Source of the DNA: Phyllobacterium zundukense
GTDB taxonomy: Bacteria > Pseudomonadota > Alphaproteobacteria > Rhizobiales > Rhizobiaceae
Direction: 5' to 3'
DNA: 64,000 nt
Assembly (NCBI RefSeq): GCF_025452195.1
Contig: NZ_CP104969.1
Coordinates: 266,001-330,000 of the forward strand
Notes under the pieces: generated by a model
Databases searched by the model: none
What the model was told of the DNA's origin: nothing
Seen by the model: only the letters and a program-made list of their open reading frames with translations
Shown: positions 1 through 64,000 of the stretch, in pieces
Layout of the letters: each line of letters opens with the position of its first letter
Numbering within the stretch: position 1 is the first letter of the stretch
Made by a program: the position numbers and the translations under genes

Positions 1-387
<387 letters not shown>

Positions 388-399
388 TCCGTGGATTTC

Positions 400-426
400 G
401 CCCTCGGCCATTTATATGTCCGAGGG
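400..426. terminator. Possible convergent terminator hairpin
   Basis: A 7-bp stem (CCCTCGG at 401-407 with CCGAGGG at 420-426) with a 12-nt loop lies between the stops of two convergent genes. There is no strong T-run on either side, so the call is weak. Confidence 0.3.
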
Positions 427-440
427 GCAATCATTTACGA

Positions 441-1391
441 TCAGGTCTGCGCCTTCGGCTCCTGGCCGTTGAAGAACTTCCAAAACGCGTCATAGACTAG
501 ATCGGGACGTTGTTCGGCCGGATAATGACCGGTTGGCATCGCCCAGCCTCGCATGTCGGGAGCCCAGGGCCGCCATGCCTCGAGTGGAGCGAAATGACGC
601 CCACAATGGCTATTGGAACCCCACAGAACCAGCACCGGACAGTTGATCGTGCGCTTGCCGAAGTCTGCCGTATCCATGGCGAGATCGACGCTGACGGTTG
701 CCCGGTAGTCTTCACATACCGCATGGATCTGCTCAGGCGTGGTACAGCGCTTGTACTCAGCCATCGCTTCCGGGCTGAATATCTCAAGGCCGACGCCTTT
801 CTTGTTGAGTTTGTAGTCGATGTAGTAGTCAAGGTCAGCTGTCAGCAGCTTTTCAGGAAATGGTGCCTTCTGTGCCATGAAAAACCAATGATAGGCCTCG
901 AGACCCCAGCCAAGAGTAACGTTGGTAAGGGCATGATATGTCGGCACGATATCAAGCGAAGCCAGCCGCTCGACGCGATCGGGAAAATCAAGCGCCATGC
1001 GGAAAGCAGCGCGCGCACCGCGATCATGCCCGGCAACCTGAAACTTCTCGAAGCCAAAATGCGACATGACTTCGGCGTTGTCCTGCGCCATGGCACGGAA
1101 CGAATAGGCAGAATGATCGTCTCCTCCATCAGGCTTCGAACTGTCGCCATAGCCGCGCAGATCCGGGGCAACAACAGTAAAACTTTTGGCGAGCGCCGGC
1201 GAGATCCTATGCCAGCTTACATGGGTCAGCGGATTACCATGCAACAACAGAAGCGGCGGCCCCTCACCGCCGATCGCTACATTGATCTCGGCGCCCGAAG
1301 TTCGTATCCGCTCATAGCGGAAACCGTGCATCAGCTTTCCCTTTTCTTCAAAGAATGGGCGCATCTCGGACATCGACTCTGTCAGCGACAT
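441..1391 (-). CDS. Alpha/beta hydrolase, fluoroacetate/haloacetate dehalogenase-like
   Basis: A 316-residue alpha/beta-hydrolase. The residues known from fluoroacetate dehalogenases are all in place: oxyanion motif HGNP (51-54), nucleophile elbow GHDRGAR with D123, carboxylate-binding R124 and R127, halide-site H168-W169 (YHWFFMAQ) and Y229 (CEDYRA), and the general-base histidine H289 (GHYPAEQRP). The D-R-x-x-R arrangement separates this family from ordinary esterases. Such enzymes hydrolyse haloacetates to glycolate in the cytoplasm, although many genomic relatives act on unknown substrates. AAGGAG stands about 7 nt before the ATG. It is divergent from the dehydrogenase operon at 1559 and shares its operator region, so it probably belongs to the same regulon. 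Confidence 0.85.
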   Translation of the reverse strand: MSLTESMSEMRPFFEEKGKLMHGFRYERIRTSGAEINVAIGGEGPPLLLLHGNPLTHVSWHRISPALAKSFTVVAPDLRGYGDSSKPDGGDDHSAYSFRAMAQDNAEVMSHFGFEKFQVAGHDRGARAAFRMALDFPDRVERLASLDIVPTYHALTNVTLGWGLEAYHWFFMAQKAPFPEKLLTADLDYYIDYKLNKKGVGLEIFSPEAMAEYKRCTTPEQIHAVCEDYRATVSVDLAMDTADFGKRTINCPVLVLWGSNSHCGRHFAPLEAWRPWAPDMRGWAMPTGHYPAEQRPDLVYDAFWKFFNGQEPKAQT

Positions 1392-1459
1392 CGCATTTCT
1401 CCTTCTCGCTTGCTATCAATTCGGCAGGGATATCCTGGAGATCACGTCATGCCCATTTC

Positions 1460-1490
1460 TGTAAATTGTCAACAATTTATAATTGACAAT
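1460..1490. promoter_or_regulatory. Inverted-repeat operator in a divergent promoter (GntR-like)
   Basis: The region between the hydrolase gene and the dehydrogenase operon holds ATTGTCAA (1465-1472) and its inverse TTGACAAT (1483-1490), separated by 10 bp. The 17-mer TGTAAATTGTCAACAAT (1460-1476) recurs exactly at 12695-12711, before the TTT/MmgE operon. The TTGT..ACAA core resembles operators of FadR/FCD-type GntR repressors, which is inference; no such regulator gene lies in the window. Confidence 0.75.
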
Positions 1491-1558
1491 CGCGAAAAAA
1501 ATCGGCATCCGAGTATATGGATGCGGATTTTCGTCACCCGCCCTCAAGGAGCCACTCA

Positions 1559-2635
1559 ATGAAGACGTACGCGATAGCAGCCATTCCCGGTGATGGTATC
1601 GGCAAGGAAGTCGTTGCCGCCGGTCTCCGTGTTCTTGAGGCGTGCGCAAAGCGGGATGGAAATTTCGGTTTCGACGTTAAGGGCTTCCCTTGGGGATCGG
1701 ATTTCTACAAGGCGAATGGCGTCCTGATGCCCGAGGGTGGCATTGATGAATTGAAAGCCTTCGACGCTATCTATTTCGGTGCGGTGGGTGCGCCAGACGT
1801 TCCTGATCACTTGACGCTATGGGGTCTGCGCCTCGCCATTTGCCAGCCTTTCGATCAATACGCCAATGTTCGTCCGACCCGCATTCTGCCGGGTATCGAA
1901 AGCCCGCTTCGGGGTGTTACCGCCGAAGATCTCGATTGGGTCATCGTCCGCGAGAATTCCGAGGGGGAATATGCCGGCCAAGGTGGCCGCTCGCACCGGG
2001 GCCTGCCGGAAGAGGTGGCGACGGAAGTCTCGATCTTCACGCGCGCCGGCGTGTCCCGCATCATGCGCTTTGCTTTCCAGCTGGCGCAATCGCGGCCGCG
2101 CAAGCTCCTGACCGTCGTCACCAAATCGAACGCCCAGCGCCATGGCATGGTATTGTGGGATGAGATCGCCAGAGAGGTGGCGAGTGATTTTCCCGATGTT
2201 ACCTGGGACAAGATGCTGGTCGACGCGATGACCGTACGCATGACGCTCAATCCGCGATCGCTCGATACCATCGTCGCAACAAATCTTCATGCCGATATTC
2301 TCTCTGACCTGGCTGCCGCGCTCGCCGGATCGATCGGCATTGCGCCAACCGCTAACCTCAATCCCGAGGGGCACTTTCCATCCATGTTCGAGCCGATCCA
2401 CGGCTCTGCCTTCGATATCACTGGCAAAGGCATCGCCAACCCGGTGGGGACGTTCTGGTCGGCAGTGATGATGCTGGAACACCTCGGGGAACCCACGGCC
2501 GCGGCAAGGCTCATGCGCGCCATCGAACGGGTCACCGCTGACCCCACACTTCACACACCGGACCTTCGCGGCAATGCCACGACGGACATGGTCACCGACG
2601 CGGTCTGTGCAGCCATCCTCGGCGACAACGAATAG
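1559..2635 (+). CDS. Tartrate/D-malate dehydrogenase family protein
   Basis: A 358-residue NAD-dependent oxidative decarboxylase of the isopropylmalate/isocitrate dehydrogenase superfamily. Visible motifs: N-terminal IPGDGIGKEVV, substrate loop segment LRLAICQPFDQYANVRP, VRENSEGEYAGQGG, TKSNAQRHGMVLWDE, metal-binding NLHADILSDLAA and NAD-binding GSAFDITGKGIANP. Family members act on D-malate or L/meso-tartrate. I place the start at ATG 1559, with AAGGAG 7 nt upstream; a longer in-frame start at 1517 would run into the operator region. It is followed after 12 bp by a paralogue at 2648, so the two are probably co-transcribed and may act on different stereoisomers or form a mixed oligomer. Confidence 0.88.
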   Translation: MKTYAIAAIPGDGIGKEVVAAGLRVLEACAKRDGNFGFDVKGFPWGSDFYKANGVLMPEGGIDELKAFDAIYFGAVGAPDVPDHLTLWGLRLAICQPFDQYANVRPTRILPGIESPLRGVTAEDLDWVIVRENSEGEYAGQGGRSHRGLPEEVATEVSIFTRAGVSRIMRFAFQLAQSRPRKLLTVVTKSNAQRHGMVLWDEIAREVASDFPDVTWDKMLVDAMTVRMTLNPRSLDTIVATNLHADILSDLAAALAGSIGIAPTANLNPEGHFPSMFEPIHGSAFDITGKGIANPVGTFWSAVMMLEHLGEPTAAARLMRAIERVTADPTLHTPDLRGNATTDMVTDAVCAAILGDNE

Positions 2636-2647
2636 GAAGGAAACAAG

Positions 2648-3751
2648 ATGCCAGCCAACAGCCTCAAGATTGCGGTGATTGCCGGCGACGGCATCGGAAA
2701 AGAGGTAGTCCCTGAAGGGCTGCGTGTTCTCGAAACGGCGGCGGCCGAATTCGACCTCGATTTGAAGTTCGACACGTTCGACTTTGCCTCATGCGACTAT
2801 TACGCGAAGCACGGCCGCATGATGCCCGAGGACTGGAAAGCGCAGATCGGCGGCCATGACGCGATCTTTTTCGGCGCCGTTGGCTGGCCGGAGACCGTTC
2901 CGGATCATATCTCTCTGTGGGGCTCGCTCCTGCAATTCCGGCGCGAATTCGACCAATATGTGAACCTGCGTCCCGTGCGACTTATGCCAGGGGTGCCGTC
3001 ACCCTTGGCAGGCCGCAAGCCGGGCGATATCGATTTCTTTGTCGTCCGCGAGAACACCGAGGGCGAATACTCTTCGATTGGTGGCAAGATGTATCCCGGA
3101 ACGGAGCGGGAGATCGTCATTCAGGAGACGGTGATGAGCCGCACAGGCGTCGACCGCATTCTCCGTTTCGCCTTCGAACTTGCCCAGAGTCGCGGCAAGA
3201 AACACCTGACGTCGGCGACAAAATCCAACGGGATTTCCATCACCATGCCTTATTGGGATGAGCGGGTAGAAGAGATGGCAAAGTCCTACGCCGACGTGCG
3301 CTGGGACAAGTATCACATCGATATTCTTTGCGCGCACTTCGTACTCAACCCCGATCGTTTCGACGTCGTCGTGGCATCCAACCTTTTCGGCGATATCCTC
3401 TCGGACCTTGGCCCTGCCTGCACGGGAACCATCGGCATCGCGCCTTCCGGCAACATTAACCCGGAGCGCAATTTTCCGTCGCTGTTCGAGCCGGTTCATG
3501 GTTCGGCACCGGATATCGCCGGCAAGGGCATCGCCAACCCGATCGGGCAAATCTGGGCGGGAGCCATGATGCTGGAACATCTTGGCCACCCGCAGGCGGC
3601 AGCAGCTATCATAGACGCAATCGAGGCCGTCCTCGCCGATCCCTCTTCACGGACCGGCGATCTAGGCGGCACCGCGAACACGATCACCTGCGGAAGAGCG
3701 GTCGCCGAAGCGCTTTCATCGTCCAATTCAAGCGCGTCGAGGGCATCATGA
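2648..3751 (+). CDS. ttuC: Tartrate dehydrogenase/decarboxylase family protein (TtuC-like)
   Basis: A 367-residue protein of the TtuC/DmlA group. IAGDGIGKEVVPEGLRVLE at the N-terminus, DHISLWGSLLQFRREFDQY, VVRENTEGEYSSIGG, TKSNGISITMPYWDE, the metal-binding SNLFGDILSDLGPA and [14 protein letters not shown] are the family signatures. TtuC oxidises tartrate to oxaloglycolate and can decarboxylate it to D-glycerate; it also uses D-malate. GGAAGG lies just before ATG 2648. The stop overlaps the start of the PdxA2-like gene by 4 nt (ATGA), so translation is coupled. The substrate assignment within the family is by resemblance only. Confidence 0.88.
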   Translation: MPANSLKIAVIAGDGIGKEVVPEGLRVLETAAAEFDLDLKFDTFDFASCDYYAKHGRMMPEDWKAQIGGHDAIFFGAVGWPETVPDHISLWGSLLQFRREFDQYVNLRPVRLMPGVPSPLAGRKPGDIDFFVVRENTEGEYSSIGGKMYPGTEREIVIQETVMSRTGVDRILRFAFELAQSRGKKHLTSATKSNGISITMPYWDERVEEMAKSYADVRWDKYHIDILCAHFVLNPDRFDVVVASNLFGDILSDLGPACTGTIGIAPSGNINPERNFPSLFEPVHGSAPDIAGKGIANPIGQIWAGAMMLEHLGHPQAAAAIIDAIEAVLADPSSRTGDLGGTANTITCGRAVAEALSSSNSSASRAS

Positions 3752-4770
3752 GTACAGAACTGCCCATCATTGCCCTGACACCCGGCGACTGCACCGGGAT
3801 TGGTCCGGAGCAAACCGCGCGGATTTTGCACGACGGGCGGATGTCGGGCACCGCCCGCATTGTCGTGGTTGGCGATGCCCGGGTGATAGATCTCGGGATG
3901 CGCCAGGCAAGCGTATCATTCTCCCATAAGCGCTATACGTCCCCTGCCGCGATTGACTGGTCCGATGGCACTGTGCCGATCATCGATCTCGCCAATACCG
4001 ATCCAGCGCTCTATGCACCCGGGGTCGGCAGCGCGGAATCCGGTCGCGTAACTGGTGAGACATTGTCCCGGGCAATCGATTTCGCCAAGGCTGGTGAAGT
4101 CGACGCGGTTTCCTTCGCACCGCTTAACAAACGCGCCATGTATGATGGCGGATGGAAATTCCCCGACGAGCACAAGATGTTCGCCCATCTGCTTGGCCAC
4201 AAGGGCTATTTCAGCGAGATGAATGTGCTCGACAATCAATGGATGTCGCGTGTCACATCGCACGTTTCGCTCAGACAGGCCGTCGAGCAGATCAACGGCC
4301 CGGCAATCGAAGATGCAATTGTTCTGGCGACGACGATGATGAAGAAGGCCGGGATCGAGTCTCCACGGCTTGCCGTTGCCGCGCTCAATCCACACAGTGG
4401 CGAAGGCGGTCTGTTCGGAACCGAGGAAATCGAGATCATTCGCCCGGCTGTCCAAGCCATGGCGGCGAAGGGCATCAACTGCGAGGGTCCCTTCCCGTCC
4501 GACACGGTCTATCTCAAGGCTTTCGCCGGAGATTATGACGGCGTTCTTTCCATGTATCACGACCAGGGCCAGATCGCGACGAAGATGCGCGGATTCAATC
4601 GGGGCGTGACGGTGACCGCGGGTCTCGATACCGTTTTCACAACGCCCGCGCACGGGACAGCGTTTGATATCGTCGGCAAAGGCGTGGCTGATACCGGGGC
4701 GTTTGAAAACGCGATCAGCCTGGCAAGCAGGCTGGTCCAGTTCAAACGGCTCAAGGCGTTACAGGCTTGA
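3748..4770 (+). CDS. pdxA2: PdxA2-like 4-hydroxythreonine-4-phosphate dehydrogenase family protein
   Basis: A 340-residue PdxA-fold NAD-dependent dehydrogenase. The three metal-ligand histidines of the family are present: H172 (VTSHVS), H216 (LNPHSGEGG) and H271 (MYHDQGQ); the N-terminus has the usual LTPGDCTGIGPE. PdxA proteins oxidise and decarboxylate a phosphorylated hydroxy acid. Copies outside pyridoxine synthesis (PdxA2) act on 4-phospho-erythronate or -threonate and usually sit beside a DUF1537 kinase. No such kinase is in this window, so it may lie upstream, or the enzyme may work with the two tartrate-type dehydrogenases it is translationally coupled to. Its 3' end overlaps the convergent chrA-like gene by 12 bp. 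Confidence 0.88.
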   Translation: MSTELPIIALTPGDCTGIGPEQTARILHDGRMSGTARIVVVGDARVIDLGMRQASVSFSHKRYTSPAAIDWSDGTVPIIDLANTDPALYAPGVGSAESGRVTGETLSRAIDFAKAGEVDAVSFAPLNKRAMYDGGWKFPDEHKMFAHLLGHKGYFSEMNVLDNQWMSRVTSHVSLRQAVEQINGPAIEDAIVLATTMMKKAGIESPRLAVAALNPHSGEGGLFGTEEIEIIRPAVQAMAAKGINCEGPFPSDTVYLKAFAGDYDGVLSMYHDQGQIATKMRGFNRGVTVTAGLDTVFTTPAHGTAFDIVGKGVADTGAFENAISLASRLVQFKRLKALQA

Positions 4771-5313
4771 AACCCAGGTACTCAATGTCGATGCCAACAT
4801 AGCGCCAAGGCCGCCAAGCGCCAGCACACCCAAGACCGGAAACCTTGGCGCAAAATAGAGAATTACCCCAGAAAGGCCGGCGATTACAAAAGCTGTGACC
4901 CCTCCATCTGCCAGCCGGAACAATGACAACACGCCGGCGATGATCAGACCGATACCGACCGGCGCTAGACCCTCCCGCATGGCGCGATGCCATTTCTTGT
5001 CGCGATGGTGGTTCGTCAGCTTGAAGACGGAATAGCATAGCAGCGATGAGGGAACGAAGAGGGCGAGCGTGGCGACGAACGCGCCGAGCCAGCCAGCGAC
5101 CTTCCAGCCAATCACTGTAGCAAGCATCATTCCAGGCCCGGGAGCGGCGCGTGACACTGCGAAGAGGTCGAGGAATTCGCGAGAATTCACCCAGGCATGA
5201 ACAGCGACAGTTTCATGCTGGATACCCGCGACAATCGCTGCGCCGCCGCCGATCGAGGTGAGCGAAAAAGGGATGAACACCAGGGCGATTGCGACGAGGG
5301 TATCGAAACGCAC
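4759..5313 (-). CDS. chrA: Chromate transporter, second half-domain protein (CHR family)
   Basis: A 184-residue membrane protein with one CHR domain: five or six hydrophobic segments, the SLTSIGGGAAIVAG glycine motif and the AVSRAAPGPGMMLATVIGW signature. Short-chain CHR proteins come as pairs and work together as a chromate/sulfate-type transporter. The start chosen is GTG at 5313, one base after the TGA of the upstream partner gene (TGA-A-GTG); an ATG at 5400 would overlap the partner by 86 bp and adds a non-hydrophobic tail. Whether chromate is the true substrate is not shown; neither chrB regulator nor other metal genes are adjacent. Confidence 0.8.
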   Translation of the reverse strand: MRFDTLVAIALVFIPFSLTSIGGGAAIVAGIQHETVAVHAWVNSREFLDLFAVSRAAPGPGMMLATVIGWKVAGWLGAFVATLALFVPSSLLCYSVFKLTNHHRDKKWHRAMREGLAPVGIGLIIAGVLSLFRLADGGVTAFVIAGLSGVILYFAPRFPVLGVLALGGLGAMLASTLSTWVSSL

Positions 5314-5314
5314 T

Positions 5315-5875
5315 TCAGATTCTCCGCCAGGCCAGAGCGACGCTGACCGGGGCGATGACGCAGGCAACAGGGATGAGGGGAAAGCGGAAAATCCCGACAA
5401 GTATCGCCGTCACCGCAATGGTAATGATGGAAGGAGGAAATCGCATCGCCCTGCGAACACCATGGACGCACATGATGATGAGGAGGCCCATTGCAGCAAA
5501 GGCCACACCGTCCGAAATCACCGGCAGCAAGGGATAGCCGGCAAGGGCATCGAACAACTGGCAAAGACCGACGACCGCAAAAAACGGACCGACGAGAAAC
5601 CCGATAACGCAGGTCAAGGCACCGACAGGTCCGCGCAGCTGCTCACCCATACAGATGACCAGATTGACCACATTCGCACCGGGCAGCATTTGCGAGATCG
5701 CCAGACTGCTCGAGAAATCCTCTTCGTCGATCCAGCGCTTGCCGAGAACGAACTCCCTGTAGAGCCAGCCGCTGAGGCCTCCACCGAAACTCAAGATACC
5801 GATCTTGAAACAGAGGAGAAAGAGAGAACGAAGGCGTGGTGTTTCTAGCGGAGAGGCAGGGACTGGAGAAGTCAA
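5315..5875 (-). CDS. chrA: Chromate transporter, first half-domain protein (CHR family)
   Basis: A 186-residue CHR-domain membrane protein: FKIGILSFGGGLSGWLYREF is the N-terminal family signature, then SLAISQMLPGANVVNLVICMG and several transmembrane helices. It is the N-terminal-type partner of the half-domain protein encoded 1 bp downstream; the two together equal one full-length ChrA. The only in-frame start found is TTG at 5875, without a clear ribosome binding site, so the start is uncertain. The pair converges on the pdxA2-like gene. The 148 bp upstream (5876-6023) shows no recognisable element. Confidence 0.78.
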   Translation of the reverse strand: MTSPVPASPLETPRLRSLFLLCFKIGILSFGGGLSGWLYREFVLGKRWIDEEDFSSSLAISQMLPGANVVNLVICMGEQLRGPVGALTCVIGFLVGPFFAVVGLCQLFDALAGYPLLPVISDGVAFAAMGLLIIMCVHGVRRAMRFPPSIITIAVTAILVGIFRFPLIPVACVIAPVSVALAWRRI

Positions 5876-6023
5876 GGGCTGTGTCCGTTGCTTGGCTGAA
5901 CGACTCTAACTTGATACGCGCTAGGAATTTGCTCTGGTCCCCTCTTGGGTCTCCCGCTGGCGTTAGTCAACCGGCAATTTCACGTGTTCAGCACATATTG
6001 TCGTGACCATTCCACGCTGCGCT

Positions 6024-6788
6024 TCAGGGCAGGAAAGCTCCTCCGTTCACATGCATTGTTTGTCCCGTTATGAAGCGGCCTGCCGGGCCGGCAAGATAGA
6101 GCACCGCAGCCGCAACTTCTTCCGGCGTTCCACGCCGGCCGACCAGTGTCCGCGTCGTATTGTGGTGCGCCGGCTCGCCTCCGGATGAGGTATGGGCGCG
6201 ATTTGTATCGATCATTCCGGGCGAGACCAGGTTCACAGTGACGCCGCGCGGACCAAGCTCGTGCGCCAAGGCCTTGGTGAATCCATCGAGCCCGGCCTTG
6301 GCCGAAATGACATGGGCGCGGTTCATCGCCCCGGTATAGGCGGTGAGACCACCGATATTGACGATTGCTCCCCTCTCGCCTGCGATTAGATGGGGGATTG
6401 CCGCGCGGCTCATCAGAAACGCTCCATCCAGCGTCACACCCATGACTTCGCGCCAATCGGCGAAGGACAGCTTCTCGACTGGAGCCTCCCTCCGGATAGC
6501 TGCGTTGTTGACGAGAAGATCGAGACCGCCGAGGGCGTCCACCGCCTGTCCGACGAGCCGCGCCGCATCAGCCTCTTGTGCCACGTCACCGAGAAGTACA
6601 ATTGCCCGGCTACCGTGTGCTTCGACTTCGCGCGCTACGGATTCAGCCGCTGCTTGATCCGACCTTGCAACAATGGCGATCGAAGCGCCTGCTTCGGCTA
6701 GCGCAAGCGCGATAGCGCGTCCGATATTGCGCGATGCACCCGTTACCAGTGCGACACGGCCCTTGAGTTCATGATTGTCCTTGCTCAT
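6024..6788 (-). CDS. Divergent SDR family protein lacking the catalytic Ser/Tyr
   Basis: A 254-residue classical short-chain dehydrogenase fold: cofactor motif TGASRNIG (17-24), LLVNNAAI (91-98) and C-terminal ITGQTMHVNGG. The active-site YxxxK is altered: K164 is kept (HVISAKAG), but position 160 is Val instead of Tyr, and position 147, where the catalytic Ser normally sits, is Gly (NIGGLT). I recall related rhizobial/Burkholderia SDRs with the same RAHV..AK pattern, so this may be a subfamily trait and not decay. It is the last gene of the MmgE-TTT operon and overlaps the preceding gene by 4 nt. It might act with a different base, isomerise, or bind a ligand without redox chemistry. Confidence 0.85.
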   Translation of the reverse strand: MSKDNHELKGRVALVTGASRNIGRAIALALAEAGASIAIVARSDQAAAESVAREVEAHGSRAIVLLGDVAQEADAARLVGQAVDALGGLDLLVNNAAIRREAPVEKLSFADWREVMGVTLDGAFLMSRAAIPHLIAGERGAIVNIGGLTAYTGAMNRAHVISAKAGLDGFTKALAHELGPRGVTVNLVSPGMIDTNRAHTSSGGEPAHHNTTRTLVGRRGTPEEVAAAVLYLAGPAGRFITGQTMHVNGGAFLP

Positions 6789-8155
6789 GCCCGCGCCGCC
6801 TCCAAACCGACTTTGCCGCCCTCTGCTATCTGATTGAGCGAACTGCGCAATGCTGCGATCTTGCCGCTGTCAAAGCCGCCGAAACGCAAATTGGCCTCGA
6901 ACTTGGCAGCCAGTTCGGCATCCGGCAATGGTTCCTGTGCGCCACCGCGCATATATGGCTGCCTGAATTCGTGCACGGTTCCATCCTTCAGGGTTGCCTT
7001 GAGGTGGCCGGTGAAGTTTTTGGGATAAGGATCGTTAGGATCGATCTCGTAGGAGATCTTCGCGGCAAGTGCCAGCACCTTTGGGTCCTTGACGCGTTCA
7101 TCGGTAAACTGTCCGAGACCTGCCTCACCATCGAGAAAACCAACCGCCATACAGAATGGTGTCGAGAATTTGCCGGCATAGCCATTGGGCGGCCGATGCT
7201 TTTCAGCGAGTGGTTCCCATAGACGATGAACAGTGCCCTCGCCTACCTTGCAAGTGATGGAAACAATATCCCCTGGCAGCACGCCCGCGGCTGCCAGCTT
7301 TTTCGCACAATCGATAAATGGCTGTGTCATGGTTCCGCACGCGTAGGGTTTAAAAGCCAGCGTCTCCAGGATCCAGGTTTGGCCAAGTCCATCGAGCAGC
7401 GGTGCGAAATCTGGCGTCTTCGATGGAGCAAACGCCTTGTAGAACCCATGCGAACCGTCGAACACGGTAATCGGTCCGGTAAACCCGCCTTCTGCAAGAA
7501 GAGCGGCACGCAGTCCGGCCTGTGCCGCAGCCCCGGCATGCAGGCGCTTGGTGGAGCTTCCATCGGCGAGATATTCGATGATGCCGGACGCGAGACTGCC
7601 CGAAATGCCGAGTGCTCTGCCAATTGTTGCAGCATCGAGACCGAGCGCGGCGCCAACCGCGGCGGCAGCGGCGGGAGCACCAAATATCGCCGTGGGGTGG
7701 AAGCCGGCCTTGTGGGTCGCCTGCGGTGCAACAAGGCTCATCCGGCACATCAATTCGGAACCAACCGCAATGCCGCGCATCACCGCCGTGCCATCAAGAT
7801 TGCGTTTTTCGGCGATGGCCAGAACAGCCGAGACGATCACCGCGCCGGCGTGGATGGGTCCGCCTTCAAAAGTGTCGTCATAGTCCTCCCCGTGGGCGGC
7901 CGTGCCATTGACGAGCGCGGCATCGTAAAGCCCGAGGCCGCGATCATGACCATAAGCCGTGCACGACCCCTCATCCACTGCACTGGCAAGCGCGTCGCGG
8001 ACATAGTCCGTGTGTCTTGCGGCAATGGAAAGACCGATAATATCGAATATCAGGCGACGGCAGACATCAGCGACCGCAGATGGTGGCGCGGCCTCCTCGG
8101 CAAAGGCTGCTAGTTTAACCGCCACTGGCGTCGATGTCGGGACGGAATGGTTCAT
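6785..8155 (-). CDS. MmgE/PrpD family protein (2-methylcitrate dehydratase/epimerase superfamily)
   Basis: A 456-residue MmgE/PrpD protein. Family marks are NGTAAHGEDYDDTFEGGPIHAG, KAGFHPTAIFGAPAAAAA, the YLADGSSTKRLHAGAAAQAG segment and FKPYACGTMTQPFID. The family includes 2-methylcitrate dehydratase, cis-aconitate decarboxylase and iminodisuccinate epimerase, all acting on di- or tricarboxylates without a metal cluster. Here it is encoded between the TTT permease and an SDR, with 4-nt overlaps on both sides, so it very likely processes the imported acid. A second, only distantly similar family member (11203-12624) opens the same operon. The true reaction cannot be told from sequence. Confidence 0.85.
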   Translation of the reverse strand: MNHSVPTSTPVAVKLAAFAEEAAPPSAVADVCRRLIFDIIGLSIAARHTDYVRDALASAVDEGSCTAYGHDRGLGLYDAALVNGTAAHGEDYDDTFEGGPIHAGAVIVSAVLAIAEKRNLDGTAVMRGIAVGSELMCRMSLVAPQATHKAGFHPTAIFGAPAAAAAVGAALGLDAATIGRALGISGSLASGIIEYLADGSSTKRLHAGAAAQAGLRAALLAEGGFTGPITVFDGSHGFYKAFAPSKTPDFAPLLDGLGQTWILETLAFKPYACGTMTQPFIDCAKKLAAAGVLPGDIVSITCKVGEGTVHRLWEPLAEKHRPPNGYAGKFSTPFCMAVGFLDGEAGLGQFTDERVKDPKVLALAAKISYEIDPNDPYPKNFTGHLKATLKDGTVHEFRQPYMRGGAQEPLPDAELAAKFEANLRFGGFDSGKIAALRSSLNQIAEGGKVGLEAARA

Positions 8156-9648
8156 GACTGCGCTTCCTCGATTTTGGTCTTGCGGGCGTCGCGGAATTCG
8201 CGGCTAAGCGAAAAGACGACGAAGATGAGAGCGATCGACAGCAGGCAAACGGCGATCGTATCCTGAAGGAATATCATGTGATCGCCGCCTGACAGTACGA
8301 GCGACCGGCGATAGCTCGATTCCACCATGTGGCCGAGCACGACACCAAGGATCATCGGCAGCACGGGGAAACCGGCGATCCTCATGAGATAGCCAACCAA
8401 GCCGAGTGCAAGTGCAATGCCGAGATCGAACAGACTGTTATTCAGGGTGAAGATGCCTGACAGGATCAACGCAAAGATAAATCCGGCGCGGTAAGCCCGT
8501 GGTCTGTTAACAAGCCAGATGCAGGCGGGCAGGATGATCATGCCGACGCCGATCTGCGCGATGATAGCGATGAACGAGCCGACATAGATACTGTCGATGA
8601 CCTGCGCGCTCTGCTCGAAGAGGCGCGGGCCAGGGATGAGCCCGTGCATCAGCAAACCGCCAAGCAGGACGGCTGTAGAATTGGAGCTTGGGATGCCGAA
8701 GCTGAGTAGCGGGATCAGCGCTGTACTTGCCACTGTGTTATTGGCAGCTTCCGGCGCTGCGACGCCTTCTTCTGAACCTTTGCCGAAAAGCTGCGGTGTT
8801 TTCGACCAGCGCTTGGCTTCGTTGTAGGACATGAACGCGGCGATGGATCCCCCGCCTCCCGGGGTCAATCCTTCGAACAATCCAAGAATGCAACCGATGG
8901 TTTGCGAGCGCTTGAGCTTGTTCATCATCGACCGGCTTGGCAGCTTGATCCTGATTGTCTCGTTCAATTGCAGGACGGTTGACGAGCCGGATTGGCTCAT
9001 GAGCTCGGTAAGTGCGAACAGACCAACCATCACCAGTACGGGTTCGATCCCGCCGAGGAGATCGGGGATATCGAAGGTGAAGCGGGTAACGCCGGATATT
9101 GGATCCGTGCCAACGGTCGCGATCATCAATCCGACGGTCGCGGCTGCGAGGCCCTTGATCAATGACCCGCCGCTCATGGAGGCGATCACGCTGAGGCCGA
9201 GGATCCCAAGGCCGAAATAGGATGGCGGGGTGAATGCCAGCGCCAGCCAGGATAGGGGTTCGGTCAGCAAAATCAGCATTGCGAGGCCAAAGAGGCTTCC
9301 AACGACGCCCGACATCAGCGAGATGCCGAGTGCCTCGCCGGCACGCCCCTGCCGGTTCATCTCATAGCCATCGATAACCGTGGCAGCAGAGGAGTTGGTT
9401 CCAGGCGTCCTTATGAGAATGGCCGGGATCGAGCCGCCATATTCAGCACCGATGTAGACGCATGCCAGCAGCGCAATCGCTTGAGCCGGGTCCATGGTGT
9501 AGGTGAAGGGCAAAACGAGCGCCATGGTAATGGACGCGGATATGCCCGGCAGAGCACCACCAAGAATGCCCCAGGAAAGCCCGCCAATGGCAACGAAGAA
9601 GAGTGGGGTCTCGGTCAGCAGGTGGATGATGTCCCATAATGTGGTCAT
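8152..9648 (-). CDS. tctA: Tripartite tricarboxylate transporter large permease TctA
   Basis: A 498-residue integral membrane protein of the TctA family. It shows the first conserved block GILGGALPGISASITMALVLPFTYTMDP, the second GCILGLFEGLTPGGGGSIAAFMSYNEAKRWSK, the NNTVASTALIPLLSFGIPSSNSTAVLLGGL signature and about 12 hydrophobic stretches, spread here over its whole length as usual. It forms the channel of the Na+ or H+-driven TTT importer together with TctB and the periplasmic TctC. The start overlaps the tctB stop by one base and the stop overlaps the MmgE gene start by 4 nt, so translation is coupled. Confidence 0.93.
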   Translation of the reverse strand: MTTLWDIIHLLTETPLFFVAIGGLSWGILGGALPGISASITMALVLPFTYTMDPAQAIALLACVYIGAEYGGSIPAILIRTPGTNSSAATVIDGYEMNRQGRAGEALGISLMSGVVGSLFGLAMLILLTEPLSWLALAFTPPSYFGLGILGLSVIASMSGGSLIKGLAAATVGLMIATVGTDPISGVTRFTFDIPDLLGGIEPVLVMVGLFALTELMSQSGSSTVLQLNETIRIKLPSRSMMNKLKRSQTIGCILGLFEGLTPGGGGSIAAFMSYNEAKRWSKTPQLFGKGSEEGVAAPEAANNTVASTALIPLLSFGIPSSNSTAVLLGGLLMHGLIPGPRLFEQSAQVIDSIYVGSFIAIIAQIGVGMIILPACIWLVNRPRAYRAGFIFALILSGIFTLNNSLFDLGIALALGLVGYLMRIAGFPVLPMILGVVLGHMVESSYRRSLVLSGGDHMIFLQDTIAVCLLSIALIFVVFSLSREFRDARKTKIEEAQS

Positions 9649-10124
9649 CAGAACATTCCTTGAAAAAGCGAGCCTGCCGGCTGATGGACGCCAAGCAGTT
9701 TGACGAAAATTGCCCAGTAGAACACCGCACCGCCGACCGCCGCTGCCAACACCACCCAGTTGCGCGGCGCCCCCTCATAGAGCGCAACCGCGCCGATCAA
9801 CAGAGCAGTGCCCGCGACGTAGCCGATAAACGGAAGGACAAAAACGTAAACCGCACCCAGAAGGAGAAAGCCGATCGCGCGCGGCAAGCCGGCGTCACCC
9901 TCGTCGGCGTCCGCCGACGCGGTCGCTGTTCGAGCTCGTCTGAAGAGCATGGCACGTGCAATCAAAAGGACAGCAAGAATGGCAAGGATGATGGACAGCA
10001 CATGCGGCAAGCCCGTGGCACCCACTTCATCGGACAAGGTGCTGTCGGCGATTTGACTGGACCAGGCATAATACGTCCCTGAGACGGCAAGAAGAACAAC
10101 GCCGCTGATAAGATCTTTGTTCAT
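9648..10124 (-). CDS. tctB: Tripartite tricarboxylate transporter small subunit TctB
   Basis: A 158-residue protein with four predicted transmembrane helices, typical of TctB: an N-terminal helix (LISGVVLLAVSGTYYAWSS), a conserved GATGLPHVLSIILAILAVLL block, a charged cytoplasmic loop (residues ~62-80) and two C-terminal helices. It is the small membrane partner of TctA. I choose ATG 10124 (MNKDLIS), preceded by GAGGG, over the in-frame ATG 10145, which has no ribosome binding site and lies inside the hairpin region. Confidence 0.88.
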   Translation of the reverse strand: MNKDLISGVVLLAVSGTYYAWSSQIADSTLSDEVGATGLPHVLSIILAILAVLLIARAMLFRRARTATASADADEGDAGLPRAIGFLLLGAVYVFVLPFIGYVAGTALLIGAVALYEGAPRNWVVLAAAVGGAVFYWAIFVKLLGVHQPAGSLFQGMF

Positions 10125-10145
10125 TGGGTGGCCCTCATCCGACAT

Positions 10146-10172
10146 AGGGGACCGGTTGATGGCCGATCCCCT
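10146..10172 (-). promoter_or_regulatory. Intercistronic hairpin between tctC and tctB
   Basis: A 10-bp stem (10146-10155 with 10163-10172, one mismatch) and a 7-nt loop lie 7 bp after the tctC stop. No T-run follows in the transcribed direction, so it is more likely an mRNA-stabilising or partial-stop element that raises the binding protein over the permeases than a full terminator. Confidence 0.6.
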
Positions 10173-10179
10173 CGCGTTA

Positions 10180-11148
10180 TTATTTGATGGCGCCTGTCGA
10201 CTTCAGAAACGCTTCCGTTGTCGATCCGAAATTATCGATGAAAGCCGGATAGTCCTTGTGCCCGATGAACTGAGGCACGAGCACTTCAGCAGTATAGGCC
10301 TTCTTGTAGTCCGGGTCCTCGAGGAGCTTCTTGACGGCTTCATCCCAAATAGCGGTTGTGGAGTCCGGAATACCCTTGGGACCGGCGAGGCCACGGAACT
10401 TGACCAGACTGACGTCAAAACCCGATTCTTTCACAGTTGGCACATCCGGCTTCTCGGTAATGCGTTCAGGATTGAATGTGGCAAGCAAAGTGATCTTGCC
10501 GGCATCGAGCTGCGAGCGCAATTCCTGGATTTCGCCAATGCCGATATCGAGCGTGCCATTGAGAACATTCAGCATCATATCGCCACCGCCCTCGTGGGTG
10601 ACAATTGCAGGCGTGACGCCTGCCGCCTTCTTCAGTTGCTCGGCTGCCTGACGTTCCAGCGATGCGGGATTAGCCGCGCCCCAGCGCCCTCGCTCTTTCT
10701 TTGCATGATCGATCACGTCTTTCAGCGACTTGAAAGGCCCATCAGTCCGTGTGTAAATCACTTCACTATCGGCGAAGATATTTACCAGCGGATCCATGTC
10801 CTTGTAAGTATTCTGCGGTTTGCTCATCAGCGACGTGTAGATATAGGTCGGCGTTGTCGCATAAAAGACGCTTCCGTCGGCTGGCGCTGTCGCAACGCGT
10901 GCCATGGCCTTTGCGCCACTGCCGCCCTGGACATTTTCCACGATAAAGGCAGCGCCGATATACTTGCCCAAGTACTTCGTCATTTCGCGCAGGAATACGT
11001 CACTACCGCCGCCAGGGCTGGAATGGGTCACCAGCGTCACAACTTTATTGGGATAAGGCAGCGGATCGGCTTTAGCCGCTGCGCTGGATAAGATAGCGGC
11101 AGTGGCAAGGCCGACCGCTGTCCTCCCGATCAATTTCATAAAATGCAT
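10180..11148 (-). CDS. tctC: TTT solute-binding protein TctC (Bug family)
   Basis: A 322-residue periplasmic receptor. The N-terminal 28 residues are a Sec signal peptide (LIGRTAVGLATAAILSSAAAKA). Mature features are family-typical: YPNKVVTLVTHSSPGGGSDVFLREM, VENVQGGSGAKAMARVA and the AGPKGIPDSTTAIWDEAVKKL segment. TctC/Bug proteins bind citrate, tartrate, glutamate-like or aromatic acids; specificity cannot be read here. GGGAG stands 9 nt before ATG 11148. It is the second gene of the operon and is followed by a hairpin (10146-10172) before tctB. Confidence 0.92.
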   Translation of the reverse strand: MHFMKLIGRTAVGLATAAILSSAAAKADPLPYPNKVVTLVTHSSPGGGSDVFLREMTKYLGKYIGAAFIVENVQGGSGAKAMARVATAPADGSVFYATTPTYIYTSLMSKPQNTYKDMDPLVNIFADSEVIYTRTDGPFKSLKDVIDHAKKERGRWGAANPASLERQAAEQLKKAAGVTPAIVTHEGGGDMMLNVLNGTLDIGIGEIQELRSQLDAGKITLLATFNPERITEKPDVPTVKESGFDVSLVKFRGLAGPKGIPDSTTAIWDEAVKKLLEDPDYKKAYTAEVLVPQFIGHKDYPAFIDNFGSTTEAFLKSTGAIK

Positions 11149-11202
11149 TGTCTCTCTCCCTTCAAGTACCGTTTCTTCAGAACGGTTTTCTACTTTCTCA
11201 GA

Positions 11203-12624
11203 TCATTTTGCCGCGAGTTCCCGTTCGCCGCTGATGAGTGCAACAAGTCTTCCGACATCAGCACCTTTATCTATACTCTGCACCAATGCCAGCAGTTCAT
11301 CCTGGCAAGGGGCGTCAATGACGCCCTCCGCGCACATGCGGAACTTATCCTGAAGTCCAGCATCGCTGATCGGATTGGAAGGCCCGCCGCGGTAGCGCTC
11401 ATCGGCCCACTGTATCAACGTACGCCCGTCCTTGGTGATCACCTCGATACGCGAGCGGATCTTGTCATAGCCGAGCGCATCGATCTCGAGATCGTTGATG
11501 ACATCCGTACGCGCTTGCAGGTCCTGCATGGCATCTCCGGCTACAAACGCGTCCTCGAATTCATGGTGACTGGCGCGGCGGCACAACACGATCATCGCAA
11601 GCAGAGCGGGCATCGAGAATTTGGCCTGGAGATGATTCTGCGCTATCGGATAGCGAATAGGCTCGATGATATTTTTGCCGGCAAAGAAGCGGATGCGTTC
11701 GACTTCTTGAGGTTTCAGATCGTGATCCAGGACCAGCTTCAGCATTGCGTCCATCGATTGATGGGTGAGAATACCCGACGGGTATGGCTTGATGCTGACG
11801 CCGGGCTCGATAATGGTCAAAGGAGCGCCAAAACCGGCCACGGCTTTGTCCTCGTCAAAGCCCTCGCCCATGACGGAAAAGAAGCCCCAGGGGCCGTCGA
11901 GTGCGGCCGGATCGGCTTCGAAACCAGCGGCGGCGAGACGTGCCGCAGTGACACCGTTTTCGCAGGCACGTCCGACATGAAGGGGCTTGGTCATGGTGCC
12001 GAAATTCACCCGAATTCCAGCGGCAAAACTCGCCGCCAAACCGAGTGCATGGGCAAGCTTGTCTCCCGTCAGTCCTAGAAGCTTGGCAGCAGCGACAGCC
12101 GCGCCAAATGTGCCGACCGTACCGCTTGTATGATGTCCGCGGCGATAGTGGCGCGGCTTCATCCATTCGGCAATCTTGCATTCGACTTCAAATCCGAGCT
12201 GGAAGGCGAGCATGAGATCCCGACCATCCACATTGCCTTTTTCACTGGCAATGATCAGCGCAGCAGTAAGCGGTGGAACGGAGGGGTGGGTCAGCAGACC
12301 ATAGATGTGAGCCGGATCATGGGAGACTTGTGTGTCATCCCAATCGTGAGCATGTCCGGCAGTCCCCCATACGCGGGCGGCCAGTGATGCCGGGACTTTC
12401 GCCGATCCGTTGCCCGGCAAGGGCGCATCTTCACGTCCTCCCTGAGCAAGCGCGTCTTCGATGAGAATCCGCACCGAGGCTTCGCGACTACCGGCGAGAT
12501 AGAGGCCGACGGTGTCAACCATGCAGCGACGGCCGACAACAAGTGCTTCTTCCGGCAGGTCCTCATAGGTCGTGCGTTCGATGAAACGTACGGCCTTTGC
12601 CGTGATGTCGGAAGATAAATTCAC
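11203..12624 (-). CDS. MmgE/PrpD family protein, first gene of the TTT operon
   Basis: A 473-residue MmgE/PrpD protein, distantly related to the one at 6785. Family segments: VGLYLAGSREASVRILIED, WGTAGHAHDWDDTQ, HHTSGTVGTFGAAVAAAKLLGL, FGTMTKPLHVGRACENGVTAARLA and SIKPYPSGILTHQSMDA. Likely a dehydratase, decarboxylase or epimerase of a carboxylic acid. I place the start at GTG 12624, with AGGAG about 10 nt upstream; the TTG at 12651 is in frame but overlaps that site. It is promoter-proximal to an operon that runs through tctCBA to the SDR, under the operator at 12695-12732. Confidence 0.85.
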   Translation of the reverse strand: MNLSSDITAKAVRFIERTTYEDLPEEALVVGRRCMVDTVGLYLAGSREASVRILIEDALAQGGREDAPLPGNGSAKVPASLAARVWGTAGHAHDWDDTQVSHDPAHIYGLLTHPSVPPLTAALIIASEKGNVDGRDLMLAFQLGFEVECKIAEWMKPRHYRRGHHTSGTVGTFGAAVAAAKLLGLTGDKLAHALGLAASFAAGIRVNFGTMTKPLHVGRACENGVTAARLAAAGFEADPAALDGPWGFFSVMGEGFDEDKAVAGFGAPLTIIEPGVSIKPYPSGILTHQSMDAMLKLVLDHDLKPQEVERIRFFAGKNIIEPIRYPIAQNHLQAKFSMPALLAMIVLCRRASHHEFEDAFVAGDAMQDLQARTDVINDLEIDALGYDKIRSRIEVITKDGRTLIQWADERYRGGPSNPISDAGLQDKFRMCAEGVIDAPCQDELLALVQSIDKGADVGRLVALISGERELAAK

Positions 12625-12694
12625 GCGTCTTGTCTCCTGATGGATATGCAAAGTTCGGTCGGATATTGGGCCGTCAGGAAACTAGGGTGTAGAA

Positions 12695-12732
12695 TGTAAA
12701 TTGTCAACAATCATTGTAAATTGTTGACAATT
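12695..12732. promoter_or_regulatory. Perfect inverted-repeat operator before the MmgE/TTT operon
   Basis: AATTGTCAACAAT (12699-12711) and its exact inverse ATTGTTGACAATT (12720-12732) flank 8 bp. The left arm lies in the 17-mer TGTAAATTGTCAACAAT that also occurs at 1460-1476; TGTAAATTGT also precedes the right arm. It sits about 70 bp upstream of GTG 12624 and downstream of the stop of the oxidoreductase gene at 12752, so it should control the MmgE-TTT operon. Probable dimer or tetramer site of a GntR-type repressor. Confidence 0.8.
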
Positions 12733-12751
12733 AAGGGCGGGAGCGGATGTG

Positions 12752-14074
12752 TCAGGCGTGCGGTGGCAGTACGGCTCGATCCCGCTTCGCGGTGAGCCAA
12801 TCCCTGACGCGGTAATAGCGTAGCGTCAGTTGCGGTCCAAAATTCATGTAAAACGGCGCCGCCGTCAGCGGCTCAAGCTTGAGCGCCAAATCCCTGTCAG
12901 GCACGCCTAGGGCCCATTCCGACAAAATGCCGCCTAGCATGCTCCCGGTCGGCACGCCGCGCCCGGACAGTCCGGTCAGCGCGACGACACCCGGAGCCAG
13001 ATCGTACAGGCGCGGAACCGTACGGTATTGCATGTCGAGTTCGCCAAACCAGAAATACTCCCAGCGGATGTCTTGGTCGATTTGCGGATGAAGCCATTTG
13101 AGCCGGTCAGCCATCACCTTTTTAGTATATGCCAAATCCTTGCCTCGTCGTCCCATCGGGAACATCGACGCAACGATGCGGCCTTCGGCGTTGTATTTGT
13201 AGACAAAGATGTCGCCGCGCCCGTCATGGATTGTGGTGTTCTGCGGTAATACGGTGTGGCGTGCGTCTTCGCTCAGTGGCTGTGTCGCGGCCACGAACAC
13301 GCGTTGAATTTTGAACGTCTTGTCCAGGCCGGGCCAGCCATCGACCGTATAGGCGCCGGTACCAAAGATGACCTTGTCTGCGATGACGCGGCCTCCGGGC
13401 GTTTTAACCGCCCATCCTCCGCCCTCGCGCTCAACCTTTGCCACAGCCGAATGTGTATGGATCACGCCGCCTTCAGAGATCACGGCGCGTGCCAATCCGC
13501 GCGCATATCCAAGTGCATTGAGATGCCCGGCTTCGGAATGAAACCAACCGCCGTGGAATCGCGGGCTGCCGGTGACTGCCTCGACTTCGCTCTTGTCCAG
13601 AACGCGTGTCTTCGCACCCACTGCGTTATAGTCCCGCGCTTTTTCTGCGATGGTCGCAATGGCACTCGGCGTATGCGCCCCCATGACATACCCGTTCTGC
13701 TGCCATTCGCAGTCGATGCCATAACGCGAGATCATCTCCGCCACGCGATCGTTCGCCCGAGTCTGTCGCTGTATAAGCCGCTCCGCCCAGGGCTCGCCCA
13801 GCATCTTGCGCAGTTCCGGCAAACTATAATGCGTGAACGTCGGGGTGCAGTGTCCGGCATTCCGGCCGGAGCCGCCAAATCCGATCTCCTGTGCTTCAAG
13901 AAGTACTACCTTCACACCCGAGCGCGCGAGTTCCAACGCGGTCGTCAAGCCCGTGTAACCCCCGCCGACGATGCAGACATCAGCCTTGGTCGTGCCTTCC
14001 AACGTAGATGTTTCCGGTGCAGGTGCCGCCGTTGCGTACCAGAGCGTCGCTTCTAAGGGAGAGAATTTCGGCAC
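12752..14074 (-). CDS. DAO-type FAD-dependent oxidoreductase (PuuB-like)
   Basis: A 440-residue flavoprotein. The Rossmann dinucleotide motif VCIVGGGYTGLTTALELA lies at residues ~33-50, followed by LLEAQEIGFGGSGRNAGH, the flavin contact typical of gamma-glutamylputrescine oxidase and related amine or amino-acid oxidases; the C-terminal GLSGRGVPTGSMLGGILSEW is the second FAD-binding strand. It oxidatively deaminates a secondary or primary amine group of an unknown substrate. Start GTG 14074, with GGGGAGG 8 nt upstream. It is the last gene of the ABC importer operon (20313 to 12752), so its substrate is probably imported by that system. Confidence 0.85.
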   Translation of the reverse strand: MPKFSPLEATLWYATAAPAPETSTLEGTTKADVCIVGGGYTGLTTALELARSGVKVVLLEAQEIGFGGSGRNAGHCTPTFTHYSLPELRKMLGEPWAERLIQRQTRANDRVAEMISRYGIDCEWQQNGYVMGAHTPSAIATIAEKARDYNAVGAKTRVLDKSEVEAVTGSPRFHGGWFHSEAGHLNALGYARGLARAVISEGGVIHTHSAVAKVEREGGGWAVKTPGGRVIADKVIFGTGAYTVDGWPGLDKTFKIQRVFVAATQPLSEDARHTVLPQNTTIHDGRGDIFVYKYNAEGRIVASMFPMGRRGKDLAYTKKVMADRLKWLHPQIDQDIRWEYFWFGELDMQYRTVPRLYDLAPGVVALTGLSGRGVPTGSMLGGILSEWALGVPDRDLALKLEPLTAAPFYMNFGPQLTLRYYRVRDWLTAKRDRAVLPPHA

Positions 14075-14087
14075 TATCCACCCTCCC

Positions 14088-14975
14088 CTAATTCAAGTCA
14101 CTGCGGGCGTCGAGCGCGTCGCGCAGGCCATCGCCGATGAAATTGAAACTGGTGACTGCAAGTGTAATCGCCACACCCGGGATGATTGCCAGCCAGGGGG
14201 CGGACTGCAGATACTGCTGCGCTCCGTTGAGCATATTGCCCCAACTAGGAAGCGGCGGCTGAATGCCATAGCCGAGGAAACTCACATAGGCTTCCAGGAG
14301 TATGGCTCTGGCTACGGTCAGCGTAGCGGCGACGATGATCGGTCCCATAGCGTTCGGTAGCAGCTCGCGAAACATGATCCAGCGATTGCTGAGGCCGAGC
14401 ATCCGTGCTGCCATGATGAAATCGCGCTCACGCAGCGAGCGCACTTCCGCCTCGACGATGCGTGCAACTTCCATCCAGCTGGTGATCGCGATGATTACGG
14501 TGATCATGATCGGACTGGGCTTGATGAACGCAGCCAGCGCCAAAAGCAGAAAGATGCTGGGAAAAGACAGGACCGCATCAACGAACCGCATCAGGACGGT
14601 GCCGATTCGTCCGCCGTAATACCCTGCGACGACGCCGATCGTTGCGCCGATCATTGTGCTCAGGATCATGGCGGCAAAACCGACAAGCATCGAGATCCTG
14701 CCCGCCATCAGAAGGCGCGCCGCTATGTCACGACCAAGCGGGTCTGTGCCGAAAAAATGATAGCCGGTCAGCGGCGGAGAGAAACGCGCACGAAGATCGA
14801 TATAAAGGTCATTGTATGGAAGAAGATATGGTCCGATGACACAGGCCAGCGTCAACAAGATCACCATTACGACACCAAGTGCCGCGAGCCGGTGCCGAAC
14901 GAACCGCCGGAAGGTTCGGCTGTTCCACCAGCCGGACTTTATGGGGCGATTGATGGGCGTTGAGGAAACAGACAT
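14088..14975 (-). CDS. ABC transporter permease, DppC/OppC type
   Basis: A 295-residue inner-membrane permease. The N-terminal OppC domain (FRRFVRHRLAALGVVMVILL), the motif YHFFGTDPLGRDIAARLLMAGR and the EAA loop around AEVRSLRERDFIMAARMLG are diagnostic of the peptide/nickel/opine ABC subfamily; six hydrophobic segments are visible. It pairs with the DppB-like permease encoded 10 bp upstream. AAGGAG precedes ATG 14975. Confidence 0.92.
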   Translation of the reverse strand: MSVSSTPINRPIKSGWWNSRTFRRFVRHRLAALGVVMVILLTLACVIGPYLLPYNDLYIDLRARFSPPLTGYHFFGTDPLGRDIAARLLMAGRISMLVGFAAMILSTMIGATIGVVAGYYGGRIGTVLMRFVDAVLSFPSIFLLLALAAFIKPSPIMITVIIAITSWMEVARIVEAEVRSLRERDFIMAARMLGLSNRWIMFRELLPNAMGPIIVAATLTVARAILLEAYVSFLGYGIQPPLPSWGNMLNGAQQYLQSAPWLAIIPGVAITLAVTSFNFIGDGLRDALDARSDLN

Positions 14976-14985
14976 CGCGATCTCC

Positions 14986-15936
14986 TTATGTCAGCCGAAT
15001 GCGCGGATCGACGAATGCCGTAAGCAAATCTGCCGCGAGGTTACTCAGAAGAACGAGAATCGCCGAGAACATCAGCAGACCCATCACCACCGGGTAATCC
15101 TGATAGCCGAGACTATCGAGAAACAGGCGTCCCATCCCCGGCCAGGTAAACACCGTCTCGGTGACGAGCGCTCCACCAAGAAGCGTTGGCACCTGCAATC
15201 CCGCAAGGGTTATCATCGGCAACAGAGCGTTGCCGACGACGTGCTTCATCAATACGCGCCGCGGTGTCATGCCTTTGGCGCGCGCCGTCCGGACGAAATC
15301 CTGATTGATCACATCGAGCGTCGCGGTGCGCATGTAGCGGCTCCACACCGCCACGTCGACCAACGCCAAAACCATGGCTGGCATGATCAGATGAACGGCA
15401 TAATCCAGAAAGGAACCGTTGCCGATCGTGTACATGTTGCCCGCCGGCAACCAACCGAGCTTCAATGAGAAAATGTAAATAGCGACGAGACCGAACCAGA
15501 ACGTCGGGATGGACAAAGCCACCATCGCGCCAACTGTTGCTGTGTAGTCGAAGATCGAGTAGCGCTTCGTCGCTCCCTTGATACCGACCCAGGTTCCGAT
15601 CGTGACCGAAATCACCGTTGCAGTTCCCATCAGCAGTAAGGTAGCGCCGAAATGCCCGCCGATGACATCGAGAACAGGGCGGCTGTCTCTGAATGACCTG
15701 CCCCAGTCGCCGCGTAACAGGCGCCAGAACCAATCCGCATATTGTACGATCAGCGGCCGATCAAGCCCCATCTGGGCGGAAATGCGGTCAAGGTCCGCCT
15801 GTGTCATGCCAGGCGTCAGCGCGAATTGCGACAGCGGACCGCCCGGTGCCAGATTCAGTACCGCGAAGCCGATCATGGATACCAGCACGAGCAGCACGAG
15901 ACTCTGCCCAAGCCGGTTCAATATGTAGCGTGTCAT
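14986..15936 (-). CDS. ABC transporter permease, DppB/OppB type
   Basis: A 316-residue permease with the DppB N-terminal block YILNRLGQSLVLLVLVSMIGF, GLDRPLIVQYADWFWRLLRGDWG, the EAA motif region ATLDVINQDFVRTARAKGMT and GALVTETVFTWPGMGRL. It forms the heterodimeric channel with the DppC-like protein next to it. The start ATG 15936 has GGAG 9 nt upstream. A strong hairpin at 15971-15999 separates it from the binding-protein gene. Confidence 0.92.
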   Translation of the reverse strand: MTRYILNRLGQSLVLLVLVSMIGFAVLNLAPGGPLSQFALTPGMTQADLDRISAQMGLDRPLIVQYADWFWRLLRGDWGRSFRDSRPVLDVIGGHFGATLLLMGTATVISVTIGTWVGIKGATKRYSIFDYTATVGAMVALSIPTFWFGLVAIYIFSLKLGWLPAGNMYTIGNGSFLDYAVHLIMPAMVLALVDVAVWSRYMRTATLDVINQDFVRTARAKGMTPRRVLMKHVVGNALLPMITLAGLQVPTLLGGALVTETVFTWPGMGRLFLDSLGYQDYPVVMGLLMFSAILVLLSNLAADLLTAFVDPRIRLT

Positions 15937-15970
15937 TGCGTCGATCTCCGATAACGGTTCGAAGGCAGGA

Positions 15971-15999
15971 CAGGGCCAGGGATCGTCACCCTGGCCCTG
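15971..15999 (-). promoter_or_regulatory. Intercistronic hairpin after the solute-binding-protein gene
   Basis: A perfect 11-bp G+C-rich stem (15971-15981 with 15989-15999) and a 7-nt loop lie just after the binding-protein stop. No T-run follows on the minus strand. It probably protects the upstream mRNA from 3' decay so that binding protein exceeds permease. Confidence 0.7.
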
Positions 16000-16005
16000 C
16001 AGATC

Positions 16006-17682
16006 CTATGCCTGTTCCCAGTACCAGGTCCCGACGTTCCAGGAGTCGATGCGATTGTTCACGTTTGGCGTGAAACCGGTCATGCCTTTCTTGCGGCCTC
16101 GGACCGTGGCGTACTGGAAGATCGGCAAGAGAGGCAGATCATTGCGAATGATCTCCTGGATCTTGAGGTAGGTCTTCTTGCGTTCTTCCGGCACGAAAAC
16201 CTGCCCGCCTTCACCCAGCAGCTTGTCGACTTCCGGACTGGCATATTGCGAGGTGTTCTGGCCTGCACCACCTTTGGCGTTGATGGATGTCGAAAGGAAA
16301 TAATCCGACGAATCGGGATCTGCCCCGGTAAGGAAATTAATGCCGACGACCACGGAATCGAACTTCGACTGCATCCAGTATTCGCCCCACATAACCGCCG
16401 GGGGAAGGTTGGAGATGGTCATCTCGACGCCAATATCCTTGAGGGATTGCTGCATGAACTGCTGCACCTGTTCACGGATATGATTACCGGCCGTGGTCGA
16501 ATTGGAAAACGATAGCCGGACTCCGTCCTTGGCACGGATACCGTCTTCGCCCGGTTTCCAGCCAGCATCGTCAAGTATCTTCTTGGCTTTCTCGATATCA
16601 AATTCATGCTTCGGCAGGTCCGGATTGAAGTAGACGGACTGCTGCGGCATGTAGGTCTCGGTCGGCGACGGCAAGCCATAATAAAGCGCATCGATGATCG
16701 TCGTCTTGTCCAGAGCGTAATAAAGTGCCTGGCGCACCGCGAGGTCCTTGAACTGCGGCTTCTCCATATTGAACGTGACTGACTCCACCGTGGCGCCTGG
16801 AACGACCTGAACCTCCTTGCCTTCCAGCGCCTTTGCCTCTTCGTAGTGGTCAGGCGTGATCCACTGCAAACCGGTCACATCGATATCGCCCGTCTTGAAC
16901 TGGGTGTAGAGGACAGTGAGATCCGGAATGTATTTGTATATGACCCGTTCGAGATAAGGACCATCGCCATAATAATCCGTGTTGGCAGCGAGCTCGATAT
17001 GATCGCCTGCGACGCGTTCGACCCATTTGAATGGTCCTGTCCCGACGGGTGCGTTGTTGAACGGTGCAGTATTTCTGTCTTTTTCCGGCTCCAGTATATG
17101 TTTGGGCACGATAAACGTCGCAGCGAGGATGGAAGCATAAGGCGCGTAAGGCTTTTCCATTCGCCAGGTGATTTCCGTTGGCGAAACAACCTTGATGTCA
17201 CGTACCTGGTCGTGTCCGGCGCGCCGCGCGCTACGGAAATCCTTGTCGACGACGAGGTCGAGTGTGAACTTCACATCGTCTGCGGTGAAGGGCTTGCCAT
17301 CATGCCACTTCACACCGTCGCGGAGTTTCACCTTCCAGTTGAGGCCGTCGGCGGAGATGCCGCCATTCTCGACTGTCGGAACTTCAACCGCCAGGGCGGG
17401 CGTGAACTTCCCTTCCGGGTCGACGTTGAAGAGCGGATCGAAGACGCTGAAATGGATACCCTCATCGACTTCGATATGCAGCATATGCGGATTGAAAACG
17501 GTAGGTTCCTGCGAGAAGCCGATGATCACCTGTCCCTTGGGCGCCGAGGGCGGAGCGGCATAGGCTTTATCTCTTCCAAGAATCCCCGGCATGACCAAGC
17601 CAGTTGCACCAACCATGCCCATCATGGCGAGTGCCTGACGCCGGTTGGGGTGGAGAATTGCATTTCGATGCTTATCAGACAT
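16006..17682 (-). CDS. ABC transporter substrate-binding protein, family 5 (peptide/opine type)
   Basis: A 558-residue extracytoplasmic binding protein. The N-terminus NRRQALAMMGMVGATGLVMPG, with a twin arginine followed by a hydrophobic stretch and a cleavage region AYAAPP, looks like a Tat-type signal. SBP_bac_5 features: LNWKVKLRDGVKWHDGKPFTADDV, the canonical pattern, and ALYYALDKTTIIDALYYGL. Members bind di/oligopeptides, opines, nickel or glycosides. Together with DppB/C-like permeases, the fused ATPase at 20535 and two DAO oxidoreductases, an opine- or amino-acid-derivative substrate is the best inference. GAAGGG stands before ATG 17682. Confidence 0.9.
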   Translation of the reverse strand: MSDKHRNAILHPNRRQALAMMGMVGATGLVMPGILGRDKAYAAPPSAPKGQVIIGFSQEPTVFNPHMLHIEVDEGIHFSVFDPLFNVDPEGKFTPALAVEVPTVENGGISADGLNWKVKLRDGVKWHDGKPFTADDVKFTLDLVVDKDFRSARRAGHDQVRDIKVVSPTEITWRMEKPYAPYASILAATFIVPKHILEPEKDRNTAPFNNAPVGTGPFKWVERVAGDHIELAANTDYYGDGPYLERVIYKYIPDLTVLYTQFKTGDIDVTGLQWITPDHYEEAKALEGKEVQVVPGATVESVTFNMEKPQFKDLAVRQALYYALDKTTIIDALYYGLPSPTETYMPQQSVYFNPDLPKHEFDIEKAKKILDDAGWKPGEDGIRAKDGVRLSFSNSTTAGNHIREQVQQFMQQSLKDIGVEMTISNLPPAVMWGEYWMQSKFDSVVVGINFLTGADPDSSDYFLSTSINAKGGAGQNTSQYASPEVDKLLGEGGQVFVPEERKKTYLKIQEIIRNDLPLLPIFQYATVRGRKKGMTGFTPNVNNRIDSWNVGTWYWEQA

Positions 17683-17762
17683 TGTCGTTTCCCTTCTTTA
17701 TTGGTTTGTGTTCAATGTTCCAGTTTGCATTCTATCTGCCAGTCGGCAGAGCATTCTCGACA

Positions 17763-17786
17763 CGGCGTGGCTCCTCAACCACGCCG
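17763..17786 (-). promoter_or_regulatory. Intercistronic hairpin between oxidoreductase and binding-protein genes
   Basis: CGGCGTGG (17763-17770) pairs with CCACGCCG (17779-17786) over an 8-nt loop, 3 bp after the oxidoreductase stop. There is no T-run on the minus strand, so I read it as an RNA-processing or stability element within the operon. Confidence 0.5.
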
Positions 17787-17789
17787 ATC

Positions 17790-19121
17790 TTAGAAACCGC
17801 TGAGTGGCTGCACCTTCGACCCATCGCTGAAGCGGGAAAAACGGAAGTCCGTGGGATCGACGACCGGCGTGCGGCCAGTGACGATATCGGCCATCAGTCG
17901 ACCTGCCGCCGGACCAATGCCAAAACCATGGCCCGAAAACCCGGTGGCTATGTGAAAGCCGGGGATCTCATCTACTGCGGAAATCACAGGAATTGCATCC
18001 GGCGTCACGTCGATGTAGCCCGCCCAACGCTGAGCAATCTCCGCCTTGTTGAAGACCGGGAAGGCGGCTTTCAGATTGTTGAAAGCCTTGTTCGACATGT
18101 CCAATGAAGGCTTCGGATCCAGGACGCGATTATATTCGAAAGGGCTGGCCTCATCCATCTTCCAGCGCGTCGGGAGCCGCGCCTCGTCGAAGAAACGGCC
18201 ACCGAAGCGAAACGACAACGATCCCCATTCCATCTTCAGCGCCGGAAGGAATTTGAATGCATAGCGAAAAGATTTCGGCACGATGTCGACAATGTTTTCG
18301 TGGCCGGAGGCAATCGTATAACCGCCATCCTGACGTTTGCGTAGGGCAAAATACTTGGACCAAAGCGCGGATTCCGGCCCGCCTTCCAGCGGCTTCGTGC
18401 GCATGACGGTATTCATCACCTTCAGCTGCGGCAGGTCGATCCCGTAAAGCCCGCAGAAGAGATTGGACCAGGCGCCGCCGGCAAGCACGACAGCATCGCA
18501 GGCGATGCGTCCGCGCTCGGTGACAACACCCGAAACCTTGCCGCCGGTCGTCTCGATGCCGCGCACGGCACACTCCGTAAGGATTGCCGCGCCTTTGTCG
18601 CGCGCGGCTTCAGCAACTGCGGGTGCGGCCTTTTGCGGTTCGGCGCGACCATCGGCGGGCGTATAGAGAGCGCCCTTGAGTTTCATGCTGCCGCCCGGCA
18701 AAAGGTCTTCGAGTTCCTTGCCGCTCACCATTCGGCTCGGCAGCTGATAGCCCTCGAGATTGTGGCCCCATCGCTCGTGCTCCTCATAGGACTTGTCGTC
18801 CGGGCAGGCGAATATGATGCCGGCGCGTTTATAGCCTGTGTCACGGCCGAGCCTTTTGTCGAAGCCTGACCAGATGCGCAGCGCCTCGGCCATCAGCGGT
18901 ACTTCGCGCGGGTCACGGCGGGAGATACGCACCCAGCCCCAGTTGCGGCTCGACTGTTCCTGACCGATGCCGCCTTTTTCGCACAAAGCAACCTTGTGAC
19001 CGCGCTCGGCAAGTTCCAGCGCCGTTGACGTTCCGATAATGCCGCCGCCGATAACAACCACATCGACTTTTTCGGGCAGGTTTTCATCGCCGTGCACGCT
19101 CACGACATAGGGACCGGGCAT
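17790..19121 (-). CDS. DAO-type FAD-dependent oxidoreductase
   Basis: A 443-residue flavoprotein distinct from the one at 12752. The FAD-binding motif VVVIGGGIIGTSTALELAERG is at ~20-40, followed by EKGGIGQEQSSRNWGWVR, typical of D-amino-acid dehydrogenase (DadA)/glycine-oxidase relatives; the C-terminal ATGFSGHGFGIGPAAGRLMAD completes the FAD site. It would oxidise an amino or imino acid to a keto or imino product, passing electrons to oxygen or quinone. The ATG directly follows the TAA of the SDR gene (TAA-ATG), so the two are co-translated. Confidence 0.87.
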   Translation of the reverse strand: MPGPYVVSVHGDENLPEKVDVVVIGGGIIGTSTALELAERGHKVALCEKGGIGQEQSSRNWGWVRISRRDPREVPLMAEALRIWSGFDKRLGRDTGYKRAGIIFACPDDKSYEEHERWGHNLEGYQLPSRMVSGKELEDLLPGGSMKLKGALYTPADGRAEPQKAAPAVAEAARDKGAAILTECAVRGIETTGGKVSGVVTERGRIACDAVVLAGGAWSNLFCGLYGIDLPQLKVMNTVMRTKPLEGGPESALWSKYFALRKRQDGGYTIASGHENIVDIVPKSFRYAFKFLPALKMEWGSLSFRFGGRFFDEARLPTRWKMDEASPFEYNRVLDPKPSLDMSNKAFNNLKAAFPVFNKAEIAQRWAGYIDVTPDAIPVISAVDEIPGFHIATGFSGHGFGIGPAAGRLMADIVTGRTPVVDPTDFRFSRFSDGSKVQPLSGF

Positions 19122-19820
19122 TTAATAGGATTCCTCTAACTGGCAGTTGATGGTAAATTCGGCGACGCTCGCCTCATTTGGAAGATCGAGCAGCATTGCC
19201 GTGATCCGGGCGATGTCGCCGGGATCGGTCAGCAGATTGTCAGCACGGTTGGTCAGAGCTCGCGCCATGTCGGTTGCGACAAATCCAGGACAAAGAGCGG
19301 TTGCGCGTATACCGAGGTCCCAACCCGTATGGCGAATGCCATGAGCCAGGGCCACCGCGGCAAACTTGGAGATTGAATAGAGGCTGGCGGTCGAAGATTT
19401 CACACGCTTGCCGGAGAGCGAGCCAAGAATGATAACGCGTCCTCGCCCGCTTTTGCCAAGCGCGTCCCAAGCCGCCGCTGCGAGCCGGCGCGGCGCCTTC
19501 ACATTGATCGCAAGCATGGCATCGAGATCAGCATCATCTGCCTCAATCACGTTCTTCGGAATCATGATGCCGGCATTCGCGATGATCGCGTCGATCCGGC
19601 CGAACCTCGCTAGTGCTTGCTCGGTCCATGCGGCTTCTGCCAATGGATCGCTTGCATCGTAGGCAACGACCTGGACACGATCCGAGTCAGCCCAGTCAGG
19701 CAATTGCGGGCTGCGCATGCCCAGTGACAACCGCCATCCTGCAGCACCTAGAAAGCGCGCAATCGCCTCCCCTATCCCTCTGTTTGCCCCCGAAATCAGG
19801 CCGACGCGTTCTTCCGTCAT
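19122..19820 (-). CDS. SDR family NAD(P)-dependent oxidoreductase
   Basis: A 232-residue classical SDR: cofactor loop GLISGANRGIGEAIA (8-22), IIANAGIM (~84-91), catalytic Ser in ILGSLSGK and catalytic YSISK. It lacks recognisable substrate marks. It lies between the MarR gene (1-bp gap) and the DAO gene (no gap), so it belongs to the ABC/oxidoreductase operon and likely reduces or oxidises an intermediate of that pathway. Confidence 0.88.
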   Translation of the reverse strand: MTEERVGLISGANRGIGEAIARFLGAAGWRLSLGMRSPQLPDWADSDRVQVVAYDASDPLAEAAWTEQALARFGRIDAIIANAGIMIPKNVIEADDADLDAMLAINVKAPRRLAAAAWDALGKSGRGRVIILGSLSGKRVKSSTASLYSISKFAAVALAHGIRHTGWDLGIRATALCPGFVATDMARALTNRADNLLTDPGDIARITAMLLDLPNEASVAEFTINCQLEESY

Positions 19821-19821
19821 A

Positions 19822-20313
19822 TCACCGTTTCTCCCCAGTCATGCCGACCATCTTCCGGTACGCCCGGCGCAAGATATCCATCACCTGCGCCTGCTCTTCT
19901 TCCGCAATGAACGAGAAAAAATCTTTTGACTGCTTCGTGACAATTGGCCGGATCTTGGCCGCAAGCTCAGCACCTTTCTGAGTGACGTAGAGCTCCTGCG
20001 CGCGCCGTTCACTGGCAGAGGTTTGCCGTCTGAGAAGATCATGTTCAATCATCTGCTCTATGAGGCGACCCATCGCCGAGCGGTCTTTCATAATGATCTG
20101 GGCGATAACCGACGGGCGGATTCCAGGGTGACTGTCCACAAGCAGCAGCGTTGTAATCTTGCCGGTTCCGCGCGCCACTTCGTATCCATCGAGACGAGCA
20201 TCAAGATCGCGGGAAACCGCAATGTTCATGGTGCGGATGTAGAAGCTCAACGTATCTTCGAGCACGTCGAGATCGACATGTTCAATGGTGGTTGGCTTCG
20301 ATATCTTCGGCAT
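19822..20313 (-). CDS. MarR family transcriptional regulator
   Basis: A 163-residue winged-helix regulator. The recognition region is ITTLLLVDSHPGIRPSVIAQIIMKDRSAMGRLIEQMIEHDLL, with the wing RRQTSASERRAQELYVTQKG; helices at both ends form the dimer. Start chosen at ATG 20313, with GGAAGGA about 12 nt upstream; an ATG at 20349 is in frame but lacks a site. It heads the minus-strand operon SDR-DAO-SBP-permeases-DAO and probably controls it in response to the substrate. No perfect palindrome was found in the 169 bp upstream. Confidence 0.85.
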   Translation of the reverse strand: MPKISKPTTIEHVDLDVLEDTLSFYIRTMNIAVSRDLDARLDGYEVARGTGKITTLLLVDSHPGIRPSVIAQIIMKDRSAMGRLIEQMIEHDLLRRQTSASERRAQELYVTQKGAELAAKIRPIVTKQSKDFFSFIAEEEQAQVMDILRRAYRKMVGMTGEKR

Positions 20314-20482
20314 TCGGCGCAAATTCCTTCCGCTCCCGACATGATGCATTGCATTGCATCCGGGATTCCAAGGCTTCTGAATTTGTTATGCAGCTTTCAA
20401 TTATGCATGCTTCGGCAAATAGTGGACAAATGCAACTATTTTTTTATGTGAGGTTGCAGGAATACCAAGCAAACAAAGAAAT

Positions 20483-20508
20483 TGCCCGTTTGGCGAGCCA
20501 AACGGGCA
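20483..20508 (-). terminator. Rho-independent terminator of the fused ABC ATPase gene
   Basis: A perfect 11-bp stem (20483-20493 with 20498-20508) and CGAG loop lie 27 bp after the ATPase stop; on the minus strand the stem is followed by AATTTCTTTG. It separates the ATPase transcript from the MarR-led operon. Confidence 0.85.
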
Positions 20509-20534
20509 TCGAAAAAGCACCCCCAGCCCAAAAA

Positions 20535-22184
20535 TCAGGCAGCAGGTTCCCACTGGCTGCCTGGAATTGCCGAGACCAGCCGTTGAGTATACGCGTGCGC
20601 CGGACTGCGGAAGATTTGCGAGGGCGGTCCGAATTCTACGATCTCGCCGCGATACATGACTGCGATGTCGTCGCAGATCTGGCTGGCAACCCGCAGATCA
20701 TGGGTGATGAATATCATCGCCACGTGCAGGAGTTTTTGAATTTTCGTCAGCAGTTCCAGAATTTGCGCCTGAATGGAAACATCGAGCGCCGACACTGCCT
20801 CATCAGCGACCAGAAGCACTGGATCGAACATCAGCGCGCGGGCAATGCCGATGCGTTGTCTCTGCCCGCCTGAAAACTCATGCGGGTAGCGATCGTAAGC
20901 GCCCTCATCCAGGCCAACAAGGTCAAGGAGCCGCACCGCCTTCGCTCTTGCATCTGCGGCGCCAACACCGTGCGCCATTGGTCCGACGACCAATATTTGT
21001 CCAATGGTGTGGCGGGGATTGAGTGACGCAAAGGGGTCCTGGAATATCATCTGGATATAGGGGCGCATCGATCGGAATTCCTTGGCGTCCAGCGGGGCGA
21101 TGTCCCGACCATTGAACAGTATCTTGCCGCCATCGGCTTCCATCAGCTTGAGCAGTACTCGCCCAAGAGAGGATTTTCCAGAACCGGACTCTCCGACGAC
21201 GCCGAGCGTGCGGCCCTTGCGGATCGTGAAACTCACATCGTTGACTGCGTGCACCCTGCGGCCCTTCGTAAAGAAGCTTCCGCCGCTCGTGTATACTTTG
21301 TTGAGTTTTTGCACGTCGAGCACGACCGGGGTCTCTGCATCACTCGCCCTGTCCTTGTCGCGCATGCGCGGCACGGCTGCTGTAAGCCGCTGCGTATAGG
21401 GATGCGATGGATGGTTGAGTACGTCGTCGGCTTTGCCCTGCTCGACTATCTTGCCCTTTTCCATGACGACGACGCGATCGGCAATCTCGGCCACGACACC
21501 GAAGTCGTGCGTGATGAACATGACGCTCATATGCTTGTCGCGCTGGATCTTGCGGATCAATTCCAGAATCTGCGCCTGCGTTGTCACATCGAGTGCCGTC
21601 GTCGGTTCATCGGCAATCAGCACGTCCGGACCGAGAGCCAGGGCGATCGCGATCATGACACGCTGTCGCTGTCCACCAGACAGCCGAAAAGGATATTGGT
21701 GCTGCATAAGCAGCGGGTCTGGCAGGCCTACCTCATCAAGCAGATCGAGCACGGCCTTTGCTCGCGTTTCGGGAGTGCCGACATTGTGCACCTCCATGAC
21801 CTCGGCGATCTGCGCGCCGACCGTCATCAAGGGATTGAGCGCAGAGAGAGGATCCTGGAAGATGATCGAAACAGCACGCCCGCGCAGCCCGCGCACATAT
21901 TCGTCCTTGGCCACGAGGATATTGACGCCTTTGAAGCGGATCGCGCCTTTGCTGGCTCGGATGGATGATGGTAGCAGGCCCATGATTGCGTTTGCGGTGA
22001 CGGACTTTCCCGATCCAGACTCGCCGATGATGCAAAGAATTTCACCAGGGCGCAGCTCAAAAGAAATATCTTCCACTGCGTAGCGCCGCTCCATGCCCAG
22101 CGGCAGGTCCACCGTCAGATTTTCAACCGAGAGAATTGCATCTCCATTGGCTATTGTGCTTCCTTTTTCAACTGCGCTTGTCAT
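20535..22184 (-). CDS. Dual ATPase of a peptide/opine-type ABC transporter (DppD-DppF fusion)
   Basis: A 549-residue protein with two complete ABC cassettes: Walker A GESGSGKSV (first) and GESGSGKSS (second), signatures LSGGQRQRV and FSGGQRQRI, Walker B LIADEPTTALD and LVADEAVSALD, and an H-loop in each (FITHDFGV, FITHDLRV). Each half carries the peptide-transporter C-terminal HPYTQRL or HAYTQRL element. Note DEA, not DEP, after the second Walker B, common in DppF halves. It should energise the permeases at 14088-15936, but is separated from them by five genes and its own terminator, so its supply is set independently. Confidence 0.92.
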   Translation of the reverse strand: MTSAVEKGSTIANGDAILSVENLTVDLPLGMERRYAVEDISFELRPGEILCIIGESGSGKSVTANAIMGLLPSSIRASKGAIRFKGVNILVAKDEYVRGLRGRAVSIIFQDPLSALNPLMTVGAQIAEVMEVHNVGTPETRAKAVLDLLDEVGLPDPLLMQHQYPFRLSGGQRQRVMIAIALALGPDVLIADEPTTALDVTTQAQILELIRKIQRDKHMSVMFITHDFGVVAEIADRVVVMEKGKIVEQGKADDVLNHPSHPYTQRLTAAVPRMRDKDRASDAETPVVLDVQKLNKVYTSGGSFFTKGRRVHAVNDVSFTIRKGRTLGVVGESGSGKSSLGRVLLKLMEADGGKILFNGRDIAPLDAKEFRSMRPYIQMIFQDPFASLNPRHTIGQILVVGPMAHGVGAADARAKAVRLLDLVGLDEGAYDRYPHEFSGGQRQRIGIARALMFDPVLLVADEAVSALDVSIQAQILELLTKIQKLLHVAMIFITHDLRVASQICDDIAVMYRGEIVEFGPPSQIFRSPAHAYTQRLVSAIPGSQWEPAA

Positions 22185-22457
22185 AACACCAGCGATCCTT
22201 CCGGCTTTGAAACATCAATTCAGTCATCTTTCCATTCGATGTCTGCAATGACAAGCAAGCAATTTCGATGCCAGCTCAACTTGAGACACTTGCCTTAAGC
22301 GACGGATCGCGAATATCCGAATATTGGTGGGTACATCTTTTTACTGGCTGTAACATTGGAGCTGAAGCCGATAATTGCCTCCAATGACGAACACTTCGGG
22401 CCGTATTCCTGCGAACACATTAACTGTATTTTTCTGCTTTTCATGCTAGCTTCAGGC

Positions 22458-24980
22458 ATGACAGACGTTCGGAATATGCGCCTGCACTCAAGACCTTCCC
22501 TGACGCCCGCCGATGCCGAGGCCAACCGGTGGAGCTTCGCGCTTGAATCCGCCGGCCTCGGTGTTTGGGATTCCAATCTTGTCACCGGACAGTGCTATTA
22601 TTCAGCTACGTGGAAGAAAATGCTGGGCTACCGCGAAGATGAGCTCGGCGATAGCAGCGATCTTTGGCTGACACTCATACATCCTGATGACAAGCAGCGT
22701 GCCATCGAAAGTGGCGAACGGCATATCTCGGGTGAGACGTCGCAGATCGAGACCGAGTTCAGACTGCGCCACAAGGATGGTCACTGGGTGTGGGTTCTCG
22801 ACCGAGGACGTGTTGTCGAATGGGACAAGAATGGCCGCCCATCGAGGATGATCGGTGTCCAGACGGACATCACCGATCAGAAGAATGCCGAACTGGAACT
22901 GACCCTGCTGAACGAGCGCATTCAACTCGCACTCGACGCCGGCCAGGTCGGGTTATGGCATTTCAACAGCGAGACCGAGATCGTATTGTGGGATCGCCGC
23001 ATGCGCGAGATCTTCGGTATAGGCCCGGGCCCTGATGAAGTACCCCGCGCCACGTGGCACAATCTTTTGCATCCGGACGACGCAGCCAGAGCCGAGCGTG
23101 AGATAGAATCCACGTTTGAGACCGGCGAGCCCATGAAGACGAGCTACCGGATCATCAAGCCTGATGGTGAAATCCGCCATGTGTTCGCCCTGGCGCGACG
23201 CGTCCGTTACGAAACGATGCCTGACATGTTGATGGGTAGCATCTGGGATATAACGGAAGAGGTGCTGAACGCGGAGGCGCTAGCCCGCGAAAAGGACCTC
23301 TATCGCATTACACTTCAGTCCATTGGTGACGCGGTTCTTACTACTGATGTCGAAAACTATATTACGTTTGCCAATCCCGCCGCGGAACGATTACTGTTGC
23401 TTAATGCCCAGGAACTCATCGGTTCACGGTTGGAGGATGTGCTCAATCTCATCGACGAAGGAACGGGCACGACCCTTGTCTCTACGACCAGCCGCGCAAT
23501 GCAGATCGGCCAGACCGTGGAAAGCGCTGAAAATGTTCTCTTTGTCCGGTCGGATGGAGGACGGCGTTCTCTGAGGGATATCGCCTCCCCGCTTTTTGAT
23601 CTGACAGGCGCGATAACCGGATCGGTGCTCGTGATCCAGGATGTCACGAGCGCTCGAAACCTGCAAAGAGAGCTTTCCCACGCGGCAACCCATGATGCTT
23701 TGACGGGGCTTTTGAACCGCACGGCATTCGAATCGGCGGTATCGGCATTGATCGAAAAAAGCGGCAATGGGGCTCCATATGCATTGCTTTATATAGACCT
23801 GGACCGCTTCAAGATGGTCAATGACACGCTTGGTCATGCGGCCGGCGATGCTTTGCTCAAAATGGCAACATCGAGCATGAACAATGCTTTGCCCGACTCC
23901 GCTATCATAGGACGGCTGGGAGGCGACGAATTCGCGGTTCTCCTTCCGATCAGCAGATTTGAGGAGGCAGAAGAGGCCGCCGAGCGCTTGATAAGCGAGA
24001 TCAGAACCATCCGGCTGCCTTGGGACGGGAAAATCCAGAACATTGGGGCCAGCATTGGAATAGCGGCACTCGATGAACCGGGCGTCACCCTCGCCGAGGC
24101 GATCGCCCGCGCCGATGCGGCCTGTTATGCGGCCAAGGCCGAAGGCCGCAATCGCAGCGCCATCTACAACATCGACACTGGGGCGGCGCGCCAGAATCTC
24201 GCAAGTATTCAGGCTGCTTCTGGAATTCTGGAGGCGTTGTCCGAAGGAAGACTACAAGTTTACGGCCAGGAGATCAGAGCAATTTCGAATACAGACGATC
24301 ACAGCATCTGTATCGAGATACTATCGAGGATGACCGGAGCAAACGGAGAAATTATCGCACCCGCCGAGTTTATCCCCGCTGCAGAACGCTTCGGCCTCAT
24401 GGGAATAGTCGATCGCTGGATTATCCAGCACACGCTCGAGACCTATGGCCCGAAATTGATGCAGATGAAGAACGTTTCGCTCGCAATAAATCTGTCGGCG
24501 AATACAATAAGCGATCCCACACTCTGGCCATTTCTAAAGTCGACGATTGAAAAAACCAAAGTTTCTCCGTCTCGCTTGATATTCGAGATTACGGAAACGA
24601 CGGCCGTCAATAATTACGAGGCAGCAGAACACTTCGTTACAGAAGCTCGCGCAGCCGGATGCCGTATAAGTCTCGACGATTTTGGCACCGGCCTCAGTTC
24701 GTTCGGATACTTACATCATTTCAAGGTGGACAGTATCAAGATAGACGGGGCATTTATCGAGAAATTGTCCAAAAGCCGGCTCGATCAAGCGGTCGTTGCT
24801 TCCATCAACGGTATCGCGCGCGAACTTGGTGTCGATGTTATTGCCGAACATATCGAGGATATGCAGGCGGTCGACATCCTTAAATCGCTTGGTATCGGCT
24901 ATGGTCAAGGCTTTCTGTTTCATCGTCCTCAACCGCTTCAAGCCCTGTTACAGAGTTTGGAAAAGATGGAAGTCCGATAG
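22458..24980 (+). CDS. PAS-PAS-PAS-GGDEF-EAL cyclic-di-GMP turnover protein
   Basis: An 840-residue cytoplasmic signalling protein without membrane helices. Three PAS/PAC modules come first (residues ~15-130, ~140-260, ~270-400; PAC cores such as FRLRHKDGHWVWVLDRGRVV). GGDEF is intact at 488-492, preceded by the YIDLDRFKMVND signature, so diguanylate cyclase activity is expected. The EAL domain starts at 620 as EIL in place of EAL but keeps NLS, the ITE glutamate, DDFG (D740-D741), SIKIDG and GYGQGF, so phosphodiesterase activity is plausible. Starts at TTG 22356 and ATG 22443 are also in frame; none has a good ribosome site, so the start is unsure. Inferred to switch motile or sessile state. 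Confidence 0.9.
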   Translation: MTDVRNMRLHSRPSLTPADAEANRWSFALESAGLGVWDSNLVTGQCYYSATWKKMLGYREDELGDSSDLWLTLIHPDDKQRAIESGERHISGETSQIETEFRLRHKDGHWVWVLDRGRVVEWDKNGRPSRMIGVQTDITDQKNAELELTLLNERIQLALDAGQVGLWHFNSETEIVLWDRRMREIFGIGPGPDEVPRATWHNLLHPDDAARAEREIESTFETGEPMKTSYRIIKPDGEIRHVFALARRVRYETMPDMLMGSIWDITEEVLNAEALAREKDLYRITLQSIGDAVLTTDVENYITFANPAAERLLLLNAQELIGSRLEDVLNLIDEGTGTTLVSTTSRAMQIGQTVESAENVLFVRSDGGRRSLRDIASPLFDLTGAITGSVLVIQDVTSARNLQRELSHAATHDALTGLLNRTAFESAVSALIEKSGNGAPYALLYIDLDRFKMVNDTLGHAAGDALLKMATSSMNNALPDSAIIGRLGGDEFAVLLPISRFEEAEEAAERLISEIRTIRLPWDGKIQNIGASIGIAALDEPGVTLAEAIARADAACYAAKAEGRNRSAIYNIDTGAARQNLASIQAASGILEALSEGRLQVYGQEIRAISNTDDHSICIEILSRMTGANGEIIAPAEFIPAAERFGLMGIVDRWIIQHTLETYGPKLMQMKNVSLAINLSANTISDPTLWPFLKSTIEKTKVSPSRLIFEITETTAVNNYEAAEHFVTEARAAGCRISLDDFGTGLSSFGYLHHFKVDSIKIDGAFIEKLSKSRLDQAVVASINGIARELGVDVIAEHIEDMQAVDILKSLGIGYGQGFLFHRPQPLQALLQSLEKMEVR

Positions 24981-25179
24981 CTCGACCAACTAAAACAACC
25001 ACCTACACGTAATTTTCAATCTACAGTAGATAAAACCATCCCGGAATCGACAGCTCTTGTGTAGGAATCGAAGGTTCTTGCGCCCAGGTCTGCCGCTTTT
25101 CGTCCAAAACTCTTCCGCAATGACAATTTAGCTTTCCCGTTTTTTCTGCTACGCGGATACGTGGGGAGGAAAATCGGCA

Positions 25180-26829
25180 ATGGGTTACGATGCGGATGCG
25201 ATCATCATTGGCGCGGGTCTCGCCGGGCTCGTCGCGGCAACGGAACTCACCGATGCCCGCAAGAAGGTGATCATCCTCGATCAGGAACCGGAGCAGACAC
25301 TCGGGGGCCAGGCCTGGCGATCCTTTGGCGGATTGTTCTTCATCAACTCCCCCGAGCAGCGCCGTCTGCGCATCAAGGATTCGCGTGAACTCGCATTGCA
25401 GGACTGGATGGGCTCGGCGGGTTTCGACCGGCCCGAAGATCACTGGCCGCGCAAATGGGCGGAAGCCTATATCGATTTTGCGTCAGGTGAGAAACGCGCA
25501 TGGCTGCACGCCCAAGGCATGCGCTGGTTTCCTGTCGTCGGCTGGGCCGAACGCGGCGGATCGCTTGCCACCGGCCACGGCAATTCCGTTCCGCGCTTTC
25601 ATATCACCTGGGGCACGGGTCTCGGCGTGGTTGAGCCGTTTATTCGCCGGGCCCGCGAAGCCGAGCAAAAAGGTCTCCTCACTTTTCGCTTCCGGCACCG
25701 CGTAACAGCGCTGGTCAAAAGCGCCGGGATCATCGAAGCGGTCGAAGGCGAAATCCTCCAGCCGAGCGAGGTCAGGCGCAGTGAACCGAGTTCGCGTATT
25801 GCCACCGGCTCGTTCGCCCTGAAGGCGCAGGCGATCATTGTCTGCAGCGGCGGTATCGGCGGCAATCATGATCTGGTACGCAAGAACTGGCCGGCGCGGC
25901 TAGGAACGCCGAAGCACCTCATTAGCGGTGTGCCGGACCATGTCGACGGGTTGATGCTGGGCGTTGCTGAGAAAGCCGGAGCCCATCTCATCAACGAAGA
26001 CCGCATGTGGCACTATGTCGAGGGCGTCAACAATTGGGACCCGATCTGGTCCAAGCACGCCATTCGCATTCTGCCCGGGCCGTCGTCGCTGTGGTTCGAC
26101 GCGCGCGGCGACCGCTTGCCCCCGCCATGCCTGCCCGGTTTCGATACGCTCTCGACGCTCAGCCATATCATGAAGAGCGGCTATGATTATTCCTGGTTCG
26201 TGCTGAACCAGACGATCGCCAAGAAAGAAATTACGCTTTCCGGCTCGGAACAGAATCCGGACTTCACCTCGAAGAGCTGGCGGCAGGTGCTGAAGCGCGC
26301 GCTGGGCGGCGTACCAGCTCCCGTGCAGGCCTTCCTCGACAATGGCGAGGATTTCATCGTCGAAAGGGACCTCTCCGCACTCGTCCGCCGCATGAACGCG
26401 CTGACCGGCGACAATCTGATCCATGAAGACAAGCTGCAGGCGCAGATCATGGCCCGCGACCGCGAGGTGGACAACCCCTATACCAAGGATGCGCAGATCA
26501 CGGCGATCCGCGGCGCTCGCAACTATATCGGTGATCGCCTGGTACGCGTGGTACCGCCGCACAGGATACTCGATCCGAAACATGGCCCCCTGATCGCGGT
26601 GCGCCTGAGCATCCTTACACGGAAATCGCTCGGCGGCATCGAGACGGATTTGAATGCGCGTGTCTTGAAGGCTGACGGCGAACCACTGGCAGGGGTCTAT
26701 GCAGCCGGCGAGGCAGCCGGCTTCGGTGGCGGCGGTATGCATGGCTATAATTCGCTCGAAGGAACCTTCCTCGGCGGCTCTATCTTCTCGGGCCGGACAG
26801 CCGGCAGGGCAGCTGCGAAGGCCACCTAG
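25180..26829 (+). CDS. FAD-binding dehydrogenase (fumarate reductase/KstD-like flavoprotein)
   Basis: A 549-residue FAD_binding_2 family protein. The dinucleotide motif AIIIGAGLAGLVAATEL spans 8-24, with LDQEPEQTLGGQAWRSFGG as the flavin contact, and the C-terminal YAAGEAAGFGGGGMHGYNSLEG closes the site. Relatives reduce or oxidise C=C bonds next to a carbonyl (fumarate reductase, 3-ketosteroid dehydrogenase); this subgroup is an uncharacterised FAD-binding dehydrogenase. GGGGAGG lies 14 nt before ATG 25180. It is followed by a divergent-style regulator gene at 26925 on the same strand, separated by a palindromic operator, so the two are probably not one transcript. Confidence 0.85.
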   Translation: MGYDADAIIIGAGLAGLVAATELTDARKKVIILDQEPEQTLGGQAWRSFGGLFFINSPEQRRLRIKDSRELALQDWMGSAGFDRPEDHWPRKWAEAYIDFASGEKRAWLHAQGMRWFPVVGWAERGGSLATGHGNSVPRFHITWGTGLGVVEPFIRRAREAEQKGLLTFRFRHRVTALVKSAGIIEAVEGEILQPSEVRRSEPSSRIATGSFALKAQAIIVCSGGIGGNHDLVRKNWPARLGTPKHLISGVPDHVDGLMLGVAEKAGAHLINEDRMWHYVEGVNNWDPIWSKHAIRILPGPSSLWFDARGDRLPPPCLPGFDTLSTLSHIMKSGYDYSWFVLNQTIAKKEITLSGSEQNPDFTSKSWRQVLKRALGGVPAPVQAFLDNGEDFIVERDLSALVRRMNALTGDNLIHEDKLQAQIMARDREVDNPYTKDAQITAIRGARNYIGDRLVRVVPPHRILDPKHGPLIAVRLSILTRKSLGGIETDLNARVLKADGEPLAGVYAAGEAAGFGGGGMHGYNSLEGTFLGGSIFSGRTAGRAAAKAT

Positions 26830-26893
26830 TCCTCTTTCCCATTCGTCGATCGTCATTATATTCCATCTTGCGATCCGGAATGAAATGCATAAG

Positions 26894-26912
26894 ATGTTGT
26901 CACTGACAACAT
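26894..26912. promoter_or_regulatory. Perfect 19-bp palindromic operator before the MarR-GNAT gene
   Basis: ATGTTGTCA-C-TGACAACAT is a perfect inverted repeat ending 12 bp before ATG 26925, thus overlapping the ribosome-binding region or the transcription start. Its TTGTC..GACAA form fits MarR-family sites; autorepression by the encoded protein is inferred. Confidence 0.75.
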
Positions 26913-26924
26913 AGAGCGGATAAC

Positions 26925-27845
26925 ATGAACGCAGTTGACGAATTTCGTAGTTTCAATCGCTTTTTTACGAGGGAAATCGGACTGCTCGACAAGCACCTGC
27001 TTGCCAGCGACTACACCTTGGCAGAGGGCCGCGTATTATACGAACTTGCGAACAATGGCGAACAGACGGCCGCCGATATCGGTCGCAGTCTGCACATGGA
27101 CAAGGCCCATCTCAGCCGGATCGTCTCACGCTTCGAAAAACGCAAGCTGGTGCGCGTTCGTGCCAGCACAACGCATGGACGGCAGCGTCTCATAACGCTG
27201 ACCCCGGCGGGCCAAGAGGTCTTTTCCGGTCTTAACCGGCGCTCGCAGCTTCAGATGGAGCAAATCCTTGCACCGCTCGACGACGATGCGCGCAAACGGC
27301 TGATATCGTCCATGCGTCAGATCAGAAACCTTATCGACGCCGACAACCATGTGCCGGACGAGGTGACATATCGCGGCCTCCAGCCCGGCGATCTTGGCTG
27401 GGTCATCCACCGGCAGGCAGTGCTTTACTATCAGGAATATGGTCTGGACTGGTCCTATGAGGCGCTGGTCGCTGAAATCCTGTCGAAATTCGTCACCAAT
27501 TTCAATCCGGAACGCGAAGCAGCGTGGATCGCCGAATATGCTGGTTCGATCGCGGGGTCGATATTCCTCGTCCAGAGCGAGGATCCTGAAGTCGCGAAGC
27601 TGCGCCTTCTCTATGTCGAACCGAGAGCGCGTGGCCTTGGCATCGGTCGAACGCTCGTTGCAACCTGTGTCGCGCGCGCGAGGGAAGTCGGCTACCGGCA
27701 GATCAAACTCTGGACAAACGACGTCCTCGTCTCGGCACGCCGCATATACGAGGCGGCCGGATTTCGTCTGGTCGATCAAGAAAAGCATCATTCCTTCGGC
27801 CAGGATCTGGTGGGGCAAACATGGGTGCTTGATCTTCAGGCATAG
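26925..27845 (+). CDS. MarR-type HTH / GNAT N-acetyltransferase fusion protein
   Basis: A 306-residue two-domain protein. Residues ~1-145 are a MarR winged helix (YTLAEGRVLYELANNGEQTAADIGRSL... recognition helix KAHLSRIVSRFEKRKLV, wing HGRQRLITLTPAG). Residues ~150-305 are a GNAT domain starting YRGLQPGDLGWVIHRQAVLYYQEYG, with acetyl-CoA motif VEPRARGLGIGRTLV and the C-terminal LYEAAGF-like segment IYEAAGFRLVD. Such fusions are widespread; the acetyltransferase part probably modifies a small molecule sensed or detoxified by the regulator. A perfect palindrome lies immediately upstream. Confidence 0.9.
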   Translation: MNAVDEFRSFNRFFTREIGLLDKHLLASDYTLAEGRVLYELANNGEQTAADIGRSLHMDKAHLSRIVSRFEKRKLVRVRASTTHGRQRLITLTPAGQEVFSGLNRRSQLQMEQILAPLDDDARKRLISSMRQIRNLIDADNHVPDEVTYRGLQPGDLGWVIHRQAVLYYQEYGLDWSYEALVAEILSKFVTNFNPEREAAWIAEYAGSIAGSIFLVQSEDPEVAKLRLLYVEPRARGLGIGRTLVATCVARAREVGYRQIKLWTNDVLVSARRIYEAAGFRLVDQEKHHSFGQDLVGQTWVLDLQA

Positions 27846-27881
27846 CCCCCGGCGGGCACAATCACACGCAACTTCTGCCGA

Positions 27882-29284
27882 TCACTTCTTCACCTGCTCG
27901 ACATCCGACAGGACCCAGGTTTTATCGAACAACGCTTTGGTCGGGGCGTAGAGACGGAACATGAGCTCGAAATCCCGCTTCGAATCCGTCGGAATCCAGT
28001 TGGTGTCCTTGCCCTTCGGCGCCCTGGGCCCGACGAATATGTCGACAGAACCGTCCGCATTCTTCTGCAAGTCGGGAATTTGCGATGAACGGCTTGCGCG
28101 AGGCATATTGCGGATCAGCGCGTGGGTTTCGCGTCATAGGCGGTCAGCGACCAGTATTGCTCGACAGGCACGTTGGCGGGGACACTGAGGCGATACGTCT
28201 TGGAGCCGTCGAAGGCATGGCCGTCCTTGTCCTTTATCGAGATCAGGTAGAACTGCCCTGCCCCGAGGCGCTTGATGCCAACATAGGCGTAGCTATAGGT
28301 CAGGCCGCGGATGTCGACGGGATATGCATCTGGCTCGTCAAATGACGCCTGCGCCGCCTTGACCAGTTCAGGGTCTGCAGGGAAGTTCCATCGCCCGTTC
28401 TCGTAGAAGGGCTTCAATCCGCTATTGTATCGAGCTTCAAGCCATTCATGCGCTTCGTGAATTCCGGCTTCAAGCTGCTTGCTCGTTGCCGCGTCCGGCT
28501 TGAACGCCTTGCCCTTTTCAATGCCCAGCGACTTCAGCTGATCGATCATCACCCGATCGCGTAGCAACCAGGGTTCGTCCTGGATGATCCGGTCAAGAGA
28601 CTTGAAGAAGCTCGCGTCATACCGGATGGTGGAATCGAAGAGAACGTCCCTGGCGTCGGTGAAGGTCGTTTCCGGCGGATTGGCGGCCTGCGACAACGGA
28701 TATACCTTCAACCGCTTGGCATAAGCGACCGATTTTTCGATATCGGCATCACTGTGACTGACAAGGTTGGAGCGGAGCAGCGCATACCCGCCATAGGTAT
28801 CCGATCTGAGCGGAATGTAGCCGTCCGGAACCTTCTCTGTGTAACCCGGCGGCAGAATGAGGTATTTGCCGCCTTTGCCCTCGTCCGCCCCGGATGTTCC
28901 CGCATCTTCAAGCGGCATCTGCCATGCGTTAACGATGTTACCATTGATCGATCCGCCTTCAGCTGGAGGCACCTCGATCACAACCGGTCCGACATCCTTC
29001 GTGTTGGTGAAGGTCATGAGATAGATCGCATCGGGATTTGGCGTCAGCGTCTGATTGTGCCAATCGAGTGGGCGCGACCAGTACACGATCTGGTTGACCT
29101 TGCCTTTGGTCTTGGTCAGCATCTCCTGCAACATCAGATCGTAGTTGACGGCCGGAATCCCCCAGATGACGGCCTCCACGGCTCGACGCTCGATGGTACG
29201 CTGTGCCAATTCCTTGGGTGAGAAGGCATGAGCGGCCGATGATATCGCCCCCAAAGCAAACACCACAAACAAGAGTTTTCGCAT
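27882..29284 (-). pseudogene. DUF1254/DUF1214 secreted protein, frameshifted near the 3' end
   Basis: Frame one starts at ATG 29284 (GGAGA upstream) with a signal peptide (RKLLFVVFALGAISSAAHAF) and covers DUF1254 and most of DUF1214, ending at a premature TGA at 28115 just after TAYDAKPTR. The expected C-terminus continues in another frame from about 28124 to 27882: THALIRNMPRASRSSQ, DGSVDIFVGPRAPKG, FRLYAPTKALFDKTW. One missing base in the AAA run at 28127-28129 (TTT on the given strand) would restore YDAKTHALIRNMP. The family is periplasmic and of unknown function. Either a recent pseudogene or a sequencing error at a homopolymer; the rest of the gene looks intact. Confidence 0.85.
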
Positions 29285-29409
29285 GCCGGTCTCCATCTTC
29301 TGGACCGGCATGGTTCTACAATGATACGTGGTGCGGAAGTACGTTACAGTTAAATGCCGTCGTACACGCCCTCGCCAATTGCCACCAATTGGCGAGGACA
29401 GAACGCCGT

Positions 29410-29685
29410 CTAGGCCGATGCCTGAAAAGTCTCCTGATAGCGCAGCCATTTTGACTGCAGCACAAACCAGAGCTCGGGCATGATGCCAAGTGTTTTGTCG
29501 ATGCGTGTTGCAATGTCGAGTGTGATCGGATGCTGGCCGGCAATGATGGCGTCGATGATTGCCACGGGCATCTCGACCCGCCGCGCAAAATCCTCGGTCG
29601 AAAGACCGTTACATTCGATGCACTGACGCAAATGCTCGCCAGGATGGATCGCCCAGTGCGGCGTCCAGCGATTTGCTGTGTTCAT
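29410..29685 (-). CDS. higA: HigA-family antitoxin-like HTH protein (orphan)
   Basis: A 91-residue Xre/Cro-type protein with the HigA/VapI N-terminal signature HPGEHLRQCIECNGLS and helix-turn-helix region about residues 28-70 (STEDFARRVEMPVAIIDAII, ITLDIATRIDKTLG). HigA antitoxins bind a HigB mRNA-cleaving toxin and repress their own operon. A higB gene would be expected directly upstream, but the 116 bp between this gene and the arsC-like gene encodes no toxin-like peptide on either strand, so it is a solitary antitoxin or a plain regulator. Confidence 0.8.
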   Translation of the reverse strand: MNTANRWTPHWAIHPGEHLRQCIECNGLSTEDFARRVEMPVAIIDAIIAGQHPITLDIATRIDKTLGIMPELWFVLQSKWLRYQETFQASA

Positions 29686-29801
29686 CTGCTTTACCGATCA
29701 GGTTTGATTCGTGTACCCGAAAAATAACCGGCGGCCATGTCAGACGGATGAAAAATTCATGGCGCAAAAGCGGCGGCAGCTTTCCGCAAGTCACGTTGTG
29801 G

Positions 29802-30299
29802 TTACGTGGACTTGCCGATTTCATCGACGTGATGCTGGATGCTCATGCGATCGAGGGATTTGAGCGGAAGGTTGATGAAAATCTTCAACCGGCGATCCAG
29901 TTCCATCATCGTGCGGGAAAACGCCTGCTTGCGCTCCCATGGCTCACCGGTTGCCAGGACAGGATCGGACGACTCCCAATGAGCCGTGACCGGAACGCCT
30001 GGCCATTCGGGCATGGGCTCCCCTGCGGCGTCATCATTCAACGTGAAAACGAAATCGAGGTCACGCGCGCCTTCAAGGCCGAACTCGCGGTAATGTTTGG
30101 GGTGCAGGCCATCCACCGGAAAGCCGGTCTGCTCGAGCAATTCCTTCGTTTCAGGATCGATCGCGTCCGCGGGCTCCGTGCCGGCGCTATAGGCAACGAA
30201 GTGGGGCTTTCCGATGCGATTGAGAACCGCCTCGGCCATCATGCTCCTTGCAGAATTGCGATGCGAGAGAAACAGGACGTGGAAGACTTTATCGTTCAC
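29802..30299 (-). CDS. ArsC-like low-molecular-weight phosphatase family protein with Cys-to-Ser change
   Basis: A 165-residue protein of the LMW tyrosine phosphatase/arsenate reductase fold. The P-loop reads VLFLSHRNSARS: Ser12 occupies the place of the nucleophilic Cys, and the second redox Cys region (TVCDNAAGE in relatives) reads TLNDDAAGE. The family's later blocks remain, e.g. WPGVPVTAHWESSDPV, with the general-acid Asp. Without the thiol neither phosphatase nor arsenate reduction by the usual route is possible; a phospho-ligand binding or regulatory role is inferred. Start is GTG 30299 with AAGGAG 8 nt upstream. No other ars genes are near. Confidence 0.82.
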   Translation of the reverse strand: MNDKVFHVLFLSHRNSARSMMAEAVLNRIGKPHFVAYSAGTEPADAIDPETKELLEQTGFPVDGLHPKHYREFGLEGARDLDFVFTLNDDAAGEPMPEWPGVPVTAHWESSDPVLATGEPWERKQAFSRTMMELDRRLKIFINLPLKSLDRMSIQHHVDEIGKST

Positions 30300-30493
30300 G
30301 GCGGCATCTCCTTGTTCTGGCTAGAGGCAGAGATATTCCAACACAGTATGATTCAAAAATGTGACACCAACTCGACGAAAGGCGTTAAACGCTGTGCTAA
30401 AGCATGGCCTGAGCTGGTTAAATGGCCGGATTCGTGTATGATTCGCCAAGTTGTCAAAGCGTACCTGCGTCATGTGAACCATGGGGAGACAGG

Positions 30494-30934
30494 ATGCCCG
30501 ACAGACACGAATTTCATAGAGTAGAAATTTGCGGCCGTATCTTCACAGGATCCATTTCTGCCGAGGGTCCGTGTCTGAAAATGCTTGAGAACCGCACCTA
30601 TGGTCGCGGTGTTCCCTTGGGCGCGGCACTCTCGATCTCCAAGGGTGCCGGCAGGACCTATTATGCGATCTGCAAATACAACGAACCGTATATCCTATTG
30701 CCGCGCTTTACCGATGAAGACGTCGAAATTGTCGCCCGGGAATTCGGTATCCCGATTTCGGGAAGGATCCGTCCGCGGTCATTCACGGAAAGTCCCGCCT
30801 GGGTCGCTTTGAGAAAATGGGCGAAAGAACATCCCGGGATTGCCCGAGCCTGCTCCCACACCGACAGCTATATTCCAGGGTGGTACCGGATGGTTGCCAA
30901 GGAAAACAGCGCAGGCTTGCTGCAGCGCGTTTAG
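30494..30934 (+). CDS. Hypothetical protein, 146 aa
   Basis: I do not recognise this protein. It has no signal peptide or membrane helix and looks like a compact soluble alpha/beta protein rich in aromatic residues and arginine. It contains VEICGRIFTGSISAEG, the segment FTDEDVEIVAREFGIPISGR and a C-terminal SYIPGWYRMVAKEN. The start ATG 30494 is preceded by GGGGAGACAGG; longer in-frame starts lack a site. It stands alone between a divergent arsC-like gene and a strong terminator, so it is a single-gene unit. Confidence 0.65.
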   Translation: MPDRHEFHRVEICGRIFTGSISAEGPCLKMLENRTYGRGVPLGAALSISKGAGRTYYAICKYNEPYILLPRFTDEDVEIVAREFGIPISGRIRPRSFTESPAWVALRKWAKEHPGIARACSHTDSYIPGWYRMVAKENSAGLLQRV

Positions 30935-30935
30935 A

Positions 30936-30970
30936 GGCTAGAGCAAAACTTGCTCTAGCCTTTGTTTTTA
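30936..30970 (+). terminator. Rho-independent terminator of the 146-aa hypothetical gene
   Basis: A perfect 11-bp stem (30936-30946 with 30950-30960), AAC loop and TTTGTTTTTA tail start 2 bp after the stop at 30934. The tail also forms the edge of the adjacent palindromic repeat. Confidence 0.88.
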
Positions 30971-31020
30971 CGCAATTCCGATTGGGAAAACCGGAGCCCG
31001 CTTTTCCTGGAATTGCTCTA
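30960..31020. repeat. Rhizobial palindromic intergenic element (RIME-like)
   Basis: Read on the minus strand the segment has TAGAGCAATTCC, GGAAAAG, GGTTTTCC and CGGAATTGCGTAAAAAC in that order: outer arms GCAATTCC (30972-30979) and GGAATTGC (31009-31016) and nested inner arms around GGGAAAACC and CTTTTCC. I recognise this arrangement as a mosaic element repeated in many Rhizobiales genomes. Only one copy was noticed here. Its edge supplies the TAG stop of the ABC exporter gene at 31018. Confidence 0.7.
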
Positions 31021-32931
31021 GCGGTAGCCTGCGGCCTGCAACTCGAAAAGCTCGGCATAGCGGCCGGCCTGCGCGACGAGTTCCTCATGCGTGCCGGCAG
31101 CTTCAACCTTGCCATCGGCGAGAACGAGAATACGGTCGGCCATGCGCACGCTGGAAAATCGATGGGAAATGAGGATTGCCGTCTTGCCTTCGCTGAGTTC
31201 CTTGAAACGCCGGAACACCTCGAACTCGGAGCGGGCATCGAGCGCCGCCGTCGGCTCATCGAGGATCAGTACCTCGGCCTCGCGCATATAGGCTCTGGCG
31301 ATGGCAATCTTCTGCCATTCGCCGCCGGATAGCTCAACGCCGTTCTTGAAACGCTTGCCGATCATCTGCTCGTACTGGCCGGGAAGCCTGGCGATGACGC
31401 CATCGGCCTGGCTGCGCGACGCGGCTTGCGCGATGCGGGGATGATCGTCCCGATAGGCGATCCTGCCAACCGCAATATTATCGGAAGCACTGAGATTATA
31501 GCGCACGAAATCCTGGAAGATGACGCCCATATTGCCGCGCAATGCCTCGAGATCATATTCGCGCAGATCATGGCCATCGAGCAGGATACGGCCTTCATCC
31601 GGATCGTAAAGCCGGGTGAGAAGCTTCACCAAGGTCGTCTTGCCGGCGCCATTTTCACCGACAAGCGCCACCACTTCGCCGGCATGCAAGGTGAAGCTGA
31701 GATGGCGGACCGCCCAGCGCTCGGCGCCGGGATAGATGAATCCGACATCGTCGAACACGAAGCCCTGACGGATTGGGTGCGGGAAAGGACGTGGATTTTC
31801 CGGCGAGAGGATCTCCGGCTTGACCTCGAAGAAGGCGAACAGGTCATCGAGATAGAGCGCCTGTCCCGCCGTGCTTGAAAAGCTCGTCAGCAGCCCTTCG
31901 AGCAGGGTGCGCAGACGCCGGAACGAGCCTGCGAGAAAGGTCAGATCACCAATGGAAAACTCCCCGCCCAGCGTACGCAGGACGATATAGGCATATGCCA
32001 GATAATAGCCGACGGTACCCATCGCGGTGAAGAGGCCGCCCCAGCTGGCACGGCGCAGCGCGAGCACGCGATTGGCGGCATAGAAATCGGTAGCGAGACG
32101 CACGTAGCGGTCAATCAGGAAACTGTGCAGCCCGAAGATCTTGACTTCCTTGGCGGTCTCGACGCTGGCTGCGGTCTGCCGCACATAGTCGAGTTCGCGC
32201 CGCTCCGGCGTGCGGACAAAATCGAGCGAATAGCTTTGGGCGTTGAAATGCGCTTCCCCCAGAAAGGCCGGAACCAGAGCCAGAAACAACAGGACGATGA
32301 GCCAGGGTGCATACACGATCAGGCCCGCGGCGAAGCTCGCGACCGTCACCATGTCCTGTGCCTGGCTGAGCAATTGCCCCATCAGCGTCATGCGCCCGCT
32401 CGACTGGCGACGGGCCCGCTCCAGCTGATCCTGAAACTCGGCGTCCTCGAAATCCTCCAGATCAAGCGTTGCCGCATGCTGCATCAGGCGAACGCTCGAG
32501 GTGTTGGACACGCGTTCCGATAGCAGGCTGTCGATCAGGGACACGACGCGTCCAAGAATATCCGACAAAACAGCAAGCGCGAATTCGGCAAGAAGCAGCA
32601 GACCCAGCCAGTTCAGGAGGCCGCTGTTCAGCCACTCCAACACAGTTTGCGGCTTGTTTGGCGTTTGCACCAGCAAAACCACATCATCGATGATAAGCTT
32701 GCCAACAAACAGCGTTATCACGGGCAGGAGTGCCCGGCCCAGACGCAGGACGAGCGATGTCGCAGTTAGATGCGGGCTTGTACGCCATACCATCAACAGG
32801 AATGGCCAGAGATTCTTCAGAGCCCCAAAACGTTCCCGGAGGGTGTGGACCTCTGGCAAGGGCGGCCCTCCCAGGGCTCGCCCGGGTGGCCCCCGCGGAA
32901 CCCGTCCGCCACTGCTATAAGTCCTCGGCAT
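31018..32931 (-). CDS. ABC exporter, fused permease-ATPase
   Basis: A 637-residue half-transporter. A Gly/Pro-rich N-terminal stretch (~1-25) precedes a transmembrane domain of about six helices (residues ~40-350), then an ATPase domain: Walker A GENGAGKTT (~445-455), Q-loop GVIFQDFVRYNLSA, signature LSGGEWQKIAIARA, Walker B VLILDEPTAALDA and H-loop LISHRFS. It resembles bacterial multidrug/lipid or bacteriocin-type exporters that homodimerise; substrate unknown. ATG 32931 has no clear ribosome site, so the start may be imprecise. The stop lies in a rhizobial repeat. Confidence 0.9.
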   Translation of the reverse strand: MPRTYSSGGRVPRGPPGRALGGPPLPEVHTLRERFGALKNLWPFLLMVWRTSPHLTATSLVLRLGRALLPVITLFVGKLIIDDVVLLVQTPNKPQTVLEWLNSGLLNWLGLLLLAEFALAVLSDILGRVVSLIDSLLSERVSNTSSVRLMQHAATLDLEDFEDAEFQDQLERARRQSSGRMTLMGQLLSQAQDMVTVASFAAGLIVYAPWLIVLLFLALVPAFLGEAHFNAQSYSLDFVRTPERRELDYVRQTAASVETAKEVKIFGLHSFLIDRYVRLATDFYAANRVLALRRASWGGLFTAMGTVGYYLAYAYIVLRTLGGEFSIGDLTFLAGSFRRLRTLLEGLLTSFSSTAGQALYLDDLFAFFEVKPEILSPENPRPFPHPIRQGFVFDDVGFIYPGAERWAVRHLSFTLHAGEVVALVGENGAGKTTLVKLLTRLYDPDEGRILLDGHDLREYDLEALRGNMGVIFQDFVRYNLSASDNIAVGRIAYRDDHPRIAQAASRSQADGVIARLPGQYEQMIGKRFKNGVELSGGEWQKIAIARAYMREAEVLILDEPTAALDARSEFEVFRRFKELSEGKTAILISHRFSSVRMADRILVLADGKVEAAGTHEELVAQAGRYAELFELQAAGYR

Positions 32932-33026
32932 GCGAGATAATCCTGTTTTCCGGCGGCTGTTGTCAATCGCGCGAAATTGGGGAGCAAACGGCCAGGGAAC
33001 CTAGAGGTCTGAAAATTAGTCGCGGC

Positions 33027-33389
33027 TTAGCGCTGCTTGGCCTTGCGGGCAGCATAACGCCGGTCGCGCTCCGCCTTGCGTTCAGCTTCATCGGCAAGGA
33101 CACGCGCGACATGTCTGTTTGCTTCGACCTTGGCGGCTTCCGCTTCGGCCAGGGCGGCCTCGGCCAACGCATCGGCTTCTGCCTGCTTGCGGGCCAGTTC
33201 TTCTTGCGCCAACCGCTCTTTTTCCGCACGCCGCGCTTCACGCGCCGCTGCGATTGCCTCCCGCTCGGCACGTTTTGCCTGCATCTCGGGGTCAGTCGGC
33301 TTGGGTGCACTATCGAACTTCTTGAGAAGCAGTTTCTTCGCCTCGGCTGCAGCAGTGCGGCGCTCAGCCAATTCCTTGAGATTTTTCAA
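33027..33389 (-). CDS. DUF6481-like coiled-coil protein
   Basis: A 120-residue, highly charged Ala/Glu/Lys/Arg-rich protein predicted to be one long helix or coiled coil (REARRAEKERLAQEELARKQ pattern in the middle), with basic C-terminus RRYAARKAKQR. It matches my memory of DUF6481 proteins that lie beside cold-shock genes in rhizobia; nucleic-acid binding is a guess from its charge. The only in-frame start after the upstream stop is TTG 33389, with AAGGA about 10 nt upstream. It lies downstream of cspA on the same strand, but a terminator separates them. Confidence 0.7.
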   Translation of the reverse strand: MKNLKELAERRTAAAEAKKLLLKKFDSAPKPTDPEMQAKRAEREAIAAAREARRAEKERLAQEELARKQAEADALAEAALAEAEAAKVEANRHVARVLADEAERKAERDRRYAARKAKQR

Positions 33390-33456
33390 CCGGTGGTCAT
33401 CCTTGTTCGTATATTGAGCGAGCTGTTTGAGCTCGCGAGGTCAAATTCCATTGAAA

Positions 33457-33478
33457 AGGCCAGGCATCGGCCTGGCCT
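33457..33478 (-). terminator. Rho-independent terminator of cspA
   Basis: AGGCCAGGC (33457-33465) pairs with GCCTGGCCT (33470-33478) over a 4-nt loop, and on the minus strand TTTTC follows. It lies about 60 bp after the cspA stop. Confidence 0.8.
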
Positions 33479-33538
33479 CCGTCATAATTTCAGTTTACGC
33501 CATGGTCACCTTCTTGGCGACCACAAACTGAACGCTGA

Positions 33539-33748
33539 TCAGGCAGCGCTCAATTGATCGGCTGACATCTTGCCCGACTTCTTGTCGCGCACCAGCTCGT
33601 AATTGATCTTCTGGCCATCATTGAGGCTGCGCAATCCAGCGCGCTCAACAGCAGAGATATGCACGAACACATCCGCACCGCCGTCCTCAGGTTGAATAAA
33701 ACCAAAACCTTTTGTGGAATTGAACCATTTAACTGTGCCTGTGGCCAT
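33539..33748 (-). CDS. cspA: Cold-shock protein CspA family
   Basis: A 69-residue single-domain cold-shock protein. Both RNA-binding motifs are intact: RNP1 KGFGFI (13-18) and RNP2 VFVHI (27-31), with W8 and the usual [10 protein letters not shown] start. It binds single-stranded RNA/DNA and melts RNA structure. GGGAGGG lies before ATG 33748, and the leader contains a 9-bp inverted repeat at 33777-33802, in line with post-transcriptional control known for csp genes. Confidence 0.96.
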
Positions 33749-33776
33749 ATTAAGCCCTCCCTGCCAACTTCAACCT

Positions 33777-33802
33777 GGATATCGTACACATGCACGATAT
33801 CC
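33777..33802 (-). promoter_or_regulatory. Hairpin in the cspA leader
   Basis: GGATATCGT (33777-33785) and ACGATATCC (33794-33802) form a perfect 9-bp inverted repeat, 29-54 bp upstream of ATG 33748. No T-run follows, so a leader RNA structure or an operator is more likely than a terminator. The remaining stretch up to 33965 is A+T-rich with no gene seen. Confidence 0.55.
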
Positions 33803-33965
33803 GTTTCTATCGAGTTTTGAAGGAGAAGGTAGAAGCGCTTGCACGCGAAAAACTTCGACAATCAAAAATTCAACGCAGCTTTTATAGAATTGAATTGGAA
33901 TTGATTCAACTCGCTTCGCGCAAAACAATGACAACAAGGGATAATTTGCGACGGGCTAGGTAATA

Positions 33966-35244
33966 CTACCTAGTTTTCACCTCCCGATCGGAAGATTCGT
34001 CCTCCGTCGCCGCCTCCCAGCCGAAGACGCTGCGACCCCCGAACGAGGCAGATTGATCAAACTCGCCGGCAATTATCTCCTTGAAATCAAGCCCGGTTAC
34101 ATAGCGTTCCAATTGCCGGGATTGATTGTCGAGACGATGGAGCGCTTGCAATTCTTCCTCGCGCCCGAGCTTGCCTTTCTGGACTGCCGATTTCAAAACA
34201 TTGATCGTCTCGTCATAGACCTTCAAGGGAACAGGAAACGGATGCCGGTCCTTGCCGCCATGCGCCAGCGAAAAGCGCGCGGGATCGGAGAAACGGCACG
34301 GCGCGCCATGCACGACCTCTGCAACCATGGCGAGTGCTTTGACCGTTCGCGCGCCGACCCGGTACCAAAAGCAGATCCTCGAAGTCGGCCGGGCCGCGCT
34401 CGGCCGCCGCGGCCAGATTTCCGTGCAGTCGCCGCATGATGACATCGCTTTCGCGCACGTCGTGGTGCGCCGGCATGATCAGATGGGGCAGCATGGGCTG
34501 CGCGGGCTCTTCGACCGGCTTGGGTGGCGCATGATCCAATTCGAGCGCCGCAACCTCACGTACGATCCTGTCCGGCCCTAAATTACTGAGCAAATCGAGT
34601 TGTCCACGCCGCGAGGCCATGGCACGCCTGTCGGCAAGGTTGATGATTTCGCCTTGCCCCCGCCCCTCGATGGCGGCATGCGGCGAATCGACAAAGCTCG
34701 TCAGCCCCTCCGAGAGCCAGTGATAACGCCGCGCCTGGCGGCTATCACCGTTCATGCCCTGCTGAACGACCACCCAGTTGCCGTCATCCGTGACAATAAA
34801 TCCGTGGAGATAAAGATCGAACCCGTCCTGCACCGCGGCACTGTCTACCTTGGCGACCAGCCGGCTCGCCTTGGCAAGTGCCAACCCGTCGATTCCGACG
34901 CGGTTGCCGATGGCGGCAAGCTCATCGGGTGTCTTGCGGGAGTGTGTTCCACGCCCGCCGCACACATGCACGCCGAGTTCCCCCGACAAAGGAGCCAATC
35001 CGCGCTTCAAGGCGCCAATCACGCTGGTCGTGATGCCCGACGAATGCCAGTCCATGCCCATGACCGCGCCGAAGGATTGAAACCAGAAGGGGTGCGACAG
35101 ACGCCGCAGCAGTTCATCTCGCCCATAATGGTGGATGATTGCTTCGCACATGACCGCGCCGAGCCGGGTCATGCGGTCGCCGAGCCATTTCGGCACGCGG
35201 CCATTGTGCAATGGAAGATCGGCGCTGCCTGCGCGTTGTGCCAT
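33966..35244 (-). pseudogene. DUF763 family protein, frameshifted
   Basis: The N-terminal frame starts at ATG 35244 (MAQRAGSADLPLHNGRVPKW) and carries the family blocks PFWFQSFGAVMGMDWHSSGI and YHWLSEGLTSFVDSPHAAIEG, reaching DFEDLLLVPG. Then the frame is lost: the expected VGARTVKALAMVAEVVHG, GGKDRHPFPVPLKVYDETI and C-terminus lie in another frame down to 33966. The shift falls near 34357-34362 in a C/G run (relative +1, or -2). DUF763 proteins (about 420 aa) have a helix-hairpin-like PGVGARTV motif, suggesting nucleic-acid binding, function unknown. Pseudogene or sequencing error. Confidence 0.85.
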
Positions 35245-35359
35245 GGAATCCGTTCAACTCCTTCAAGGCTCAGTATATAGTGCATGCGGCCAAATATTGT
35301 TATCATCCGTCCTAACCGGCCATCTGGCTTCCGGAAACACGCAAACCGAAAGAATTGAT

Positions 35360-36526
35360 ATGACCGAGACGTTCGTAATTGCGCAGGGCGGCGGGCCGAC
35401 TGCCGTCATAAACCAGACACTGGCTGGCGCCGCGATCGAGATTCGCAAGCGTCACAAGGATGCGCGCGTTCTTGGCGCACTACACGGCGTGCGCGGTATA
35501 CGCGACGGGAATTTCGTCGATCTTTCCGCGTTGAGCGAACAGGAGCTCCGCCGTATCGCCGCAACCCCAAGCGCCGCCCTTGGAAGTACGCGCGACAAAC
35601 CTGATGCAGCCTACTGCGAGGTCATCCTCGAAGGCTTGCAAAAGGCCGGAGCCACCGCGTTCATTTATATTGGCGGTAACGATACGGCCGGGACGCAGCA
35701 AATTCTGGCCGACGCGGCCGGCAAGGATATCGCTTTTGTTCACGCCCCGAAGACGATCGACAATGACCTTGTCGAAAACGACCATACGCCCGGATTCATC
35801 TCCGCAGCCGAGTTGGTTGCAGGCGCCTTTTTGAGCGTCGATCTCGATTTTCGCGCCTTGCCGGGAATCTATGTCGGCATCGTTATGGGCAGACATGCCG
35901 GCTTTCTCACTACAGCGGCAGCCGCATGGCAGCTGGACGAAGAGAGTGGACCGCACCTTCTCTACGTTCCGGAGAGGGCGTTCTCCCCGGAACGGTTCAT
36001 CGACGACGTGCGCGAAGCCACCTCACGCCATGGACGCTGCATCGTAGCAATGTCGGAGGGTGTGACGGCCGAAGACGGACGATCCGTCGTTGAAACCCTC
36101 ATTCCGCCTGATCGGCTCGAGCGTGATGCGCATGGCAATGTCCGCCTTTCTGGCGGCGATCTCGGAATGACAATCGAGGAGTTGATCCGAACCGGGCTGC
36201 CCGGGGCCCGTGCCCGCGTCGATACATTCGGCTACCTGCCGCGCGGTAATATAGCGACCATCAATGAAACGGACGCTCGCGAAGCTTTTGAAGCTGGAGC
36301 CTTCGCTGTGGAAGCAGCCGCCCGTGGCGGTGGATCGGTAGCCCTGCAATATGAAAATGGAAAGACCAGCCCGCAACTGGTATCGCTCGCCAATGTCGCC
36401 GGGAAGACACAGCATCTGGCAGCGGACTACATGCTGCCTGACATAAACCAGATTTCAACAAAAGGCCGGGCCTATCTGGAAAGATTGCTTCCTCGCAAGT
36501 TCGACCCGGCAAAGCCATTTGTTTGA
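35360..36526 (+). CDS. pfp: PPi-type 6-phosphofructokinase family protein
   Basis: A 388-residue phosphofructokinase. N-terminal QGGGPTAVINQTL is the phosphate-donor loop; YIGGNDTAGT (103-112) replaces the GGDGS of ATP-PFK, and K131 in PKTIDNDL (Gly in ATP enzymes) marks the diphosphate-dependent type; catalytic Asp134 and Asp136 are kept, and MGRHAGFLT is the fructose-6-phosphate site. The enzyme is reversible, so it may serve glycolysis or gluconeogenesis in an organism that otherwise uses the Entner-Doudoroff route. Start ATG 35360; an in-frame extension upstream would overlap the DUF763 gene. The ribosome site is weak. Confidence 0.9.
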   Translation: MTETFVIAQGGGPTAVINQTLAGAAIEIRKRHKDARVLGALHGVRGIRDGNFVDLSALSEQELRRIAATPSAALGSTRDKPDAAYCEVILEGLQKAGATAFIYIGGNDTAGTQQILADAAGKDIAFVHAPKTIDNDLVENDHTPGFISAAELVAGAFLSVDLDFRALPGIYVGIVMGRHAGFLTTAAAAWQLDEESGPHLLYVPERAFSPERFIDDVREATSRHGRCIVAMSEGVTAEDGRSVVETLIPPDRLERDAHGNVRLSGGDLGMTIEELIRTGLPGARARVDTFGYLPRGNIATINETDAREAFEAGAFAVEAAARGGGSVALQYENGKTSPQLVSLANVAGKTQHLAADYMLPDINQISTKGRAYLERLLPRKFDPAKPFV

Positions 36527-36623
36527 GTTTCAAAACCCTTGTGTTCTGCAAAAGTACCGCATAGGATGTTCCATATCGGTAAAAATTATCGCTGAATTTT
36601 CTCTTTTGTGAAAGTCTAGCCGC

Positions 36624-37130
36624 TTGCGGGAACATCTGGATCAGACGGACAGGCGGCTTGTCAAACAGCTTTCGCAGGATGCGCAGCCCGGGTTGACGCG
36701 TCTTGCTGAGACGATGGCGATGTCTGTGCCGACGGTACGCACGCGCCTTCGCAACTTGCTGGACCGAAACCTCCTGAAGATCGTCGGACTGCTCAACCTG
36801 ACGGAACGTCCCGAACTGATCTCGGCCATTGTCGGTGTCAATACACAGGGGCGCGGCCGTGTACGCGAGATCGCGGAACGGATTGCAGCGCTCCCCTTCG
36901 TCACATCGGCATGTGTGGTAACCGGGCGGTTCGACATCATCGTCGATGTGGTCATCGCAGGCGACATTGCCGATCTTTACCGGGTCACCAGCGAGTTGAT
37001 ACCCGGGGTCGGCGACCTCGGAGAGATCGTACGAAGCGAGACCTTTGTGGTCATGGCATCGTGCAACAAATGGGTGAGCTTGCCAGAGGGATGCTGGACT
37101 GATCCGGCGACAGCACCAAAAACAAATTAA
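36624..37130 (+). CDS. Lrp/AsnC family transcriptional regulator
   Basis: A 168-residue regulator: N-terminal helix-turn-helix (LDQTDRRLVKQLSQDAQPGL, recognition segment MSVPTVRTRLRNLLDRNLL) and C-terminal RAM ligand domain (VGVNTQGRGRVREIAERIA... VTGRFDIIVDVVI). It binds amino acids and forms octamers. TTG 36624 is the only start after an in-frame TAG just upstream. It precedes a polar amino-acid ABC operon by 43 bp on the same strand, so it probably regulates that importer. Confidence 0.87.
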   Translation: MREHLDQTDRRLVKQLSQDAQPGLTRLAETMAMSVPTVRTRLRNLLDRNLLKIVGLLNLTERPELISAIVGVNTQGRGRVREIAERIAALPFVTSACVVTGRFDIIVDVVIAGDIADLYRVTSELIPGVGDLGEIVRSETFVVMASCNKWVSLPEGCWTDPATAPKTN

Positions 37131-37173
37131 AGAGCCCAATAAAGGGCGGGGAACACCAACGGAGAACACCAGA

Positions 37174-37965
37174 ATGAAAATGACTCGACTATTCGTCGCA
37201 GGGATTGCCCTGCTCGGCATGACTGTTGCAGCAAATGCCGGAACACTAGACGACATCACCAAGCGCGGCGAACTGCGCGTCGCGGTTCAGACGCAGGGCC
37301 CACCCTTTTCCATGGTCGATGCGGCTGGCAAGCGCACGGGCAGCTCGGTCGAGCTTGCCGAACTGATGGCCAAGGAAATGGGCGTAAAAATCACGTTCCA
37401 GGACTATGACTGGGATGGTCTGATCCCGGCGCTGCTTTCGGGCAAGGCCGATCTGCTGGTTGCAGATATGACCCCGACACTGGCGCGGGCGATGAAAGTC
37501 GCGTTCACCAAGCCTTTCATGTACACGGGCAGCGCTGTTTTTGCCAAGACTGACAGCAAATTCGGAACCATCGATGCTTGCAAGGCCAAGGGCACGAAGA
37601 TCGCCGTGCTCCTCGGAGCAACGGGCGAAAAAGTGGCAAAGGAGACTTTTCCCGATGCCGAAATCAAGAGCTACAAGGGCGGCGGCCCGCTCCTGCTCGA
37701 TGCTGTCAATAACGGCCAGGCCGATTGCGGCGTAAACGATGTCTCGGCGGTCAAGGGTCAGCAGGCCGCTTATCCGGCCGGAAGCTTCACAATCATGCCG
37801 GAAGTCCTGTCGAAAGAGCCGCTGGCTTTCGCCACACGCTATGACGAGCAGGACCTTCTCGTCTGGATGAACCTCTTTCTCGATCAGGTCGCTCTCGATG
37901 GACGTCTGCAGAAGAACCTGGATTACTGGGTTAATTCGGAAGACTGGAAGAAAGACCATCAATAG
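37174..37965 (+). CDS. Polar amino-acid ABC transporter substrate-binding protein
   Basis: A 263-residue SBP_bac_3 protein with a signal peptide (LFVAGIALLGMTVAANA). Mature part starts GTLDDITKRGELRVAVQTQGPPF; further marks are GSSVELAELMAKEMGV, DWDGLIPALLSGKADLLVADMT and the hinge region DCGVNDVSAVKG. The two cysteines (C189-region and C-A-K near 134) could form a disulfide. Amino acid not identified. GGAGAACACC precedes the ATG, and a long hairpin follows the stop. Confidence 0.9.
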   Translation: MKMTRLFVAGIALLGMTVAANAGTLDDITKRGELRVAVQTQGPPFSMVDAAGKRTGSSVELAELMAKEMGVKITFQDYDWDGLIPALLSGKADLLVADMTPTLARAMKVAFTKPFMYTGSAVFAKTDSKFGTIDACKAKGTKIAVLLGATGEKVAKETFPDAEIKSYKGGGPLLLDAVNNGQADCGVNDVSAVKGQQAAYPAGSFTIMPEVLSKEPLAFATRYDEQDLLVWMNLFLDQVALDGRLQKNLDYWVNSEDWKKDHQ

Positions 37966-37975
37966 CAGGTCCCGA

Positions 37976-38013
37976 ACGGCATGCGTGGAGCCAGTTCGCT
38001 TCACGCACGCCGT
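37976..38013 (+). promoter_or_regulatory. Intercistronic hairpin between binding-protein and permease genes
   Basis: A 16-bp stem with two G-U type mismatches (37976-37991 with 37998-38013) and 6-nt loop lies 10 bp after the SBP stop; CTTTTTG follows only 7 bp later. It may act as a partial terminator that lowers permease expression. Confidence 0.6.
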
Positions 38014-38064
38014 CCGGCCGCTTTTTGATCGCGCCCGTTCCGCCGCCTGAGGGATCTTCCCGGC

Positions 38065-38742
38065 ATGCTTGAAAACTTCAGCTTTCGCACCATCGTCGAA
38101 TATCTGCCCCTGTTCGGGCAGGGATTTGCTGCGACGCTGTGGTTGTCGATCGTCTCGTTCGCCGGCGCGCTTGCCGTGGGCATCATCCTGTGTGCGATGA
38201 ACCTGCAGCGCTCGCGGCTTTTGCAACTTCCGGCAAAGATATACATCGACGCGATCCGTGCGACACCACTGCTGGCACAGCTCTATTTCCTTTATTTTGG
38301 GCTGCCGCGGCTCGGGATTGTTTTGCCGGAGCTTTTCGTCGGCATCCTCGCTTTGGCTTTGAACAGTGGCGCCTACATCGCCGAGATCATCCGCGCCGGC
38401 ATCCTGTCGATTTCACGTGGGCAGGTGGAAGCCGGCATTGCGTCCGGGATGACCTATGCCCAGCGCATGCGTCTGGTAATCCTGCCGCAGGCTATCCGGG
38501 TAACCATTCCACCGCTGCTCGGCCAAGCCATCGTTCTGGTAAAGGACTCGGCGTTGCTGTCGTTGATTTCCGTCGCCGAACTGACGCGGGCGGGCCAATT
38601 GCTGGCGTCGGACAGGTTCATGCCCGCTGAAGGCTTCATCACAACTGCCGCGTGCTATCTCGTCCTCTATTACGGATTGAAGTCACTGGCAGCATTCTCG
38701 GCGCGCTGGCTCGGCGTGCGCCCGATCGGGAGCCGCACATGA
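38065..38742 (+). CDS. Polar amino-acid ABC transporter permease (first)
   Basis: A 225-residue HisM/GlnP-type permease: GQGFAATLWLSIVSFAGALAV at the start, RATPLLAQLYFLYFGLPRLG, and the EAA motif EAGIASGMTYAQRMRLVILPQA. About five membrane helices. It forms a heterodimer with the permease whose start overlaps its stop by 4 nt. Confidence 0.92.
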   Translation: MLENFSFRTIVEYLPLFGQGFAATLWLSIVSFAGALAVGIILCAMNLQRSRLLQLPAKIYIDAIRATPLLAQLYFLYFGLPRLGIVLPELFVGILALALNSGAYIAEIIRAGILSISRGQVEAGIASGMTYAQRMRLVILPQAIRVTIPPLLGQAIVLVKDSALLSLISVAELTRAGQLLASDRFMPAEGFITTAACYLVLYYGLKSLAAFSARWLGVRPIGSRT

Positions 38743-39413
38743 TCTGGTTTCAGCTCCAAAGCCTGATGGGCAGCTATCCACTGGCATTGCGCGGGCTCGG
38801 CATGACCATTGCCCTGTCCGGAATAAGCCTGGTGCTCGGTACCATCCTTGGCTTTGCGTTCGGTGTCTTGCGCACGAGCGGTAGCCGCCTGCTGGATTCT
38901 GCAATCGGCTTGTGGGTCGATCTGATCCGCGGGACGCCATTCCTCGTACAGATTTTCCTGATCTTTTTTATCCTGCCGGAACTTGGTGTCGAACTCGATG
39001 CGTTCACCGCCGGCATCATCGCACTGACCAACCTCGCAGCCTGCTTCATCTGCGAGATCGTTGCCGCGGGTATTCGTTCTGTGCCGACCGGGCAGGTCGA
39101 GGCGGCGCTCGCGTCCGGCTTGTCGCAGTGGCAGCGGATGCGTCAGGTGGTGCTGCCGCAAGCGATGCGTGTCTCCCTGCCGCCGCTTGTTGGCCAATAT
39201 GTGCTTCTCATCAAGGATTCGTCCGTCGTTTCCGCCATCGGCCTGACCGATCTTACCCGGGTTGGCTGGCTGGTGGTTCAGCGGGTACCCAATGGGTTGC
39301 TCGTGTTCGCCATTGTCGGCATCGGTTATTTTGTCGTGTGCTATCCGCTCATCCTGCTTGCCCGCCGGCTGGAGAGACGCATGAGCGCTGCCCATGGCGA
39401 GGTGCAGTTGTGA
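38739..39413 (+). CDS. Polar amino-acid ABC transporter permease (second)
   Basis: A 224-residue permease, paralogous to the preceding one: [42 protein letters not shown] and the EAA loop [22 protein letters not shown]. The start is ATG 38739, overlapping the upstream TGA (ATGA); a longer frame exists but runs inside the first permease gene. Confidence 0.92.
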
Positions 39414-39441
39414 CGCGCTCAATCAACAAAGGCAGCCAGAT

Positions 39442-40170
39442 ATGATCGAATTTCGCGGCGTCAACAAATGGTTCGGCGCGCTCCATGTTCTCAAGGATAT
39501 CACGCTGAGTGTCGAGCCGCGCGAAGTCGTCGTCGTCTGCGGCCCCAGCGGCTCGGGCAAGAGCACGCTGATCCGTTGCATCAATGGCCTCGAGACGATC
39601 AAGGACGGCGATCTTGTCGTCGATGGACAGCGCCTCGGCGACCGCGCCACCAACATGACCGAACTGCGTACCGAGATCGGCTTCGTCTTCCAGGCTTTCA
39701 ATCTCTATCCGCACAAGACGGCGCTCGAAAACGTCACGCTTGCACCTATTCATGTGCGGAAAATCGCTCGCGCTGAGGCCGAGTCGTCGGGCCGCGAGAT
39801 GCTGGCGAAAGTCGGGCTCGCCGATAAGTTCAATGCCTATCCGTCCGAGCTTTCCGGCGGCCAGCAGCAACGCGTCGCCATTGCGCGTTGCCTGTGCATG
39901 CGCCCGAAGATCATGCTTTTCGATGAGCCCACTTCTGCCCTAGATCCCGAGATGATCAGCGAGGTCCTGGACGTGATGGTTGGCGTCGCCGAAGAGGGCA
40001 TGACCATGATGGTGGTGACGCATGAGATGGGTTTTGCCCGCAAAGTGGCACAGCGGGTCGTGTTCATGGATGCGGGCGCCGTCGTTGAAACCGGCACGCC
40101 CGAAGAGTTTTTCTCCGATCCAAAGACCGATCGAAGCCGCGCCTTCCTGAGCAAGATTCTGCGGCATTGA
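39442..40170 (+). CDS. Polar amino-acid ABC transporter ATP-binding protein
   Basis: A 242-residue GlnQ/HisP-type ATPase: Walker [24 protein letters not shown]-loop [19 protein letters not shown], signature [14 protein letters not shown], Walker [15 protein letters not shown] and H-loop [20 protein letters not shown]. Last gene of the Lrp-linked importer. Start ATG 39442; an earlier in-frame start overlaps the permease gene. Confidence 0.94.
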
Positions 40171-40191
40171 GCCTGCCGATGCGCGATAAGA

Positions 40192-40212
40192 GCCGAGGGA
40201 TCAACCCCCGGC
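40192..40212. terminator. Possible convergent terminator hairpin
   Basis: GCCGAGGG (40192-40199) can pair with CCCCCGGC (40205-40212) with one mismatch, between convergent genes. No long T-run is present; weak call. Confidence 0.35.
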
Positions 40213-40225
40213 CTTGTCACGGAAA

Positions 40226-40966
40226 TCAGGCGACGCCGCCATTGGCGCGCAGGATCTGGCCATTGACCCAGCCGCCGTCAGGGCCAACGAGGAACGAGAC
40301 CACGCCGACGATATCACTGGGCTGACCAAGGCGTTCGAGCGGCGGCGCCTTGGCAGCCAGCGCAATCACTTCCTCGCTTTTGCCCCTGAGGTAGAGGTCG
40401 GTGGCGATCGGTCCGGGAGCCACCGCGTTGACCGTGATAGTCCTGCCGCGCAGCTCTTTTGAAAACACATGCGTGAAGGCTTCGACCGCTGCTTTGGTGG
40501 CATTGTACAAAGCATAGCCTGGCATCTTGAGACCAAGGCTCGTCGACGAAAAGTTGACGATCCGTCCCCCATCCCTCAAACGCTTGCCAGCTTCACGTAA
40601 CGTGTTGAAAGTACCCTTGGTGTTGATGGCGAAGTGGCGATCGAATTCTTCGTCGCTCGTATCAGCGAGCGGGATCGTCTTCAGGACGCCGGCATTGTTG
40701 ATGAGGATGTCTACGCCGCCGAACGCTGCTTCAGCGGAATCGAACATGCGCCGCACTGCTGCCGCATCAGCGACATTCGCCTGTGCGGTGATCGCCTTGC
40801 CACCGCTGGCTTCTATCTTGTCAACCAGATCCTGAGCCTCTTTGGCGCTGCCCGCATAATTTACGACCACGGTAAAGCCATCACTGGCCAGCCGTTCTGC
40901 AATTGCCGCGCCGATACCGCGCGATGCTCCGGTGACGATTGCAACCTTGTTTGTCTGTTGTGTCAT
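40226..40966 (-). CDS. SDR family oxidoreductase (FabG-like)
   Basis: A 246-residue classical SDR with cofactor motif VTGASRGIGAAIAE, the NNAG loop (ILINNAGVLKTIPL), catalytic Ser in NFSSTSLGL and YNATK. The start is ATG 40966 with AGGA 9 nt upstream; a 24-residue in-frame extension lacks a site. It is transcribed divergently from a LysR gene, the usual arrangement for LysR control of a neighbouring oxidoreductase. Substrate unknown. Confidence 0.88.
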   Translation of the reverse strand: MTQQTNKVAIVTGASRGIGAAIAERLASDGFTVVVNYAGSAKEAQDLVDKIEASGGKAITAQANVADAAAVRRMFDSAEAAFGGVDILINNAGVLKTIPLADTSDEEFDRHFAINTKGTFNTLREAGKRLRDGGRIVNFSSTSLGLKMPGYALYNATKAAVEAFTHVFSKELRGRTITVNAVAPGPIATDLYLRGKSEEVIALAAKAPPLERLGQPSDIVGVVSFLVGPDGGWVNGQILRANGGVA

Positions 40967-41139
40967 GATCTTGATCCTCGTGATGGACAGTTCAATGACA
41001 AGACAATGCATCATTGCAAAACGCGGATAATCACCCATTTCTTGACATCACTATTCGAAAAACTCGAACAATAATCTTGCCAAGCCAACACCGGCATTTG
41101 ATGATGCGATCACCCCTTGATCCAATCGGAACTTGCCAA

Positions 41140-42039
41140 ATGGACAGATTTGAAGCGATGCGCGTCTTCGTCCGGGTGGTCGAACGGCGCAGTTTCACGC
41201 TCGCCGCCAACGATCTTGGCCTGCCGCGCTCGACGGTGACCGATGCGGTGAAACAGCTCGAAGCACGGCTCGGTGTTCGGCTGCTGGAACGGACCACACG
41301 GCAAGTCAGTCCGACCCTTGACGGCGAGGCCCACCACCGGCGATGCGTCTCGATCATCGCCGATCTCGAGGATGCGGAAGGGGCGTTCGGCGCGGCAAGG
41401 CCCAAGGGTTTGCTGCGTGTCGAGGTACAAGGAACACTGGCGCGGCATTTCCTGTTGCCGGGTCTGCCGACCTTTTTCGAGAAATATCCCGATATTGAAA
41501 TCAGCATGAGCGAAGGCGAACGGTGGATCGACCTTATCCGCGAGGGCGTAGACTGCGTGCTGCGGTTCGGTATCCTGCCGGACAGCGACATGATTGCGCG
41601 GCGTGTTGCGACGCTGGAGCGGCTGACATGCGCCACGCCCGCCTATCTCGACCGTTTCGGTATGCCGGCGAGTTGGGATGTGCTGGACGGCCATCGCATG
41701 ATCGGTCTCAGGTCGCTCACGACGGGTGCAGTGCGGCCACTGGATTTCATGATCGGCGAGCGATTGGAAAATGTGACGCTACCGACGACGATTTCCGTGA
41801 CTGGCACAGAGAGCTATCTTGCAACTGCACGACTGGGGCTCGGTCTCGTTCAGGTGCCCCGCTTCCATGCCGCTGACGATCTTGCACGAGGCGTGCTCAT
41901 CCAGCTTCTGACCGATTGTCCGCCACGCCCGATGCCGGTCTCCCTGCTCTATCCCCGGAATCGGCAACTCTCTCCACGCGTGCGGGTGTTTCTCGATTGG
42001 GTGGCGCAGGAGGTCGCATCGAAAAATGCCATGACTTGA
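41140..42039 (+). CDS. LysR family transcriptional regulator
   Basis: A 299-residue regulator: N-terminal winged helix (MDRFEAMRVFVRVVERRSFTLA, recognition RSTVTDAVKQLEARLGVRLLERTTR) and C-terminal substrate-binding domain with the CrgA/Pen-type profile (LPTFFEKYPDIEISMSEGER, LREGVDCVLRFG-like segment). It is divergent from the SDR gene at 40226 with a 173-bp shared promoter region, so it probably regulates it. The ribosome site is weak; an upstream in-frame start at 41014 would overlap the divergent region. Confidence 0.9.
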   Translation: MDRFEAMRVFVRVVERRSFTLAANDLGLPRSTVTDAVKQLEARLGVRLLERTTRQVSPTLDGEAHHRRCVSIIADLEDAEGAFGAARPKGLLRVEVQGTLARHFLLPGLPTFFEKYPDIEISMSEGERWIDLIREGVDCVLRFGILPDSDMIARRVATLERLTCATPAYLDRFGMPASWDVLDGHRMIGLRSLTTGAVRPLDFMIGERLENVTLPTTISVTGTESYLATARLGLGLVQVPRFHAADDLARGVLIQLLTDCPPRPMPVSLLYPRNRQLSPRVRVFLDWVAQEVASKNAMT

Positions 42040-42102
42040 AGCCCCGACACGACCAAATGTCCTGCATGCGTTGAGAATCATAATAATTTCGTGTCAATAG
42101 GT

Positions 42103-42660
42103 ATGGCGTCCAGCAACGCGTCAACAGAAAGCAAAGCCGTGGAATTCCTGCACACCGGCATTACATTCCTGGAACCGTACATCCAGCAATATGGGCTCTA
42201 TGCGATCTTCGTTATCATATATCTGGAATCCTTCGGCGCGCCGCTTCCCGGTGAAAGTGCGCTCGTCGCTTCGTCGCTTCTCGCGGTGCGTGGCGATCTC
42301 TCGGTAACCGACCTGTTTTTCACCGTCTGGATTGCCGCCGTGCTTGGCGACGGCACCGGCTATGCAATCGGCCACTTTGGCGGACGCCCCCTGCTGCGGC
42401 GATATGGCTGGCTCGTCAAACTCACCCCCGAACGTCTGGAAAAGCTGGAAGACCTTTTCCGTCGCCGTGGGCCGATCATCGTTGTCGGCGCACGCTTTGT
42501 CGTTGTCCTGCGGCAATTGAATGGACTGGTTGCCGGCTCGGTCGGGATGCCGTGGCACAGTTTCTTTCTGGCAAACCTCGTTGGGGCCGCTCTATGGGCG
42601 ACCGTCTGGAGCTTTGGTCCCTACTATTTCGGCGGATTATTCCACACGTTCTGGCGCTAG
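42103..42660 (+). CDS. DedA family membrane protein
   Basis: A 185-residue DedA/VTT-domain protein: GLYAIFVIIYLESFGAPLPGES is the family signature, then WIAAVLGDGTGYAIGHFGGRPLLRRYGW, FRRRGPIIVVGARFVVVLRQL and MPWHSFFLANLVGAALWA. Such proteins are lipid-carrier flippases or support membrane potential. GTG 42091 and GTG 42139 are other possible starts. It ends 1 bp before the convergent dehydrogenase gene. Confidence 0.88.
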   Translation: MASSNASTESKAVEFLHTGITFLEPYIQQYGLYAIFVIIYLESFGAPLPGESALVASSLLAVRGDLSVTDLFFTVWIAAVLGDGTGYAIGHFGGRPLLRRYGWLVKLTPERLEKLEDLFRRRGPIIVVGARFVVVLRQLNGLVAGSVGMPWHSFFLANLVGAALWATVWSFGPYYFGGLFHTFWR

Positions 42661-42661
42661 A

Positions 42662-43558
42662 TCACTTTTGCGGTACGTATTTTCGCCAGTCGTGCTCCTC
42701 GTGGAAACCCAGCACTTCGCGCGTCTTGCGATTGGAAAGCGGTGCTTCAAATTCGCCGAGCTCGCGCCTGATAGGCGTGTCGGGACAATATTTCTCGAGG
42801 AATTCCCGCGTTGGGAGGTTCGCGGTGATCGTGTCGTTGACGGCGTTGAATACCTGGAAGCCAAGGCCATCCTTGCGGATCGCCAGATCGACGATCTGTC
42901 CGAGGTCGCGCGCATCGATATAGCTCCAAGCATTGCGCTTGCGCGACATCGGGTCGGCGAGGAAAGCCGGAAAACGGTCGTACTCGTGCGGTTCGATGAC
43001 ATTGCCGATGCGCAGAGCGTAGATATCGGCGCCATAGCGCATGACAAAGGCGCGCGCGGTCTTCTCGTTCAGCACCTTGGAGAGCCCGTAGCTGTCCATC
43101 GGGTCGGTATCGTAGTCTTCCTCGAGCGGGAAATGATGGAAATCCTTGTCGCCTTCGGCAAAGCAGACGCCATAGGTCGTCTCGCTCGACGCGACGATGA
43201 TCTTCTTGATCCCGAGCTTCACCGCGGCCTCGATGACATTATAGGTTCCGATCGTATTGATGCGGAACGTCTCGTTGTCCGGCCTGATCAACACGCGCGG
43301 CACCGCTGCAAAATGCACGACCGCATCGATCGGCGCCGGACCCTTGCCGGTCTCGAAACCCTCGAAACCAAAGTGGCTGGAGAGTACGTCGAACATCTGG
43401 CCGCTGTCGGCGATGTCGGCATTGATGGTGTTGACGCCGGGATAGTCGAGCGGGGCGAGATCGACATTCAGGACCTCGTAACCCTTGTCGACGAGATAAG
43501 GAACCACGTGACGGCCGGCTTTACCGGTACCGCCTGTGAATACGATCCGCTTCGTCAT
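42662..43558 (-). CDS. NAD(P)-dependent sugar epimerase/dehydrogenase (extended SDR)
   Basis: A 298-residue extended SDR: IVFTGGTGKAGRHVVPYL at the N-terminus, VVHFAAVPR, catalytic segment SSETTYG and YGLSK, and IGNVIEPHEYDRF in the substrate part. It resembles uronate dehydrogenases and UDP-sugar epimerases. AAGGAG precedes ATG 43558. It is the third gene of an operon after a CUT2 sugar-transporter ATPase and permease, so it likely oxidises the imported sugar or uronic acid. Exact sugar unknown. Confidence 0.85.
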   Translation of the reverse strand: MTKRIVFTGGTGKAGRHVVPYLVDKGYEVLNVDLAPLDYPGVNTINADIADSGQMFDVLSSHFGFEGFETGKGPAPIDAVVHFAAVPRVLIRPDNETFRINTIGTYNVIEAAVKLGIKKIIVASSETTYGVCFAEGDKDFHHFPLEEDYDTDPMDSYGLSKVLNEKTARAFVMRYGADIYALRIGNVIEPHEYDRFPAFLADPMSRKRNAWSYIDARDLGQIVDLAIRKDGLGFQVFNAVNDTITANLPTREFLEKYCPDTPIRRELGEFEAPLSNRKTREVLGFHEEHDWRKYVPQK

Positions 43559-43582
43559 TTTTGCATTCTCCTTAGGACTCAA

Positions 43583-44581
43583 TCATTCACTCTGGCGGAA
43601 TTTGCGAATCCGGTCGAACAGCACCGCGAACAGGATGGCGCCGCCAATGAAACAGCCTTGCCAGAAGGCATTGATGCCAAGCAATCCAAGACTGTTACGG
43701 ATCACTTCGATCAACGCCGCCCCGACGATTGCCCCGAGGGCCGTGCCAACGCCGCCCGCGAGAGCCGCGCCGCCGATGACGGCTGCGGCAATAACCTGCA
43801 ACTCGAGGCCGGTGCCGATATTGGTGGTGATCGCACCAAGCCAGCCGGTCTGGATAATCCCGGCAATACCTGCCGAAAGCGACGAGATCATATAGACCGC
43901 CACCTTGATCTGGCGAACCGGCACGCCGGTAAGGATTGCCGCATGCTCGTTGCCGCCAATGGCATAAATGTACCGTCCGAATCTCGTCCAACGCAAGATA
44001 AAGCCGGTAAGCAAGGCCAGCACGACCATGTAGACCACGGGGTTGGCGATACCGAAGAACCATGCACCGCCGCCAAGTGCCAGGAGTTTGTCGTGGTCCG
44101 GCCCGAACTGGAAAACAACCGTATTGCCGGAAGCGACCATGGCGAGACTGCGTGCGATCGACAGCGTCGCGAGCGTTACAACGAATGACGGCATGCCTAT
44201 ATAGGCGATAAGCAGACCATGACATGCGCCGATGACGAGAGCTGTAGCGATGGAAGCTGCTATACCGACCTCGATACTGTAACCGGCATGCATGACGACG
44301 CCGAGTATCATGCTGCAAAGGCAAAGCACCGAGCCAACGGACAGATCGATGCCGCCTGTGATGATGACCAGCGTCATACCAAGCGCGATGATCGCGACGA
44401 AGGTGACGTTGCGGGTGATGTTGTAGAGGTTTTTGGAGGTCGCGAAGGAATCAGTCGCGAACGACAAAAAGATGCACGCAAGAATGACGGCGACCAAAAC
44501 CCAGAAAGTCTGGCTGCTCAGTTTTTCCGCAAGCCAGCTCTGCTGCTTGTGCGCAATGGTCTGGTCAAGTGTAATTGCCAT
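43583..44581 (-). CDS. Sugar ABC transporter permease (RbsC/FrcC type)
   Basis: A 332-residue permease with about nine helices. Family blocks are TRNVTFVAIIALGMTLVIITGGIDLSVGS, IGMPSFVVTLATLSIARSLA, GRYIYAIGGNEHAAILTGV and AAAVIGGAALAGGVGTALGA. It belongs to the CUT2 group that takes up monosaccharides. The start ATG 44581 has GAAGG upstream; the longer frame is inside the ATPase gene. Confidence 0.92.
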   Translation of the reverse strand: MAITLDQTIAHKQQSWLAEKLSSQTFWVLVAVILACIFLSFATDSFATSKNLYNITRNVTFVAIIALGMTLVIITGGIDLSVGSVLCLCSMILGVVMHAGYSIEVGIAASIATALVIGACHGLLIAYIGMPSFVVTLATLSIARSLAMVASGNTVVFQFGPDHDKLLALGGGAWFFGIANPVVYMVVLALLTGFILRWTRFGRYIYAIGGNEHAAILTGVPVRQIKVAVYMISSLSAGIAGIIQTGWLGAITTNIGTGLELQVIAAAVIGGAALAGGVGTALGAIVGAALIEVIRNSLGLLGINAFWQGCFIGGAILFAVLFDRIRKFRQSE

Positions 44582-44618
44582 GGTCGACCTTCTATTTCTT
44601 AATTCGCCGACATGCCGG

Positions 44619-45362
44619 CTACGCAACCTGTTCGATGGCGCCGGTGATGAGGCCGGTGACTTCTTCGGGCGAACTCGCCGCAATCCGCTTGTCGGCAACC
44701 TTGCGCCCTCGCCGCATGACGATGACCCGGTCGGCGACATCGAAAACATCCGGCATGCGGTGGCTGATGAGCACAACGGCAATACCCTGATCGCGCAGGT
44801 GGCGTATCAAATTCAGCACCTCGGCAACCTGACGCACGGAGATCGCCGCCGTCGGTTCGTCCATGAGCACGATCTTCGCCTCGGAAAGCCTCGTCCTTGC
44901 AATCGCCACCGCCTGCCGCTGCCCGCCGGACATCTGCTTGACGAGATCCCGAGGGCGGGTTTCGGATTTCAGCTCGGCGAAAATCTGTCCGGCGCGTTTG
45001 TACATCGACGCGTAGTCGAGGATGCGGAAAGGCCCGATGCCACGGCGAATCTCGCGACCAAGGAACACATTTGCAGCAGCGGTGAGGTTATCGCAGAGCG
45101 CCAGATCCTGGTGAACGATCTCGATGCCATGACGGCGCGCTTCGACCGGCTTGTTGAGGACCAACTCGGCGCCATCCATGCGCATGGTGCCATGGCTCGG
45201 GCTGAAATTGCCTGCGATCATTTTGACGAGCGTCGATTTACCCGCCCCATTGTCGCCCATGAGGCCAACGACTTCGCCGGCCTCGATGGAGAATGAAACA
45301 TCATTGACGGCTTGAATGGCGCCGAAATGTTTTGAAATGTTGGTGAGTTCCAGAACTGCCAC
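44619..45362 (-). CDS. Sugar ABC transporter ATPase, single-domain (FrcA-like)
   Basis: A 247-residue ABC ATPase: LELTNISKHFGAIQAVNDVSF, Walker A GDNGAGKST, MSGGQRQAVAIAR, Walker B IVLMDEPTAAISV, H-loop ISHRMPDVF. CUT2 ATPases are normally double (RbsA, about 500 aa); this one has a single cassette like rhizobial FrcA. Start GTG 45362 with GGGAGG 10 nt upstream; the longer TTG/ATG frame into 45470 is not supported by a site. Confidence 0.9.
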   Translation of the reverse strand: MAVLELTNISKHFGAIQAVNDVSFSIEAGEVVGLMGDNGAGKSTLVKMIAGNFSPSHGTMRMDGAELVLNKPVEARRHGIEIVHQDLALCDNLTAAANVFLGREIRRGIGPFRILDYASMYKRAGQIFAELKSETRPRDLVKQMSGGQRQAVAIARTRLSEAKIVLMDEPTAAISVRQVAEVLNLIRHLRDQGIAVVLISHRMPDVFDVADRVIVMRRGRKVADKRIAASSPEEVTGLITGAIEQVA

Positions 45363-45745
45363 CAGCCGTATGCCTCCCGTGCATGTTGCTCGCACCGCCA
45401 AACGTTCCCTTGGAACACGAGGCTTTTTGCGATCCCGCCCTCCCCTCCCAGGAAGAGCCGTGAGGGGCATTTACGCAAACGCGGCGCGGGGCGTCAATCG
45501 ACTTTCGGCCGATTCCGGTCACCATCTACACCAAAAGTCGTTTTATATGATAAATACCCATTGACGGACGAACTTTGCCAATATTAGCTGGTGCCCGGAG
45601 GAATGCCTTTGTCTGTAACGCAGCGGATAAAGTTGGAGGGGGTTCGGGATAAAGCAGGTTTAGCACCCGCGGTCGCTCATCCGATCAGCGGTTGAAGACT
45701 GAATGGCGGGCATTTCATGTCCGTTTTGTTTCCAGGGAGGAATAA
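45363..45745. other. 383-bp divergent intergenic region, no gene seen
   Basis: It separates the sugar-transporter ATPase operon from the divergent binding-protein gene. TTGACG (45561-45566) and TATTAG (45582-45587) form a weak promoter-like pair (15-bp spacing) toward the binding protein. No convincing palindrome or riboswitch was recognised, but its length suggests control sites for both transcripts. Confidence 0.5.
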
Positions 45746-46735
45746 ATGAGAAAGTCACTATTGTTAGTCGCCGCGGCCGCTCTTGCACTTGGTGCGGGAC
45801 CTGCTCTGGCAAAAAAACAGCTCGTCATCGTCGTTAAAGGTCTCGACAATCCGTTTTTCGAGGCAATCAATCAAGGTTGCCAGAAGTGGAACAGCGAGAA
45901 TGCGAGTTCGGAGTATGAATGTTTCTACACCGGTCCCGCATCGACATCGGATGAAGCCGGCGAAGCGCAGATCGTCCAGGACATGCTCGGCAAGGCCGAT
46001 ACGGCCGCGATCGCGATCTCGCCTTCGAACGCCAAGCTGATTGCCCAGACGATCAAGACGGCCAATCCATCGGTCCCAGTGATGACGCTGGACGCTGATC
46101 TTGCCGCTGAAGATGCTGCGTTGCGCAAGACCTATCTCGGCACAGACAACTATCTGATGGGCTTCAAGATTGGCGAATACATCAAGAAGGGCAAGCCAAA
46201 CGGCGGTACGATATGCACGATCGAGGGCAATACCGGCGCCGATAATATCCTTCGCCGGGCGCAAGGCATGCGCGACGCGCTGACTGGTCAGAAGGGCTTG
46301 GCCGCACTCAAGGGCGAAGGTGGCTGGACGGAAGTTCCGGGCTGCCCTGTCTTCACCAATGACGACGGCGCCAAGGGCGTTCAGGCTATGACGGACATCC
46401 TTGCGGCCAATCCGAAGCTCGACGCCTTCGGGATCATGGGCGGCTGGCCGCTGTTCGGCGCGCCACAGCCTTACCGTGACCTGTTTGGTCCCTACAAGGA
46501 AAAGATCGCCAGCAATGAGTTCGTCATCGGCGCCGCCGATACGATCGGCGATGAGGTGGCCATTGCCGGCGAAGGCCTGGTTACCGCACTCGTTGGTCAG
46601 CGGCCTTTCGAAATGGGCTATAAGGCACCTTCCGTCATGATCGATCTGATCGAAGGCAAGCCCGTTGAAGATCCAGTCTTTACCGGTCTCGACGAATGCA
46701 CCAAGGATACGGTTGCGACCTGCATCCAGAAGTAA
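45746..46735 (+). CDS. Sugar ABC transporter substrate-binding protein (RbsB-like)
   Basis: A 329-residue periplasmic-binding-protein type 1 with a signal peptide (SLLLVAAAALALGAGPALA). Features: VIVVKGLDNPFFEAINQGCQKW, AIAISPSNAKLIAQTIKTAN, VMTLDADLA, LGTDNYLMGFKIGEYIKKG, and a C-terminal DECTKDTVATCIQK with two Cys. GGGAGGAATAA precedes the ATG. It stands divergent from its likely permease/ATPase operon, not in it. Confidence 0.9.
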   Translation: MRKSLLLVAAAALALGAGPALAKKQLVIVVKGLDNPFFEAINQGCQKWNSENASSEYECFYTGPASTSDEAGEAQIVQDMLGKADTAAIAISPSNAKLIAQTIKTANPSVPVMTLDADLAAEDAALRKTYLGTDNYLMGFKIGEYIKKGKPNGGTICTIEGNTGADNILRRAQGMRDALTGQKGLAALKGEGGWTEVPGCPVFTNDDGAKGVQAMTDILAANPKLDAFGIMGGWPLFGAPQPYRDLFGPYKEKIASNEFVIGAADTIGDEVAIAGEGLVTALVGQRPFEMGYKAPSVMIDLIEGKPVEDPVFTGLDECTKDTVATCIQK

Positions 46736-46749
46736 GTTTAACAATTGGG

Positions 46750-46770
46750 AGCGCCCGACATCAGGGCGCT
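46750..46770. terminator. Possible hairpin between convergent binding-protein and hydrolase genes
   Basis: AGCGCCC (46750-46756) pairs with GGGCGCT (46764-46770) over a 7-nt loop, between the stops of convergent genes. The T-run is missing on both sides, so this is a tentative bidirectional terminator. Confidence 0.45.
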
Positions 46771-46778
46771 TCCAAACA

Positions 46779-47543
46779 CTAGAGCAAGGGACCTTGGCTC
46801 AGGGCCTCATCGAAGAATGTCGTCAGCCGCTTCCAGTGCCTCTCACCGCCCACGGCGTTGTAAACGCCATGATCCGGCACCGCCCAGCCATGCGCCATGC
46901 CGACATAATTCTCGATGATGTGATCGACTTCGGCGGTTCTCAACGCTTCGGCGAGACGTGCCGATTGCTCCGGCGGAAAGCTGCCGTCAACTCCTGCCAC
47001 GCCCACATAGACACGGCCCTTGATCCCGCCTGCCAAACGATGCGGGCTGTCTTCGGCGTCGCTGGCGAGATTGCCACCATGAAAGCTCGCCGCTGCCGCG
47101 ACCCTTTCCGGAAAGGCGCCTGCAGCGGTAACGGCTCGCCCACCGCCCATGCAATAACCGACGGTACCAATGGGTCCGGTCACGCCGGCTGCCACCAGCG
47201 TATCGAGAAACGAAGCCGTATCGCGTCTGGTCATTTCCTGGCTTGTGCCGCGGACCATGATCATGATCTGTGCTTTGGCAGTTTCGTCGGAAAACGCCGT
47301 TCCGGTAGAGGGGCCATAGGTTCCGAACCGATAGAAGAGATCTGGCAGAAGAACCACATAGCCGAGATCCGCAAGACGTTGAGCCATGCCATCCAGTGCA
47401 GGCCTCGGACCCATCGCATCCATGTAGAACACCACACCGCGCCCGGCACTGCTTATCTTTGATACCGCCGCCGAGGGATCAGCGCGAAAGATAGCGGCTT
47501 TGGCCGTGCCGTCGGCCGTCTTGATTTCAATGCTCTGTTTCAT
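46779..47543 (-). CDS. Dienelactone hydrolase family protein
   Basis: A 254-residue alpha/beta-hydrolase. The dienelactone hydrolase triad is visible: nucleophile C131 in GYCMGGG, D186 in GVDGSFP and H218 in GMAHGWA. Such enzymes open dienelactones in chlorocatechol pathways or hydrolyse other small esters; here no aromatic-degradation genes are adjacent. AGGA lies 8 nt before ATG 47543. It is downstream of the TetR gene on the same strand (135-bp gap) and may be controlled by it. Confidence 0.88.
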   Translation of the reverse strand: MKQSIEIKTADGTAKAAIFRADPSAAVSKISSAGRGVVFYMDAMGPRPALDGMAQRLADLGYVVLLPDLFYRFGTYGPSTGTAFSDETAKAQIMIMVRGTSQEMTRRDTASFLDTLVAAGVTGPIGTVGYCMGGGRAVTAAGAFPERVAAAASFHGGNLASDAEDSPHRLAGGIKGRVYVGVAGVDGSFPPEQSARLAEALRTAEVDHIIENYVGMAHGWAVPDHGVYNAVGGERHWKRLTTFFDEALSQGPLL

Positions 47544-47678
47544 GGATCTGTCCTGTCGTTACGGTTCGGACGCATGCAATGATGCGAGGCGCCGGCTTCT
47601 CAATACCGAGCATCGACAGCCGGGCACAAACACATCACTTGAATGCATGGCATTCAGGAATTGTTTTCAGAAATATTA

Positions 47679-48296
47679 TCAGTGTTTGGAGAATGCATCT
47701 ATCAAGGCGTCGCAGGTCTGCTTGAGCCTCTGTTGCGGGCCTTCGATACCGATGCTCTGACCACAGACCCGCGCGCCCTCGACCAGAAGTACGAGAGCCT
47801 GAGCGAGCTGTTCGTATTGCTGAACGCCCGCCATTCGGCAAAGTTCGACCAAATGCTGCACATGCGCTTTTTTAGCGTCCATGATGACTTTTTGGGCGGG
47901 GTGACCGGCCTCTTTTATTTCAACCGCCGCATTGACGAGATCGCAGCCGCGCAAATCATTGAAGATACGCTGGGCAGCTTCATCGACCCAACCCCGCAAT
48001 TGCTTTGCCGGGTCGCCGGGATAGGCGTTCTCCAGATCGGTCCAGATACGTTCCTTTTCGCTCGACACCTGTTTCAGGCACTCGCAAACCAGATCGTCCT
48101 TGCAGCCAAAGTGACGATAGAGCGTCATCTTGTTGGAGCCGGCAGCCTCGGCAATGGCATCGACACCGACGCCTTTGATCCCGTGTTGGCGAAACAGCTC
48201 TATGGCGCTCTTCACGATCCGCTCACGAGGACGTTCCAGCGTGGTCACGAGCTTGTCAGAATTATCTGCTATTGCTTCCAAAGGGGTACTTGACAT
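47679..48296 (-). CDS. TetR family transcriptional regulator
   Basis: A 205-residue repressor: N-terminal helix-turn-helix RERIVKSAIELFRQHGIKGVGV, recognition EAAGSNKMTLYRHFGCKDDLV, then an all-helical ligand domain. The ATG at 48296 has no ribosome site, and a putative operator begins only 4 bp upstream, so translation may be weak or leaderless. It is divergent from the 82-aa ORF at 48451 and upstream of the dienelactone hydrolase; both are candidate targets. Confidence 0.88.
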   Translation of the reverse strand: MSSTPLEAIADNSDKLVTTLERPRERIVKSAIELFRQHGIKGVGVDAIAEAAGSNKMTLYRHFGCKDDLVCECLKQVSSEKERIWTDLENAYPGDPAKQLRGWVDEAAQRIFNDLRGCDLVNAAVEIKEAGHPAQKVIMDAKKAHVQHLVELCRMAGVQQYEQLAQALVLLVEGARVCGQSIGIEGPQQRLKQTCDALIDAFSKH

Positions 48297-48300
48297 TGAT

Positions 48301-48341
48301 GTTACCGCTTAGTAACTATTGGGACGTTACTGACCGGTAAC
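48301..48341. promoter_or_regulatory. Paired 16-bp TetR-type operators
   Basis: Two partly palindromic 16-mers with GTTAC...GTAAC ends lie at 48301-48316 and 48326-48341. The first, read on the minus strand, equals the second at 14 of 16 positions. Centres are 25 bp apart, about two and a half helical turns. They lie directly in front of the TetR start and in the divergent promoter. Confidence 0.75.
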
Positions 48342-48450
48342 ACACATTGAATGCCGAAGTCAATTCACTCGTTCGCCACCCTGCCCGTAACCCCCAACGC
48401 CGTAATTTTGATCCAATACAGTTTTACTGGTCATCGAGAAGGAGACCAAT

Positions 48451-48699
48451 ATGTCCCAGTTTTATTCCGACCTCACCCAGTCACAAGTCCTTTCGGACCC
48501 GCTGATCAACGCTGTGATGCGTGCCGATCGCGTCAGCCGAAAAGAGCTCGAGCTCCTTATGACGACAGTCGCGACCAAGAATTTCAGTCATGAGACGGCC
48601 AGCGAATGGCGCCGTCCGCTACCAGCTTTCGTCTCGGCGCAGCCGCTGAAAGGCAGCACGGACCTTTCGAGTAAAATGTGCCAAGGGTCCGCCTGCTAA
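48451..48699 (+). CDS. Small hypothetical protein, 82 aa
   Basis: I do not recognise it. It is supported by a strong ribosome site (GAAGGAGACC before ATG 48451) and by a perfect terminator after its stop. It is soluble, with a predicted helix (LSDPLINAVMRADRVSRKEL) and a polar C-terminus ending SKMCQGSAC. Divergent from tetR across paired operators, so it may be the regulator's main target. Confidence 0.68.
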   Translation: MSQFYSDLTQSQVLSDPLINAVMRADRVSRKELELLMTTVATKNFSHETASEWRRPLPAFVSAQPLKGSTDLSSKMCQGSAC

Positions 48700-48720
48700 C
48701 GAGTGATCAAGACGCGATAA

Positions 48721-48753
48721 AAACTGCGGCTCTTCCCGGAAGAGCCGCAGTTT
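48721..48753 (+). terminator. Rho-independent terminator of the 82-aa gene
   Basis: A perfect 15-bp stem (48721-48735 with 48739-48753), CCG loop and TTCTTTAAA tail, 21 bp after the stop. A-rich flank on the other side would also allow function on the minus strand. Confidence 0.92.
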
Positions 48754-49081
48754 TTCTTTAAACTCCACCTGAAAATCCACTGGCGCCGGTTGTTTTCTCG
48801 TCGATCAGTTGCAGGCGTTCCGCCATTCGAGCGGCTTGCGGACGGTGAATGTCAGAGATGGCAAGCGGCGGTGTGTCCGTAGCTGATCGGCTGGCTCATG
48901 CCACAGCATCTAGCGACGAAAACTGACCACGGATGACCTCGCATCACAACAGGAACGGTGTTTTAGGATAATATTCCCTTGCAAAGCGGTGGACCGTTAG
49001 AAATCTGAATGTTACGTTTCGTTGTGGGAGGATAGTCCGCATCCGATGAGGAGGCCGGATACGCAAGTTGGAGAGAATTCG
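48754..49081. other. 328-bp intergenic region before the glycanase gene
   Basis: No gene is seen. It should contain the promoter of the RTX-GH16 gene. GGAGG at 49028 and GGAGA near 49070 are present; the latter fits ATG 49082. No operator palindrome was recognised. Confidence 0.5.
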
Positions 49082-50524
49082 ATGAGCAGAACTATCCTGA
49101 ACGCCGTGGGTGTACCGTTGTACTATAGCGGAAGCTCAACGGCATGGTTTTCCGCAACTGGATCCGGTCCCGAACTTCACGGAACGAATGGCAATGATTC
49201 CCTGTGGGGAGACGCCGCCGTCAACGTCACCATGATGGGCGGGATGGGCGACGACATTTACTATCGCTATTCAAGCATCAATCGTGTGTTTGAGGCAGCC
49301 GACCAAGGTGTTGATACCGTAAACACATGGATGAGTACCACGCTGCGGGAAAATTTTGAAAACCTGACAGTCACAGGCGATGGGCGTTACGCCTTTGGCA
49401 ACGATGCCGATAACATAATTACAGGTGGCTCCGGCAGCCAGACCATCGATGGTCGCGAAGGGAACGACGTTCTGACCGGCGCCGGTGGTGCCGATACCTT
49501 CATCGTGACGAAGGGCAACGGGAGCGATCTGCTCACCGATTTCGGTTCCAACGATGTAGTGCGCCTCGATGGTTACGGGCTGACCTCTTTCGAGCAGGTT
49601 CGCAACAGCCTCACCCAGGAAGGGGACGATCTCAGGCTTTCTCTTGGAACAGGTGAAAGTCTGGTTTTTAACGACACAACCGCGGACGAACTCCGGGCGG
49701 ACCAGTTTGAACTGAGTCTTGATCGTTCCACTTTGACCCGCACGTTTTCCGACGATTTCAATTCGCTCCAGCTTCATGACGGGGATACCGGTACATGGGA
49801 GGCGAAATATTGGTGGGCGCCCGAACAGGGAGGAACGCTGTCAGGCAACGGCGAGCTTCAATGGTATGTCAACCCTTCCTACCAGCCCACAGCCTCGGTC
49901 AATCCATTTTCCGTGCACGATGGTGTCTTGACCATCACCGCGGAACAGACGCCGGAGGCGATAAAATCCGAAGTCGATGGTTACGACTATACGTCTGGAA
50001 TGCTGACGACTCATCCCTCCTTTGCCCAGACCTACGGCTATTTCGAAATCCGCGCCGACATGCCGGACGATCAGGGTACATGGCCTGCCTTCTGGCTGCT
50101 TCCAGAAGACGGTTCCTGGCCCCCTGAACTCGACGTCGTGGAAATGACCGGACAGGATCCGAACACCATCCACGCCACCGTCCATTCGAACGAGACTGGC
50201 GAACAGACTTCGGAGACAACTGCCGTGAAGGTCGGCGATACCGACGGATTTCACGACTACGGCGTGTTATGGCAGGAAGATGAGATTGTCTGGTATTTCG
50301 ATGATGTTGCCGTCGCGCATGCGGATACCCCATCAGACATGCACGATCCGATGTACATGCTCGTCAACCTCGCCGTCGGAGGCATAGCGGGCACGCCAAC
50401 GGACGGTCTGGCGGATGGTTCTGAAATGAAAATCGATTACATCAGGGCCTATTCCCTCGAAGACCTGGGTGTTGACGCGGGCACCGATGCGCTGTCCTCA
50501 CAAACTTCCGACTGGCATATTTAA
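49082..50524 (+). CDS. RTX-repeat glycoside hydrolase family 16 endoglycanase (ExsH-like)
   Basis: A 480-residue secreted enzyme. Residues ~35-210 hold glycine-rich RTX calcium-binding repeats (GGMGDDIYY, GGSGSQTIDGREGNDVLTG, GAGGADTFIV). Residues ~225-465 are a GH16 domain with the catalytic motif ELDVVE: E349 nucleophile, D351, E354 acid/base; WPAFWLLPED and YDYTSGMLTT are family blocks. There is no Sec signal, so type I secretion (PrsDE-like) is expected. By analogy with ExsH it would cleave succinoglycan-like or beta-glucan exopolysaccharide. The RTX part lies before the catalytic domain, though in many type I substrates it is C-terminal. Start ATG 49082 with GGAGA. Confidence 0.9.
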   Translation: MSRTILNAVGVPLYYSGSSTAWFSATGSGPELHGTNGNDSLWGDAAVNVTMMGGMGDDIYYRYSSINRVFEAADQGVDTVNTWMSTTLRENFENLTVTGDGRYAFGNDADNIITGGSGSQTIDGREGNDVLTGAGGADTFIVTKGNGSDLLTDFGSNDVVRLDGYGLTSFEQVRNSLTQEGDDLRLSLGTGESLVFNDTTADELRADQFELSLDRSTLTRTFSDDFNSLQLHDGDTGTWEAKYWWAPEQGGTLSGNGELQWYVNPSYQPTASVNPFSVHDGVLTITAEQTPEAIKSEVDGYDYTSGMLTTHPSFAQTYGYFEIRADMPDDQGTWPAFWLLPEDGSWPPELDVVEMTGQDPNTIHATVHSNETGEQTSETTAVKVGDTDGFHDYGVLWQEDEIVWYFDDVAVAHADTPSDMHDPMYMLVNLAVGGIAGTPTDGLADGSEMKIDYIRAYSLEDLGVDAGTDALSSQTSDWHI

Positions 50525-50551
50525 GGCGCGCGTGTTGGTCCGCTCTACGCT

Positions 50552-50821
50552 TTATGCATCGATTTCGCGCTTCAGCGGATGCCATTTGTGGTTCTCAGTG
50601 CTGCACATGGTGGCGTCCGTTAGTTGCAATGGTGTTTCGCTCGCCGCATGACGTGAAGCTGACACGGATTCTGCAAACAAACCGGAATTGCCGTAACCTC
50701 CTTGTATTGTTGCAATCAGGACGGCACAGAGCGCGACACTGACGATATACTTGTGGCCGAGATCGTTCGTCTTCTCGATTCGGTCGTGGACATATTCAGG
50801 AACACGATCAGTCTCTTGCAT
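50552..50821 (-). CDS. Small membrane protein, 89 aa, in the aldehyde oxidoreductase operon
   Basis: Unrecognised. One transmembrane helix (HKYIVSVALCAVLIATIQGG, ~23-42) follows a polar N-terminus, and the rest is a polar, probably periplasmic tail. A good ribosome site (AGGAG, 7 nt) precedes ATG 50821; the start lies 2 bp after the stop of the molybdopterin subunit gene, so it is the last gene of that operon. It might anchor or assemble the oxidoreductase, which is inference from position only. Confidence 0.7.
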   Translation of the reverse strand: MQETDRVPEYVHDRIEKTNDLGHKYIVSVALCAVLIATIQGGYGNSGLFAESVSASRHAASETPLQLTDATMCSTENHKWHPLKREIDA

Positions 50822-50823
50822 GG

Positions 50824-53112
50824 TCAACTCCTGTTTGCTCCGGATGATGTCTGAACCGGCAGCCCGGGCAATACTTTGTCCAGGGTGACCGGAAACTCGC
50901 GAACGCGCACTCCGGTGGCATTGAAGATCGCGTTGGCAACGGCAGCGCCTGCACCGCAAACGCCCAATTCTCCTATTCCCTTGCTTCCGAAGACATTTGT
51001 ATTGCCATCGGGCTCCTCCAGAAAAACCACGTCAAGATCAGGAACATCCGCATTTACCGGGACATGGTATTCAGCGAGATCGTGATTGACGAAGTGACCG
51101 TATCTCGGGTCAAGAACGCTCTCTTCCATGAGCGCAGCACCGATGCCCCAAACCATGCCGCCGATAATTTGCGAACGCGCTGTTTTGGGATTGAGGATGC
51201 GACCTGCACCAATAACACTGAGCATGCGGCGGACCCGCATTTCAGCGGTATCCATATCGACTTCTATCTCGACGAAATGTGCACCATAGGCATGCTGGGA
51301 ATAGTTTCGGTAGTTCTCACCGGCTGCCTCTACCGCGCCTTGGGCATCCAGTCCTTGCGGCGCTACACGATTCATGAGGTTGGCAAGGTTTTCCGAACGA
51401 TCCCCTATTCTGATTTCTCCGTTCGTGAACTCGGTTCGATCGGGATTCGAGCCATAAAACGGCGATCCCCTCACCTCTTGTGAAACCTTCGCTATTTTTT
51501 GCTTCAACGCTTCGCAGGCATTGTGGACGGCGGAGCCGGCGCTTGCCGCTCCCCACGACCCGCCGGATCCCGCGGTGCGCGGAAAATGGCTGTCGCCGAG
51601 TTGAACCTCGATTGCGGAAAGGGGAAGGCCAAGACTGGTGGCTGCGATCTGTGCCAGAATGGTGTAGGTGCCCGTGCCGATATCGGTCATATCGAGCTGA
51701 ACTTTCACCCGGCCGGTCCCGTCGATGCCTATCCGGGCTGCCGCCGCCCCAAGGTAGTTGGGCCGGATCGCAGCCGCCATGCCATGGCCGATCAGCTTGC
51801 GTCCTTCTCGCACCGTACCCGGCTTCGCCTGTCTTTGCTCCCATCCAAAGCGACGCGCGCCCTCTTGCATACAGGCGACAAGGTTGCGTGTGGAAAACGG
51901 AACGTTGCGCTCCGGATCTACCTCGGGCTCATTGCGGATACGCAATTCGATCGGATCAATACCGATCTGATAAGCCAACTCGTCCATGGCACATTCAAAT
52001 GCGAGCATGCCTGGCGCTTCGCCTGGCGACCGCATCCACTCACCGCGGTTTGTGTCCAGACCAACCAAACGATGCCTCGTGATCCGGTTTGGAGCCGCAT
52101 AGAGGGATCGCGCAAACACCGCAGTCTGTTCGCAGTATTCTTCGAAGCGGGAGGTCGCCGAACAGACATCATGGGCGATACCGGTGAGCTTGCCATCGCG
52201 GTCGGCGCTCAGCCGGACCGACTGGATCATTTTTGCGCGGTGACCCGCATTTGCAAACATCTGTTGCCGCGTCAGCGCAATCTTGACCGGGCGTTGAAGT
52301 TCCCTGGCGGCGAGCGCAGCAAGAATAGTATCGGCATGCACGATCAATTTCGAGCCAAATCCGCCTCCGATGAAGCGACTGACGAGATGCACCTTGTCCG
52401 GCGGGATTTGCAACGTGTTGGCGATAGCAGCCTGGAAATTCGCAAGGGTCTGGGCACTCGTGTAAATTGTCACTTCATCGCCGGACCAGGCCGCGAGTGT
52501 GGCATGCGGTTCCATCGGATTGTGATGCTCGTAGGGTGTCGTATAGATTGCATCGACCTTGAAGTCGCTAGCAGCAAACGCTGCCTCGAAGTCGCCTACA
52601 AGCGAGTCCGTTTGAAAACCGGCATTGGTACGCTGTGGCGCATAGGCATCCGCAAGGTGCCTGCTCAGATCATACGCACCGCGCTCGTCTTCGTAGTCGA
52701 TCGCAATAAGTCCGGCAGCACCTCGCGCCGCCTCAAACGTTTCTGCCACGACCAGGGCAATTGGTTCGTCATAGTAGCGAACGCGGTCCGTCGAGAGGAC
52801 GGGTCGAGGACGGGTAAAGACCTCACGCACCGCTGGCGTGACAGCCGGACCAAATACAGGTTGTGCCGGTGCATTCGTATGCGTCATCACACGGATGACA
52901 CCCGGCATTGCCTCGGCCTTTGTCGTATCGATCGCAGAGATACGGCCACGCGCGATGCCAGCCCCCAGAATGTAACCATAGGCAACCGGATTATCTGCCC
53001 TATGCTCATAAGCGTAGACCGCTTGCCCCGTTACCTTCAGCGCGCCGTCGACACGATCGACCGGCTGGCCAATCCAGTTTCCGGTGTCTGCTATTGGTGT
53101 TGAATTGGACAT
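50824..53112 (-). CDS. paoC: Molybdopterin-binding subunit of a xanthine dehydrogenase-family aldehyde oxidoreductase (PaoC-like)
   Basis: A 762-residue large catalytic subunit. AldOx/Xdh blocks: RVDGALKVTGQAVYAYEH, YTTPYEHHNPMEPHATLAAW, VSRFIGGGFGSKL, RSPGEAPGMLAFE, MTDIGTGTYTILAQ, GSGGSWGAASAGSAVHNACE, and SKGIGELGVCGAGAAVANAI with the catalytic Glu. It holds the molybdenum cofactor (MCD type expected for Pao). The best start is ATG 53112 with GAGGAA 6 nt upstream; ATG 53124 overlaps the upstream stop. Complex PaoABC oxidises aromatic aldehydes in the periplasm. Confidence 0.93.
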   Translation of the reverse strand: MSNSTPIADTGNWIGQPVDRVDGALKVTGQAVYAYEHRADNPVAYGYILGAGIARGRISAIDTTKAEAMPGVIRVMTHTNAPAQPVFGPAVTPAVREVFTRPRPVLSTDRVRYYDEPIALVVAETFEAARGAAGLIAIDYEDERGAYDLSRHLADAYAPQRTNAGFQTDSLVGDFEAAFAASDFKVDAIYTTPYEHHNPMEPHATLAAWSGDEVTIYTSAQTLANFQAAIANTLQIPPDKVHLVSRFIGGGFGSKLIVHADTILAALAARELQRPVKIALTRQQMFANAGHRAKMIQSVRLSADRDGKLTGIAHDVCSATSRFEEYCEQTAVFARSLYAAPNRITRHRLVGLDTNRGEWMRSPGEAPGMLAFECAMDELAYQIGIDPIELRIRNEPEVDPERNVPFSTRNLVACMQEGARRFGWEQRQAKPGTVREGRKLIGHGMAAAIRPNYLGAAAARIGIDGTGRVKVQLDMTDIGTGTYTILAQIAATSLGLPLSAIEVQLGDSHFPRTAGSGGSWGAASAGSAVHNACEALKQKIAKVSQEVRGSPFYGSNPDRTEFTNGEIRIGDRSENLANLMNRVAPQGLDAQGAVEAAGENYRNYSQHAYGAHFVEIEVDMDTAEMRVRRMLSVIGAGRILNPKTARSQIIGGMVWGIGAALMEESVLDPRYGHFVNHDLAEYHVPVNADVPDLDVVFLEEPDGNTNVFGSKGIGELGVCGAGAAVANAIFNATGVRVREFPVTLDKVLPGLPVQTSSGANRS

Positions 53113-53120
53113 GATCTTCC

Positions 53121-54107
53121 TCATCCGCGCTGTGAAGCAGCAGCAAGCGCCTGTTGTATCGTCCGCTTTGCCAAGGGGATTTTAAAGTCGTTGCCGCCAC
53201 GACCAATGGCATTTGCCAAGGCGATGTCTGCAGCCCGTTCGAACATTTCGGTCGAAACCTTCTCGCCGAGCAGGATTGCTTCGGCTTCGGGAACGCGCCA
53301 TGGTTTGGCCGCGACGCCGCCTAACGCAAATCGCGCCCCTGCAATCGTATCGCCTGCCACATGGACAATTGCTGCAACCGATACGAGTGCAAATGCATAG
53401 GATGCCCGGTCACGAACCTTGCGGTAGAGCTGCCGCCCGGGCTGGACCGGCGGCAGGATAACCGCCGTTATCATTTCCCCAAGCTTGAGCTGTGTTTCGA
53501 TATCGGGCGTTGTTCCGGGCAGTCGGTGTAGATCGCCGATAGGGATTTGTCTTGTAACGCCTTCGGTGTCCATCGTCTCCACAGATGCATCGAGCACCGT
53601 CATGGCAACCGCCATATCCGACGGATGCACGGCAATACAGGCGTCGCTTGATCCAAGCACCGCGTGCATACGGTTGAAGCCGTGCAGCGCTGCACACCCG
53701 GAACCAGGCTTGCGCTTGTTGCAAGGCATATTGCGATCATAGAAGTAGTAACAACGCGTCCTCTGCAGCAGGTTGCCACCCGTCGACGCTTTGTTGCGGA
53801 TTTGCGCAGAAGCGCCCGCAAGCAGTGCCTGTGCCAGAACCGGATAGTTAGATCTTATGCGTGGATCAGCGGCGAGCGTGCTGTTGCGCACTTGTGCACC
53901 GATGCGCAGGCCGCCTTCTGCTGTTTCTTCAATTGCGTTAAAGGGCAAATGGTTGATGTCGATCAGATGGGCCGGCCGTTCGATTTCCAGCTTCATGAGG
54001 TCGAGCAAATTCGTGCCGCCACTAATGAATTTGGCGTTGGGTGTGCCAGCAGCACCTGCCAATGCATCGCGGAGTTCGCCTGCCCTTTGATAGGTGAAAG
54101 GTTTCAT
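53121..54107 (-). CDS. paoB: FAD-binding subunit of the aldehyde oxidoreductase (PaoB-like)
   Basis: A 328-residue medium subunit: FAD loop [45 protein letters not shown] with a Cys-rich stretch ([20 protein letters not shown]) known from PaoB-type subunits, which bind an extra Fe-S cluster, and [14 protein letters not shown]. It transfers electrons from the Fe-S subunit to the acceptor. Lies 3 bp after paoA and 8 bp before paoC. Confidence 0.92.
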
Positions 54108-54110
54108 GTT

Positions 54111-54779
54111 TCAAACCTCTCCGGCCGCGTCGCGGATCGCAGCGACAATATTGGGGTATGCGGAACAACGACAGATATTTCCGCTCATGCGCTCGCGTAT
54201 CTCCGCATCGGTCAAGGAGACGCTCGGGCTGGAAAGTGTTTCGCTGACATGGCTTGGCCAGCCGGCTGCCGCTTCTTGCAGCATGCCGACAGCCGAGCAA
54301 ATCTGGCCGGGTGTGCAGTAACCGCACTGAAATCCGTCATGTTCAATGAACGCAGCTTGCATGGGATGGAGATCGGCGCCTTTCGCAAGACCCTCGATGG
54401 TCGTGATCGTGTCACCGTCATGCATGACGGCCAGCGTGAGACAGGAATTGATCCGTTGGCCGTCGACCAGTACGGTGCATGCTCCGCACTGTCCATGATC
54501 GCAACCTTTCTTGGAGCCGGTCAGATCAAGATGATTGCGCAACGCATCGAGCAAGGTCGTGCGGGGATCGACGACAACAGAATAGTTGCGCAAGTTGACG
54601 TTCAGGGTGAATTCCGCCGGGTCAACGACCCTTGTGCCGGCATCGTCATCGTGGTCCCTGGCGGTCGGCATTTGTTGGCCCGCCGCTGGTAATCCCGTCG
54701 CGAGGAAGAATCCAGCTGCTGCACCGGATTCCAGAACGACTCGGCGTGTCGGACCCGTTTTTTGAGACTCTTCATTCAT
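54111..54779 (-). CDS. paoA: [2Fe-2S] subunit of the aldehyde oxidoreductase with Tat signal (PaoA-like)
   Basis: A 222-residue small subunit. A Tat signal (TRRVVLESGAAAGFFLATGL) would export the folded complex to the periplasm. Fe-S ligands: plant-type cluster C-x4-C-x2-C (GCDHGQCGACTVLVDG plus NSCL) and the second cluster CGYCTPGQ and NICRCSAYPNI. Start ATG 54779, with AGGAG 9 nt upstream. First gene of the operon paoA-paoB-paoC-small membrane protein. Confidence 0.93.
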   Translation of the reverse strand: MNEESQKTGPTRRVVLESGAAAGFFLATGLPAAGQQMPTARDHDDDAGTRVVDPAEFTLNVNLRNYSVVVDPRTTLLDALRNHLDLTGSKKGCDHGQCGACTVLVDGQRINSCLTLAVMHDGDTITTIEGLAKGADLHPMQAAFIEHDGFQCGYCTPGQICSAVGMLQEAAAGWPSHVSETLSSPSVSLTDAEIRERMSGNICRCSAYPNIVAAIRDAAGEV

Positions 54780-54879
54780 TGCTTGCACTCCTGGAGATGA
54801 CAACGATCAAGGGAACCGTGCCGGCGAAACATGGCCCGCCGGCACGAGCTTCTCGACATCGGAGTTCAGGACCAAATCA

Positions 54880-55035
54880 TCAGCCCGGCTGCTGCTTCGT
54901 ATCGGAGCTTGATGGCGTTTGCGGAGCCTGCTCTGTCTGCGTATTGGCGGAGTTGAGCTTCTGGCACGCAAGCGCAGTTCCAGCTGAGAACGCAATACCC
55001 ACTGTTGCGATGGCAGCGATCAGATATTTGTTCAT
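54880..55035 (-). CDS. Small secreted protein, 51 aa
   Basis: A signal peptide (NKYLIAAIATVGIAFSAGTALA) followed by about 28 mostly polar residues (CQKLNSANTQTEQAPQTPSS). The Cys after ALA is not in a canonical lipobox, so cleavage by signal peptidase I is more likely. The ribosome site is weak. It lies 100 bp upstream of paoA on the same strand and may be part of its transcript. Function unknown. Confidence 0.5.
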   Translation of the reverse strand: MNKYLIAAIATVGIAFSAGTALACQKLNSANTQTEQAPQTPSSSDTKQQPG

Positions 55036-55315
55036 GACAATCTCGCTTTCTGTTGAGTTGATGGGACTTCTCCCATTGACATCAGACAGCGTATTTGCGG
55101 GTTGTCGCAGAGTTGTGCCGTACCAAGGGCAGAGTTGTCGCAAAGTATCGCAGGATTGCGTGACGGGACATTTCGCTACAAATTACCAGCATCAACACGA
55201 CGGCCAGGTAGCCGACCCGATATGACTTGACAAACTTTGATACAATTTTCCGGATACCGAAAAACTACTTCGAGTGATATTTCACGCGTGTGCATTAAAG
55301 TCAGGGATGTGCCCG

Positions 55316-56035
55316 ATGGAATCCGTACCCCATATCGCAGTCGTCGACGATCACCGGGATATCCGCGATCTTGTTGGCAAATATCTCACTCAGCAAGGAT
55401 ATCGCATCAGCGTGGCTGAAAGCGGGTCTGCACTGAGACGACTGCTCGAACGCAACGCCCCGGACCTTATCATTCTTGATATAATGATGCCCGGGGAAGA
55501 CGGCTTGTCCGTTTGCCGGCAGTTGCGGCGTTCGACGGAGCTGCCGATTATTTTCCTGACTGCCATGGCCGACGACACCGACCGCATTATTGGTCTGGAG
55601 CTTGGAGCCGACGACTATCTCATCAAGCCCTTTAATCCACGTGAGCTGCTCGCGCGGATCAGGGCAGTCTTGCGGCGGGTCAACAGCCTGCCGCCACAGC
55701 GCGAAATGCCCAAGGCAAAGACGATCAGTTTCGAGCGCTGGAGCCTGGATGTCGGACGCCGGGAACTACTTGGAGGGGACGGCGTCGGCGTCCCGCTCAG
55801 TACGGCGGAATTTCGGCTACTAAAGGCCTTTCTCGAACATCCCGGAATGGTGCTCAGCCGCGATCAGCTCATGGACCTGACCGTCGGTCGCAGTGCCGAT
55901 TCATTTGACCGGAGCATAGACAACCAGGTCAGCCGGTTACGCAAGAAAGTCGAGGTCGATCCCAAGAATCCTTCAATTATCAAGACACACTGGGGCGGTG
56001 GCTACAGTCTTTGCGCAGAGGTGGAGCGGGCATGA
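55316..56035 (+). CDS. OmpR-family response regulator
   Basis: A 239-residue regulator: receiver domain with acidic pair in AVVDDHRDIRD, phospho-acceptor D55 (LDIMMPGEDG), conserved Thr in FLTAMADDTDRI and Lys in DDYLIKPF, then a winged-helix C-terminal domain (LSTAEFRLLKAFLEHPGMVLSRDQL). Start ATG 55316 has AGGGA 8 nt upstream. Its stop overlaps the histidine-kinase start (ATGA). The pair is divergent from the small secreted protein and pao operon, a possible target. Confidence 0.92.
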   Translation: MESVPHIAVVDDHRDIRDLVGKYLTQQGYRISVAESGSALRRLLERNAPDLIILDIMMPGEDGLSVCRQLRRSTELPIIFLTAMADDTDRIIGLELGADDYLIKPFNPRELLARIRAVLRRVNSLPPQREMPKAKTISFERWSLDVGRRELLGGDGVGVPLSTAEFRLLKAFLEHPGMVLSRDQLMDLTVGRSADSFDRSIDNQVSRLRKKVEVDPKNPSIIKTHWGGGYSLCAEVERA

Positions 56036-57474
56036 AACGGTGGTGGAAGCGCAGTCTTGCCGCACAATTCATAGGCTTGATGCTGCTCGCGCTCGCGCTT
56101 TCCCAGGCACTCAGTTTCTTCGTGTCGTGGGACGAGCGGGGTAAAGCACTGCAGGCGGCCGCGAAGGCAGAGTTTTTCAGCCGAACGGCTTCCCTTGCGA
56201 CGCTGCTCGAAACCATACCAACGACGTTTCGCAACGATGTCCTGGATGCAAGCGGCACAGGCTACAGCCGGTTCTGGATATCCTCTCAAGCTCCGGTGGA
56301 CGCAAACGCGTGGCGGCGCGAGGCATGGGCGCAATTGTCAAAACCCATGCCAAATCTAAAAGCCTTGAAGTTCAAAATGCCCGGAGCAGCGACATCAACC
56401 GCCGCAGAAACCGCGCGTCCCGAACCCTCGCCCTTCCAGGCGCTGGCTGCGCAATCCGATTCATGGACCAAGCTTGGTCCGCATGTCTGGACGATACCGC
56501 AGCCAGCAAAATTCATCTATCTCGGCCATTCAAACGGAATGGGGCTAACCGTTGAATTGAGCGATGGCACCTGGCTGAACACGGCCTACGCCAAATCGGT
56601 TCCAAATTCCATTTGGAATGTCCAGACCCTGTCGTCCCTTGCTATAACAGCTGCAATTCTTTCGCTGATCGGTGTCATCGTGGCCAGGCAGATCGCAAGT
56701 CCGATGCGCCGACTTGCCATGGCAGCCGAAGCTCTGGGGCGAGGCGAAAGTATACAACCGCTTCCGGAAGCGGGACCTGACGATATCCGCCAGACTGCTG
56801 AAGCATTCAATCGTATGCAAGGCCGTTTGCATCGTTTTGTCGAGGACCGGACCCGGATGCTGGCCGCCATTGGTCATGATATGCGAACGCCGCTTACATC
56901 ACTCCGTCTGAGGGCGGAATTTGTCACGGAACCGGACGTGCAGCAGAAGATGCTTGCGACCATAGACGAGATACAAACGATGACGGAAGCGGCCCTGGCG
57001 TTTGCGCGCGAGGAAGGCACGGTTGAAAACACACGTGCCATGAATATTTCCGCCCTGGTCGAGAGCATTTGCGACGACATGGCGGAGCTCGGTCAAGACG
57101 TCAAGTTCCTTGAAGGCGAGAAGATCGTTTACCGATGCCGGCCCGACGCTCTGCGGCGTGCCTTCCGCAACTTAATCGAAAATGCTGTCCGCTACGGCGA
57201 AAGGGCGCGCGTCAGCGTCGAAAAGCGGCACGAGGGCATCAACATCACTATCGAGGACGATGGACCAGGCATACCTGAAACCGCATTCGAAGACGTATTC
57301 GCTCCGTTTTTCCGCCTGGAGCAATCCCGCAACCGGGAAACCGGCGGGGTCGGTCTAGGCTTGTCGATTGCCCGGGCAATCATTCACCACCACGGGGGGG
57401 AAATCGCTCTTCACAATGGCGGTAGCGGATTCAGAGTGGTTGTCGCACTTCCCGCTGCTCCACGAATTTCCTGA
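56032..57474 (+). CDS. Membrane sensor histidine kinase
   Basis: A 480-residue EnvZ-type kinase: TM1 (AQFIGLMLLALALSQALSFF, ~10-30), periplasmic sensor domain of about 165 residues without a recognised fold, TM2 (LAITAAILSLIGVIVA, ~205-220), HAMP (SPMRRLAMAAEALGRGE), H-box IGHDMRTPLTSLRLR with H282, N-box NLIENAVRYG, G1 DDGPGIP, F and G2 GGVGLGLSIARAI. Cognate of the overlapping response regulator. Signal unknown. Confidence 0.92.
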   Translation: MKRWWKRSLAAQFIGLMLLALALSQALSFFVSWDERGKALQAAAKAEFFSRTASLATLLETIPTTFRNDVLDASGTGYSRFWISSQAPVDANAWRREAWAQLSKPMPNLKALKFKMPGAATSTAAETARPEPSPFQALAAQSDSWTKLGPHVWTIPQPAKFIYLGHSNGMGLTVELSDGTWLNTAYAKSVPNSIWNVQTLSSLAITAAILSLIGVIVARQIASPMRRLAMAAEALGRGESIQPLPEAGPDDIRQTAEAFNRMQGRLHRFVEDRTRMLAAIGHDMRTPLTSLRLRAEFVTEPDVQQKMLATIDEIQTMTEAALAFAREEGTVENTRAMNISALVESICDDMAELGQDVKFLEGEKIVYRCRPDALRRAFRNLIENAVRYGERARVSVEKRHEGINITIEDDGPGIPETAFEDVFAPFFRLEQSRNRETGGVGLGLSIARAIIHHHGGEIALHNGGSGFRVVVALPAAPRIS

Positions 57475-57619
57475 AATATATGTATCGAAATGTAGCAAGG
57501 TACCCAATCGTTGCGGGTAGGGTCAAAAACGGGTGTCTTCCGGCAAACCTCTGCGACATCTCGGGCGCAATATAAATCTTATGAAAGTCTCTTGCGCGTT
57601 CACAAACGAGGATGTCAAA

Positions 57620-58264
57620 ATGTTAGGCGTCGAAAATCTCGCTAGCCACAGCAATTATCCGATCGCTTTCGAAATGGGTGCCAACCGCGATGCGAAACTG
57701 GTTTTCGCTTCTGTGGTTTTTGCAGATATCAAAGGCTTCACACGTTTTTGCCAGGCCGTCGATTTACCCTCGGCATTCCACACTCTTTCAGCATTTCATC
57801 GGCGAATGACACAGGTCGTCTCAGAATTTTCTGCGACAGTAATCACGAATACAGGCGACGAAGTCATGGCGGCGTGGTGCGGCACACCCTCCTTTGTATC
57901 CTCGAAGGCGCTCCGATGCGGATTTGCTATGCTTGAGTCAGTGGAGGCCTGGAACCGCGAAGATAGTTCCTTGAGACCGGATCTGAATATTGGTGTGGGC
58001 ATTCACGCTGGACCAGTCGTTCTGGGCCAGATCCCGGGTTTGTCAGAAAGTCGAATGAGCGTGTTCGGCGATACGGTAAATACTGCCAGCCGCCTCGAGC
58101 AGATGACGAGAGCCTATTCGACTGATCTGATCGCCTCCGACGAATTGGTGCGGCTGGCATCCGCAACCGCATCAGCAGAAAATGGAGCCAATCGCCTTCA
58201 TTCAGCGATAACCGCAAAGGTTCGCGATCGGGCCGGATTGCTTTCAATCCGCATCTCTAGGTGA
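57620..58264 (+). CDS. Class III adenylate/guanylate cyclase domain protein
   Basis: A 214-residue single catalytic domain. Metal-binding Asp residues occur in VVFADIKGFTRF and TNTGDEVMAAWCG; VGIHAGPVVLGQIPG and FGDTVNTASRLEQM are the cyclase signatures, the latter with the transition-state Asn/Arg region. It has no sensor or membrane domain, so control is presumably by partner or transcription. Start is uncertain: ATG 57620 has AGGA 8 nt upstream; GTG 57533 and ATG 57581 are also in frame. It follows the histidine-kinase gene by 145 bp. Confidence 0.87.
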   Translation: MLGVENLASHSNYPIAFEMGANRDAKLVFASVVFADIKGFTRFCQAVDLPSAFHTLSAFHRRMTQVVSEFSATVITNTGDEVMAAWCGTPSFVSSKALRCGFAMLESVEAWNREDSSLRPDLNIGVGIHAGPVVLGQIPGLSESRMSVFGDTVNTASRLEQMTRAYSTDLIASDELVRLASATASAENGANRLHSAITAKVRDRAGLLSIRISR

Positions 58265-58297
58265 GGTCCACGTCGCCTCACGCTAAAGTCGCGGAAG

Positions 58298-59245
58298 CTA
58301 ATCCACTGGAAGTTTACGTGCTGGCCAATCGCTTCGCGGTACCGGGTTGCCAATCCCGAAACTGAAGGAAACGACTTCCATCGCCGCCGCATCGACCTGG
58401 CATTTGAAGTCCAGATTGTACCAGTTGGACCTGTTTCGAAATGCCCCTTCCCGGGAACTCAATGTACCGCTCGCGATGGTTCGACCGGACGGGCTATACG
58501 CCAGCAAGTCGGCCTCAGGCCTTTGGTTGCGAACCTGTTGCATTGCCTCGCTGCCGCACAATTGCAAGATGCGCCGGTCTCGGGGCAGATTCCCTATAGC
58601 CTGTCTCACCCTCGGGTCCGACAAGGCATTAGGTGAAAACAGTTTCTTCGCTTGGGTAAGTCTAAGCGGCTTTTGCCTGCTGCTTTTCGGCTCCGCCGGC
58701 TTCTTCTGTGCAGGTGCCTTCTCACTTTGCGCTGCTGCCGCTTTTGCATCCGCTACTTGTTGCGCCGTAGGAGCTTCGTCCTTGCGCGGTACATCGCCCC
58801 TATCCGTCACGGGAAGATCAAGCTTGGGCAGGTCCGTCTTGGTGCTCGAGGCTGCCTTCTCTGCAGGCGGCTCCGTCTCCGGCTTTGCCGGAGATGCATC
58901 CTGCAGCGTTGAATTGGCGCTTTTAGGCGCATCCTGCTCCTCGGGAGTTGGCTGGGGCTCAGTCACCTTCTCGTCGGTTTTGGCCATAGCGGATTCGAAT
59001 GCCTGGGCCGCCGCGGGCGGAGATGGCGGCGGCGCCGGTTGCGGCTTGCTCTCGGCTGGCTTGTCTCGCGTCTTCTCTGGCGGCTTGGGAGGCGGGGGCG
59101 GTACAACCTCTACCTTGATATTCTCTTCCGGTGGCTTCGGCAGCGCCTCGGCCAAGCGGAACAGCAACAGAAATGCCACCGACAGATGCAAGGCAACAGA
59201 CGCCAGTGCGCCCCATCCGCTCCACGGCTTCTTATAGTGTTGCAT
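58298..59245 (-). CDS. DUF930 domain protein with TonB-like proline-rich region
   Basis: A 315-residue protein: one N-terminal membrane helix (ALASVALHLSVAFLLLFRLA, ~13-32), a long Pro/Lys/Glu-rich linker (~38-200, e.g. VVPPPPPKPPEKTR) like TonB, and a C-terminal DUF930 domain (LSDPRVRQAIGNLPRDRRIL, LCGSEAMQQVRN, NWYNLDFKCQVDAAAMEV). Found mainly in Rhizobiales; presumed to be a periplasmic protein anchored in the inner membrane, function unknown. Monocistronic on the minus strand, convergent with the cyclase gene. Confidence 0.88.
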   Translation of the reverse strand: MQHYKKPWSGWGALASVALHLSVAFLLLFRLAEALPKPPEENIKVEVVPPPPPKPPEKTRDKPAESKPQPAPPPSPPAAAQAFESAMAKTDEKVTEPQPTPEEQDAPKSANSTLQDASPAKPETEPPAEKAASSTKTDLPKLDLPVTDRGDVPRKDEAPTAQQVADAKAAAAQSEKAPAQKKPAEPKSSRQKPLRLTQAKKLFSPNALSDPRVRQAIGNLPRDRRILQLCGSEAMQQVRNQRPEADLLAYSPSGRTIASGTLSSREGAFRNRSNWYNLDFKCQVDAAAMEVVSFSFGIGNPVPRSDWPARKLPVD

Positions 59246-59329
59246 TGCTCAGACGATACCGGACCCGCATTTATAAAACCTAGGCTTTAGGAGGGTCGGC
59301 AACAAGGGGCCATAATCCAATAGTCGAAA

Positions 59330-59356
59330 TGCCGGCGGCGCAATGCGCCACCGGCA
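59330..59356 (-). terminator. Rho-independent terminator of the TerC gene
   Basis: A 12-bp stem with one U-G pair (59330-59341 with 59345-59356), 3-nt loop, and TTTCGACTATT following on the minus strand, 6 bp after the TerC stop. Confidence 0.7.
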
Positions 59357-59362
59357 AATCAA

Positions 59363-60016
59363 TCAGACGCTGGCGTATGCGAAGACCTCATTGGCTCCGC
59401 GATAGATCATCTCCAGTGACACGTAGAGAATGATCAGAAGACCAACATAGGCGATCCAGCGGTGACGCTGGAGCAAACGCGCAATGAAGCTTGCAGCAAT
59501 ACCCATGAGCGCGATCGACAGGATCAAGCCAAAGACAAGGATTTCAATGTGGTCACGCGCCGCGCCGGCCACAGCCAGCACATTGTCGAGCGACATCGAA
59601 ACGTCGGCGATGACGATCTGCCATGCGGCTTGAGCGAAAGTCTTGCGCGGAGCACCCGCGGCAACTTGCCCGTCACCATCAATATCCCCTCGTAAAAGCG
59701 CCTCGTTGGCCGCGGTCTCCTCGGCATGGCTGGTGCGAAGCTCCCGCCACATTTTCCAGCAAACCCAAAGCAGGAGGATACCGCCCGCAAGCAAGAGACC
59801 GATGATCTGCAGCAGCTGGGTGGTGGCGATCGCAAAAATGATACGAAGCACCGTGGCTGCGATAATACCGAGAAGAATGGCTTTGGCGCGCTGATCCTTT
59901 GGCAGACCAGCGGCGGCAAGGCCGATGACGATTGCGTTGTCGCCAGCCAGGACCAGATCCATCATGATGACCTGGAGAAGGGCTGAAAGTGCGCTGGCAC
60001 TGAGAAGTTCGCTCAT
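59363..60016 (-). CDS. TerC family integral membrane protein
   Basis: A 217-residue protein with seven predicted helices. Both conserved acidic motifs are present: LVLAGDNAIVIGLA in helix 1 and SMSLDNVLAVAG in the second half, and the hydrophilic loop DIDGDGQV lies between. YjbE/TerC proteins export manganese or relate to metal and tellurite resistance. Start ATG 60016 is chosen for conservation; ATG 60034 is 6 residues longer and neither has a good ribosome site. No yybP-ykoY riboswitch was recognised upstream. Confidence 0.88.
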   Translation of the reverse strand: MSELLSASALSALLQVIMMDLVLAGDNAIVIGLAAAGLPKDQRAKAILLGIIAATVLRIIFAIATTQLLQIIGLLLAGGILLLWVCWKMWRELRTSHAEETAANEALLRGDIDGDGQVAAGAPRKTFAQAAWQIVIADVSMSLDNVLAVAGAARDHIEILVFGLILSIALMGIAASFIARLLQRHRWIAYVGLLIILYVSLEMIYRGANEVFAYASV

Positions 60017-60403
60017 GTGGTACCCGTTTTCCATAATTGGGGGCGCCCAAATTCCGTGAAATATCCGAAATCACAAAGCAACGGCAATCTGCACTTTCAT
60101 TTGGAATGCGGACTGAACTGTGAAAAATTACGGTCGATTGTATTCCAGGAACACCAGGCCATCCAAGTTGAACACTCAGTCCGACATCGCAGCTCCAAGA
60201 ACTGCCAGAGGGGCCCGGCCTGATGCCTCATTCCTATTCGAATCGCGCCGCGAACTCAAGGGGGCAATATCCGGAATCGAAATGTGGCCGAGGTTTGATC
60301 CGACTCACACGCAGTATTGCCGCGGCGCAATGAGCGACTTTTCGTCCGCTGGACCGGCACGGACGATGCCGATAGCTTCTGCCTGCAATCGAGAGGGAAG
60401 CAC
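60017..60403. other. 387-bp divergent intergenic region between terC and the fae homologue
   Basis: No gene seen. It should hold promoters for both divergent genes. GAGGGAA just before 60404 is the ribosome site of the fae homologue. I looked for a manganese riboswitch on the terC side and found no convincing match. Confidence 0.5.
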
Positions 60404-60943
60404 ATGACTGATATTTGGTTTCGTACGGGTGAAGCAACGGTTCTGGCTGCGGAGGGTCAGGTGACCGACGCCATGCCGGAGGTTGTCATCGGCTCGGTCA
60501 GGGGTCCGGTCGGGCAGGCATTTGCGTCGATGATGGGGCAGGTCAAGGGTCACACACGTATGTTCGTGGTGCGGGATCTCAACCAGGCGGTACGGCCGGC
60601 CACGATGATGACTACAAAGGTCACAATCAAGAACATGGTATATGCGGAACTGCTTGGCGGGGTCGTACAGGCGGCGATGGGCGATGCGATCGTCGACTGT
60701 CTCATCGAAGATATTCTTCCCCGCGATCAAGCCGATGAGCTCTGCATGATCATTACCGTCTGGCTCGATCCTCGCTGCGCCGATGACGAAAATCTCGACC
60801 ACAAGGACCTTTACCGCACCAACTACGAAGCGACGAAGCTCGCAATTTCCCGGGCGATGACGGGGAGGCCCACGGTCGAAGAATTGATCGCCAACCGCAA
60901 GACCGTCAAACATTACGCGCTTGAAGGCATCATCGATTATTGA
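60404..60943 (+). CDS. Formaldehyde-activating enzyme (Fae) homologue without the catalytic His
   Basis: A 179-residue Fae-fold protein. Conserved blocks: GSVRGPVGQAFASMMGQVKG, RPATMMTTKVTIKN and NYEATKLAISRAM. Fae joins formaldehyde to tetrahydromethanopterin; its catalytic His stands in AHIDLIIG. Here the same place reads AMPEVVIG (M24). No other H4MPT genes (mch, mtdB, fhc) are in the window. It may be a Fae-like protein (as in non-methylotrophs) with a different ligand, e.g. another pterin or aldehyde. GAGGG before ATG 60404 decides the start. Monocistronic. Confidence 0.85.
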   Translation: MTDIWFRTGEATVLAAEGQVTDAMPEVVIGSVRGPVGQAFASMMGQVKGHTRMFVVRDLNQAVRPATMMTTKVTIKNMVYAELLGGVVQAAMGDAIVDCLIEDILPRDQADELCMIITVWLDPRCADDENLDHKDLYRTNYEATKLAISRAMTGRPTVEELIANRKTVKHYALEGIIDY

Positions 60944-60981
60944 TCGCCTGTTCGCATGCGGCAAATCCCGAACGGGTTCTG

Positions 60982-61932
60982 TTAATAGGTCACCGTCACG
61001 ACGATTGTATCGCTGTAGAGGCCGGGCGTCGGTGTAGTCTGAGGCGGAATGCGTGCATAGACAGGCAGGTTTTGCGTCACACCAGTCCCGGTACCGCCAA
61101 GCGTATTGGTGCCCGAAGTATCTCCCCAAGGCAAGGCGCGTGCCACGTCCCGGTAAAGACCATAGGTGACGAATTCGGCACCTTTGGTCATGCGTCTTGC
61201 TGTCGGTCCAGCATTCGCACCGCCTGGACCAAGCGCCACGACATACGGTGTGTTCGGTGAACAGTTGACCGACACCTGACCATTCTGGTCGATATTGGCG
61301 CTCAATACGCCGCGATTGCCGAAATCGATATTCTGCGCCGACACCAGGCAATCTTTTACGGTTTGCAGGCTGACGGTAAAGTTGGTGGTTCCTGATGCCC
61401 CGGAGAGACTGGCGCATCCTGCCCCGTCGTCAAAACGATAACGGAACGTCGTCTGGGCGCCGGAAAAGTTCGATGAATAGCTCCCGACCGGCGCCGTTGC
61501 CTGATTGGGGAAGATTTGCCCATACATTGTAACAGTTGTCGACCCGGATCCTAGCAGCGCGGGTATATCGACAAAAAACTGCGGGGGTCTGGCGGGAAAC
61601 GCCCACGTCCATGATCCCCAGACGGTTTGCCGGGCCGGATCCTGGTAGAGTTGATAGTTGAGCGCTATCGGGCCGGTCATCAATCGCGCCGCTGAAGTTG
61701 CGCCGCCGGTGCCTGCATTGAGGTTGGGACAAATCAGGACGCGGCGAAATAGACCGAGTGCCGCCGAACAGTTTGCCGTGAGGCTCGTTGTCCCGTTGAT
61801 CGCGGCGCCGGATAATGGGCTTCCGGAAAATATCATATTGGAGGTACTGAATGTGCAGGACTGGGCGTGTATTTGTGTCGGCAACATCTGCAGGCAAATG
61901 AACAGCAGAAAACCGGTCAGCAAACGTTTCAC
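60982..61932 (-). CDS. Spore coat U (SCPU) domain fimbrial protein, two-domain
   Basis: A 316-residue secreted protein: signal peptide RLLTGFLLFICLQMLPTQIHA, then two SCPU domains (~25-165 and ~170-316), each with paired cysteines (QSCTFSTSNMIFSG...TANCSAALG; AGCASL...KDCLVSAQNIDFGNRG) and a terminal ...YSDTIVVTVTY beta-strand. In Csu-type archaic chaperone-usher systems the two-domain subunit is the tip adhesin. Start GTG 61932 overlaps the usher stop (GTGA). It is the last gene of the pilus operon in the window. Confidence 0.85.
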   Translation of the reverse strand: MKRLLTGFLLFICLQMLPTQIHAQSCTFSTSNMIFSGSPLSGAAINGTTSLTANCSAALGLFRRVLICPNLNAGTGGATSAARLMTGPIALNYQLYQDPARQTVWGSWTWAFPARPPQFFVDIPALLGSGSTTVTMYGQIFPNQATAPVGSYSSNFSGAQTTFRYRFDDGAGCASLSGASGTTNFTVSLQTVKDCLVSAQNIDFGNRGVLSANIDQNGQVSVNCSPNTPYVVALGPGGANAGPTARRMTKGAEFVTYGLYRDVARALPWGDTSGTNTLGGTGTGVTQNLPVYARIPPQTTPTPGLYSDTIVVTVTY

Positions 61933-64000
61933 GAGCAAACCACACTCTTGATCTTGACCTGCACCCCCTGCTTTGCCTGATACGGAAAACGCGCCCGGCA
62001 ACTCTTGCCATCCTCAAGGTCGACAACAATGTCGTTCTGTGCTCCAAGCGCGGAAATATAGGCTTCGCCGTCATATCCGATCACAAATTCTTTGCCTGTC
62101 CTTTCCACATGGCCACGCAGGCCGGCTTCCAGGGCCTTACCGCTCGCATCAAGAAGCGTGACAAGCGCAGAAGCGGTCGTTTCTTCCACGTCGAAGTTAA
62201 TAACGACGCCGCTGCGATCTGCGGGCACAACCACGTTGCGCGTCGAGCCGACGCTTGCGTCGACGGGCAGATTTTTCGGATCGATGGCCACGATATTCGG
62301 CTCATACGATCTGAGATTTGGCACCAGTATCCGTCCGCTCCGGTTTGTACGCCCAACCGGGCGGTTCTCGAATGAAACGTCGATATCCGGCGCGCCGACA
62401 TCCACGACCGCGAAGGCATCGTCTATGCGGTTGGTGGCAAAGACGCCTCCTGAAGCGACGGCAATCGCCCCATCAACCTGCGCATTGGCGCGAACCGTAT
62501 CGTTGAATTGCTGCACGCTACCTTCGATCCTTGCATAGCGCGCCCGGTAACTCGCGGACGCGGAACGGTCCGGGTTGCTGCCTTCGCTGGTTCTCAGGCG
62601 CCATCCATAGCTGCCCTCCTCCTGCCTTTCCGATTTCGCCACATCGATAAAACCCGCTGGTCCGTCGGCGGTCTGCTCGTAACCGGTCGAAACATTGATG
62701 TCATTGTCGAACGGGATGGTGAGCCCGGCAAAGACACCGAAACTCTCGCTGTCTTCCAAGTCTGTAAAGGCAGTGGCGTAGAATGAACTGCTCTTGAACA
62801 ATGACTAGCTGAAGGATGCCCCGATGATCTTGCTGTCATCGCCTTTGTCGAGGTCGAGCTGCGTATAGGAGAAGTTCAGATTGCTGCGATCGAATGGTCC
62901 CGGCGTTGACAGGGTGACCTGCGCCAGCGACCGTGGTACGCGCGGGCTGAAGACGCTGACGCCGCTCGGATCAAAAATCGGATCGAGTTCATCGTCTGCA
63001 GACACAGAGGCGATGTCGTCGTAGCTACCAAAAGCCTGTTGCAAGCGCGCGAACAAGGTGTAGTTGCCATGCGTGACTTCCACAGACCCGTTGAGGATCA
63101 TGCCGGCGTCGCCATCATGACTACTTCCAGCGGCAGCGACCGAGGCTACTCCATAGGCGCCTAGTGGAAACGCCGCCCCAATGCCGCCGTTGAGTAGATC
63201 CACCCCGCCTTCGAAATGCCCTTCCAGGGTCAGCCAATTGGTGAGACCATAACGGAAGGTGGCGACGCCCATCGGAGCACCGTCATAGTCGTTGGACTCG
63301 GTACCGTAGTTTCGGCGCGGAAAGCCGAGATCCGCAGAAAAATCGATCAGCCCTTTTTGCAGCAACAGGCTCGACGAATAAAATGGCAGCGTCGTTCGCG
63401 TCTCGCGCCCCAATGTATCCCGCAGGACAATCTGCGCCTCGCCCTGTCCGGAAAAAACTGGAAAGTTTGTCACCTCGAATGGTCCGGAAGGCACTGCCCC
63501 GCTATAGGTCCTGACATTCTGCGTATAGACCTCAAGCGTCGAGGGCACCGCCGCAGTGCCCGAAAGAATGGGCACGGGCAACGTTACGAGATCTGGACGC
63601 AGGGAAAAATTGCGCTGCACCTGCATGCCGCCCAGAAAGACCGGCCGTGTCCACGGCAGGCCTCCCGAGATGAAATCTCCGGCGCGGTAGGTGATCAGCC
63701 GTTCGGCATCGGAGTAACTCCACGTGGTATTTAGCCTTTTCACTCCCTCGAGCTCGCCATCCGACATGTTTGCCGTAAAGGATTGATTCAGCGTTCCATA
63801 GGGGCTGAAGAACCGCGCATCGAACCCGCCGGAGATTCCCTGGAATGGTTTGACATTGCCATCCATAAGGTCATTGCTACCCGCGAAAAGCGAATAATTT
63901 AGCACGGCGCCGTAACTCGACTGGGGTTTTTGCGCCTTGTCGTCCGTTGTTACCTTGGGACTTATGTCAATGACCTTCGCCGCACGAGCGCTGTCATCAA
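61929..64000 (-). pseudogene. Fimbrial outer-membrane usher, interrupted by an in-frame TAG, 5' end outside the window
   Basis: Reads from the window edge through SSYGAVLNYSLFAGSND, AGDFISGGLPWTRPVFLGGM and many beta-strand repeats to GASFS, where TAG (62805-62807) interrupts. The same frame goes on at once as SLFKSSSFYATAFTDLEDSE and ends at 61929 with the usher C-terminal domain (CRARFPYQAKQGVQVKIKSV). One base change would restore it, so this is a nonsense mutation, not a frameshift. TTG 62801 could restart translation of the C-terminal 290 residues, but a split usher would not be expected to form the 24-strand pore. Csu/archaic type, by the SCPU partner. Confidence 0.88.

Follow-up and report, generated by a model that had tools for sequence, protein, structure and literature searches.

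Several groups of FCD-type GntR regulators, namely the GntR, HpxS, HypR, MdcY, PrpR and UxuR groups, are described with operators of the GT-N2-AC form in the portion of PMC4494728 cited here. The repressor Atu1419 (VanR) has been solved together with palindromic DNA (PDB 6za3, 6za7; cited portion of PMC7797058). In Achromobacter denitrificans, the GntR-family repressor DhdR gives a footprint over a putative -35 box and is released by a hydroxy-dicarboxylate, according to the cited portion of its description (PMC8651671).

The window analyzed here is a stretch of 64,000 nucleotides from Phyllobacterium zundukense (contig NZ_CP104969.1, positions 266,001 to 330,000). Two of its catabolic promoters share a 17-bp word, which an earlier note attributed to a single GntR-like regulator coordinating the uptake and breakdown of one compound. 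Below we argue that this word is likely to be the operator of a GntR/FCD repressor (FadR subfamily, VanR-like), denoted GntRB, over four promoter regions from which a carboxylate would release it.

The operator word and its core

The 17-mer TGTAAATTGTCAACAAT lies at 1460-1476 and 12695-12711 and, in its exact form, at no third place in the 6.41-Mb genome, so that the genome scan proposed in the earlier note turned up the exact word in this cluster only and no crowd of copies at unrelated genes. The view of that note that chance is a very unlikely source of the recurrence agrees with the controls: at up to three mismatches, the window contains five matches, every one at the 1460 or the 12695 promoter, as compared to a mean of 0.13 in 100 shuffles, none of which reached five, and the two strands of the genome together contain 17 matches versus 4 for the backward control pattern. 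The inverted repeats, too, are as described there: the first has 8-bp arms, ATTGTCAA (1465-1472) and TTGACAAT (1483-1490), with 10 bp between them, and the second has perfect 13-bp arms (12699-12711 and 12720-12732) separated by 8 bp. Beyond the earlier note, we describe a core palindrome, two more operator regions upstream, an overlap with the -35 box, a second, paralogous regulator in relatives, and the nature of the 10-bp-spaced repeat at 1460, which is made up of two boxes that face outward, one for each promoter of a divergent pair.

The core is the 12-bp palindrome ATTGTYRACAAT (ATTGT-CA-ACAAT), complete within the 17-mer. The 1460 promoter has one core and, in addition, a half-site. Its core (1465..1476, minus strand) turns the inner TTGACA toward the alpha/beta-hydrolase gene, the second box, ATAATTGACAAT (1479..1490, plus), presents TTGACA toward the tartrate-dehydrogenase-like gene that starts at 1559, and the TGTAA extension of the 17-mer (1460..1464, minus) is, as its reverse complement TTACA, a third half-site of the operator. 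An ACA occupies the position of this third half-site in 28 of 58 non-redundant sites; at 25 other offsets, the count never exceeds 3 of 58. The 12695 promoter, which precedes the MmgE3-tctCBA-MmgE2-SDR operon, has two cores: the proximal one (12700..12711, minus) directs TTGACA toward MmgE3, with TAGTTT 17 bp on, and the second one (12720..12731, plus) lies 20 bp away, centre to centre. Upstream of the window there are two more operator regions, one at -3297, directly after the GntRB gene and ahead of a third MmgE-type operon, MmgE1-AbrB-TTC1, and the other at -8168, ahead of the ABC-importer genes, which run up to GntRB. When a matrix was built from 52 sites without those of the named Phyllobacterium, the sites at 12720, 12700, 1465, -3297 and -8168 came out on top of 94 kb.

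The exact core occurs four times in the genome, at 1465, 12700, 12720 and C5:2945994; the last site, inside a reading frame that is RND-efflux-like by its translation, was taken as chance. Genome-wide, 81 places with at most one mismatch to the core were counted, most of them not inspected singly, and the loci around single one-mismatch cores elsewhere in the genome (L017, L019-L023) were left out of the reading. A near-match pair, C3:66804 and C3:68734, was set aside as two inverted flanks at a distance of about 1.9 kb from each other, probably the ends of a mobile element.

Genes of the cluster

The window begins with the 3' end of TTC1 (1..387, plus), the last gene of MmgE1-AbrB-TTC1, which starts upstream behind the -3297 operator. 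ABhyd (441..1391, minus; Pfam Abhydrolase_1) is an alpha/beta hydrolase of the fluoroacetate-dehalogenase or epoxide-hydrolase kind; fluoroacetate dehalogenases are among its best solved chains (3qyj, 9c9f, 4bat), as is a "probable epoxide hydrolase". The name dehalogenase given to this gene in the earlier note holds as a family resemblance only and does not extend to the haloalkane dehalogenase models of NCBIfam, the best of which yields 62.3 bits (cut-off 241). A trans-epoxysuccinate hydrolase is a member of the same hydrolase family as ABhyd. On the other side of the divergent promoter, TTC2 (1559..2635, plus) and TTC3 (2648..3751, plus) score 560.2 and 575.5 bits with TIGR02089, above its equivalog cut-off of 470.4, and are predicted to be tartrate dehydrogenases; they are followed by a PdxA-family dehydrogenase (3748..4770, plus; PF04166), for which the best solved chain is the D-threonate 4-phosphate dehydrogenase 6e85. 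The gap at 4771-6023 was searched for a hidden regulator and contained two chromate-transporter halves and no regulator; in positions 1-15000, Rfam at gathering scores gave no match. The operon behind the 12695 promoter, on the minus strand, comprises MmgE3 (11203..12651), in this genome its first gene, the solute-binding protein TctC (10180..11148), TctB (9648..10145), the TctA permease (8152..9648), MmgE2 (6785..8155) and, as the last gene, an SDR oxidoreductase (6024..6788); MmgE2 and MmgE3 belong to the MmgE/PrpD family.

Family resemblances suggest tartrate, trans-epoxysuccinate, iminodisuccinate and halo-acids as substrate candidates, among which none can be chosen; a C4 dicarboxylate carrying a hydroxy, epoxy or halo group might be the substrate. 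The conservation of the cluster makes it plausible that the uptake and breakdown of one compound are under common control.

The candidate regulator

The GntR/FCD gene that the earlier note predicted upstream of base 1 is present at -4089..-3337 relative to the window (L016:15911-16663), with 39 bp between its end and the -3297 operator. Its product, GntRB, combines a GntR winged helix (PF00392, 57.5 bits, cut-off 27) with an FCD domain (PF07729, 77.8 bits, cut-off 24.3), the domain composition of the FadR (FCD) subfamily of the GntR family, and the ATTGT-YR-ACAAT sites conform to the TKGT/ACMA operator type with 2-3 nt between GT and AC, which makes GntRB a candidate binder. The metal-site residues of the FCD domain, a feature of some members of the subfamily, are N145, H149, H193 and H215; they are invariant in 23 aligned proteins that were chosen as a spread from 49 loci (L111 contributing one row; L101 and L102 dropped on account of a stop codon within the given span) and, by analogy, are presumably metal ligands in GntRB. 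Among more specific models, GntRB scores 189.8 bits with TIGR03338 (PhnR of the Burkholderia type; cut-off 271.5) and stays below the cut-offs of the NCBIfam models for UxuR, NanR, LldR, PdhR and CsiR. In a fold search with a GntRB orthologue, VanR Atu1419 was best by E-value, and several other FCD regulators were higher in TM-score.

Conservation across relatives

Of the 49 loci, 37 were mapped, and 12 (L111-L122, 25-39% identity) were left out. Where the GntRB relative is 59-98% identical, a core with at most one mismatch is found outside the mapped genes in each of the 31 named loci, which were found via GntRB, so that the presence of GntRB in 31/31 is by construction. These loci, related by descent, thus providing counts that are not independent, contain 75 cores with at most one mismatch in 601,149 bp, versus a mean of 2.9 in 10 shuffles, and 20 exact cores, versus 0-1. 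Of the 75, 73 are situated outside mapped genes and no more than 320 bp from the end of a gene. A site is found within 320 bp past GntRB in 26 loci and is missing there in the other 5. In the 320 bp upstream of mapped genes (matches with an identity of 45% or more and a coverage of 60% or more), a core with at most one mismatch precedes MmgE1 in 26/27 cases, ABhyd in 25/27 (the other two being without a site even at two mismatches), GntRC in 3/3 and TTC2 in 15/19. For ABC_ATP, the figure is 8/26, with 8 more at two mismatches; the remaining 10 importer genes show no site at up to two mismatches, a limit that undercounts importer sites, the one of the present genome itself being three mismatches off.

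Because the 31 loci were selected by GntRB, the independent tests are those with the 17-mer in the genus and with a 24-bp composite of the divergent promoter in the family. The 17-mer, at up to one mismatch, is found in 6/8 genus genomes with GntRB versus 0/12 without it (Fisher p 7e-4), all 16 matches being on the contig of GntRB and at the expected distances, and the composite is found in 5/6 family genomes with GntRB versus 2/193 without. In two genomes (G096 and G170), a CG-centred version of the core lies near purine-catabolism-like genes, without GntRB. As none of the six mapped loci at 40-42% identity (L105-L110) has a core with at most one mismatch outside mapped genes, the operator seems to be proper to the close relatives of GntRB. 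It recurs before the same genes in named genera ranging from Phyllobacterium to Paracoccus, Microvirga and Achromobacter, within differing flanking sequence, and it travels with the GntRB gene across genera, in support of the GntR-like regulator surmised in the earlier note.

Promoter geometry

The asymmetric centre of the palindrome forms TTGACA, the -35 box of sigma-70 promoters. This hexamer is turned toward the gene in 68 of the 71 sites that belong to MmgE1, ABhyd, ABC_ATP and GntRC. The orientation claim is limited to these four gene classes because sites facing SDR have the TG centre in only 1/6 cases (2 CA, 2 CG, 1 TA) and, at divergent sites, the centre is CA in 26/27 on the side of TTC2, TTC3 and PdxA; there, a second TTGACA follows within 26 bp after the core at 14/16 TTC2 and 4/4 TTC3 sites, and a second TTGACA is seen at 3/7 PdxA sites. 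Exactly 17 bp on, T-A---T is found in 9/13 non-redundant importer promoters, versus at most 3/13 at other spacings from 10 to 25. At MmgE1, the -10 region shows A---T in 10/20 cases and T-A---T, the full match, in 0/20; hydrolase promoters give no clear peak (A---T in 2/18 at 17 bp and 5/18 at 18 bp), and in TTC2 promoters a -10 box is not recognizable. A generic sigma-70 scan returned no promoter within 1300-1700 and, near the second site, a single, different one at 12720-12693. The TTGACA facing the gene and, at the importers, the -10-like hexamer 17 bp on suggest that GntRB probably acts as a repressor that masks the -35 box.

The proposed regulon

The sites can be read from the sequences themselves, as can the way they are conserved, oriented and positioned and the fact that they co-occur with GntRB; the regulon is envisaged as follows. 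GntRB dimers would bind ATTGTYRACAAT through ATTGT/ACAAT half-sites (GT-N2-AC), in many cases supplemented by a further half-site, TTACA or TGACA, in four promoter regions inside about 21 kb: the one at -8168, which would control the ABC importer and probably, through the importer genes, GntRB itself; the one at -3297 for MmgE1-AbrB-TTC1; the divergent one (1465 and 1479) for the hydrolase and TTC2-TTC3-PdxA; and the one at 12700 and 12720 for MmgE3-tctCBA-MmgE2-SDR. As one strand of the palindrome presents the TTGACA box toward the gene, the bound dimer would cover it and repress transcription, until a carboxylate, the presumable effector class, engaged the FCD domain at its conserved Asn/His metal site and caused release. 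That one regulator would suffice for all sites is proposed for this genome only.

Elsewhere, GntRB may not be the sole user of the operator: some genomes have the word ahead of GntRC, a relative of 39-42% identity, so that some relatives may have two paralogous regulators reading one operator. The series GntRC-MmgE3-tctCBA-MmgE2-SDR, with a GntRC-type gene in the lead, follows this operator in Rhizobium sp. BG4 and Neorhizobium NCHU2750. The present genome (G000) is without GntRC, the best match of the GntRC query from genome G188 being GntRB, at 42%, and the NCHU2750 query giving no match at E 1e-45; yet the operator ahead of MmgE3 has been retained. GntRB and GntRC might, then, share the operator in this lineage, GntRB having taken over all four promoter regions upon the loss of GntRC here. 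In family genomes without a GntRB match, 3 of 9 GntRC-like genes, two of them from one genus, have a core with 1-2 mismatches ahead; the other six, which have none, slightly lower the odds of sharing and takeover, which we regard as about evenly balanced. Furthermore, the GntRC proteins of BG4 and NCHU2750 are only 45-52% identical to that of G188, so that "GntRC" may comprise more than one group. Otherwise, the two-paralogue reading is compatible with the GntRB model and does not oppose it.

A broader reading would join an undescribed C4-dicarboxylate pathway, operator and -35 box as one sequence, a word shared by two paralogues in part of the lineage, and a genome in which GntRB took over after the loss of GntRC; taken jointly, we advance this only tentatively, with odds on the lesser side. 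Its substrate would be an epoxidised, halogenated or hydroxylated C4 dicarboxylate, and its steps would be epoxide or halide hydrolysis, oxidations by tartrate dehydrogenase and PdxA, MmgE-type isomerases and several transport systems; this genome would be a natural knock-out of one paralogue, the orphan operator of which was inherited by the other.

Alternative explanations

Another FCD regulator could bind the operators and GntRB control something else. Such regulators abound in this genome (9 matches to the GntRC query at E 1e-15 or better, including GntRB), and one of them, GntRA (-9031..-8201), is itself of the GntR/FCD type and adjoins the -8168 site in an intergenic region that harbors, at -8238, a second palindrome, CTGTCAACAG. 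Yet, within flanks of at most 10 kb, GntRA was mapped in 5 of the 31 loci (L074-L077, L079), whereas the operators are present in all 31, which makes this explanation unlikely.

For the double palindrome at 12695-12732 in particular, one could think of an RNA hairpin terminating the upstream DAO gene, the stop codon of which is about 20 bp away; indeed, the minus strand of this stretch folds at -16 kcal/mol (z -5.1, with 0/200 shuffles as good). We consider this quite improbable: the stretch has neither a U-run nor a terminator call, the second core reads ATTGTCGACAAT in four genus relatives, so that the DNA palindrome is kept and one pair of the hairpin is spoiled, BG4 and NCHU2750 have a single core at the tct-operon promoter, and the word also occurs at promoters without a second core. 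That the shared 17-mer is due to chance, or to copying of a stretch without function, as the pair of mere inverted flanks at C3:66804 and C3:68734 might suggest, has a negligible probability in view of the shuffle controls for the window and the 31 loci, the matrix ranking, and the recurrence of the word before the same genes across genera in differing surroundings.

Implications and comparison with known systems

The analysis provides a probable regulator, operator and promoter geometry for a catabolic cluster conserved in Rhizobiaceae, other Alphaproteobacteria and Achromobacter. GntRB should respond to the substrate or to one of its intermediates, so that reporters driven by these operators, screened in the presence of GntRB, could reveal the compound. 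The absence of GntRC offers a clean test of how paralogous repressors that share an operator divide or inherit control.

Among the matches listed for the core sequence in the open-licence literature, no such regulon is described, and nothing in that literature combined at least three of the four cluster terms. Work on LacI promoters appears among the matches listed for the core.

The comparisons that follow refer to the cited portions of the respective papers. The sites resemble those of the FCD groups in PMC4494728 in the A/T-rich palindrome, the TKGT/ACMA boxes, the 2-nt centre, the double sites in divergons and the extra, weaker half-site, which is 7-12 nt away from the centre there and about 9.5 nt away here; they differ in the target genes and in mostly containing a complete TTGACA toward the gene, and orthology to GntRB was compared for UxuR alone and fell below the cut-off. 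With Atu1419 (VanR of Agrobacterium fabrum; PDB 6za3, 6za7), which is 25-26% identical to a GntRB orthologue, the predicted system would share a short palindrome, a Zn site, the repressor mode and more than one operator near its own genes (PMC7797058). Unlike the proposed GntRB sites, the Atu1419 operator, ATGTATACAT, overlaps either -10 boxes or the spacer between -10 and -35, and the protein acts as a tetramer with looping in a hydroxycinnamate pathway (PMC7797058). The NanR sialoregulon of E. coli likewise has one GntR-type repressor, with bound Zn, for several (three) operons with repeated half-sites, but these are direct repeats of GGTATA and form no palindrome (PMC8012715). DhdR resembles the mode proposed for GntRB in the -35 overlap and the release by a dicarboxylate, and differs in its 13-bp palindrome, GTTATCAGATAAC, its single operon, dhdR-d2hgdh, and its ligand, D-2-hydroxyglutarate (PMC8651671). 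Taken together, the predicted regulon is new, and its regulator and operator are of a known type, that of the FadR-subfamily GntR proteins.

Operator sites and their surroundings

The suggestion of the earlier note, that a 17-bp word ties together two distant catabolic promoters, proved right on the essentials: a real, conserved operator set is found at four promoter regions. The window occupies bases 266001-330000 of a 394-kb contig in the 6.41-Mb genome, and its positions equal those of the fetched locus L016 minus 20000, negative values lying upstream of base 1. In a whole-genome scan, the exact 17-mer occurs at 1460 and 12695 only and is not spread over unrelated genes. The word encloses a 12-bp palindrome, ATTGTCAACAAT, with 10/12 positions self-complementary and the symmetry broken by the two central bases only. 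The exact core, ATTGTYRACAAT, has four copies genome-wide, namely, those at 1465, 12700 and 12720, and one in an RND-efflux-like reading frame.

A GntR/FCD gene had been expected upstream of base 1, and two are indeed present in C1:246001-266000, where a dipeptide-importer/DapA group that includes a GntR/FCD gene of its own (GntRA, -9031 to -8201) is followed by an ABC importer (ATPase, binding protein and permease), GntRB (-4089 to -3337), the MmgE-type gene MmgE1, an AbrB-type membrane protein and TTC1. Between GntRB and MmgE1, 39 bp beyond the former, lies ACTGTTGACAATTAACA (-3297; two mismatches to the 17-mer), and ahead of the importer lies TCTGTTGACAGT (-8168), with an additional CTGTCAACAG at -8238 in the importer's upstream region. 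The palindromes CTGTCAACAG and CTGTTGACAG, 71 bp apart, are located between GntRA and the importer (L016:11762-11842, window -8238 to -8158); CTGTCAACAG may be GntRA's own site. The inverted repeat with 10-bp spacing described in the earlier note can be seen at 1465-1490, but it really consists of a core facing the hydrolase (ABhyd, 441-1391, minus strand) and a box, AATTGACAAT, facing TTC2.

When a matrix of 52 non-redundant sites, named Phyllobacterium excluded, was scored over 94 kb of this genome, the five best places were 12720, 12700, 1465, -3297 and -8168. None of them lies ahead of the minus-strand genes at 12752-22184, which run toward the operator and encode a FAD oxidoreductase, an oligopeptide-type ABC importer, a second FAD oxidoreductase, an SDR, a MarR regulator (19822-20349) and an ABC ATPase.

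Conservation and co-occurrence

Scanning named genomes with a GntRB alignment yielded 49 loci. Of these, 31 (L074-L104, 59-98% identity) were taken as orthologues, 6 of 40-42% identity served, once mapped, as a control, and the other 12 were left unmapped; L085, L086, L098 and L100 are the genomes G043, G042, G037 and G188. The 31 loci, all with GntRB by construction, as they were selected through it, are labelled Phyllobacterium (four named genomes, 96-98% identity to GntRB), Rhizobium, Rhizobiaceae bacterium, Mesorhizobium, Pseudaminobacter, Mangrovicella, Aureimonas, Aurantimonas, Shinella, Devosia, Falsochrobactrum, Microvirga, Paracoccus and Achromobacter. Every one of them contains the core within one mismatch (31/31; exact in 17/31). 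Their 601,149 bp hold 75 such cores (2.9 on average over 10 dinucleotide shuffles), and 73 of the 75 lie outside mapped genes and at most 320 bp from a gene end, whereas the control loci have a core outside mapped genes in 0/6 cases. Within 320 bp past GntRB, a core is present in 26/31 loci, the others being L087, L096, L101, L102 and L103. Achromobacter (L088, L095), a betaproteobacterium, has the same cluster and operators with a GntRB 80-84% identical, which suggests horizontal transfer. In L045 (about 5793-7760), two matching flanks in inverted orientation, some 1.9 kb from each other, are probably the ends of a mobile element.

Counted by downstream gene (matches of 45% identity or more and 60% coverage or more, a 320-bp upstream stretch, core within one mismatch, a divergent site counting for both its genes), the core precedes MmgE1 in 26/27 cases (two mismatches in the remaining one), ABhyd in 25/27, TTC2 in 15/19, GntRC, a GntRB paralogue, in 3/3, the importer ATPase in 8/26 (8 more at two mismatches), PdxA in 7/25, SDR in 6/26, TTC3 in 4/19, TTC1 in 2/29, TctC in 0/5 and MmgE3 in 0/2, the last two standing behind other genes of their operons in most maps.

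Among 20 genomes of the genus, the 17-mer within one mismatch occurs in 6/8 with GntRB versus 0/12 without it (Fisher p 7e-4), all 16 matches being on the GntRB contig, about 5 and 16 kb from GntRB, as in this genome. Among 199 family genomes, the 24-bp divergent-promoter composite (up to 3 mismatches) occurs in 5/6 with GntRB versus 2/193 without (p 5e-8); since the genomes are related by descent, both p-values are optimistic. In both GntRB-less genomes that carry it, the composite is centred on CG and adjoins allantoinase-like and xanthine-dehydrogenase-like genes, as named from their translations. In two related genomes with no GntRB match (L128:8067, L129:8054), ATTGTCGACAAT and a nearby TTGTC repeat precede purine-catabolism-like genes; the CG-centred sites are perhaps under an HpxS-like regulator.

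Promoter geometry

TTGACA is the sigma-70 -35 consensus. The centre TG, which completes TTGACA, faces the gene at 68/71 sites of MmgE1, ABhyd, the importer ATPase and GntRC (exceptions TA, CA, CG), and at only 1/6 SDR-facing sites. At divergent sites, seen from TTC2, TTC3 and PdxA, the centre is CA in 26/27 cases, and a second TTGACA follows at 14/16 sites for TTC2, 4/4 for TTC3 and 3/7 for PdxA. Importer promoters show T-A---T 17 bp beyond TTGACA in 9/13 non-redundant cases (at most 3/13 at every other spacing from 10 to 25); at MmgE1, of the hexamer, A---T alone peaks at 17 bp (10/20, next best 3; T-A---T 0/20). Hydrolase promoters have no clear -10 peak (A---T 2/18 at 17 bp and 5/18 at 18 bp; T6 12/18 at 17 bp). 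The candidate -10 hexamers of this genome are TACGTT (importer), CACAGT (MmgE1) and TAGTTT (MmgE3), together with TGACGT at the hydrolase and CATCCG at TTC2, neither of which looks like a -10. A generic promoter scan by itself backs none of these five promoters and proposes another at 12720-12693. Right behind the second operator box, in the short TTC2 leader, a terminator-like hairpin (1505-1524, GCATCC...GGATGC, both strands) could be attenuation or chance.

Candidate regulator and substrate

Judging from sequence, one GntR/FCD regulon is the most likely reading of the conserved operators in these four promoter regions. GntRB adjoins the operators and co-occurs with them. GntRC (39-42% identical to GntRB) heads the tct operon behind the same operator in Rhizobium BG4 and Neorhizobium NCHU2750; a homologue search finds it absent from this genome (G000), where the operator is nevertheless retained ahead of MmgE3. 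Of the 9 family genomes with a GntRC-like and no GntRB match, 3 have a core with 1-2 mismatches before the GntRC-like gene and 6 have none. The word may thus be a target of GntRC in some members of the lineage, GntRB alone remaining here. The predicted fold of a GntRB orthologue (mean pLDDT 82.5, pTM 0.69) has VanR Atu1419 as its best PDB match by E-value, and the invariance of N145, H149, H193 and H215 in 23 aligned sequences suggests, by analogy, a metal-held carboxylate as effector.

TTC2 and TTC3 score above the tartrate-dehydrogenase model cut-off. Among solved structures, the MmgE proteins match iminodisuccinate epimerase best and cis-aconitate decarboxylase next, the hydrolase matches Alr0039, fluoroacetate dehalogenases and a probable epoxide hydrolase, and PdxA matches D-threonate 4-phosphate dehydrogenase. 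These likenesses would fit a C4 hydroxy-, epoxy- or halo-dicarboxylate, with no single compound assignable. Between the PdxA and SDR genes (4759-5875) is a pair of neighbouring ChrA-type chromate-transporter halves; being also present in Neorhizobium NCHU2750, the pair may be part of the pathway rather than of chromate resistance.

Comparison with known systems

Two bp beyond the core, ACA is found at 28/58 non-redundant sites versus at most 3/58 at each of 25 other tested offsets. This third half-site, about 9.5 nt from the palindrome centre, corresponds to TGTAA in the 17-mer, which makes the whole word one extended operator. Its distance falls within the 7-12 nt from the centre reported for extra boxes of FadR-subfamily GntR regulators (PMC4494728). 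DhdR, an FCD-type repressor, protects a region overlapping the -35 (PMC8651671). Among the matches listed from the open-licence literature, no description of a regulon like this was found.
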